This document shows, piece after piece, positions 1-35,584 of a DNA stretch of 35,584 bases; position 1 is the stretch's first letter, and every line of letters begins with the position of its first letter. Made by a program: the position numbers and the translations under genes. The stretch is taken from positions 1 through 35,584 of the forward strand of contig JAIXWM010000036.1 of NCBI GenBank assembly GCA_027491255.1, given 5' to 3'. The notes beneath the pieces were generated by a model that did not search any database, was not told the DNA's origin, and was given only the letters and a program-made list of their open reading frames with translations. The stretch comes from Rubrivivax sp. (GTDB taxonomy: Bacteria; Pseudomonadota; Gammaproteobacteria; Burkholderiales; Burkholderiaceae_C).

Positions 1-3000
1 CATCAGCAACAGAAACCGATACATCCGTCAGCGTGGCAGCGTAGCTGGCCGACGTGCTGATGCCGGCAGCAGCAATCGCCGTCTTCACGTCTGCCACCAA
101 ACCCGTCAGCGTCGTCACTGCCGTCGCGTTCACCACCACACTGGTCCGTCCGTCCAGCGTGTTCAGGTCAGCAGCCGCTGCAGTACCCGCAGATACCGTG
201 AACGTCAACGCGTCCGTCCCCGTCGCCGCTGCCGTCGCAGCCGCGAGATTAGCCGCCGTGTCCGCAACCACCGTCGCCGTCAGCGCAGTCGACATGGCCG
301 CCGCAATCAGGTTGGCCTGCGCAGCGGTGACCGTCAGCGTCTTGCCGCCCGCGACAACAAAATCGCCAGGATTGGTCAGGGTGACGGCGGCCAGGCTGAC
401 GCTCTCACCCACGGTGACCGCGTAGCCCGCTGCATTGATCGCCTTGGGCAACTCGCCGGTGGAGTCTGGGAGCGTGGTCGCTCCGTTCAAGGTCAATGTC
501 ACCTGGTCGAGGTCGAAAACCGACAGGTCGCCGCTGGCTGTCGCAGCAACAACGCCGGTGCCGTTGAGGGTGATGCTCCCTGCCGAGTTGAAGGCTGATG
601 CCTGCGAGGCTGTCAGCGTGGCTGTGACACCCGTATTGACCGTCAAATTCTTGACATTGCTGATCGTCACCCCGGCCAACGAGACCGTCCCGGCAATCGT
701 GATGTCATAACCCTTGGCATCGATGGACAGGGGCAGGCTTGCCTGGTTGGTGGGCAGCGTCGAGTCGTCGTTCAACTCGAGCTTCGACACCCCTGCATAG
801 GACTGCGCTGACAGATCTCCCCCGGCCACGACGGTGGTGACAACGTCGATCAGCCGCTTGACTTCGGTGCTCACGTTGCCTGCAGGGTCTGTCTGGTGGG
901 CCGTGATCAGCTCGTCACCCACCTTGAAGAACTGGCCCGCTTCGTTGGCGGCAACCGCAATGGACCATTGACCGTTGACGACTGTTGCCGTGTTACCTGC
1001 GGTCAATGTGCGGCCGCTGGACAGCACCAGCGTGACGGTTGCGCCGGTTTCGCCGGTGCCCGTGATTGCAAAGCCTGCGCCGTTCTCGATCGCGTCGACG
1101 ACGTCGTCGGTGGCAACTGCGTTGATCACCGGTGCGGCCGGGGCCGAGCTGTCGATGACCACACCCGTCCGTTGGGTGGACGTGGCGTTGTTGTCACCGT
1201 CGGTCGATGTGACCTTGACGGTATAGGTGCCGTCGGCCGGCAAGGTCACCGAGGAGTAGGGCAGAGCCCAATTGCCGAACTCGTCCGCGCGCACGTTGCG
1301 CGTGGAGATAATCGTGTCGGGAGTGCCCGGGACGAGGAACTCGATGGTGATCTTGGAGCCGGCCTCGGCCGTGCCCGTCAGCCAGGTGACGGCGTCGTGT
1401 TCGGCCTTGTTGACAAGGTCGTTCGAGGCAATGGGGTCGAGTACGGGCGCATTCGGCGCGACCGCGTCACCAGACAGCGTAAAGATCAAGCCTGCGCTGG
1501 CGTTGCCGGTCACGGCACCGGAGGCGATCTTCGCCGTGATGACCTTGTCCTGGCCAGCCGTGCCCAGTTCTGCCTGCGTCACCGTGAAGTCGACGTAGCC
1601 TGCCGTGACTTCACTGGCATCAAGTGTGTTCGACTTCGGCGTGCCGAATGCACTGCCGCCCAGCAGCAGTTGGACTGTGTCGGTTGCAGCAGCCACCGAG
1701 GGCAGGCTGACACGAACGACCAGGTCGCCCTCGGAGGTTTGCAGGACGCTGTCCGCGAGGTCAGAGCCGACAACCGAAAGCGTCGGCGCGAGAGAAACGC
1801 TCTTGATGGCGCTGACGACCGTGGTGGAAATGCCGGCGAGCTTGGTCTCGAGCGCCGTCAGGCGCGTGTCGACGGCCCCACCACTGCCCGTGGCGCCCTG
1901 CAACGACGAGACCGTGGTCTGCAGCGCCGTGATCGCCGTGGCGACCTCGCCCAGGGTGTCGAAGTCCGCTGTCTTCCCCGTATTGATCGTACCGACCACG
2001 CCCGTCAGCGCCGTGATCAGAGCCTCCAGTTCGCCCAGCGTGTCGCCGGCGCCCGTGGCCGTACCCGTCAGTCCTGACACCGCCGTAGTGATCGCCGTGC
2101 CGTAGGCCGTGGTCAGGTTGTTGACCGCCGTCGTCAGCTCCGTGTCCGTGGCGTAGGTACTGCCGAGGTTCGTGATCGTCGTGTTGATCAACGTGATTGC
2201 GTCACCGATCTCCTTGAGTGTGTCGAAACTCGTCGAGGCGTCGGCCTTGATCGTGTTCACCACACCCGTCAGCGACGTCAGCAGCGCCTCCAGTTCGCCC
2301 AGCGTGTCGCCGGCGCCCGTGGCCGTGCCCTTCAGGCCCGACACCGCCGTGCTGATCGCCGTGCCATAGGCCGTGGTCAGGTCGTTGACGGCCGTCGTCA
2401 GCTCCGTGTCCGTGGCGTAGGTGCCGCCAAGATTTGCGATAGTCGTGTTGATCGACGTGATCGCGTCGCCGATCTCCTTGAGCGTGTCGAAGCTCGTCGA
2501 GGCATTCGCCTTGATCGTGTCCACCACGCCCTTGAGCGCGGTGATCAGGCCTTCCAGCTCGCCCAGCGTATCGCCTGCGCCCGTGGCCGTACCCTTCAGG
2601 TCCGACACCGCCGTGCTGATCGCCGTGCCGTAGGCCGTGGTCAGGTCGTTGACGGCCGCTGTCAGCTCCGGGTCCGTGGCGTAGGTGCCACCGAGGCTCG
2701 TGACTGAAGTGTTGATCGCAGTGATCGCGTCGCCGATCTCCTTGAGCGTGTCGAAGCTCGGCGAGGCATTCGCCTTGATCGTGTCCACCACGCCCTTGAG
2801 CGAGGTGACCAGGCCCTCCAGCTCGCCCAGCGTGTCTGCCGTGGCGCTTGCGCCGCCCTTCAGTGTGCTCACCGCGTCACTCACCGCGGTCGTGTACGCC
2901 GTCGTCAGCGCCGTCTGCGCCGCCGCCAGCTCGGCATCGGTGGCGTAGGTGCCGCCCAGACCCGAGATCGTGCTGTTGATCGCAGTGATCGCGTCGCCGA

Positions 3001-5527
3001 TCTCCTTGAGCGTGTCAAAGCTCGTCGAGGCATTCGCCTTGATCGTGTCCACCACGCCCTTCAGCGCGGTGATCAGGCCTTCCAGCTCGCCCAGCGTGTC
3101 ACCGGCACCCGTGGCCGTACCCGTCAAGCCCGACACCGCCGTGGCGATCGCGCTGGCAACCGTCCCGGTGAGGTTGGCGAACCGGCCCTCGACAGCGCTC
3201 AGTCGATCGCCGACATTCAGACCCTGAAGCTGCTCCAGTGCAGCCTTGATGCCCACCAAGGAATTCAAGCTGGGGGCCACGTAGCCGGGCTGCCCGGGCG
3301 TGCCCTGAGCGTCGCTCACCAGGTTCGCGATCGCCGCGTTGCCGTCTTCCACGGCGGTCACGATCTGCGCCTGCAGCGAATCCACCTGCTGCGCCAGCGT
3401 CGGGATCGACGGGGCGGAAGAACTTTGCACCGCCATGACGACGGCCTTGGCCAGCAGCGCCTGTCCGGTGGGTGTGCCGGTGCTGGTGTCGGAGTTCCAG
3501 AGCGTCTGACCTGCGGCGTTCTTGACCTCGACAAAGCCGGACTCACCCGCGCCGAACCCGATCAGCGCCAAGTCCGGACCCGCGGAATTCTGCGGCAGCG
3601 TTCCGTTGGCGTTGACCAGCACCGTCCCGTCGGCAGCCACCAGGTTGCCGTTGACGATGTTCGATGCCTCGATGACCAGGGTCAGGCGGCCCAGGCCCGT
3701 GACGCTGGCGACCGAGTCCAGCGCCAGGAACTGGTTCAGCGTCAGCGTCAGCCCGGAGTTGACGACGAAGGCCGTGCCCGGCTGGATGTTCACCTCGCGC
3801 AGGTCGGCAGTGCCCTTCTTGACCTCGATCGTGTCGACATTCGAGAGGTCGCTGTCCGCGGTGAGGACGACCACGTCGTTCTTGTCGGCGAAGTCGAAGA
3901 CGAAGTTCTCGATCTGGGTCAGGCTGACGCTGGTGACCTTGAGGATGCGCACGTTGTCGGCGTCGTCGGCAAGGGCGAGCCGCACGGCGTCCTGCCCGGC
4001 ACCCATGTCGCCGCCCAGCGTGACCTGCACCGCCTTGTCCACGCGCAGCGACAGCGTGTCGTCACCCGGGGTGGCGTTGACGTTGACCACGAGTGCGGAG
4101 CCCTGCGGCACGTCGAGCACGTAGTCGCCCGAATCGGCCAGGAAGTCGGCAATGCTGAGCGCGGCCTTGATACCGGCACGCGTGAACGTGGCAGTGCCAT
4201 CGGCGTCCACGTCGAGCGTGATGGGGCCGCGCGCGGTCGAGTTGGCACCCAGGCTGACCACGCCACTGGGGGCGTCAAGGGTGGCGCCGAAGGTCACCGG
4301 CGGGTTGGTGCTTTCGTAGCCGGGCGTCGTCTGCACCAGCACGTTCGCCTGCGCGCCCGTGATGTCGGCCACGCCATCGTTGGTGGCCACCTGGATGCCG
4401 TCGATCGCCGACAGCGTCGCGCCCAGCACCGCCAGGTCCTGCGTGTCGGGGTTGGAAACGACCGCGGCAGCGACGTCGCCCAGCACGCTCACGAGCAGGG
4501 CTGCACCCGTCTCACCGCCTGCGGGCGCGTTGTCCAGGGCCGTGACCAGCGCTGCGGCCGCCGCGCCGAACTGCGTGGCGTCCCCGCCAGAGATCACCTG
4601 CAGCGCGGTCGCCACCATCACACCGGCCTTGAAGACCTCGAGCGCCTGGGCATCGCCTGCCTTGGCCGCCACGAAGGGGTCGACATTGAGCACGTCGAAG
4701 CCGGTGGGCAGGCCCAGCTGGGCCATCACGGCGTCGCGTGCGGCGTCAACGTCGCCAGTGGTCGCAGCGAGCTTTTCGATCAGCGTGGTCACCGGGGTGA
4801 CCATGGTCGAGCCCTCGGGCGCCGTCAGCACGCCCTTGAAAGGCTGGCCGGTGGAGGCGTCGATGCCGCCCGACACCTGGATCGGGCCGTCGCCGGTCAG
4901 GCCGGAGAAACGGCCGTTGGCGTCCGTCGTGACAGAGTTGCCGCTGCCGTTGACCCGGGTGACGGTGCCGCCCTGGATGTGGCCGTCGAGCGCGGTGCCA
5001 TCGGCACTGGCCGGCTGCACGCTGCCGCCGCCGCCCGCAGAGCTCTTGGAGCCGCCGCCGCCGCCCGCGCCAGCGCCCAAGCCCAGAGCCAGCAGGCCCA
5101 GCCCCAAGCCCGCCAGAGAGGTGCCTGAAGCACCGGCTGCGGCCGTGCTGGCGCCCGCCGATTCGGCCGGGGCGGGCGCAGCGCCAGCAGCCGGGGCCGC
5201 GCCCGCCGCTGACGAACCACCCGCGGCACCTGCTGTGGCCGTGGCGCTGCCACCCTGGCCGCCTGCCTGCGCCACCATGACCGCGTCAGGGCTGGCCGCT
5301 GCAGCAGCCTCGCCAGGCTGCTGGCCTTCGCCGGTGCGGCCCTGCGCCTGCTCTTCGTCTGCGCGCCGCCGGGCCCCGCCCTGGGCACGGTTCTGCGCCG
5401 GCGGCAGCGCCGCCTGCGTCGTGGCTGCCGGAGCACCCGCCGCCGGTGCGGCCGCTGGGTCGAGGAGACGAGTCATCGCGGTCTGGGCCTTGGCCAGCAG
5501 GGAAGTCGTCTTGCTCTTCTCGGTCAT
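1..5527 (-). CDS. Giant T1SS-type repeat adhesin, N-terminal part (gene continues past the left edge)
   Basis: The minus-strand frame opens at ATG 5527 behind a GGAG ribosome site and stays open to base 1, giving more than 1840 residues. The N-terminus (MTEKSKTTSLL) has no Sec signal. Next come an Ala/Pro-rich stretch and a hydrophobic Gly/Leu segment followed by poly-Gly (about residues 135-170). A small beta-rich plus helical module follows (about 180-400; contains TTDANGRF and MVTPVTTLI). Then come beta-rich repeats, five tandem 88-residue units (FDTLKEIGDAI core), and Big/Ig-like domains with PAAPVI and GTGETGATVTL motifs. The N-terminal Gly-rich hydrophobic segment may be a retention element, as in BapA/LapA-type adhesins; this is inference. 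It lies 35 nt after the hlyD-like gene of a type I exporter, its likely secretion route. The C-terminal secretion signal is outside the window, so substrate class is inferred from context. Confidence 0.85.
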   Translation of the reverse strand, partial: MTEKSKTTSLLAKAQTAMTRLLDPAAAPAAGAPAATTQAALPPAQNRAQGGARRRADEEQAQGRTGEGQQPGEAAAAASPDAVMVAQAGGQGGSATATAGAAGGSSAAGAAPAAGAAPAPAESAGASTAAAGASGTSLAGLGLGLLALGLGAGAGGGGGSKSSAGGGGSVQPASADGTALDGHIQGGTVTRVNGSGNSVTTDANGRFSGLTGDGPIQVSGGIDASTGQPFKGVLTAPEGSTMVTPVTTLIEKLAATTGDVDAARDAVMAQLGLPTGFDVLNVDPFVAAKAGDAQALEVFKAGVMVATALQVISGGDATQFGAAAAALVTALDNAPAGGETGAALLVSVLGDVAAAVVSNPDTQDLAVLGATLSAIDGIQVATNDGVADITGAQANVLVQTTPGYESTNPPVTFGATLDAPSGVVSLGANSTARGPITLDVDADGTATFTRAGIKAALSIADFLADSGDYVLDVPQGSALVVNVNATPGDDTLSLRVDKAVQVTLGGDMGAGQDAVRLALADDADNVRILKVTSVSLTQIENFVFDFADKNDVVVLTADSDLSNVDTIEVKKGTADLREVNIQPGTAFVVNSGLTLTLNQFLALDSVASVTGLGRLTLVIEASNIVNGNLVAADGTVLVNANGTLPQNSAGPDLALIGFGAGESGFVEVKNAAGQTLWNSDTSTGTPTGQALLAKAVVMAVQSSSAPSIPTLAQQVDSLQAQIVTAVEDGNAAIANLVSDAQGTPGQPGYVAPSLNSLVGIKAALEQLQGLNVGDRLSAVEGRFANLTGTVASAIATAVSGLTGTATGAGDTLGELEGLITALKGVVDTIKANASTSFDTLKEIGDAITAINSTISGLGGTYATDAELAAAQTALTTAYTTAVSDAVSTLKGGASATADTLGELEGLVTSLKGVVDTIKANASPSFDTLKEIGDAITAINTSVTSLGGTYATDPELTAAVNDLTTAYGTAISTAVSDLKGTATGAGDTLGELEGLITALKGVVDTIKANASTSFDTLKEIGDAITSINTTIANLGGTYATDTELTTAVNDLTTAYGTAISTAVSGLKGTATGAGDTLGELEALLTSLTGVVNTIKADASTSFDTLKEIGDAITLINTTITNLGSTYATDTELTTAVNNLTTAYGTAITTAVSGLTGTATGAGDTLGELEALITALTGVVGTINTGKTADFDTLGEVATAITALQTTVSSLQGATGSGGAVDTRLTALETKLAGISTTVVSAIKSVSLAPTLSVVGSDLADSVLQTSEGDLVVRVSLPSVAAATDTVQLLLGGSAFGTPKSNTLDASEVTAGYVDFTVTQAELGTAGQDKVITAKIASGAVTGNASAGLIFTLSGDAVAPNAPVLDPIASNDLVNKAEHDAVTWLTGTAEAGSKITIEFLVPGTPDTIISTRNVRADEFGNWALPYSSVTLPADGTYTVKVTSTDGDNNATSTQRTGVVIDSSAPAAPVINAVATDDVVDAIENGAGFAITGTGETGATVTLVLSSGRTLTAGNTATVVNGQWSIAVAANEAGQFFKVGDELITAHQTDPAGNVSTEVKRLIDVVTTVVAGGDLSAQSYAGVSKLELNDDSTLPTNQASLPLSIDAKGYDITIAGTVSLAGVTISNVKNLTVNTGVTATLTASQASAFNSAGSITLNGTGVVAATASGDLSVFDLDQVTLTLNGATTLPDSTGELPKAINAAGYAVTVGESVSLAAVTLTNPGDFVVAGGKTLTVTAAQANLIAAAMSTALTATVVADTAANLAAATAAATGTDALTFTVSAGTAAAADLNTLDGRTSVVVNATAVTTLTGLVADVKTAIAAAGISTSASYAATLTDVSVSVAD
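1885..3145 (-). repeat. Five tandem 264-bp repeats inside the adhesin
   Basis: The block CCGATCTCC and its flanks recur at 2205, 2469, 2733 and 2997, exactly 264 bp apart, with a diverged copy at about 1941. Each unit encodes 88 residues built around GAGDTLGELE, VVDTIKANAS, SFDTLKEIGDAI and GGTYATD. The heptad-like, Ala/Thr/Leu-rich pattern with D-T-L-x-E-I recalls repeats of phage tail-fibre and coiled-coil adhesin stalks. The inner copies are nearly identical, which suggests recent unequal recombination and a copy number that may vary between strains. Confidence 0.9.
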
Positions 5528-5560
5528 GGTGGGTACTCCGTTCGAAAAAACTGGTTGCGT

Positions 5561-5578
5561 GCTCACCTTTCGGTGAGC
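5561..5578 (-). other. Hairpin across the hlyD-like stop codon
   Basis: GCTCACC and GGTGAGC form a 7-bp stem with a 4-nt loop overlapping the last codons of the adaptor gene. On the minus strand a run of six T lies about 10 nt further on (5546-5551). That gap is too long for a classical terminator. The structure could protect the upstream mRNA or attenuate transcription into the adhesin gene. Confidence 0.35.
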
Positions 5579-6762
5579 GATTCCTGCAGGGTCTTGATCA
5601 GCGGCTTGGCCAGGTAGCGCAGCACCGTGTTCGTGCCGGTCTTGATCTCGACCGTGGCCGTCATGCCGGGCTGGATGTCCATGCGGTCATCCTTGCGCTT
5701 GCTGAAGGTGCGCCCCGAAGCCTGGAGCTGCACGCGGTAATACGGTTGCTCGCCCTGGCGCAGGTCTTCGCTCAGCGTGTCTGCGCTGATGTAGGACACC
5801 TTGCCGTCCAGGCCGCCGTAGATGCCGAAGTCGTAGGCATCGACCTTGATCGTGGCGGACAGCCCGGGCTTGAGGAAGCCGATGTCCACCGGCTTGACGC
5901 GGGCCTCGAAGATCAGGTTGTCGTCGGCGGGGACGATCTGCAGCACCTCGTCGCCAGGGCGCAGCACGGCGCCGGGGGTGGTGGCGCGCACGTTCTTGAC
6001 GACGCCCTTGGCCGGGGCATGCAGCTCGGTGCGCTCGAGCTGGTCCTTGCGCTGGGCCAGCGCCTGCATCAGCGTGGCCAGGTCTTCCTCGGCCTTGGAC
6101 ATCTCGGCCTGCGCGTCCTGGAAGTACTTGTTGCGGCGGTTGGTGATCTGGCCGTCGATGTCGGCGATCTGGCGCTGCAGGCGCAGCACGTCGGCCATGC
6201 TCACGTCGCCCGTCTTCAGCAAGGGCTCGGTCATGCGCAGCTCGCGCTCGGTGATGCGGCGCTGGGCCTCGAGCGCGGCGATTTCCTCGCGGAAGGACGC
6301 GCGGCGCTTGGCCAGCAGGGCGATCTGGTTGGAGCGGAACTGCGGGTAGTCGGCAACGATGCGGTCGAACTCGGGGGGCCGGTTGTAGACCTCGGCGCGC
6401 AGCCGCGCAACTACGGCGGAGACGCCCGCAGCGCGGGCGCGGGCCTCGAGGTAGCCCGCCCTCACCTTGGTGCGGTCGATGCGCACGAGCAGCTGCCCGC
6501 GCTCGACCTCGTCACCGGCGCGCACGAGCATCTCCTCGACGACACCGCCGTCGGAGGACTGCACGACCTGCGTGCGGGAGGTCGGAACGACCTGAGCAGG
6601 CGCGCGCGTGACCTGGTCGACCTCTGCATAGGCCGCCCAAGTCACGAATGCCGCTACAGACATCAAAGTCATCCAAATGATCCGCCGCCCACCGCCCACC
6701 TCCGGTTCCGCAGCGTCAATGACTGCAATATCAACATTTTGCCGCGTTTCTTTGAGAAACAT
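5563..6762 (-). CDS. HlyD-family type I secretion periplasmic adaptor
   Basis: 399 residues. A short cytoplasmic N-terminus (MFLKETRQN) is followed by one membrane helix (about 29-47, IIWMTLMSVAAFVTWAAYA). A biotinyl/lipoyl half-motif follows (VVQSSDGGVVEEMLVRAGDEVERGQLL), then a long alpha-helical hairpin (about 110-255). The second lipoyl half contains GVVKNVRATTPGAVLRPGDEVLQI, and a beta-barrel domain completes the protein. This is the order of LapC/HlyD-type adaptors that bridge the inner-membrane ABC exporter and TolC. ATG at 6762 lies two bases after the ABC gene stop (TGAGGATG), so the pair is probably translationally coupled. The adhesin gene follows 35 nt downstream. A longer reading of this frame into the ABC gene is not credible. 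Confidence 0.93.
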   Translation of the reverse strand: MFLKETRQNVDIAVIDAAEPEVGGGRRIIWMTLMSVAAFVTWAAYAEVDQVTRAPAQVVPTSRTQVVQSSDGGVVEEMLVRAGDEVERGQLLVRIDRTKVRAGYLEARARAAGVSAVVARLRAEVYNRPPEFDRIVADYPQFRSNQIALLAKRRASFREEIAALEAQRRITERELRMTEPLLKTGDVSMADVLRLQRQIADIDGQITNRRNKYFQDAQAEMSKAEEDLATLMQALAQRKDQLERTELHAPAKGVVKNVRATTPGAVLRPGDEVLQIVPADDNLIFEARVKPVDIGFLKPGLSATIKVDAYDFGIYGGLDGKVSYISADTLSEDLRQGEQPYYRVQLQASGRTFSKRKDDRMDIQPGMTATVEIKTGTNTVLRYLAKPLIKTLQESLTER

Positions 6763-6764
6763 CC

Positions 6765-9026
6765 TCAAACGTTTCCAACTGTGCTTACTGCTGCAACCGC
6801 CGGATTCGGGATGATACCCGGGGCCGGTCGGGTCTGACTCTTCAGTGCCTGCAGCACCGCGTCGCGCGGGCCGTCCAGTGCAATGCGGCCGCGCTCCATG
6901 ACGATGACGCGTGAGACGTGCTGCAGCAGCCGCACCTTGTGCGTGACGACGATGGCCACGCCCTGAGGGTCGAGCGCACCGAACAGGGCCGCCATGACGC
7001 GGTCTTCCATCTCGCCGTCCATCGACGCGGTGGGCTCGTCCAAGAGCAGGATGCGCGGCTCGGCGATCAGCATCCGTGTCAGGCCGACGAGCTGGCGCTG
7101 GCCGCCGGAAAGGCCGCGGCCGCCTTCGGCGATCTCGAGCCCGAAACCCCGCGGGTGTTGCGCCACCGCCACATCCAGCCCCGTCAGGCGGGCGGCGGAC
7201 AGCACCTGCGAGTCGCTGGGCGAGGCCAGCCCCATGGTGAGGTTGTCGCGCAGGGTGCCCTTGAACAGGCGCACGTCCTGCGGCAGGTAGCCGATGTGCT
7301 CGCGCACGAAACCCGGGGCGAGCAGGCCGACGTCGTTGGCGTCGAGCAGCACCCTGCCCTCGCTGGGGCGGAACAGGCCCGACAGCACCTTGACGAGCGT
7401 GGACTTGCCCGAGCCGACAGCGCCCAGCACCGCCACGCGCTCGCCGGGGCGGAAGGCGAGCTTGGGCACGTCCAGGCCGACGCGGCCGTCGTGGTAGGCA
7501 AAGCGCACGCCCTCCAGCGCCAGTTCGCCCACGCAGGCGTCGGGGATGAGCGGGCGGTCGCCCTGCGGCCCGTCGGCGGGCAGACGCACGATCTGGTCCA
7601 GGCCGTCGAGCGCCGCCTTCGACATCTGCCACTGGACGATGAAGGACGAGATCTGCGCAAACGGCCCGAGCGCGCGGCCGCTGATGATGGTGCAGGCGAT
7701 CAGCCCGCCCATCGTCAGCTCGCCCTTGCCGATCAGCGTCACCCCTAGCGCGACCAGCGCCACGTAGGCCACCTGCTGCAGGGCCTGGGTGAGGTTGGCC
7801 GACAGCGTGCTGCGGGCGCGGATCTTCAGCTCGTCCTCGGCCACGGTGGCGGTGAGCTGCTGCCAGCGCTCGAGCATCTTCCACTCGCCGGCGGCGGCCT
7901 TGACGGATTCGACGCCGTCGATGCTTTCGATCAGCAGGCCGTTCTTCTGGTTCGACTCCTCGACGTGGGCCCGGGTCAGGCGCGCGAGCGAGCGCCGCAG
8001 CACCAGCGCGCCGACAGCCGCCAAAGGCACGAAGGCCAGCGGCACCAGCGCCAGCGGGCCGGCGATGAAGCTGATGAAGGCCACGAACAGCAGCGCGAAA
8101 GGCAGGTCGGCGGCGATGAAGAGCGTCGACGAGGTGAGGAAGTTGCGCACCGTCTCGAACTGCCGGATCTGCGCCGCGAACGTGCCCACCGTGGCCGGCC
8201 GCGCGTCCATGCGGATGGCCAGGGCCTTGCCGAAGAAATAGCCCGACAGTTCCTGGTCGACGGCCTTGCAGGCGCGGTCGACCATGGTCGCGCGCACCTG
8301 CTTCATCACCAGTTCCAGCACGACGGCGATGCCCACGCCCACCGTCAGCACCCACAGCGTGCCGTAGGCCGCGCCGGGAATGACGCGGTCGTAGACCTGC
8401 ATCGAATACAGCGACGAGACGAGCCCGAGCACGCTGACCAGCGCCGTGCCCACCACGGCGTCGCCGAAGACGCGGCGGCGCTTGCGCATGGCGCGCAGGA
8501 ACAGGCTCAGCGCGCCGCCCTCGGCGGGCAGGGCGTCGTCATGACGCCCGGCGCGGGCGTCTTCGGCGCGCAGTTCGATGAACTGCCCCGCGAGTGCAGC
8601 GTCGGGCGAAAGTTCGGAGCGGGCACCCTGGTGGTCCTCGACGATGAAGCGTTGCCCGCCCAGCACGCTGCGCAGCGCGTAGACGCGGCTCTCGTCGGCC
8701 GACAGCCACAGCGCCGGCGCCTGCACCGCCAGGGCGGAAGACGCCGGTACGCGCCGCGCGACGCCCCGCACGAAAACGGCCGCCCACATGGCCAGCGCGC
8801 GGTCTGCGCGGCCGAGCTCGCTGACGGCATAGCCCTCGCGCGTCTGCCCCACCGTGCCGAAGCGCTGCGCCGGCACGGCCTGCCCCTGCAGCGCTGCAAT
8901 GCGCGAGAGCACGGCCGACAGTGCCGGGTCGATGCGCAGGCTGGCGGTGGCCGGCTCGGCCGCCGTCGTGCCGGCGCCGGCCCCGGGCGCAGGCGCCCGC
9001 GGCGCTGCGGCGTCGGTGGCGTTCAT
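6765..9026 (-). CDS. Type I secretion ABC exporter, LapB/RtxB-like
   Basis: 753 residues in the order expected for type I exporters. After an Ala/Pro-rich start, residues about 30-165 resemble the degenerate C39 peptidase-like domain and lack a catalytic Cys in the expected place. The membrane domain spans about 190-470. The ATPase domain has Walker A GAVGSGKST (535-543), signature LSGGQRQ (639-645), Walker B ILLLDEP (659-665) and an H-loop VTHK near 695. A non-cleaving C39-like domain usually means that the substrate has no GG leader, as for RTX and LapA-type adhesins. The start overlaps the TolC-like gene stop in ATGA, and the adaptor follows after two bases. Together these genes form a complete three-part exporter. 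Confidence 0.95.
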   Translation of the reverse strand: MNATDAAAPRAPAPGAGAGTTAAEPATASLRIDPALSAVLSRIAALQGQAVPAQRFGTVGQTREGYAVSELGRADRALAMWAAVFVRGVARRVPASSALAVQAPALWLSADESRVYALRSVLGGQRFIVEDHQGARSELSPDAALAGQFIELRAEDARAGRHDDALPAEGGALSLFLRAMRKRRRVFGDAVVGTALVSVLGLVSSLYSMQVYDRVIPGAAYGTLWVLTVGVGIAVVLELVMKQVRATMVDRACKAVDQELSGYFFGKALAIRMDARPATVGTFAAQIRQFETVRNFLTSSTLFIAADLPFALLFVAFISFIAGPLALVPLAFVPLAAVGALVLRRSLARLTRAHVEESNQKNGLLIESIDGVESVKAAAGEWKMLERWQQLTATVAEDELKIRARSTLSANLTQALQQVAYVALVALGVTLIGKGELTMGGLIACTIISGRALGPFAQISSFIVQWQMSKAALDGLDQIVRLPADGPQGDRPLIPDACVGELALEGVRFAYHDGRVGLDVPKLAFRPGERVAVLGAVGSGKSTLVKVLSGLFRPSEGRVLLDANDVGLLAPGFVREHIGYLPQDVRLFKGTLRDNLTMGLASPSDSQVLSAARLTGLDVAVAQHPRGFGLEIAEGGRGLSGGQRQLVGLTRMLIAEPRILLLDEPTASMDGEMEDRVMAALFGALDPQGVAIVVTHKVRLLQHVSRVIVMERGRIALDGPRDAVLQALKSQTRPAPGIIPNPAVAAVSTVGNV

Positions 9027-10288
9027 CGATCGGCGGCGCGTGCCGGCGCCGCCACGGCTGCCGGGGTTGCGGCCGGGCGCAGCAGGCCGGTGACGAGGTG
9101 CAGCCGGTGCACGGCGATCTGCGCGCCCCAGTAGGCGTCAGCCATCGACTGCGCCACCTGGGCCACCTCGCGGTAGGCGTTGAGCACCTCGATCCAGCTC
9201 TTGCGGCCGATGACGAACTGCCGATCGGTCGACTCCGCAAACTCACGCGTGCTGCGCAGGGCGCGCTCGTACTCGGCTGTCTGCAGGCCGAGCGTGCGCG
9301 CGTTGGCCCAGTCGGTGCGGGCGCGCTCGGCCAGGCGCTGGATCTGGGTCTCGTGCTCGAGCCGCAGCGATTCCACCCGCGCTTCTGCCTCGCGCACGCC
9401 GGCAGCCGCGGCAAAGCCCGGGCCGCTCTGGTAGTCGAGACCGATGAGGGCCTGGTGCTTGCCGCCGCCGGAGCCCGAGCTCACGTCGTAGCGGTAACGG
9501 GCCACGACCTGCGGGTAGCGCGCGGCGCGGCGGGCCTCCACGTCGCGCCGGGCGGCGTCGATCTCGCGCAGCAGCCGGCGCAGCTCGGGCGAGGCCTCGC
9601 GCGCAGCGGCCACCGCGGCATCGACGTCGGCAAAGGGCAGCGCCCGGGGCGCCACGGCGGCGGTATCGGACACAGCACGGCCGACCGCCTGCTCGAGCGC
9701 CGAGCGCGCGGTGGCGGCCTGCACCTCGATCTGCCTGAGCTCGCCCTGCACCTGCGCCAGACGCCCGCGCGCCAGGGTCAGGTCGGCCTGCGAGCTGATC
9801 TCGGTGGCGACGCGACGCTCCATCAGGGCCACCAGGCGCGCGTGCTGCTCGACGCTGGCGGCCACGGCGGCGCCGCGGTCGCGCAGGCGCGCCAGCTCGC
9901 CGAAGGCGGCGAGGACGGTGTCCATGATCGCGAGCTGGGCTCCGGCCACGGCCGCCGTCGAGGCGTCCACCCGCAGTTCGGCCGCTTTCACCTCGGCGTC
10001 GATGCGGCCGGCCACCCAGACGGGCACCTGCACCTGGAGCGCGCTCTCCTGCTGGCCCAGCGTGCCCGCCGCCGCCTGCAGCGACACCTGGGGGTAGCGC
10101 TGCCACCGCGCCGCGTCCAGGCGCGCCTCGGCGCCGACGCGGTCGCTGAGACGGGCCCGCACCGAAGGGTGCGCCGCCGAGGCCAGGCCCAGAGCCTCCT
10201 CCAGCGACAGCGCGGCCTCGGCGGCCCGCGCCGGCGTGGGGCCGGCCAGGGTCAGCACGAAGGCGAGCATCCAGGGCGAGAAACGCAT
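9023..10288 (-). CDS. TolC-family outer-membrane factor of the adhesin exporter
   Basis: 421 residues from ATG 10288, chosen because it begins a convincing signal peptide (MRFSPWMLAFVLTLAG, then PARA before AEAA). The same frame has earlier starts, for example 10372, but those place charged residues ahead of the signal. The mature protein begins with the family motif LSLEEALGLASAAHPSVRA and has two repeated coiled-coil halves, with AELRVDASTAAVAGAQLAIMD in the first and a matching second half. The last codons overlap the ABC gene start by 4 nt. It supplies the outer-membrane channel of the type I system. A terminator lies upstream, so this operon probably has its own promoter in 10300-10520. 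Confidence 0.92.
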   Translation of the reverse strand: MRFSPWMLAFVLTLAGPTPARAAEAALSLEEALGLASAAHPSVRARLSDRVGAEARLDAARWQRYPQVSLQAAAGTLGQQESALQVQVPVWVAGRIDAEVKAAELRVDASTAAVAGAQLAIMDTVLAAFGELARLRDRGAAVAASVEQHARLVALMERRVATEISSQADLTLARGRLAQVQGELRQIEVQAATARSALEQAVGRAVSDTAAVAPRALPFADVDAAVAAAREASPELRRLLREIDAARRDVEARRAARYPQVVARYRYDVSSGSGGGKHQALIGLDYQSGPGFAAAAGVREAEARVESLRLEHETQIQRLAERARTDWANARTLGLQTAEYERALRSTREFAESTDRQFVIGRKSWIEVLNAYREVAQVAQSMADAYWGAQIAVHRLHLVTGLLRPAATPAAVAAPARAADR

Positions 10289-10613
10289 TCCCGCCCCCGG
10301 GTGCTCTGCCACCGCAGGGCGGCGCTGAACCGGAAGCGGCCTGCAGCCGGGTGTGGACTCGTCTGAAATCATTGATCTCAGTTTACACAGACCACGCTCA
10401 AGCTCTCGCCAAAGTGTTCGTTTTGGTTTCAGGGAGCGCTCCCCGAACCGAACCGCCGCCCCCCCTGGCGACCAGCGCGCGAACCGCGCTTCGCGCTGAA
10501 AAACGAAGGCCTGAAATGAAACTGGCGTCCTCGCGGACGCCAGTCTCGTGACCGGCCTCAGGCCGGTGCCGAACACCCACCTCAGCCGGGCGAAGCCCAG
10601 CCTGTGGAGGCGC
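10289..10613. other. 325-bp intergenic region between beta-barrel gene and exporter operon
   Basis: It holds the terminator at 10521-10544, a second short inverted repeat (ACCGGCC/GGCCGGT, about 10551-10567), a GGAGCGCTCC palindrome near 10434, and an AT-rich patch with AGTTTACA at 10380-10387. In the direction of the exporter genes this patch reads TGTAAACT, about 90 nt before the TolC start, and may be part of a promoter or operator. No additional gene is supported. Confidence 0.5.
10514..10544 (-). terminator. Rho-independent terminator after the beta-barrel gene
   Basis: ACTGGCGTCC and GGACGCCAGT make a perfect 10-bp stem with a 4-nt loop (10521-10544). Read on the minus strand it is followed by TTTCATTTC, a moderately T-rich tail. 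It would separate the YadA/beta-barrel transcript from the exporter operon. Confidence 0.7.
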
Positions 10614-11216
10614 TTAGAACGACACCATCGTGCTCAGCGTCAGCGCGCGCGGGTTGATCCGCGGGGGCCGCCCGGCGACCGCGGCGTCGCTGCCGTTGAC
10701 CCAGTAGTGGTCGTAGGATAGGCCCAACTTGACCTTGTCCATGACCCGGTAGTCCACGCCCACCGAGGCGTACGCACGGTTGCGGGACTCCGCCAGCTCG
10801 GTGCCGCGGCTGTCGGTCTCGACGACCTTCATGCGCGCGTTGCCGAGCTTGACGAAGGGCGAAAAGGTCTGCTTTTCCCACGGCGAGATCTTGATCGAGG
10901 CCAGCAGCGCCTTGGCCGACTGGTCGGCGTAGTGCGGGCCGCCGACGTCGACATCGGTCACCCGGGCGGTGCCGAGGTCGACATGGCCGAGCTCGAGCGC
11001 GACCTTCGGATGCGCCTGGTAGCCGATGCCGAAGTTGAAGCCGGCGTCGTGCTTGTTGTCACGGGTGACCAGCGGGTTGGCCGGGACCTCGCGACGCAGG
11101 TCGACGTACGAGGCCCCGAGGGTGCCGTAGACGTTGCTCCACGACAGCTGGGCTTGGGCTGCCGAAGCGGCGGCCAGGCCGGCCACGGCGGCGGCAAGGA
11201 TGATCTTGGGATTCAT
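10614..11216 (-). CDS. Small outer-membrane beta-barrel protein (OmpA/Opa-like, 8-stranded)
   Basis: 200 residues. Signal peptide MNPKIILAAAVAGLAAASAAQA is followed by QLSWSNVYGTLGASYVDL. Alternating hydrophobic strands separated by polar loops follow, for example FNFGIGYQAHPKVALELGH, YASVGVDYRV and VKLGLSYDHYW. The chain ends in LTLSTMVSF, the terminal Phe that the BAM complex recognises. Size and pattern fit a single 8-stranded barrel of the outer-membrane beta-barrel superfamily; it is not an obvious porin. It lies 45 nt after the trimeric autotransporter gene, on the same strand. It could be a periplasmic-gap or surface partner of that adhesin, but no specific function is visible. Confidence 0.85.
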   Translation of the reverse strand: MNPKIILAAAVAGLAAASAAQAQLSWSNVYGTLGASYVDLRREVPANPLVTRDNKHDAGFNFGIGYQAHPKVALELGHVDLGTARVTDVDVGGPHYADQSAKALLASIKISPWEKQTFSPFVKLGNARMKVVETDSRGTELAESRNRAYASVGVDYRVMDKVKLGLSYDHYWVNGSDAAVAGRPPRINPRALTLSTMVSF

Positions 11217-11261
11217 GATTCAGAGAGCTCCTTGGTGAGCGGTGTGGGGGTCGGCCCGGCT

Positions 11262-14099
11262 TCAGAACGAGTGGCCGACGCCGACGTTGACCATGCGCTG
11301 GCGGTTGTTGCTGAGGGCCGCACCGAAGCGCACCAGCGTCGACGAGCGCACCCGCAGCGAGCCGCCGATGGCCAGCGCGTTCGCGTTCAGGTAGCTGCCG
11401 ACACCGGCCGTGACGTTGAAGCGCTTGTTGGGGTCGACCTGCGGCATCGCGGCCAGCGCGCTGGCCATCGCCACGCCCGCGCCGAGCTGGCGGACGTTGA
11501 CGGCGTCGAAGTCGTCCTTGCCGTCATAGACACCGTGCACCCGCACCGGGCGACCGTTGGTGGCGTTGCTGAACGTCGCCCCGTTGTCGTCCAGCGTCAG
11601 GCTGGTGGAGTTGGTGCCGCCGGACATCGTGGCCTTCGTCTCGGTGATGACCAGACCGTGGGTGTTGCCCTGGCCGTTGGTCAGCGTCAGACCCGCGGTG
11701 GATTCGACCGCCGGGGTACCCGCGGCCACAGGCACGTTGGTGATCTTGCCGTTGGCGTCCACCACCGTCTGCGTGGTGGTGACGTTCGTGCCCTTCATGA
11801 CCACGGCCGTGCCGCCGCTGGTGGCGGCGTTGGAGAGATTGCTGGTGCCCGTGGCCCCCCTCACCGTCGTGTTGGCGGCGTCGCGCGACACGTAGTCCAG
11901 CGTGCCGTTGATGTAGACGTTGCCATCGACGAACAGGTTGCCGTTGATGAGGTTCTGGTACTGCTTGTTGCCGCCCAGGACGTTGCCCACCGTCGTGTTG
12001 GGCGCAATCGTCTGCGCCGTGTTGAACACCGTCATCCCGCCCGAACCCGAGGCGCTGGTGGTGCCGGACGTGCCGTTGGTGCCCAGCGAGGACAAGGGCC
12101 CCGCAGTCAGGCTGCCCACGGTGTTGGTCAGGCTCATCGTGGTGTAGCCGCTGCGCGCCGTCACTTCGTTCGTGTTGTACAGCCCCGAGTTGCCGATCGA
12201 CACCGCCTGCGTGTTGGTGCCGGTGTTGACGTTGGTCGCGAAGTTGTTGACGGTGCCGGCCGTGCCGACGTTGACGTTGGTCGTGCCGCTGACGTTGTTG
12301 GAGCCGTTGGCACCGATGGCCGAGATGTTGTTGGAAGCCCCGGCGCCGTTGGCCACGAAGTTGTTCTGGGCGTTCGCACCCGTGGCTTCGACCGTGTTCA
12401 AGGCCGTGGCCGTCAGCCGGTTGGCACCGTTGGTGCCCGTGGCCGACAAGGTGTTCGAGCCGTTGGCACCGTTGGCTTGCAGCGCATTCAAGCCGCTGGC
12501 GCCCGTGGCCGACAACGTGTTGCTGGCCGTGGCCGTCATGCTGTTCAGACCGTTCGTGCCCGTGGCCGAAATCGTGTTCGAACCGTTGGCACCGTTGGCA
12601 GACAGCGCGTTCAAGCCGCTGGCGCCCGTGGCCGAGATCGTATTGCTGGTCGCGGCGCTGATGGCGTTGGTGGTGGCGGCGGTGATCGTGTTCCCACCGC
12701 TGGACAGCATGCTGTTCGACGCGCCCGTGATCACATTGGTACCGCTTTGGATCGTCGTGGTGTTGGCCGCATTACCGATCGTCACCGCCGCATTGCTGTT
12801 GCCGGTGTTGATGTTGGTCGCGGCGTTGTTGCTGGCGTTGATGTTGGTGACACCGGTGATGTTGTTCGCGGTGGTCGCCGTGATGTTGTTCGTCGGGCCG
12901 CTGATGGTGTTGCTGGTCGTCGCGGCGAACGTGTTGGTCGCACCCTGCACGGTGTTGGTGGAGGTTCCGACGATACCGATCGTGTTCGTGCCGCTCACGA
13001 TCGACGTGGTGTTGGCCGAATTACCGATCGTGACCGCCGCCGTGCTGTTGCCGGTATTGATGTTGGTCGCGGCGTTGTTGCTGGCGTTGATGTTGGTGAC
13101 GCCGGTGATGGTGTTCGTCGCCCCCTGCAGGATGTTGGTCGATGTGCCGGCGTTACCGATCGTGTTGGTCGTGTTGAGGTCCGAACCGAGCGTCGCGTCG
13201 CCTAAGGATTGCAGCGTCCCGGCGAGCGTGGCCCCGCCGAAGCCCAACTGCAACTGGGTGTCCGAGCCACTCAGCATCACAACTCCGGTGTTGTTGCCGA
13301 TGCGGGTACTTCCAGTGCCTTCTCCGATACTGGTGAACGCATTGCCTGTGGAGTTGATCGAGGTCACCCCCGTGATGCTCGTGGTCCCCATGATCGAGTT
13401 GCTCGAGGTTGCGGAACCGAGCGTGTTCGAGGATCCCGCACCGGTGCCCAGGTTTGCATTGCTCGTGGAACTCAGCATGCCGGTGACCGCAACACCACCT
13501 TGGCCCACCACCGCTGATGCAAAGCCCGAACCCGACAACGTCACGTCGGGGCCCTGGGCCGACGTATTACCGATGAATGTATTGCCGCTGCCGCTGGTGT
13601 TGATCGTGGTTGTACCCATGATCGATACCCCGTTGGCAGATGGATTTGAAGAGCCGATACTCACGCCCCCACCACCGGCACCAATGCTGGTCGCCGCCGG
13701 ACCAATCGAATTGATTGACGTGGTCCCGAGAATTCGGTTGCCGGAGGTTGCGCTGCTGGAGATGGAATTGCTCCCGGACGCAATGGACACGGAGCTGTTA
13801 CCTTCAAGACGAGCCACGCCGTCGGTTGTGACAGACATGCTCGCCTGACTCAGGTTACCGTAATCTATGTTGTTGAAAATACCGTTGAAAATACCGCTTG
13901 TCGTAGAGTTGGAAAATATATAAACACCCTCAGAGGGTGCATTGCTGAAGTCGGAGTTACCGGTAATAACCACAGACCATGCAGAATCGATAAAATTATT
14001 TGGAACGTTGTTGACCTGAGCCATGGCAACGTTGGCGCCCATCAGTCCGAACACCGCCATCGATACCGCACTGAGCCGAATCTTCTTGTGAGCCTTCAC
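11262..14099 (-). CDS. YadA-type trimeric autotransporter adhesin
   Basis: 945 residues. Translation most likely begins at GTG 14099, 8-9 nt after AAAGGAGA. The N-terminus MKAHKKIRLSAVSMAVFGLMGANVAMAQ is a signal peptide. The passenger is Asn/Thr/Ser/Gly-rich with many short repeats (NAATNINTGNS, SATGASGLNAL, NGANGSNT), as expected for a trimeric stalk. Near the C-terminus lies the neck-like segment VYDGKDDFDAVNVRQLGAGVAMASALAAMPQ. A four-strand YadA anchor follows, ending VGVGHSF with the terminal Phe. The anchor trimer forms the pore that exports its own passenger (type Vc), so it does not need the adjacent type I exporter. It is preceded by two small exported-protein genes and followed by a beta-barrel gene on the same strand. 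Confidence 0.95.
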   Translation of the reverse strand: MKAHKKIRLSAVSMAVFGLMGANVAMAQVNNVPNNFIDSAWSVVITGNSDFSNAPSEGVYIFSNSTTSGIFNGIFNNIDYGNLSQASMSVTTDGVARLEGNSSVSIASGSNSISSSATSGNRILGTTSINSIGPAATSIGAGGGGVSIGSSNPSANGVSIMGTTTINTSGSGNTFIGNTSAQGPDVTLSGSGFASAVVGQGGVAVTGMLSSTSNANLGTGAGSSNTLGSATSSNSIMGTTSITGVTSINSTGNAFTSIGEGTGSTRIGNNTGVVMLSGSDTQLQLGFGGATLAGTLQSLGDATLGSDLNTTNTIGNAGTSTNILQGATNTITGVTNINASNNAATNINTGNSTAAVTIGNSANTTSIVSGTNTIGIVGTSTNTVQGATNTFAATTSNTISGPTNNITATTANNITGVTNINASNNAATNINTGNSNAAVTIGNAANTTTIQSGTNVITGASNSMLSSGGNTITAATTNAISAATSNTISATGASGLNALSANGANGSNTISATGTNGLNSMTATASNTLSATGASGLNALQANGANGSNTLSATGTNGANRLTATALNTVEATGANAQNNFVANGAGASNNISAIGANGSNNVSGTTNVNVGTAGTVNNFATNVNTGTNTQAVSIGNSGLYNTNEVTARSGYTTMSLTNTVGSLTAGPLSSLGTNGTSGTTSASGSGGMTVFNTAQTIAPNTTVGNVLGGNKQYQNLINGNLFVDGNVYINGTLDYVSRDAANTTVRGATGTSNLSNAATSGGTAVVMKGTNVTTTQTVVDANGKITNVPVAAGTPAVESTAGLTLTNGQGNTHGLVITETKATMSGGTNSTSLTLDDNGATFSNATNGRPVRVHGVYDGKDDFDAVNVRQLGAGVAMASALAAMPQVDPNKRFNVTAGVGSYLNANALAIGGSLRVRSSTLVRFGAALSNNRQRMVNVGVGHSF
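12180..13170 (-). repeat. Repeat-rich stalk region of the trimeric autotransporter
   Basis: Two long near-copies lie 249 bp apart (anchor TTGCCGGT at about 12799 and 13048; 83 residues). Between about 12430 and 12640 a 123-bp unit recurs (GTGCCCGTGGCCGA at 12433 and 12556; 41 residues). All spacings are multiples of three, so copy changes would lengthen or shorten the stalk without breaking the frame. Confidence 0.8.
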
Positions 14100-14142
14100 G
14101 ATCTCTTCTCCTTTGAATTTCGCCCGCAGGCGGTGTCATCGT

Positions 14143-14844
14143 TCACAAAACCATCTCTTTCTTGATGGAGATGCAGCCGGGGCCGGCCGCCATCAAGAAC
14201 ACCTTGGTGGCCGGACCGCCGTCCAGCACCAGCACGTCGCGCTTGAGCAGGCCGACGCGCCTGAGCGCACCGAACTGGCCCTGCGCCACGCTCTCGCAGT
14301 TCTGCGGCCAGTACACGACCGCGTCGTACGTCGCCCCGCACCCGTTGGCCTGGTTGGGCGCGAACGAGGCGGTGATGAAAGCGCTGGCCGGGCCGATGGG
14401 AACTTCCATCACGAGCGGCAGCAAGCGCTGGTCTGCCGACCCGACAGCACCCGCGCCCGGCGTCATGAGAAACGCGCCCGCCTCGGGCCCGAAACCCAGG
14501 AAGTTGCTGACCTGCTCCAGCCGCGCGGCGCAGCCGACCACACCGCGCTGCTCCGCAGCGCGGCGAATGGCGTTGCCCTGAAAGTCTTGAGCCTGCGCTT
14601 GAGCGGGAGCGGGAGCGGGAACAGGTGCCGGCGCTGCAACCGCCGCAGGAGCCCCACCGGCAGCAGGACGGTTCTGCGCCCAGGCGGGAAGGGCCGACAC
14701 GATCCCCAAACCGCAGAGCACGGCACCTGCAGCCAGGCGGCGCCATGGGCTCGACGCGGACGCCGCGTGGGACGAGACGGCCGACGGCAGGGCCGACGGC
14801 AGGGCCGACGGCATGCGGCCCTGCCGTTCAGACACTTCAATCAT
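14143..14844 (-). CDS. Exported protein of unknown function
   Basis: 233 residues. The N-terminus has a short repeat (PSALPSALPSA), then WRRLAAGAVLCGLGIVSALPAWAQ, which looks like a signal peptide placed unusually far in (about residues 34-57). A later start at Met11 would shorten the leader. A Pro/Ala-rich linker (PAPVPAPAPAQAQAQ) follows, then a compact domain with four Cys (VVGCAAR, NGCGATYD, QNCESVAQG, GPGCISIKKE). That number suits two disulfides in the periplasm or outside. I do not recognise the family. It sits directly upstream of the YadA-type adhesin on the same strand (43-nt gap), so a role in surface display is possible but unproven. Confidence 0.75.
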   Translation of the reverse strand: MIEVSERQGRMPSALPSALPSAVSSHAASASSPWRRLAAGAVLCGLGIVSALPAWAQNRPAAGGAPAAVAAPAPVPAPAPAQAQAQDFQGNAIRRAAEQRGVVGCAARLEQVSNFLGFGPEAGAFLMTPGAGAVGSADQRLLPLVMEVPIGPASAFITASFAPNQANGCGATYDAVVYWPQNCESVAQGQFGALRRVGLLKRDVLVLDGGPATKVFLMAAGPGCISIKKEMVL

Positions 14845-14853
14845 TTCAAAATG

Positions 14854-15111
14854 TTAACGCATTCCAACAGCAACGCATTCGTTTGTGTTGTGCCTCTCAT
14901 ACAAAGCGGTAGAGACGACCGCTTGGGCGCATGCGCCACCGGGCGGCGCCGCGCAGCCCGCCAGGCACGCCTGCGCAGGCAGCGGGCCAGCCAAGCCGTC
15001 CGCGCGCAGACCTGCGGCCCCGTCGGCCGGCCCGCTGTGCAAGGCACCGAGCGCGACGACCACCAGGAGCGCAGCACCCATGGCCACGGGCGTCTTGAGG
15101 CCAGGCTCCAT
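14854..15111 (-). CDS. Small exported or membrane-anchored hypothetical protein
   Basis: 85 residues from ATG 15111. MEPGLKTPVAMGAALLVVVALGALHS is one hydrophobic segment, either signal peptide or anchor. The rest is Ala/Gly-rich with four Cys (QACLAGCAAPPGGACAQ and NECVAV). It ends 9 nt before the next gene on the same strand, consistent with an operon. The AT-rich stretch just upstream (15112-15145) would be its promoter region. No family is recognised, and the call rests on position, start context and composition. Confidence 0.45.
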   Translation of the reverse strand: MEPGLKTPVAMGAALLVVVALGALHSGPADGAAGLRADGLAGPLPAQACLAGCAAPPGGACAQAVVSTALYERHNTNECVAVGMR

Positions 15112-15121
15112 GTCAGCGTGT

Positions 15122-15146
15122 GTAAGTTATCTAACTTAGTTTACAT
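15122..15146. promoter_or_regulatory. AT-rich inverted repeats between the guide-RNA promoter and the small exported gene
   Basis: TAAGTT-ATC-TAACTTA and the outer pair TGTAA...TTTACA form nested inverted repeats in an otherwise GC-rich region. The right arm TTTACA is also the proposed -35 box of the plus-strand guide RNA. TAGTTTACAT recurs in inverted orientation near 19284, upstream of the first sapC-like gene, and AGTTTACA recurs at 10380. It may be an operator shared by surface genes and the guide RNA; this is inference. Confidence 0.35.
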
Positions 15147-15169
15147 GGCTTGCGCACTTGCGGCATACT
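15140..15169 (+). promoter_or_regulatory. Putative sigma70 promoter of the crRNA-like RNA
   Basis: -35 TTTACA (15140-15145, 5 of 6 consensus), an 18-bp spacer, and -10 CATACT (15164-15169, 4 of 6). The predicted start is 15176-15178, about 24 nt before the repeat-like sequence. That is the guide length used by Neisseria-type Cas9. The segment 15139-15175 itself weakly resembles the repeat (GTT, then GCGCA and CGG at similar distances). It may therefore be a decayed first repeat whose end kept promoter activity, as in Neisseria II-C arrays. Confidence 0.55.
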
Positions 15170-15176
15170 CAGTTTT

Positions 15177-15236
15177 CGCAATAGCGTCAGTTGAAGGTGA
15201 GTTCCTTCCCGAGCGCATTTCCGAGCGAGGGCTCCC
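15177..15236 (+). ncRNA. crRNA-like guide RNA: single spacer plus one type II-C repeat
   Basis: Bases 15201-15236 resemble a 36-nt type II-C repeat beginning GTT. Bases 15211-15228 can pair with 18600-18617 of the tracrRNA-like gene over 18 consecutive positions with one G-U. The core GAGCGCATTTCCGA is a perfect 14-bp match. After one C/A mismatch, 15205-15209 pair with 18619-18623 in the same register, and GTT at 15201 pairs with AAC at 18626-18628. The upstream 24 nt (15177-15200, starting CGCAATAGCG) would be the guide, and transcription is predicted to begin at its 5' end. No further repeats lie beyond it, so this is a one-guide unit. A lone remnant of a lost array is the alternative. No clear terminator is seen. 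Confidence 0.7.
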
Positions 15237-15344
15237 CGGGCGGGCGGGTGGCGCAGTGGCAGCGGCAGCACCGCCGCCGTGGTCGCAGCGCGCCTCTCGT
15301 CCCGGGGCACGACCCGGCCCAAATGGGGGAAGGCTCTCAGCCTC

Positions 15345-18300
15345 TCAGTCGCTGAACCCCGGGTCGCGCAGCTCACCCAGCGGGCTGACAGTCACGCGCC
15401 GGGCGCCCCACTTGCGGGCCGTCTCGGCCGAGACGATGGCATTTACCAGCGTCTTGTCCTGGGCTTCCATGCGGCGCTTCGCGTCCGCCTCGTTGTGTTC
15501 GCACAGGTGGATGCGGCCGTCCTGGGAGACCATGCGCACGCGCATGAGGCGCAATTGCCCGCGCACCTCCATGCGCACGCAGTCGCCCTTGAACAGGCGC
15601 ATCACCAGCGGCCGGCCGCTGGCGGCGCGGCCGGGGTGGCGCAGGCGCTCGGCGCCATGCCGGCGCACGAGGTCGTAGACCGCAAAGGTCGTCAACACCT
15701 CGCTGTGCCAGCGCCCGTCGGCATCGCGAACGACCTCGACGCAGGCATTGCTGTCGCTCTTGTAGCCCTTGTAGGCGCGCGGCTCGCCGTCCTCGTCCAG
15801 CCCGTGCCGGTGCGCGGCCCGCGCGTCGGCGATGGGGATCACGCTCAGGTTCAAGACGACGCGCTGCCGGTCGGCCTGGCCCGGCGTGCGGGCCGCCACC
15901 TCGCCCGAGCCGCGCAGGCCGTAGGCGGTGTCGCGGTGCAGCGCGCCCTCGTGCCCGTGGTCGGGGCGGTGGCTCACCAGCACCGCCTGCGCGGCACGCT
16001 GCACGTGCTGCACGAAGGTGGGCCAGGGCGGCGCGAAGGCCTCGACGAGACCGCTCGCGTCCGCGTGCCGGGCCCGAGCTGCGGCCGCCGCCAGCCCGCC
16101 CAGGGTCCGTTCGTCGGTGATGCCGACGACGCAGGCGTCCACCGCGTGCCGGCGGTGGTCGTGCAGGTGGCCCGGCGCCTCGCGGCCGAGCGCGTCGTTC
16201 ACGCCCAGCTGCTGGCGCAGCAGGGCCGTCAGCCGGCCGGTGACCACGCGCGACGTGGCCGGGCACAGGTGCTGCAGGTAGCGGCGCAGCAGGTGGCTGG
16301 CCGCGTAGTCGTCCTGCAGGGCGCGGCTGATGCAGTCGGTGTGGCCGCGCAGCCAGGCCTGCAGACCGTCCCACTGCAGGCGCTCGCGCTTGTCGGCGGG
16401 CAGGCGGGCCCCGCCCGGCAGCAGGGCACCGAAGGCGGCCTGCTCGCCGTCGCCCTCGGGTGCGAAGGCCTCCCAAGGGGTCTGCAGGCCCTTGCGCAGC
16501 CGCGCCTGCCGGGTGGTCAGGGTCTTGTTGGACAGGCTGTCGTCCAGCGTCAGGCTGAAGGGCAGGATGTGGTCCACCACCGCCTCGCCCGACAGCACCA
16601 TGGCCGCGGTCAACGGCGCGCCGGTGTAGGGGCACTTCCGGTCGGCCTCGTCCTCGCCCAGTTCCTGCCACAGCCGCAGGCGCTGCACGACGTCCGGGCG
16701 CACGGTATCGGGGCTGATGCCGAGCTGCGCGGCGGCGGTCTCGCGCAGCTGCTGCGCCTGCGCCTGCAGGTAGCGCTGCCGCCGCGCGTCGCGCCGGCGC
16801 TGCTCGCTCGAGCGCTTGAGCTCGCGCGCGATCTCGGCCACCATCTCGGCCGGCCGGCCGTAGCGCTCGACGAGCGCGTTGACGACGAGCCGGACCTGGT
16901 TGAGCCCGATGTGCAGCGAGGGGTCGGCCACGCGGCCCAGGCGCGTCTCCTCGGCGTCCTGGGCGCGGCCGGTGCCGTGACGCAGGTGCTGCAGCAGCAC
17001 GACGCCGTAGTAGGGCAAGCCGGCGCCACCGTCCCCAGGGGCGGTTGCAGGGCCGGTGCGGCCATCGTCCTGCGGCCAGGCCAGGCCGGCGGCCTGCGCG
17101 GCCGCGCGCAGGCTTGCGGCCCCGGCCCGCAGCGCCGGCAGCACGCGGTCCAGCGCGGCCGCGCTCAGCGGGCAGTGGCCCGACGGCAGCCGCAGGGCCG
17201 AGATGCGGGCCGCCGCCACCGCGTCGACCCCGGCCTGCGCCTGCAGCCACTGCGCCAGCGCGCCGTCGTCGGTCTCCTGCACGAGCCGCCGCACGATCTC
17301 GTCCTGCAAGGCTTCGGGCAAGGTCGCCCAGCGCCGGCCGAAGGCGTCGCTCTTCGACAGCAGGGCCGAGGTGGCGTTGCCGCGGATGTCCTGGCGGCCC
17401 GTGCCGACGCCGCTGATGTGGGCGTCCGCGGGCAGGTCCAGCAGTTCGCGCAGCCGCGTGAAGCTCAGGGACACGGTGCGCTCGAGGGCGCGCAGCAGTT
17501 TTTCGCGCTGGGCCTCGGTCAGGGCGACGTCGGCCGGGCTGCCGCGCCAACGCAGCCGCAGCGCCTGCAGCTCGACGAGGATGCGCAGACGCTGGGCACT
17601 GGGCAGGGCGGTTGGGGCGCGGGGCTCGCAGGGCAGCAGCAGGCAGCGGCCGGGCTCGGGCCGCTGCCGCCCGCGCTCGTGCAGCAGCGTCTCGCGCAGG
17701 GCGTCGCGGGCGGCGTCGCTGCACAAGGCCGGCGAGAACGCGCGCTGCCGCTCCCACAGCAGGTCGAACTCGGCGGCGATCATGGTCCGGTCGGCCAGCG
17801 GCGGCAGCTCGCGGGGACGCCCCCGCCCTGCCCCGCCCGTCGGTTGGGCAGCCTCGCCCGTCGCGGTTGCGGTGGTCGCGGTGGCCGCTGTTGCCGCTGT
17901 TGCCGCTGTTGCCGCTGTTGCCGCTGTTGCTGCTGTTGCCGCTGTCGCCGCTGTCGCAGCTGTCGCCGGCTTCATCAGGCGCCGGCTGACCGGCGCGCGC
18001 GTCAGCAGGCCCTGGCGCAGGCGCGCATTCAGCCACTCGCCCACCGTGCGGGCGCCGCTGCGCTGCATGGCCTCGCGCGTGGCCTGCACGGCCTGCCGCT
18101 GCAGCCCGTCGGCCTCGTCGTTCGCGCCGAGCGCGCGCTCGAGCAGGATGCCGCGGCGCTGGTTCAGGTGGAACAGCGCGCGGCCGAGCTCGTGCGGCGC
18201 CAGCGGCTGGTCCAGGCCGCGCGTGCGCAGCTCGTAGGGATCCAGCTGCTCGAAGGCGCGCCGCGCCTGCGCGTCTGCCGGGAAGAAGCCGTGCGCCACC

Positions 18301-18533
18301 AGCAGCGCCATCAGCCGCTCCTTGCGCCGGACCTGGCGCTGGCGGCGCCGCCGGCGCGCGCGGGCGTAGCGGCGCTGAGCCCCCAGGGGCTCACCGGTCT
18401 TCGGGTCGCGCCCATCGGCGAACACGCGCACGCCGGCCCGGATCACGGCCATCGGACAACCCTGGGCGTCGAGCCTGATCGCAGACCAGCCCAGGAAGCC
18501 CGACCCGAGAGACAGGGCCAGCCTGTACCTCAT
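15345..18533 (-). CDS. cas9: Type II-C Cas9 with degenerate RuvC-I motif (catalytic Asp replaced by Ser)
   Basis: 1062 residues, the usual II-C size. The start MRYRLALSLGSGFLGW aligns with the RuvC-I consensus YxLGLDLGTxSxGW, but residue 8 is Ser (codon TCT at 18512-18510) where the metal-binding Asp belongs, and GF replaces the usual T/N-S. The Arg-rich bridge helix follows (about 50-75). A recognition lobe carries an Ala/Thr tract at about 188-225. RuvC-II MVAEIARE retains Glu567. HNH is intact (CPYTGAPL, D654-H655 in VVDHILPFS, N in SNKTL). RuvC-III RRHAVDACVV retains His796 and Asp799, with Arg795 replacing the usual first His. The PAM-interacting end has LFKGDCVRMEV and VTVSPLGELRDPGF, typical of II-C. 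By analogy with engineered D10 changes, RuvC cleavage should be lost, leaving a nickase or an RNA-guided binder. cas1 and cas2 are absent. ATG 18533 lies immediately after GGTGAGGGG. Confidence 0.95.
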   Translation of the reverse strand: MRYRLALSLGSGFLGWSAIRLDAQGCPMAVIRAGVRVFADGRDPKTGEPLGAQRRYARARRRRRQRQVRRKERLMALLVAHGFFPADAQARRAFEQLDPYELRTRGLDQPLAPHELGRALFHLNQRRGILLERALGANDEADGLQRQAVQATREAMQRSGARTVGEWLNARLRQGLLTRAPVSRRLMKPATAATAATAATAATAATAATAATAATAATATTATATGEAAQPTGGAGRGRPRELPPLADRTMIAAEFDLLWERQRAFSPALCSDAARDALRETLLHERGRQRPEPGRCLLLPCEPRAPTALPSAQRLRILVELQALRLRWRGSPADVALTEAQREKLLRALERTVSLSFTRLRELLDLPADAHISGVGTGRQDIRGNATSALLSKSDAFGRRWATLPEALQDEIVRRLVQETDDGALAQWLQAQAGVDAVAAARISALRLPSGHCPLSAAALDRVLPALRAGAASLRAAAQAAGLAWPQDDGRTGPATAPGDGGAGLPYYGVVLLQHLRHGTGRAQDAEETRLGRVADPSLHIGLNQVRLVVNALVERYGRPAEMVAEIARELKRSSEQRRRDARRQRYLQAQAQQLRETAAAQLGISPDTVRPDVVQRLRLWQELGEDEADRKCPYTGAPLTAAMVLSGEAVVDHILPFSLTLDDSLSNKTLTTRQARLRKGLQTPWEAFAPEGDGEQAAFGALLPGGARLPADKRERLQWDGLQAWLRGHTDCISRALQDDYAASHLLRRYLQHLCPATSRVVTGRLTALLRQQLGVNDALGREAPGHLHDHRRHAVDACVVGITDERTLGGLAAAAARARHADASGLVEAFAPPWPTFVQHVQRAAQAVLVSHRPDHGHEGALHRDTAYGLRGSGEVAARTPGQADRQRVVLNLSVIPIADARAAHRHGLDEDGEPRAYKGYKSDSNACVEVVRDADGRWHSEVLTTFAVYDLVRRHGAERLRHPGRAASGRPLVMRLFKGDCVRMEVRGQLRLMRVRMVSQDGRIHLCEHNEADAKRRMEAQDKTLVNAIVSAETARKWGARRVTVSPLGELRDPGFSD
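17878..17963 (-). repeat. 9-bp microsatellite inside cas9
   Basis: The unit GCCGCTGTT and close variants repeat about nine times head to tail, encoding an Ala-Ala-Thr tract in the recognition lobe just after residue 187. The 9-bp unit keeps the frame when copies are gained or lost. Typical II-C Cas9 proteins have no such insert at this point, so it is probably a flexible linker that expanded by slippage. Confidence 0.9.
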
Positions 18534-18555
18534 CCCCTCACCCGAAGAAAATCAT

Positions 18556-18585
18556 TTGCACCAGTTTTGGTGTATCTAATACAAT
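18556..18585 (+). promoter_or_regulatory. Sigma70 promoter of the tracrRNA
   Basis: -35 TTGCAC (18556-18561), an 18-bp spacer, and -10 TACAAT (18580-18585, 5 of 6). The predicted start is about 18592. It faces away from cas9, whose start codon lies 22 bp to the left, so the two genes are divergent. The AT-rich stretch probably holds the cas9 promoter as well. Confidence 0.75.
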
Positions 18586-18590
18586 GCTAA

Positions 18591-18676
18591 CCGTTCTAAT
18601 CGTTCGGAAATGCGCTCAGGAAGCTAACAAGCTGAAAGATGCGTCAAATGCGAGGGCCGCTATATGCGGCCCTTTT
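18591..18676 (+). ncRNA. tracrRNA, Neisseria-like type II-C
   Basis: About 86 nt. The anti-repeat is 18600-18628 and includes TCGGAAATGCGCTC, which pairs with the repeat-like element at 15201-15228. Downstream, CTGAAAGATGCGTC then AAATGCGAGGGCC resembles in order and spacing the part of Neisseria tracrRNA after the duplex (CTGAAAAGATGTGCC, CAACGCTCTGCC; recalled from knowledge, not searched). A short AGCT/AGCT hairpin may form at 18622-18633. The RNA ends in a strong terminator hairpin. An adjacent promoter, complementarity to a repeat on the far side of cas9, and the terminator together support a real gene. Confidence 0.85.
18654..18676 (+). terminator. Terminator of the tracrRNA
   Basis: GGGCCGC-TATAT-GCGGCCC forms a 7-bp perfect stem with a 5-nt loop, followed directly by TTTT (18673-18676). 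In tracrRNAs the terminal hairpin is usually also a Cas9-binding element. Confidence 0.9.
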
Positions 18677-18754
18677 GTTGTGCGCCCGGCACGGGCGCAC
18701 TCTTGGAGGCGCAAGTCTCTCCCGAGAGTTGATCACAGCGACCAAAGCGAAGGG

Positions 18755-19074
18755 CTACTGCACGAGGGCTCTCGTGACCGGTGCGCTGGCGCCGAAACTG
18801 ACGGTGAAGACCAAGGCGCCGGTCGTGGCGGTGCGCCGCTCGACCACCCGCGTGCCGGCGTAGGCGGCCGTGGATACCGTGTGATTGTCGGGACGTCTCC
18901 GTCCAAGGCGATGGCGGGCACCTCAGCGCGCACCGCCTGGGCACCCGCCCGCGTGGCATTCGGGATGGAACGGTAGCTCGAGGGCGTCGGCTCGACGGTC
19001 GCACATCCTGCCAGGACGAGCAGCGCAGCGCCCAGGATCGACACCCGCCAGATGCCTTGTTGTCCGGTGGCCAT
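18755..19074 (-). pseudogene. Small lipoprotein gene with an apparent frameshift
   Basis: From ATG 19074 the product starts MATGQQGIWRVSILGAALLVLAGCATVEP, a lipoprotein signal with lipobox LAGC. It then reads sensibly to about ALDGDVPTI near 18885. In that frame the remainder becomes Pro/Arg/Ser-rich nonsense. A different frame from there reads HTVSTAAYAGTRVVERRTAT, then TGALVFTVSFGASAPV, and stops at TAG 18755-18757, which looks like genuine protein. A one-base indel around 18880-18895 would explain both parts, giving an original protein of about 105 residues. It could be a true pseudogene, a programmed shift or a sequencing error. If read unshifted, the frame ends at 18733 with 113 residues. 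Confidence 0.55.
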
Positions 19075-19417
19075 GCGGATTGATTTGTAAGAAACGGTGT
19101 GGTGGCGTTACACTGTTTTTGCTTCTTCAGCCCCGGAGTGGCGCCTCGAGTGCTGCCACCCCGAGCGGCCCCGTCGACGCACCCGTGAGGCGGCGTCGCT
19201 GCGACAGCGCCGTGGGGCCCGCCGTGGCGGCATGACATGCGTGCCAACGGCCTGGGATCGGGCCGTGACGGGCAAGAAGTTATGTAAACTATTCCAGGTG
19301 TCTCAGTCCGTCCCGTCTCGTGTGGGCGGCTGGTGATCAAGCGGGGCAACAGCCCGATGGACTTGGCCAGGCAGGTCGCCCGCTTCCTTCCTTCACCCTT
19401 CACTCAGAGAGTGGTAC
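19075..19417. other. Intergenic region upstream of the sapC-like operon
   Basis: 343 bp. It holds a possible plus-strand promoter (TTGTAA at about 19087, 18-bp spacer, TACACT) and an AT-rich patch GTTATGTAAACTATT near 19280, about 130 nt before the gene start. The stretch between 19140 and 19260 is GC-rich with no supported gene. The ribosome site AGAGAG lies just before ATG 19418. Confidence 0.4.
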
Positions 19418-20149
19418 ATGTTTCAGCAACTGGTTCCTGTCAACAAGTCCCGTCACGCAGCCACCCGGATCAAGCAGATCGAGGGCTTCGGCTTCGCATC
19501 GCAGTTCCACATCGCCTCGGTCATGGTGCACGAGTTCGCGCGCGCCTCGGCCATCTACCCCGTGGTCTTCCTCGAGGACAAGGCCCAGGACGAGTTCCGT
19601 CCGGTGGCGCTGATGGGCCTGGAGCAGGGTGAGAACCTGTTCGTCGACGCCCAGGGCAAGTGGGCCGCCTCCTACGTGCCGGCGATCATCCGCCGCTACC
19701 CCTTCGCCCTGGCGAGCACCGGCCAGGAAGGCCAGTTCACCGTCTGCATCGACGAAGGCAGCGAACTGGTGAACCAGACCGAAGGCGTGGCCCTGTTCGA
19801 CGACAAGGGCGAGCCCTCGTCCGCCATCGAGAACGTCAAGCGCTACCTCGGCGAGCTGCAGCAGATGGACGCCTTCACCCGGTCGTTCAGCAAGTACTTC
19901 GCCGAGCACAACCTGTTCACGCCGCTGAACATGCGCGTGCGCCAGGGCGAGCAGGCCCGTAACATCACGGGCTGCTATGTCGTCAACGAAGAGCGCCTGA
20001 ACAACCTCTCGAACGACCGCTTCCTCGAGATGCGCGAGAAGCGCTACCTGCCCGCCGTCTACGCCCACCTGGTGTCGCTGGCCCAGATCGAGCGCCTGAT
20101 GCAGCTGAAGGAAGAGCGCGGCGCCAAGGCCGCAGCCGCGCTGAACTGA
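19418..20149 (+). CDS. SapC-family protein (copy 1)
   Basis: 243 residues, MFQQLVPVNKSRHAATRIKQIEGF onward. Family marks include FASQFHIASVMVHEFARASAIYPVVFLED, PVALMGLEQGENLFVD, WAASYVPAIIRRYPFAL, CIDEGSELVNQTEGVALFDDKGEPS, and FLEMREKRYLPAVYAHLVSLAQIERLM. The SapC family is named after a gene in the Campylobacter S-layer locus; its biochemical role is not settled. No signal peptide or membrane helix is present, so it is probably cytoplasmic. The ORF at 31224-31991 is a clear paralogue that follows the motifs one by one. It opens a plus-strand group with two putative hydroxylases and faces the secretion operon, which suggests a common role in handling giant surface proteins. Confidence 0.93.
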   Translation: MFQQLVPVNKSRHAATRIKQIEGFGFASQFHIASVMVHEFARASAIYPVVFLEDKAQDEFRPVALMGLEQGENLFVDAQGKWAASYVPAIIRRYPFALASTGQEGQFTVCIDEGSELVNQTEGVALFDDKGEPSSAIENVKRYLGELQQMDAFTRSFSKYFAEHNLFTPLNMRVRQGEQARNITGCYVVNEERLNNLSNDRFLEMREKRYLPAVYAHLVSLAQIERLMQLKEERGAKAAAALN

Positions 20150-20201
20150 GCGCGCCGGGCGCGCAGTCCTGGCACGCCCCCGCCCGGCTGCGCGCACGAT
20201 C

Positions 20202-20930
20202 ATGTCGTGCCCCGAAGCGGATCAGGCCCTGGAGCCTGGACTTCGGGCGATGACGCAGGTGGATCCATCCCCCTGCAGCGTCTCGGGCGTCGCCGAGCTG
20301 GCGGTGCTCGAGCCGCACGAGTGCGGCGTATGGTGCGAACAAGTCCTGGCGCTGCGCGCGCAGTGGACGCCGCGCCACCCGAGCCTGCCCTTCTTCACGC
20401 TGGGGCTTGCGGCCTACCTGGACTTCGCACGCCGTGGCAATCCGCCCGCGACCTACCGCAGCTCTGCGCTGCGATCGCACTACAACGCGCTGCTGAGTCG
20501 CCATTTCGGTGGCCTGCTCGAGGCTTGCCGCACGGCGCTGGCCGTCCACACCGGCCTGGCCACTCGCTTCGCGCCTGATCGCGCGTCGCTTCCGGGCTTC
20601 CACATCCACCTGCCGCATCCCGTGTTCGTGGGCGAGGTGGCCAGCGTCCACCGCGACCTGCAGTTCCGCGACGTCTTCCCGGACGTGCCGGCCACGCGGG
20701 ACGACGTGCTGACCTTCACGGTGCCGATCGCCTTGCCGGCCGGCAGCGGGATCAACTTCTGGTCAGGCACCGAGAAGCGTTTCCTGCCCTACCATCTGGG
20801 CCGGATGCTGGTCCACGACGGACTCTCCACGCACCAGGCCGTGCTGCACCCGCAGAACCGGGACACGCCGCGGATCATGCTCCAGGGGCATGGCTTGCGC
20901 CATGCCGATGCCCTCGTACTCTACTGGTGA
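20202..20930 (+). CDS. Putative Fe(II)/2-oxoglutarate-dependent oxygenase
   Basis: 242 residues if it starts at ATG 20202; ATG 20250 is also possible, and neither has a strong ribosome site. The C-terminal half looks like a double-stranded beta-helix. It contains the HxD pair His150-Arg-Asp152 in VASVHRDLQF, the strand DVLTFTVPIALPAGSGINFW, a distal His at 205 or 211 (LVHDGLSTHQAV), and Arg224 in PRIMLQGH, a position fit for 2-oxoglutarate binding. The N-terminal half is helical and unrecognised. The substrate cannot be read from sequence. It lies between a sapC-like gene and an aspartyl/asparaginyl hydroxylase-like gene, so protein hydroxylation is a reasonable guess. Confidence 0.6.
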   Translation: MSCPEADQALEPGLRAMTQVDPSPCSVSGVAELAVLEPHECGVWCEQVLALRAQWTPRHPSLPFFTLGLAAYLDFARRGNPPATYRSSALRSHYNALLSRHFGGLLEACRTALAVHTGLATRFAPDRASLPGFHIHLPHPVFVGEVASVHRDLQFRDVFPDVPATRDDVLTFTVPIALPAGSGINFWSGTEKRFLPYHLGRMLVHDGLSTHQAVLHPQNRDTPRIMLQGHGLRHADALVLYW

Positions 20931-20952
20931 CCGGTCGAAAGGAGAGCCGCCC

Positions 20953-21603
20953 GTGACCTCGGCAGCACACCGCGAACCCCCGTTCTGGAATGAGCAGCTG
21001 CACCGCATCCCGTGGTGCCTGGAGTTGTTGGCCAAGGCGGCGCAGATCCGTGACGAAATCCTGGAATTCGTCTCGAGCAGCCGGCCGTTCATGCCCTATC
21101 CGAAGTACGGCAACCTGTACAGCAACACCTGGGACGCCTTCCCGCTGTCGATCTTCCAGGGCGAGCACATCGAACTGTCGCGCAAGAGCCTGGAGATCAA
21201 CATGTCGCCCCTGGTGGCGGCCTACCGCAAGCGCCTTCCCGCAGCCTCGAGCGTGATCGGGCCGCTCGAGGCCGAAGGCGTGCTGCGCAACGTCTTCGTC
21301 AGCCGCCTCATCCCGGGGTCGATCATCCACCCGCACCGCGGCTGGACGTCGGATTACCTGCGCATCCACCTGGGCCTGGTCTGCGACCCGGGCTGCGCCA
21401 TCACCGTGGGGGACGAGACGCGCACCTGGCAAGCGCTCGAGCTGCTCGCGTTCAAGGACGGCGGGCCCTATCCTCACAGCGTGGTTCATCACGGGACCAG
21501 CGCACGGCTGGTCCTGTCGCACGACCTGCGGCTGGATTACGTCGCCCGCTTCATCCCCGAAGTGCTGCCAACGGCTTGCGCGGCCACTCCTGCCGCTGCG
21601 TGA
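20953..21603 (+). CDS. Aspartyl/asparaginyl beta-hydroxylase-like protein
   Basis: 216 residues from GTG 20953, chosen because AAAGGAGAG stands about 7 nt before it. A longer frame from 20890 would overlap the previous gene. The core SRLIPGSIIHPHRGWTSDYLR, then IHLGLVCDPGCAITVGDETR, then PYPHSVVHHGTSARLVLSHDLRLDY matches the aspartyl/asparaginyl beta-hydroxylase fold. Likely iron ligands are His128 and His175 or His179, with Arg185 for 2-oxoglutarate. Such enzymes hydroxylate Asp/Asn side chains in proteins or serve in natural-product pathways. Here the obvious candidate substrates are the Asp/Asn-rich giant repeat proteins, which is inference. The 3' end overlaps the convergent acetyltransferase gene by 53 bp. 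Confidence 0.8.
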   Translation: MTSAAHREPPFWNEQLHRIPWCLELLAKAAQIRDEILEFVSSSRPFMPYPKYGNLYSNTWDAFPLSIFQGEHIELSRKSLEINMSPLVAAYRKRLPAASSVIGPLEAEGVLRNVFVSRLIPGSIIHPHRGWTSDYLRIHLGLVCDPGCAITVGDETRTWQALELLAFKDGGPYPHSVVHHGTSARLVLSHDLRLDYVARFIPEVLPTACAATPAAA

Positions 21604-22372
21604 GCAGCGGGCTGCGCTGCTGCCGGGCGATGTAGCGCTGGGTGACGCGGTTGCAGTCGAACTCGCTGCGCAGCATGGAGATCTGGATCAGGTCCTCGTA
21701 GGTGCCGGATTCCTCCTTCCATACCGCCTGGCGCAGCACGCCCTCGCGCCGGAAGCCGAAGCGCTCCTGCAGTTCGGCGACGATGGCGTTGTCGCGGTAG
21801 ATCAAGCCCTGGACCTTGTTGAGCCCGAGGGTGTTGAAGGCGAAGGACAGACTGGCGAGGTAGCTGTCGCCGACGGCGAAAGCCGTGTCGTGGCCGGGCA
21901 GGATGCCCATGATCTGCTCGGCCACGCGGTTCTGGAAACTGATGTTGACGAACATCGACAAGCCGATAGGCTGCTCGCCGCGGAAGACGACCCACTGCAC
22001 GGCGCGGCTGTGGGGTATCAGGGCGGTGTGATCCTGCGTCAGCACATGCAGCAGGTCGCGTGGCGTCAGGTCGGCAGGCACGTGCTTGAGCCGCCGCGAG
22101 AACTCGCGGTCCAGCATGGCCGACCACACGAAGTCGAAGTGCTCGGGTGTCCGTCGCACCAGACGGATCGCGCCGAACTCCAGCGGTTCCCACCACTGGG
22201 GTCGGTGCCACAGCGCCAGGGCCTGCAGCTCCTGGACGTCCGGGTAGCGCCGCGCGAGTCTGAACACCGCCTCCTGCGCGGCGGCCAGCCCCTCGTTGCG
22301 GCGCACCCGCTCGAGCCAGTCCGCCACCTCCGCGATCTCGGGCGGAGGGTCGATCTCATAGGCGCCGATCAC
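21551..22372 (-). CDS. GNAT-family N-acetyltransferase
   Basis: 273 residues from GTG 22372, which overlaps the previous gene's stop as GTGA. After a helical N-terminus (about 1-65) comes a RimJ/RimL-like GNAT fold. It includes FGAIRLVRRTPEHFDFVWSAM, AVQWVVFRGEQPIGLSMFVNIS, the strand-loop AFAVGDSYLASLSFAFNTLGLNKVQ, YRDNAIVAELQERFGFRREGVLRQ and a final YEDLIQISMLRSEF. These are the acetyl-CoA-binding and RFGFxxEGxLR signatures of ribosomal-protein-type acetyltransferases. It is last in the long minus-strand operon, so it may modify a secreted or secretion protein, though a general role is possible. Confidence 0.85.
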   Translation of the reverse strand: MIGAYEIDPPPEIAEVADWLERVRRNEGLAAAQEAVFRLARRYPDVQELQALALWHRPQWWEPLEFGAIRLVRRTPEHFDFVWSAMLDREFSRRLKHVPADLTPRDLLHVLTQDHTALIPHSRAVQWVVFRGEQPIGLSMFVNISFQNRVAEQIMGILPGHDTAFAVGDSYLASLSFAFNTLGLNKVQGLIYRDNAIVAELQERFGFRREGVLRQAVWKEESGTYEDLIQISMLRSEFDCNRVTQRYIARQQRSPLLTQRQEWPRKPLAALRG

Positions 22373-22614
22373 GGCTTGTCAGCCTGCGGCTGCGGCACGG
22401 GGGCTGCAGCCGTGGGGCGGTTCAGCTCCTGCCGCGTCAGCGCCAGGTCCAGCCTGCGGCCGACCTCCTCGCGCGAGATGCGCATGACGCTCAGCTGCAT
22501 CGCCAGCCGCTCGCTCTCGGCGTCGATGAACGCCAGCGCCTTCAGGTGGGACTTGACCTCGTCGCTGAGCGTGTCCACGTCGTAGGTCACGCCGTTGATC
22601 TTGACATGGGGCAT
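22369..22614 (-). CDS. Small DUF6447-like protein
   Basis: 81 residues: MPHVKINGVTYDVDTLSDEVK, then SHLKALAFIDAESERLAMQLSVM, then an Ala/Pro-rich tail. The short beta-hairpin (VKINGVTYDVDTLSDE) followed by one long amphipathic helix is the layout I associate with DUF6447; that assignment is from memory. Function is unknown. It follows the SecA-like gene after 21 nt and is coupled to the acetyltransferase by a 4-nt overlap, so it belongs to the secretion operon and may be a small partner protein. Confidence 0.75.
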   Translation of the reverse strand: MPHVKINGVTYDVDTLSDEVKSHLKALAFIDAESERLAMQLSVMRISREEVGRRLDLALTRQELNRPTAAAPVPQPQADKP

Positions 22615-22635
22615 ACACCAGGCTCCTGGACCGAT

Positions 22636-24633
22636 TCATTCGGAAAACGAAAGCTGACCCGCGACCTTGCTCTCGCGATCAGCCAGACGGCGCCGCTGCG
22701 CGGCGGCCTTGGACTGCAACAGCACCTGCGCCAGGCGCACCAGTGCGGCACCGCCGCGCGGATGCAGCGCCAGCGGGATCAGCAGCGGCGACAGGCGAGC
22801 GTAGACGATGCCCATGGAGCGCATCAGCATCTCGTCCTTCAGGCACATGAAACCGACCGCAGACCCCGGGGCACCCTGCCGGCCGGCACGCCCGTAGAGC
22901 TGCCATTCGATGCGCCGGGCGTCGTGGGGCTCGAACATCAGCACACGCAGCCCGCCCGTCTCGACCGCGCCCGGGCCGAGAAGGATGTCCGTGCCTCTAC
23001 CGGCCATGTTCGTCGACACCGTCACGGCCCCCGGGGTGCCCGCACGCTCGACGATGAGCGCTTCCTGCGCGTGGTGCTTGGCGTTCAGCACGTGGTGCTC
23101 GATGCCGGCCTGCGCCAGGGCCTGGGACAGGCGCTCCGTGTCGGCGATCTTGCGTGTGCCCACCAGCACCGGCGTGGCCTGGGCGTGGCTGCGCCGCACC
23201 TCCTCCACCACGGCCTCGAAGCGGGCGTCGAGGTCCACGAAGACGCGCAGCCCCTCCTGGCGCAGGCGGCTGGGCACCCGCGGGGCGACCGGCACCACCG
23301 ACAGGCCGTAGCTGCGCCGCAGTTCGCGCTCGATGCCCTGCAGCGTGCCGCTGGCGCCGCACAGGCGGTGGTAGCGCTTGAAGAAGTTCTGGAAGGTCAT
23401 GCGCGCCACGGTCTTGGGCGGGCTGCTCAGCTCGAGCCCTTCCATGGCCTCGATGGCCTGGTGGATGCCGTGGCTCCAGGACCTGCCCGCCATCACCCGA
23501 CCCGTGGCCTCGTCGACGATGGCCACCTTGCCTTCCTCGTCGACCAGGTATTGCCGGTCGCGCTTGTAGACGTGCCGGGCCATCACCGACAGCGACACCA
23601 CGCCCTGTGCGCGTTCGGGAAAGCGCCAGAAGGCCGGCAGCATGAAGGACATCTCGTCGATGCGTTCCTTGCCGCGCGTGGTGAAGCGGATGTCGGGCAC
23701 CGGCTCGGTCTTGACGACGTAGTCGGCCTCGTGCTCCAGGCTCTCGAAGATCTGCTTGCCCGCCAGCACGGCCTCGACGAGCATGGGGTTGTCGTCGGCC
23801 GAGGAGATGATCAGCGGTGTCGTCGCCTCGTCGATGAGGACGCTGTCGGCCTCGTCGACGATCGCCGCCCACAGCCCGCGCCCGACCGGCTTCTGGTCGC
23901 CGGGGCTGCGCTGCATCTCCCACAGCAGGCGCTGCGTCGGCGCCTTGTCGCCGCCGATGAGCAGGCTGTCGCGCAGAAAGTCCGCCAGCAGCTGTTTGCC
24001 CGTGGCGTAGACGATGTCCTGCGCGTAGCAGAAGGCCAGCTCGTGCGGCGGGGTCTCCGCCGTCGCCGCCACCGTGCCGAAGCCGGCCATCTGGAGCAGG
24101 GGCCGCATCAGGGCCGCGTCACGGTCGGCGAGGTAGTCGTTGGCGGTGACGACGTGGCAGGGCCGGCGCGCGGCCGCATACAGCGCCGCGGTCATCCCGA
24201 TCGCGAGAGTCTTGCCTTCACCAGGGGAGAGCTGGACCAGGTGGCCGTTGTGCATCTCCAGGGCGGCGATGAGCTGGGTGTCGTGCGGCGTCATGCCCAG
24301 GACACGTTTCGAGGCGATCGCCCACAGACCGAGCAGATGCCCGCGCAGGCCGCGCATCTCGGCGCGTCGACCGCCATCAGGGTCGTACGGCGCGCCCGCG
24401 TAGCGCAGCCTGCGCGAGGACTCGGTGAGCTGCCGGCGCAGCTCGGTGTCGGTCAGCTTGGCGTGCTCGTCGATGCTCGCCTTGACCTGCCCGAGCTCAC
24501 GCAGCGTGTCGCCGCGCGCGCGACCGCTGAGGAGTTCCAGCCGCACACGCCACTCGTCCAGGAACGGCCGCGTCGCTGAGGGATCACGGGGCGGATGCCA
24601 GGCCAGCACCGTGCCCGCGGTGGGGATCGTCAT
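22636..24633 (-). CDS. SecA-like translocase ATPase, shortened (accessory SecA)
   Basis: 665 residues against about 850-900 for housekeeping SecA. All motor motifs are present: Walker A PGEGKT (137-142), TANDYLADRD (163-172), DEAD 260-263 within VDEADSVLIDEATTPLIIS, the preprotein-binding region with QYLVDEEGKVAIVDEATGRVMAG, TFQNFFKRY, TNMAGRGTD (541-549) and GRAGRQG (581-587). Only about 80 residues follow motif VI, so most of the helical wing/scaffold region and the Cys-rich SecB-binding tail are missing. It is therefore a specialised paralogue. The gene is coupled by a 4-nt overlap to the M50/HlyD hybrid and sits in an operon with HlyD, TolC and a giant protein, where an ABC exporter would be expected. 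It probably powers export of the giant protein. Confidence 0.92.
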   Translation of the reverse strand: MTIPTAGTVLAWHPPRDPSATRPFLDEWRVRLELLSGRARGDTLRELGQVKASIDEHAKLTDTELRRQLTESSRRLRYAGAPYDPDGGRRAEMRGLRGHLLGLWAIASKRVLGMTPHDTQLIAALEMHNGHLVQLSPGEGKTLAIGMTAALYAAARRPCHVVTANDYLADRDAALMRPLLQMAGFGTVAATAETPPHELAFCYAQDIVYATGKQLLADFLRDSLLIGGDKAPTQRLLWEMQRSPGDQKPVGRGLWAAIVDEADSVLIDEATTPLIISSADDNPMLVEAVLAGKQIFESLEHEADYVVKTEPVPDIRFTTRGKERIDEMSFMLPAFWRFPERAQGVVSLSVMARHVYKRDRQYLVDEEGKVAIVDEATGRVMAGRSWSHGIHQAIEAMEGLELSSPPKTVARMTFQNFFKRYHRLCGASGTLQGIERELRRSYGLSVVPVAPRVPSRLRQEGLRVFVDLDARFEAVVEEVRRSHAQATPVLVGTRKIADTERLSQALAQAGIEHHVLNAKHHAQEALIVERAGTPGAVTVSTNMAGRGTDILLGPGAVETGGLRVLMFEPHDARRIEWQLYGRAGRQGAPGSAVGFMCLKDEMLMRSMGIVYARLSPLLIPLALHPRGGAALVRLAQVLLQSKAAAQRRRLADRESKVAGQLSFSE

Positions 24634-26792
24634 GCGAACCGGTAACGCTTCTGCAACAACTGCTGCAGGGACTCTGCCAGCCGCTCATACAGCGTCCGCC
24701 CGGGCAGCGCCATGCGTACCGCGCCGCGCAGGCCGTGGTGCAGCGACAGGTCCTGGCGCTGCGCCGTGGCAGTCAGGGTCGCCCGGATCTCGAAGAATTC
24801 CTCGGCCGCCACGTCCCCGCGCGCGTTGTCGGCCTTGACCGGCAGGTCGCCTCCGCCCAGCCAGCCCAGCGCTGCCGACGGCAGTCGGTCACGCTGGTAG
24901 GGCACGAGCACCACGCGCTCGACCGCGATGTCCTGGTCGGCCTGACCGACCAGTCGCAGCACCGCCTGCTCGGGTTGGCTGCGAAAGAGCTCGCGCGCAC
25001 GCTCCTGGGTGATCACGGCGACGAACTGGAACCCGGATGACTGGTCGAGCACATGGCCGAGCACCGCGCCGCGAGGGATCCACGACCCCACCCGTTCCCA
25101 GCCCTCGGTGGCCACGTAAAGGCCGTCGTGCGGCGCCTTGACAGTCAGCTCTGAGCGACGGTCCCGCAAATCCTGCAGCCGCTGGCGCTTGGCCGCCGTC
25201 TGCTCTTCGAGCGCGCGCAGATCGGCCACGCGGTTCACGACCGCCATGCGCTGGAAGGCGAGCAGCTCGTCGAGTTCCAGCTGGGTCTGCTCGATTTCCA
25301 GCCCGAGCGACTCGTCGTCGAACCACATCAGCGCATCGGATTTGCGCACCGGCTGCCCGTTGCCCATCAACGCCCGGTCGAGCTTGGCATCCATGGGCGC
25401 GAAGAGCACGGACTCGCGGCTGTGCTGCAGCACACCCTGGGCCGTTATCGAGTGCGGAAACGGCACCCAGAAGACGATGACGGCCAGCGCGCCGACAACG
25501 AGCCCCGCCCCGCCCCAGGCGCGCGCGCGATGGGCCTGCACCCGCTGCCCGGCCAGGTGCACCAGGCCCTTCCACAGCGGCCCGAGCAGGAGCATGTGGA
25601 GCGTGATGGCCGCCACCACGACCCCCAGCCCGAACCACAGGTCCATCACGAGCAGGATCACCGCAAAGGAGACCACCAGGCGATAGGCAAAGCTCAGGGG
25701 CGCATACAGGATGAACCACAGGCGCTCGCCGTGTTCGTCCACCGGCGCTTGCGCCGCGTGGCTGCCCAGCAGATAGCGGTCGGCCAGGTACATCCAGTAC
25801 TGCTGGGCCTTCTGGTAGAAATTCGGGATGTCGAGGAAATCCGCCAGGACGTAGTACGCGTCGAAACGCAACAGCGGATTGCCGTTGAAGACGATGCTCG
25901 AGACCGAGCCGATCATCATCACGTTGAACGCCAGGCTGTTGACCAGCCCCGGGCCGGTGACCGCCCAGACCACGGCGCCGAGGGCGGCCATGAACAGGTC
26001 GACGATCATGCCGGCGCCGCTGACGAGCATGCGGTGCCATCGGTTCGGGAACGACCAGCTGGCCGTGGTGTCGACGTAAGGCAGGGGCGTCGTCACCAGG
26101 AACATCAAGCCGAAGGCATGGACCTCGCCGCCGAAGCGCTTGCACGCCAGGCCATGGCAGATCTCATGCACCATCTTCATGACCGCCAGGCAGGCATACA
26201 GCCAGGGCAGGTTCGTCCACGCGAAGACGCCCTGGCTGCGGTCGGCGATGGATTCCGCGTGCGTGGCCACCACGTACGCGCCGGCCAGCATCCCCAGAAC
26301 CCACAGCCCGGGCAGCAGCCACCGCGGCAGGCGCCGCAAGACGCCGTCGACCGCGCTGAGGAAGTTGTCCGGGTCCCAGACAGGGACGCGGAAGTAAAGG
26401 AAAGAAAGCAGCTTGGCCCGCAGTTCCTTCTGCCGGGTCTTGCCCACCCTGAGCGCGATCTCGCGGTGGTCGCCGGACTCGCTGAAGTGCAGCAGGTTCG
26501 AGACGTGCAACTGCGACAGCAGCTGCACGACCTCCTCCTGGCCGGGGGCCCGTTCAGGCCGCTCGCGGATGCACGCCTGCCAAGCCTCGTCCACCGTCAC
26601 GTCCGGGCGCAGTCCGCGAACGAATTCGTAAGCCTCGGGCGTGATGCGGAAGAAGCGGTGCGAGTAGCCGTCCTCGAGCACCACCCAGGGGCGCCCGCGG
26701 TAGACCTGACGCGAGACCCGAACACCCGGCAGCAGGCTCACGCGTGAGCCGGCAATCTTGTACCAGGCGTCGCTGTAGATCGCACCCGACAT
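24630..26792 (-). CDS. PqqD-like / M50 metalloprotease / HlyD-like hybrid membrane protein
   Basis: 720 residues with three parts. Residues about 15-105 resemble a PqqD-type peptide-binding domain (VSRQVYRGRPWVVLEDGYSH, RITPEAYEFV). A multi-helix membrane domain spans about 155-455 with the zinc motif HEICH (209-213) and the site-2-protease-type motif NGNPLLRFDAYY with Asp311 as third ligand, so the protease appears intact. After the last helix (about 430-452) an adaptor-like periplasmic part begins at SITAQGVLQHSRESVLFAPMDAKL. It has a coiled coil (about 495-560) and a lipoyl-like return strand VKAPHDGLYVATEGWERVGSW. Such M50-HlyD proteins occur beside HlyD and TolC partners in export loci, and this one may bind, clip or gate the substrate at the inner membrane. 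It is 8 nt after the GAF-HlyD gene. Confidence 0.9.
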   Translation of the reverse strand: MSGAIYSDAWYKIAGSRVSLLPGVRVSRQVYRGRPWVVLEDGYSHRFFRITPEAYEFVRGLRPDVTVDEAWQACIRERPERAPGQEEVVQLLSQLHVSNLLHFSESGDHREIALRVGKTRQKELRAKLLSFLYFRVPVWDPDNFLSAVDGVLRRLPRWLLPGLWVLGMLAGAYVVATHAESIADRSQGVFAWTNLPWLYACLAVMKMVHEICHGLACKRFGGEVHAFGLMFLVTTPLPYVDTTASWSFPNRWHRMLVSGAGMIVDLFMAALGAVVWAVTGPGLVNSLAFNVMMIGSVSSIVFNGNPLLRFDAYYVLADFLDIPNFYQKAQQYWMYLADRYLLGSHAAQAPVDEHGERLWFILYAPLSFAYRLVVSFAVILLVMDLWFGLGVVVAAITLHMLLLGPLWKGLVHLAGQRVQAHRARAWGGAGLVVGALAVIVFWVPFPHSITAQGVLQHSRESVLFAPMDAKLDRALMGNGQPVRKSDALMWFDDESLGLEIEQTQLELDELLAFQRMAVVNRVADLRALEEQTAAKRQRLQDLRDRRSELTVKAPHDGLYVATEGWERVGSWIPRGAVLGHVLDQSSGFQFVAVITQERARELFRSQPEQAVLRLVGQADQDIAVERVVLVPYQRDRLPSAALGWLGGGDLPVKADNARGDVAAEEFFEIRATLTATAQRQDLSLHHGLRGAVRMALPGRTLYERLAESLQQLLQKRYRFA

Positions 26793-26800
26793 CGCTCAGC

Positions 26801-28720
26801 TCACCACCAGAAATGAAGCCGCAGGGTGTCGATGGCGCGGTGGAACAGAATCCATGCCACGTTGCGCTGGCCCGCCTCGATCTTGGCCAGGCCGGTCATG
26901 CCGGGTCGCCACCAAGCATCGGGGGAATCAAGGATCCGCGCCTTGACCAGGAACTGATTGCCCTGCTCGCCCTTGACCTGCGCCATCGGCACGAAGTGGG
27001 TCACCCGGAATCGGATCTCGCGCGAGGTCTGGCTGAGCAGGATGAGCGATCCCTCGGCATCCTGCTGCAGCGCACGGATGTCGCGCTCCGGGACCTGCAT
27101 GACCACGTACAGCCCCTCGACCGCGGCAATGCGGAAGAGCAAGTCGCCGCGGCGTACCGTCGACCCGAGAAGATTGCGTCGGTCGCCCTCGACCACCACG
27201 CCGTCGAACGGCGCCTTGGCCTCGGCGGTCTCGATCAGGCTCTGGACGCGTTTCATCCTCGCCTGGGCCTGCTCGCGCCGGAAGCGCGCGACCTGGGCCT
27301 CGGCCAGAGATGCCGCGGCGCGTGCCTTGTCCTCTTCGGCCGCATAGCGCCGGATCTCGGAGCCCACCTCGAGCTCCTGCTGTCTCAGGTCGGTCGCGTC
27401 CATGCGCGCGAGCGTCTGATCCTTGCGGATCATGTCGCCCACATCGGCCATCACGTCGAGCACCCGGCCGTCGTTCGGGGCGGTCACCACGCGCGTGCTG
27501 TCCGTCGTCAGCTGCGCCGAGGCCTCGACCCGGTAGGGAAGGCTGCCGAAGGCCAGGAACAGCACGCTGGCGCCGCAGGCCGCGGCAGCGAACTTGACCC
27601 ACGGGCGACCGGGGCCGAAGAGCAGTTCCAGGCGGTCCAGGGCCTTGCGTCGCCAGCGCTTGCCCCACCACATGTGCTCGAGCTGCCCCTGCGCGAGGCC
27701 GGGCTGCACCATGTCCAGGACCGCGGTGAGCTGATCGACTTCCTCGTCGCTCACCTCGTCCTTCTCGATCACGCACACCAGCACGGCCTCGGCCAGACCG
27801 GACCGGTTGCGGATCGGAACGCTGAGCACGCCGTCGGCGTCCTCGAGGGCCCCGAGCAGCAGCTGATGGGCTGGCGGACCGGCGAGCAGGGACGACGGGT
27901 TGCCGTCGGTCGCCGCAGATCGCCAGGCCCGGATGCGGGAGTCCGTCGACAGCACCTCCAAGGCTGCAGCCTGCAGCGCCTGGACCATGCGCGACGTTCG
28001 CTCGAAGCGGTCCACGTGGCTGACGGCCAGCAGCTCGGCCGCGCCGGCGCGCCGCCAGACCAGAGCCACCTGCCTCAGCCCGTACAAGGCGGCCACGCCG
28101 TTGACCAGCGCGAGGGAGGCTTCACCGAAATGACGCGCCTGCATCACCTCGGCGGCCACGCTCATCAGCGCCAGCATGTGGCGGTCCGGCCCTTCGACCA
28201 GGGCCCCGCTGGCTCGGGCTGCAGGCAAGGCACTTTCGACCAGCGGCGCCACCGCCAGCGACGGTGGTGCTGCGCGCCTTTCACGCCGGCGCACGTCCTT
28301 CACCAGCATGGCGCGGATGAGCGCCTCCTTCAGGTGCGCGCGCTCGCGCTCGGGAAGGGCCATCACGACGACGCTGGGCACCTCGTCGAGCAGGCCGACC
28401 GCCAGCAGCACCAGGCCCATGCCGTCGCTGCGGCGCCAGGCGTCGTGGGCATACCCCTGCTGCCGTGCACCGGACAGCAGCGAGGGCGGCAAGGCCTCGA
28501 AGAGAGCCTGCACCGCCGGCCCGTCACCGAAGCTGCCGAGCACCGCCGCCGGCCGGCCCTCGGTGCAATCCACCACCAGCGCAAGCTCAGCGCGCACCAC
28601 CGCCGCCAGGCCCTGGGCATAGCGGTCGTGGAAGTCGGCCTCGTCACCCCGGCCTGCCAGCAGCGCCAGCAGGGACTCGATCATCAGCACAGGGCTGTCC
28701 GAACGGACGGCAGCAGTCAC
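26801..28720 (-). CDS. GAF-HlyD hybrid secretion adaptor
   Basis: 639 residues. The N-terminal 390 residues are cytoplasmic. They contain a GAF-like sensory domain at about 185-350 (FGEASLALVNGVAALYGLRQVALVWR to GVLSVPIRNRSGLAEAVLVCVIEKD) and possibly a second, degenerate one at 15-130. A single membrane helix at about 390-410 (FAAAACGASVLFLAFGS) leads to a HlyD adaptor. The lipoyl half is VVTAPNDGRVLDVMADVGDMIRKDQTLA, a short coiled coil follows (about 455-515), and the second half is AKAPFDGVVVEGDRRNLLGSTVRRGD with the beta-barrel. The protein ends LRLHFWW. The sensory part may tie secretion to a small-molecule or redox signal. The M50/HlyD hybrid gene follows after 8 nt. Confidence 0.88.
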   Translation of the reverse strand: MTAAVRSDSPVLMIESLLALLAGRGDEADFHDRYAQGLAAVVRAELALVVDCTEGRPAAVLGSFGDGPAVQALFEALPPSLLSGARQQGYAHDAWRRSDGMGLVLLAVGLLDEVPSVVVMALPERERAHLKEALIRAMLVKDVRRRERRAAPPSLAVAPLVESALPAARASGALVEGPDRHMLALMSVAAEVMQARHFGEASLALVNGVAALYGLRQVALVWRRAGAAELLAVSHVDRFERTSRMVQALQAAALEVLSTDSRIRAWRSAATDGNPSSLLAGPPAHQLLLGALEDADGVLSVPIRNRSGLAEAVLVCVIEKDEVSDEEVDQLTAVLDMVQPGLAQGQLEHMWWGKRWRRKALDRLELLFGPGRPWVKFAAAACGASVLFLAFGSLPYRVEASAQLTTDSTRVVTAPNDGRVLDVMADVGDMIRKDQTLARMDATDLRQQELEVGSEIRRYAAEEDKARAAASLAEAQVARFRREQAQARMKRVQSLIETAEAKAPFDGVVVEGDRRNLLGSTVRRGDLLFRIAAVEGLYVVMQVPERDIRALQQDAEGSLILLSQTSREIRFRVTHFVPMAQVKGEQGNQFLVKARILDSPDAWWRPGMTGLAKIEAGQRNVAWILFHRAIDTLRLHFWW

Positions 28721-28736
28721 GACCGGCGCTTCGGGT

Positions 28737-29621
28737 TCAGTTGGGCCGCTGGGCGCCCGGCAGTTTCAGGATGCCCTTGACGCCGGGGCGCAGCAGGCCG
28801 CGCGGATTCGCGAACACCGCGCGGACTTCGGACAGCCCGCTGGCCGGATCCGCCACTGGCGAGACGAACTGCACCTGGCCCTCGGCCGTGATCAGCCCCC
28901 GCCCTGATTCGAAGCCGGCGCTCAGCTTGGCCCCGACCCGGACCGCCGCCAGGGCCTCCAGCGGCAGGCTGAATCGCAACTCGACATTGGTGGCGTCGAC
29001 GATGCGCAGCACGTTGTCACCCGGCTTGGCCCATTCGCCGACCTCCAGGGGCGCGTCGACGACCATGCCGGCGACGGGCGCACGCAGGGTGCGCTGCCCG
29101 AGATCGGACTTCGCCTGGTCGAACTCGACCTGCTCACGTCGCTTCTGCGTCTGCAGCTGGACGAGCCGGCCATTGGCGCTGACCGTCTCCAGGCGCTGCT
29201 TGAGGAGCTCTTCCCGCGAGATCGAGGACGTGGTGTTCGCCACGGACTCCATCATCCTCTGCAGTTCGGCCATGACCTCGACACGGGCGCGCGAGGCGGC
29301 CAGCTCGGATTCGTCCTCGACGATGATGCCGCGGCGGCGCAGCTCGAGCTGCTGCACCGTGCTGTCGAGCTCGAGCAAGGCCTGCCCCTCGCGAACCCAC
29401 TGCCCGGGCTTGACCAGCACACGCTGCACCACCCCGGCCACCGGAACGCTCATCTGGATGTCGGACAGCGGGTGCACCAGCCCCACATACTCCGCGGCCT
29501 GGACGACGCCGCAGACACCCACGGCCAGCAACGCCGAAGCGAACGAGCGGGCCAGATCAAGCGGACCGAGGGCCTGCCAGAGCCGCGTGCGGGCCCCGGC
29601 GAGGAAAGCGCCCGGCGTCAT
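28737..29621 (-). CDS. HlyD/MFP-family periplasmic adaptor
   Basis: 294 residues, ATG 29621. An N-terminal hydrophobic stretch (SFASALLAVGVCGVVQAAE, about 25-43) looks like a signal peptide or anchor. Next are the lipoyl half VPVAGVVQRVLVKPGQWVREGQALLELD, a coiled-coil hairpin (about 90-170, including AELQRMMESVANTTSSISREELLKQRL), and the return half APVAGMVVDAPLEVGEWAKPGDNVLRI. A beta-barrel ends the protein. It is shorter than classical HlyD and closer to RND-type membrane fusion proteins. It overlaps the TolC-like gene by 4 nt. It is one of three adaptor-like proteins in the operon. Confidence 0.9.
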   Translation of the reverse strand: MTPGAFLAGARTRLWQALGPLDLARSFASALLAVGVCGVVQAAEYVGLVHPLSDIQMSVPVAGVVQRVLVKPGQWVREGQALLELDSTVQQLELRRRGIIVEDESELAASRARVEVMAELQRMMESVANTTSSISREELLKQRLETVSANGRLVQLQTQKRREQVEFDQAKSDLGQRTLRAPVAGMVVDAPLEVGEWAKPGDNVLRIVDATNVELRFSLPLEALAAVRVGAKLSAGFESGRGLITAEGQVQFVSPVADPASGLSEVRAVFANPRGLLRPGVKGILKLPGAQRPN

Positions 29622-31234
29622 GGCGCCACCGGCATGGACGTCTCGACCCCGTGCGCGTCGAGCAGCGTGCCATCCGCCAGGGCAAGCGACAGTCGTGCCG
29701 TCTCGACCCGACCTGTGGCCTCGAGGGTGCGGATCTGGGACTCGATCAGGTCCTGCTCGGCCAGCATCAGGCTGGGCGGAAGGGCCACGCCGGCCGCCAG
29801 GCGTCTGCGTTCATCCTCGAGGAACTGCCGGCGCATGGCCAGCTCCGAGCGCCGGAGCTCCAATTCACGCAGCGCCGAAGTCAAGGCCCAGAGACGGGCC
29901 GACAGGTCGTTGGCGAATGCAGAGGTGATGGCCTGGATCTCCGCATCCGATTGCGACACCCGCAATTGCTGGGCGAGGAGTTGCGCCTGCGTCTTGCGGC
30001 CCCCGAAAGCCCCCAGTTCCATGTTCAGACCCAGAGACCACTCGGGGTAATTGCCGCGGGACACCGTCGACAGCGACGAGGACACCTTCGGTTCCGAGCC
30101 GGAGGAGGTGTAGGAGAACTGAAGGTCGACCGCCGGCTTGGCCTGTTCGCGCGCGAAAGCCAGCCGCAGCAAGCCCTGCTCGCGCCGCAAGCGCGCGATC
30201 TGGTAGGCGGGCCACTGCACGACGGCCCGCTCGGCAATACGCTCGACCGCCTGTGGCGTCCAGCCGGCGTCCACAGGCTGCAGCGTCATGCCGTCAAGCT
30301 GGCTGGCGTCGAGATTGAGCGCGCTCAGCAGGCGCACCCGCGCGTCGTCGTGGGCCTGGGCCGCCTTGCCCGCCTCGGACAGGCGGTCCAGGCGCAGCCG
30401 TTCGACCTCGGCCACCGCACGTTCGGCCATGCGGCCGGAGCGCACGCGCTGACGCGCGTCGTCGAGCTGCGCGTTGCTGGTGCGAACCAGCTCGTCGCGC
30501 AGCTTGCGGGATTCCGCCGCGAACCAGGCCTGCCAATACAGGGACAGGCCCTCGCCGACCACTTTCTGCAACTGCTGCCTGAACTGCCACGCCGCGACCT
30601 GCGCTTCGAGTTCGGCCACCCGCTTGTCGGTCTCGGTGTACTGGATGCCCCGGCCGCGCATGAGGGGTTGGCGAAAGGCCAGCACCAGCGCCGAGGAGGC
30701 CCGGATTTCAGGCGGGTACCTGGCAGGATCGTTGCCTTCGAGCGTGCGGGTGCGGACCGTGGCACTGACGTCGCCACCGGTAGGCGACTTCTGGCGCACC
30801 CCGACTTCCAGCGTGTTGCCCTGCTCCTCGAGCTTGAGGAACAGCCCCTTGTTCTTCAAGGCGTCGTCGAGGATTTCCTGCGACGTGCGCTGCCGGTCGG
30901 TCAGGGTCCGGCGGATGGCGCCGAAGACCACGGGCTCGTACAGAGCAGCCTCGGCCCTGAAGAGGGCACTGGCGATCGATGCCGAATCGCGCGCGTACGC
31001 CAGCTCCAGGCTGCGCGTGACGAGCAGTTGCGCCACCGTGTTCGGCTGCAGCACGGCCACCTGCGCAGCGGCCGGCGCCGTCTGCGGCGTCGGCGGCGTC
31101 GGCGGCGAAGCCACCGGCTGGGCCTGCAGGCCGCTGGCAGCCAGAACCCCGGCGACCCCGACGATCAGGCTGGCGGCCCGGCATGCTGCGGGAGAACGGC
31201 CGCGCACGCGGCCCGGCAACACATCACTTCGCAT
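29618..31234 (-). CDS. TolC-family outer-membrane factor (second copy)
   Basis: 538 residues, longer than the exporter TolC at 9023-10288. The signal peptide is long and Arg-rich (MRSDVLPGRVRGRS, then SLIVGVAGVLAASGLQAQ), followed by a Pro/Thr/Ala linker. The barrel and helical domain has LQPNTVAQLLVTRSLELAYARDSASI near the start, the EPVVFGAIRRTLTDRQRTS strand, long coiled-coil segments (about 190-260 and 420-500), and AYQIARLRREQGLLRLAFAREQAKPAVDLQFSY, typical of the repeated half. It overlaps the sapC-like gene by 11 nt and the adaptor by 4 nt. It is expected to be the outer-membrane channel of the SecA/M50/HlyD route. Confidence 0.9.
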   Translation of the reverse strand: MRSDVLPGRVRGRSPAACRAASLIVGVAGVLAASGLQAQPVASPPTPPTPQTAPAAAQVAVLQPNTVAQLLVTRSLELAYARDSASIASALFRAEAALYEPVVFGAIRRTLTDRQRTSQEILDDALKNKGLFLKLEEQGNTLEVGVRQKSPTGGDVSATVRTRTLEGNDPARYPPEIRASSALVLAFRQPLMRGRGIQYTETDKRVAELEAQVAAWQFRQQLQKVVGEGLSLYWQAWFAAESRKLRDELVRTSNAQLDDARQRVRSGRMAERAVAEVERLRLDRLSEAGKAAQAHDDARVRLLSALNLDASQLDGMTLQPVDAGWTPQAVERIAERAVVQWPAYQIARLRREQGLLRLAFAREQAKPAVDLQFSYTSSGSEPKVSSSLSTVSRGNYPEWSLGLNMELGAFGGRKTQAQLLAQQLRVSQSDAEIQAITSAFANDLSARLWALTSALRELELRRSELAMRRQFLEDERRRLAAGVALPPSLMLAEQDLIESQIRTLEATGRVETARLSLALADGTLLDAHGVETSMPVAP

Positions 31235-31991
31235 GGCGCGAGCGACCGCTGGCGGACTTGGCGGACTCCGGTGCGGCCGACCGGGCCTCCTTGTCCTTGC
31301 GCATCTGCACCAGACGCTCGACCTGCGGCAGCGACATCAGGTGCGCGTAGATCGCCGGCAGGAAGCGCTTGCGACGCAACTCGAGGAAGGTTTCGTCGTC
31401 CAGCTCGTTGAGCTTCTCTTCGTTGACGACGTGACAGCCCGTGACGTTGCGGGTGCGGTCGCCGGACGCGATGCGCATGCTCAGCGGAGTGAGGAGATCG
31501 CGGGCGACGAGGAATTCGACGAACTCCCGGGTCGCGTGGTCCATCTGCTGGAGTTCCGTCAGGTAGCGCTTGACGTTCTCGATCAGCTCTGTCGGTCGCC
31601 CCTCGTCGTCGAACAGCGGCGCGCCTTCGGTCTCGCTGAGCAGGTCGCTGCCCTCGTCGACACACACGACATAGCGCCCATCACGGTCGCCGCGGCTCAG
31701 CGCGAACGGGTAGCGCCGGATCATCGCCGGAATGTAGGACGCTGCCCAACGGCCGTCGTCGCCTACGTACAGGTTCTCACCCGCCTCCAGACCCATGAGC
31801 ACCACGGGCCGGTAGCGTCCTGGCGCACCGTCCTGGAGAAAAAGCACCGGGTACAGAGCCTCTGCACGAGCGAATTCGTGCATCGTCACGTAGGCGATGT
31901 GAAAACCCGCCGCATAGCCGAAACCCACGGAACTGCGCACTCTCTTCGCGCCATGCCGCTCCCGGCTGAGCGGAACCATCCTGTCGAACAC
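31224..31991 (-). CDS. SapC-family protein (copy 2)
   Basis: 255 residues if translation begins at GTG 31991, where VFDRMVPLSRERHGAKRV aligns with the start of copy 1 (MFQQLVPVNKSRH) and a GGGGGG ribosome-like site lies 7 nt upstream. The frame also extends to a TTG at 32021. Shared blocks with copy 1 include FHIAYVTMHEFARAEALYPV, VVLMGLEAGENLYV, WAASYIPAMIRRYPFAL, NVTGCHVVNEEKLNELDDETFLELRRKRFLPAIYAHLMSLPQVERL. The Lys/Arg/Ser/Ala tail is specific to this copy. It lies 80 bp after the giant repeat-protein gene; the gap holds GTTTACA (near 32050) and an AT-rich patch that could be an internal promoter for the export genes. Confidence 0.92.
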   Translation of the reverse strand: MFDRMVPLSRERHGAKRVRSSVGFGYAAGFHIAYVTMHEFARAEALYPVLFLQDGAPGRYRPVVLMGLEAGENLYVGDDGRWAASYIPAMIRRYPFALSRGDRDGRYVVCVDEGSDLLSETEGAPLFDDEGRPTELIENVKRYLTELQQMDHATREFVEFLVARDLLTPLSMRIASGDRTRNVTGCHVVNEEKLNELDDETFLELRRKRFLPAIYAHLMSLPQVERLVQMRKDKEARSAAPESAKSASGRSRHAK

Positions 31992-32071
31992 CTGTTTTCC
32001 CCCCGTAGGACGCAGAGCCAATTTAATCGCTTTAACCCGCTAACCCACTGTAAACGATCTTAAAGGCACCT

Positions 32072-35000
32072 CTACCAGGAGTCGACGGACCACAAGGGCT
32101 CGGCCACGACCTGGCCGGTGCTGCGCAGCAGCGGCGCCGTCGGATCGGTCCAGGGCGTGGCGTCTGCATCGACGCCCCCGAAGCCGTAGGCAAGGTCGCT
32201 CAGCGCCAGGGCGCTGCCGCGCGCGGCCCCGGATGCGGCGAACGGGCCTGCAGGGGCCGCCGGCGCGGTGCTGCCGAGGTAACGCGAAGCGGCAGACCCC
32301 TCGGCCGCGAGGGCCGAGACGGTCCCGCCGGCCGGCACGTCCAGCGGGAGGACATAGACCACCGAGACCGGCCGACCCGCGCCGATCTGCCCGGCGTTCG
32401 ACACCAGTTCGGCTTGCGCCACCAGCACCCGGCCCGCGCCATCGTCGGCCATGCGCAACTGCTCGCGCACGGCTGCGGCGCTCACCTGCCGGTAGACGAT
32501 CTTGCGATCTTCCCCCCGGGCCTCGAAGGTCGTTCCCCGGATCGGCGAGACCTGGACCTTGTCGGCCTGGGCCACCGGCACCTGCGCGGCATTGCCCAGG
32601 GGCACGCCGTCGCCGTGGATCGACACCGAGGGCGCGCGAAGGTGTGTGCCACCAGGCACGGCACCCACCGCCCGGACCACGCCAGCGGCGCTCACCACAT
32701 CGATGCGCTGGTCAGACTCGACCACCGCCAAGGTGACCCCCGACGGAGCGGCGAGAGCCACCGCGCCACCGGCATCGATCGTGGCGTCCGCATCCATGAC
32801 CAGGCTGCCCTGCTGTGCCGTCAAAGACAGGCCCGACGCCGCGCCCAGGTCGACGTGCAGCTGCACGTCGCCCGTGGCTGCGCGCAGCACCGTCTCGGCC
32901 GTGAAGACCCAGGCGCTGCCACCCGCATCCGGGCCCAGGTGGACGACGGTGCCACGCATGACGACCTCGGTCCCTCGCGGCTGCAGCACAGTCCAGGCCG
33001 AAGGCTCGAGCAGCCTTGCAGCCGCGGCGTCATCGCCCAGCGTGAGGCGCGCAAGCCCGGCGTCGCCATCCGTATCGGCTGCCAGCCACGCCGTGCGGCT
33101 GGCCAGCGCGGCGGCGCTGGGCTCGAAGGCCGAAGGGACGAAGTCGACGACCGGCACCAGCGGGCCTGCGACCGCCCCGACCGCCGGCGCCTTCACCGAA
33201 GAAGGCGCTCCGCGCAGTTGCACGAGGCCGCCGTCGCTGTCGAAGGACACCGCCTGGTTGACGGTGAGGGTCGTGGCGCCGAGGACCAGCGTGGCGCCGG
33301 CCTCGAGCGTGATGCGCGCCTGCTGCAGCGTGGAATGGGGCGCGAAACGGATCTCGTCGGCCAGCAGTTGCAGCGTCTTTCCGGCGCGCACCGTGATGTC
33401 GCCCTGGATGGTCAGCACCAGCGTCGTCGCAAGGTCCTCGTCGGCCACCTCGATGATCGAGTCGTCGTTGACCACCAGCGCATCGTCGATGGTGACGTTG
33501 CGGGTGTGCAGGACGTCGGCACCGTCGAGATAGGTCGTGTGGCCCCGGCCCTGGATCTCCATGCCCACGCCTTCGATGCGGCCCGCCAGACGGGTCACGC
33601 CGAAGGGAGTCTCCACCGTCAGGCGCCCGAGGAAGACCAGCTCGTCCTGCAAATTCGCCGGGTCGGTCTGGAGCCACACCTGCTGCCCCGTCTCCCCACC
33701 CCCGAAGACGATCTCGTCGAAGGCGAGCTGGGCGACCTCGTCGCCGTCGATGAAGATGCCCTGGGTCGGCGTGCGGTTGACCACCGGCGTGCCGACGACC
33801 AGCGGCAGGAGCAGCGCGTTCGGATCCGACGGATCGGGCAGCGGCGGCGTGACCCCGAAGGTCGGCCCGGACAGCGGCGCCGTCACCTCCACGCTCGAGC
33901 TCTGGACATTGAGGGGACTGGAGAAGGTCTGCGGCGCGTCGGCAACGAAGTTGCCGTTGGGCACCGTCAGATCCACGCTTCCGGCGCCGTCGGTGCCGAG
34001 CACCCGAACATCGTCGGCCTCGTCCAGCACCAGACCGCCCGTGCCTGTCTGCGCCCGGAGATCGTCGACGTTGGTTTCGATCCGGGCTGCCGTCGTGCCG
34101 ACCCCGGCCGCGGCCAGTACCTCCAGCGAACCTGCCACGATGTCGATGTCGTCGGATCCGCTCGGATCACCGTCGACGATCGTGCCGCCGCTTTCCAGCA
34201 CCACGCGCTGACCTGCTGCCTGCAGCAGTTCGATCGCCAGCACCGAGCCGGCCTGCGCAGCATGGATGTCCACCGTGCCGTCGCTGGTCAAGGCACGCAC
34301 GGTCAGGTCATCGGCCTCTGCGAGATGGATGCCCGCGCTGCCCACCACCGCTTGCAGGATGCCGATCTGGGTCTCCAGCGCGTTGCCTGCCGTGCCCAGC
34401 CCGCTGGCCATCGTGATCGCCAGCGTTGCCGCCAGCACGTCGCGGTCGTCCGCGCCTGCGGCATCGCCGTCCAGCACCGAACCGGCGCTCTTCAGCGTCA
34501 CCACCTGGCCCGCCGCCGAGATCGACGCCACCAACAGGTCCTGGCCCGCCGTCTTCGTCTCCAGGATCACCGCCCCGGCGCTGGTCAGCGTGCTCACCTT
34601 CAGCCCGTCGTCGTCCACCAGGTTCAGGCCGCCCGCGCCCACGCCGCCCTGCAGCGTGTCCACGTCCACGTCCAGCGCGTTGCCCGCCGTGCCCAGCCCG
34701 CTGGCCACGGTGATCGCCAGCGTCGCCGCCAGCACGTCGCGGTCGTCCGCGCCCGTCGTATCGCCGTCCAGCACCGACCCGGCGCTCTTCAGCGTCACCA
34801 CCTGGCCCGCCGCCGAGATCGACGCCACCACCAGGTCCTGGCCCGCCGTCTTCGTCTCCAGGCTCACCGCTCCGGCACTGGTCAGCGTGCTCACCGTCAG
34901 CCCGTCGTCGTCCACCAGGTTCAGGCCGCCCGCGCCCACGCCGCCCCGCAGCGTGTCGACATCCACCTCCAGCGCGTTGCCCGCCGTGCCCAACCCGGTC

Positions 35001-35584
35001 GCGCTCGTGATCGCCAGCGTCGCCGCCAGCACGTCACGGTCATCCGCGCCCGCGGCATCGCCGTCAAGCACCGACCCGGCACTCTTCAGCGTCACCACCT
35101 GGTTCGCCGCCGCGATCGACGCCACCACCAGGTCCTGGCCTGCCGTCTTCGTCTCCAGGATCACCGCCCCGGTGCTGGCCAGCGTGCTCACCGTCAGCCC
35201 GTCGTCGTCCACCAGGCTCAGGCCGCCCGCGCCAACGCCGCCCTGCAGCTGGTCCACGTCCACCTCCAGCGCGTTGCCTGCCGTGCCCAGCCCGCTCGCC
35301 ACGGTGATCGCCAGCGTTGCCGCCAGCACGTCGCGGTCGTCCGCTCCCGCCGCATCGCCGTCCAGCACCGAACCGGCGCTCTTCAGCGTCACCACCTGGT
35401 TCGCCGCCGAGATCGATGCCACCACCAGGTCCTGGCCCGCCGTCTTCGTCTCCAGGCTCACCGCCCCGGCACTGGTCAGCGTGCTCACCGTCAGCCCGTC
35501 GTCGTCCACCAGGTTCAGGCCGCCCGCGCCCACGCCGCCCTGCAGCGTGTCGACGTCCACCTCCAGCGCATTGCCCGCCGTGCC
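32072..35584 (-). CDS. Giant repeat surface protein, C-terminal part (gene begins past the right edge)
   Basis: At least 1170 residues, open to the right edge. The visible part begins with nearly identical 99-residue repeats (VLETKTAGQDLVVAS, VTLKSAGSVLDGDAAG, DDRDVLAATLAIT, GGVGAGGLNLVDDDGLTVS). Several diverged beta-rich segments follow, resembling filamentous-haemagglutinin-type beta-helix coils (for example ITVRAGKTLQLLADEIRFAP, GTVVHLGPDAGGSAWVFTA). It ends DPTAPLLRSTGQVVAEPLWSVDSW. I see no RTX nonapeptides, YadA anchor, LPXTG or beta-barrel at the C-terminus, so none of the usual surface-export signals applies. Repeat proteins beside SapC, SecA-like, M50 and HlyD genes often belong to the LEPR-XLL group, whose N-terminal motif would be off the window; that is a guess. 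It heads the long secretion operon and is its probable substrate. Confidence 0.88.
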   Translation of the reverse strand, partial: GTAGNALEVDVDTLQGGVGAGGLNLVDDDGLTVSTLTSAGAVSLETKTAGQDLVVASISAANQVVTLKSAGSVLDGDAAGADDRDVLAATLAITVASGLGTAGNALEVDVDQLQGGVGAGGLSLVDDDGLTVSTLASTGAVILETKTAGQDLVVASIAAANQVVTLKSAGSVLDGDAAGADDRDVLAATLAITSATGLGTAGNALEVDVDTLRGGVGAGGLNLVDDDGLTVSTLTSAGAVSLETKTAGQDLVVASISAAGQVVTLKSAGSVLDGDTTGADDRDVLAATLAITVASGLGTAGNALDVDVDTLQGGVGAGGLNLVDDDGLKVSTLTSAGAVILETKTAGQDLLVASISAAGQVVTLKSAGSVLDGDAAGADDRDVLAATLAITMASGLGTAGNALETQIGILQAVVGSAGIHLAEADDLTVRALTSDGTVDIHAAQAGSVLAIELLQAAGQRVVLESGGTIVDGDPSGSDDIDIVAGSLEVLAAAGVGTTAARIETNVDDLRAQTGTGGLVLDEADDVRVLGTDGAGSVDLTVPNGNFVADAPQTFSSPLNVQSSSVEVTAPLSGPTFGVTPPLPDPSDPNALLLPLVVGTPVVNRTPTQGIFIDGDEVAQLAFDEIVFGGGETGQQVWLQTDPANLQDELVFLGRLTVETPFGVTRLAGRIEGVGMEIQGRGHTTYLDGADVLHTRNVTIDDALVVNDDSIIEVADEDLATTLVLTIQGDITVRAGKTLQLLADEIRFAPHSTLQQARITLEAGATLVLGATTLTVNQAVSFDSDGGLVQLRGAPSSVKAPAVGAVAGPLVPVVDFVPSAFEPSAAALASRTAWLAADTDGDAGLARLTLGDDAAAARLLEPSAWTVLQPRGTEVVMRGTVVHLGPDAGGSAWVFTAETVLRAATGDVQLHVDLGAASGLSLTAQQGSLVMDADATIDAGGAVALAAPSGVTLAVVESDQRIDVVSAAGVVRAVGAVPGGTHLRAPSVSIHGDGVPLGNAAQVPVAQADKVQVSPIRGTTFEARGEDRKIVYRQVSAAAVREQLRMADDGAGRVLVAQAELVSNAGQIGAGRPVSVVYVLPLDVPAGGTVSALAAEGSAASRYLGSTAPAAPAGPFAASGAARGSALALSDLAYGFGGVDADATPWTDPTAPLLRSTGQVVAEPLWSVDSW
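34390..35584 (-). repeat. Tandem 297-bp repeats in the giant protein
   Basis: The block AGCACGTCGCGGTCGTCC and its neighbours recur with exact 297-bp spacing (anchors near 34441, 34738, 35035 and 35332). The copies are nearly identical, and the array continues past the right edge. Each unit is 99 residues. Diverged units precede position 34390 on the C-terminal side, so the homogenised copies are those toward the N-terminus. Confidence 0.92.

Follow-up and report, generated by a model that had tools for sequence, protein, structure and literature searches.

A RuvC-inactivated Cas9 with its own fixed guide in Rubrivivax: a candidate RNA-guided DNA-binding regulator alongside an ordinary type II-C locus

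The window considered here is a stretch of 35,584 nucleotides that makes up the entire contig C52 of a 6.5-Mb, 202-contig Rubrivivax sp. assembly. Within it, a gene for a RuvC-dead Cas9 and two flanking predicted guide-RNA genes form a second Cas9 locus, additional to an ordinary II-C locus elsewhere in the assembly. The cas9 gene (type II-C, 1062 aa) occupies positions 15345-18533 on the minus strand and is identified by its TIGR01865 match, an HNH_4 domain and alignments. Downstream of the cas9 stop codon and facing the gene is a plus-strand promoter-guide-repeat unit (15140-15236), which consists of the promoter TTTACA-N18-CATACT (15140-15169), a 24-nt guide that is the predicted 5' part of a crRNA (15177-15200), and a single CRISPR-type repeat, GTTCC...GAGCGCATTTCC (15201-15236), recognized by eye from its homology to the canonical repeats of the family. 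Upstream of the cas9 start, and divergent from cas9 as in the canonical loci of the family, is a predicted tracrRNA gene on the plus strand (about 18591-18677), in which an antirepeat (18600-18628) is followed by the core and then by a terminator (18652-18674). The window contains no cas1, cas2, or array, and the Cas1 and Cas2 proteins of the ordinary locus (contig C192) find in it a best match of only E 0.097 over 20 aa. It also contains no second repeat, the next best 32-base match being the antirepeat. The surroundings are rich in surface genes, including a YadA-anchor adhesin (11262-14099), SapC (19418-20149), and an Asp/Asn hydroxylase-family gene (20890-21603); further neighbours are ABC, HlyD, OEP, SecA-like, and M50-like genes, the M50-like match lying below the Pfam cutoff. 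It is possible that the locus is tied to the control of surface genes.

The repeat and the antirepeat are complementary across the length of cas9. Bases 15211-15228 and 18600-18617 form 18 uninterrupted base pairs with a single G-U (15225/18603). Past this run are a C/A mismatch (15210/18618) and five more pairs (15205-15209 with 18619-18623), and the pairing ends with GTT (15201-15203) against AAC (18626-18628). An earlier note on this DNA had described the pairing of the two elements flanking cas9, and a direct base-by-base reading found every detail of that description correct. The note had also judged the perfect 14-base complementarity (15211-15224) unlikely by chance; indeed, none of 1000 dinucleotide shuffles of both intergenic regions reaches it (maximum 13, mean 7.6). 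The duplex energy of the whole regions, which are GC-rich, is unexceptional (-132.4 versus a shuffle mean of -121.3, sd 7.1, minimum -144.2, in 200 shuffles), and the evidence therefore rests on the 14-base run and its register.

The promoter of the crRNA unit is the sole strict sigma70-type match between 14900 and 19450, where 0.1 would be expected, and the same scan returned none for the tracrRNA. Sigma70-like promoters had been claimed for both RNAs; the claim holds for the crRNA unit, whereas the tracrRNA has only a -10-like TACAAT (about 18580-18585, plus strand), which was picked out by eye and is kept in a second species. The terminator claimed for the tracrRNA was recovered as one of three terminator-like sites in the scanned region, against 1.1 expected. 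Taken alone, the tracrRNA folds better than its shuffles (z -2.99, with 1 of 200 as good), and the crRNA unit does not (z +1.01). No Rfam family matches at gathering score, and the five weak Rfam matches in 14900-19000 (E up to 5) fall on neither the crRNA unit nor the tracrRNA. The sequence supports the earlier claim of a RuvC-defective Cas9 equipped with a tracrRNA and a dedicated crRNA unit of one spacer. The accompanying label of a "single-guide" locus has to be taken to mean one guide on two RNAs, not a fused RNA.

The cas9 product scores 409 bits against TIGR01865 (cutoff 100), and its closest relatives are II-C-type Cas9s. Among Pfam families, HNH_4 is above its cutoff, and RuvC_III and Cas9_a are just under theirs. 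In an alignment of 222 Cas9s (218 listed database matches, the window protein, and three fetched loci), the RuvC-I Asp is replaced by Ser at residue 8, which bears out the RuvC defect read earlier from the DNA; RuvC-II Glu567, HNH Asp654, His655, and Asn669, and RuvC-III His796 and Asp799 are retained. The D10A form of SpCas9 sets the precedent for a target-strand nickase that arises from loss of the RuvC-I Asp. With this Asp replaced and the HNH residues kept, the prediction for the window Cas9 is, at most, nicking of the target strand.

Across the 222 sequences, 205 have Asp at the RuvC-I position and 6 have Ser; 5 have some other residue, and 6 lack the position. All 222 retain the HNH His and Asn as well as the RuvC-III His; the HNH Asp/Glu is gone in P0004, P0129, P0187, and P0218, the RuvC-II Glu in P0005 and P0187, and the RuvC-III Asp in P0010, P0131, and P0147. 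The window Cas9 and its relatives P0001-P0005 form one clade (support 1.0, stem branch 0.74-0.76). P0001-P0004, with 87, 74, 72, and 55% identity to the window Cas9, all have Ser at RuvC-I, and the N-terminus of P0005 is absent, so that Ser occurs in all five clade members with a known N-terminus. P0004 looks dead in both nuclease sites, and since it lacks the HNH Asp, nicking seems dispensable in this relative. In a FastTree phylogeny of the 222 sequences, three further D10-less proteins group with the six at support 0.999: P0129 (Ser), P0131 (Glu), and P0010 (Gly). These three cluster together when the six are left out (0.976), and when the three are left out the six attach beside P0153, P0142, and P0143 (0.92-0.93). 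The trio shares up to 62-67% identity with D10-bearing Cas9s, versus about 46% with the window Cas9; a single shared loss of RuvC is therefore not claimed, and the attachment of the trio to the six-member clade is possibly due to long-branch attraction.

The ordinary locus is on contig C192 of the same assembly, although misbinning of a contig is conceivable. It is a complete II-C locus with a tracrRNA, cas9, cas1 (TIGR03639), cas2 (TIGR01573), and the start of an array of 36-nt repeats with one 30-nt spacer, and all seven checked catalytic residues are present in its Cas9. The orphan repeat and tracrRNA pair with an energy of -45.2 kcal/mol and the canonical pair with -53.2 kcal/mol, whereas the two crosses reach only -29.2 and -24.4 kcal/mol. 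The orphan and resident guide scaffolds are accordingly predicted to be separate, with little cross-pairing, and the orphan Cas9 locus is not this genome's immune system. The combination of a dead RuvC, an intact HNH, a tracrRNA, no array, and an intact II-C Cas9 locus in the same genome recalls the decoy anti-CRISPR mechanism proposed for the phage Cas9 variant II-C2 (PMC10910872), by which the tracrRNA of a RuvC-dead Cas9 would capture resident crRNAs. However, the orphan tracrRNA pairs with the resident repeat at -24.4 kcal/mol, versus -53.2 for the resident tracrRNA, and this poor pairing disfavours a decoy role. The locus also has a crRNA unit of its own, and those neighbouring genes that match Pfam families belong to the cell surface and to secretion. 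A decoy role is thus highly improbable.

The same locus is found in one other genome of the genus, G465, which is evidently the same as G001 and as the MAG Loclat_bin-11913 (contigs L001 and L002). Because the genome collection holds one genome per species, G465 is counted as another species. Identity between the two crRNA units differs sharply by segment: 19/28 upstream, 6/6 in the -35 box, 11/18 between the hexamers, 6/6 in the -10 box, 4/7 from the -10 box to the guide, 24/24 in the guide, 35/36 in the repeat, and 70/108 downstream. On the tracrRNA side, identity is 25/27 in the antirepeat and 50/51 in the core, compared with 36/57 in the gap between cas9 and the tracrRNA and 20/38 past the terminator. 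The pairing is therefore conserved where cas9 persists, as the earlier note had asked of relatives, albeit in a single other genome. With one genome pair and sites taken as independent, the guide (24/24) differs from the flanks (104/161, 65%) with p 7e-5, and the guide plus the first 32 repeat bases (56/56) differs from the same flanks with p 1.6e-9. Of the 31 bases between the -10 box and the repeat, the 7 nearest the box vary (4/7), whereas the 24 of the guide are invariant (Fisher p 0.008).

The cas9 gene is under purifying selection, with a dN/dS of 0.25 over 1048 codons between the two species. The lowest value (0.12) is at residues 870-1062, by position the WED/PAM-interacting part, and the value around HNH is 0.33. 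The N-terminal dN/dS is 0.30, versus 0.055-0.29 in the 15 closest canonical pairs (whose dS is 0.68-2.73), and constraint there may therefore be partly relaxed. The two genes that follow the crRNA unit are also retained in the second species, in a 3.1-kb stretch of 82.7% identity that takes in the end of cas9; upstream of the tracrRNA of this species is a gene about 31% identical over 159 aa to the M50-like gene of the window, in a different order. The tracrRNA core, at up to 3 mismatches, occurs in 22 of 399 family genomes. A D10-bearing cas9 adjoins the core in 19 of the other 21, and in the remaining 2 no RuvC-I motif is found in the flank. Within the genus, 3 of 81 genomes have the core, namely the two with an orphan locus and G427, which has a D10-bearing cas9, and the orphan crRNA unit is present in only two genomes.

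These comparisons bear on whether the locus is a decaying remnant, a broken II-C locus in the process of being lost whose guide was kept by chance. The loss of cas1, cas2, and the array, the long stem branch of the clade, and an N-terminal dN/dS exceeding that of canonical pairs would all fit decay. Yet the cas9 frame is full-length with constrained codons, the guide and nearly all of the repeat are invariant amid flanks of 65% identity, and the RuvC-less clade extends to 55% identity, which together make this explanation rather improbable. The locus instead appears to be a maintained, array-less, single-guide Cas9.

Searches for the target of the guide returned the guide itself. With 23 bases and up to 3 mismatches, it occurs at one place in its own genome (the crRNA unit), at two places in the 81 genus genomes (both crRNA units), and nowhere but at itself in the 399 family genomes. 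The longest seed match elsewhere in the window is 9 bases, in a repeat protein at 34594 on the minus strand. A 12-base seed with up to 1 mismatch has 34 places each in G000 and G001, units included, versus 15 and 15 for a backwards control; a 10-base seed has 20 and 28 places versus 5 and 4, an excess that is unexplained. A review of the 16 homologous pairs of seed places in G000 and G001 (places without a counterpart and L088 lie outside it) showed that 15 align at the seed and that all 16 are in open frames of at least 429 codons on one strand, none recognisably intergenic, although in a GC-rich genome such frames are no proof of coding. No seed match in a promoter was recognised among the examined places. 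Each genome has one more perfect 12-base match (L012, L013), which are mutually non-homologous and in long open frames. A 10-base match is also present inside the resident cas1 (C192:3884-3893, minus strand). A target match of the 11-bp scaRNA type is not separable from chance without a PAM.

The guide was also compared with viral sequences. Its 19-mer has none in IMG/VR, but a 16-mer matches 67 viral contigs versus 6 for the reversed 16-mer, and its last 18 bases match 44 IMG/VR contigs versus 1 for the reversed 18-mer (a single control). In all 44 contigs the match lies in a long frame that encodes the peptide motif RQLKV, and one is a confirmed portal protein (phrog_1216). These portal matches, with the intact HNH residues of the window Cas9, would rather suit a hard-wired defence, in which a Cas9 with a dead RuvC but a working HNH site would nick or block a mobile element matched by the guide and acquisition has been given up. 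Such nickase defence is the main rival explanation because HNH nicking alone is described as able to protect against phage (PMC12455587). However, the first 6 bases of the guide agree with the portal genes at only 2-3 positions (21/24 at best for the whole guide), and the guide carries a stop codon in the portal frame. The spacer is for these two reasons probably not from a portal gene, and coincidence with an abundant gene is more likely than a portal source of the guide, though it does not fully account for the matches. There is also no match in the phage collection, plasmids give just 19/30 bases in three Enterococcus records (E 0.4), and P0004 has dispensed with the HNH Asp. Defence is, on balance, unlikely.

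The complex could also act on mRNA rather than DNA; binding or cleavage of RNA is described for some II-C Cas9s (PMC13431127), the HNH site of the window Cas9 is intact, and a short RNA match would slip past DNA searches. Against such an RNA-directed function, the tightest constraint on the protein is in its C-terminal, DNA/PAM-reading part, and this function is quite improbable.

The orphan locus is best read as an exapted regulator that would bind DNA under the direction of one fixed guide RNA. The loss of the RuvC residue, the locus's own guide-RNA genes, and a guide identical in a related species lead to the prediction of fixed-target binding. It is a serious possibility, short of a probability, that Cas9 and both RNAs form one complex, which would bind a fixed DNA target, make no double-strand break in it, and likely act as a repressor of transcription. 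Among possible outputs repression is favoured, since non-cutting binding has this effect in engineered dCas9, the DNA-reading part of the protein is the most constrained, and one relative lacks the HNH Asp. HNH may still nick, and binding would be what selection keeps. The crRNA unit would be all that survives of a lost array, its last repeat-spacer-repeat step, in which the upstream repeat would have retained only its promoter function. Thirty-one bases separate the -10 box from the orphan repeat, canonical spacers being 30, so that the transcript would begin within the old spacer and carry a guide of 24 nt; the variable 7 and invariant 24 bases of this interval fit such an origin. In some II-C arrays, as described in PMC7038990 (citing N. 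meningitidis), the repeat end forms the -10 box and the crRNA starts within the spacer, and the same source gives 23-26 nt of spacer for C. cellulolyticum crRNAs. Several observations count against a regulator: its target is absent from the searches, the HNH residues are kept, only two genomes carry the unit, and there are the portal matches. A disabled nuclease that lacks acquisition, has a scaffold to itself, and carries an invariant guide would suit a fixed-target DNA-binding device. The locus may tentatively be regarded as natural CRISPRi, in which a II-C clade without RuvC cutting, acquisition, or an array, but with one guide and a private tracrRNA, serves as a dedicated fixed-target repressor.

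The canonical II-C loci of the family (L135, L008, L040-L061) share with the orphan locus the tracrRNA core and the divergent tracrRNA-cas9 layout. The repeats of L008 and L135 start with GTTCC, like the orphan repeat, and their spacers are 30 nt; unlike the orphan locus, both have a D10 cas9, cas1, cas2, and an array. The nearest described system in the open-licence literature is II-C2, in the accounts of which (PMC10910872, PMC12669027) a II-C phage Cas9 likewise has an inactivated RuvC, an intact HNH, and a nearby tracrRNA without an array. Compared by these described features, II-C2 differs in three respects: it is found in phage genomes beside an SNF2 helicase, whereas neither such a helicase nor a phage family was recognised among the 18 window proteins (a subset of the ORFs) scanned with Pfam; its tracrRNA fits host repeats, whereas the orphan tracrRNA misfits the resident repeat; and only the orphan locus has a dedicated crRNA unit. 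The open-licence literature yielded no chromosomal case of a RuvC-dead Cas9 that has a crRNA unit to itself, a search whose limits make it no proof of novelty.

Francisella scaRNA regulation, as described in PMC12231574, resembles the orphan system in its Cas9, tracrRNA, one extra guide RNA, and binding without cutting, a likeness read here from sequence only; an extra guide RNA that pairs with the tracrRNA is present at the orphan locus. Francisella Cas9 is cutting-competent, also serves in immunity, and has a known target gene, to which scaRNA makes a partial match of 11 bp in its own genome, whereas the orphan Cas9 is RuvC-dead and a target among its own genes was not found; scaRNA-like regulation, of which the arrangement had been said to be reminiscent, is at most a conjecture here. 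TldR and the orphan system, as proposed here, would share one logic, in which an RNA-guided nuclease that has lost its activity and keeps to one guide acts as a transcription factor, but TldR is TnpB-derived and phage-encoded rather than Cas9-derived (PMC13418256). Both scaRNA (PMC12231574) and TldR (PMC13418256) are precedents for regulation by binding only.

On the present reading, a dedicated, naturally RuvC-dead Cas9 with its own fixed guide would share a cell with an intact Cas9 locus. Engineered dCas9 is a standard laboratory tool; if this reading is true, the orphan system would provide a natural counterpart that nicks or binds and uses a guide scaffold of its own, and the role of a fixed chromosomal Cas9 guide becomes directly testable. 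It would also show bacteria building RNA-guided regulators from CRISPR immunity, in parallel to the TnpB-derived TldR.

The last 18 bases of the guide in the orphan crRNA unit occur in a portal-type gene on 44 viral contigs, against one for the reversed control, in which the same 18-mer is read backwards. These 44 (among L142-L207) are a subset of 67 viral-contig loci matched by a 16-mer of the guide. The Rubrivivax assembly that carries the orphan cas9 also holds a complete canonical II-C locus (L135; contig C192 of G000, positions 1-5075), comprising a tracrRNA, a cas9 that retains D10, cas1, cas2, and the start of an array. This resident locus came to light through a 10-base match to the orphan guide seed within its cas1 (L135:3884-3893, minus strand); the match may be due to chance.

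Elsewhere in the window are two SapC genes (19418-20149 and 31224-32021), together with SecA-like, M50-like, and HlyD genes, near a long repeat protein delineated by eye (32072-35560). This group looks like a dedicated export cluster.

The orphan cas9 contains a 9-base tandem repeat (window 17868-17958) that codes for an Ala-Ala-Thr-type linker, and by eye the relatives of this Cas9 have a far shorter version or none. In the alignment, the RuvC-I Asp is replaced in three more database Cas9s: by Ser in P0129, which also lacks the HNH Asp/Glu, and by Glu in P0131 and Gly in P0010, both of which are also missing the RuvC-III Asp.

Among the family genomes, G329 carries a pair of tracrRNA cores (L057/L062) separated by roughly 1 kb, and the antirepeat of the second one differs. 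In genome G427, a lone repeat-like stretch, GTTCCGGCCGGAGCGCATTTCCC (L136:1396-1418), lies between the cas9 and the tracrRNA of a canonical D10 locus and is perhaps another array-less guide unit.
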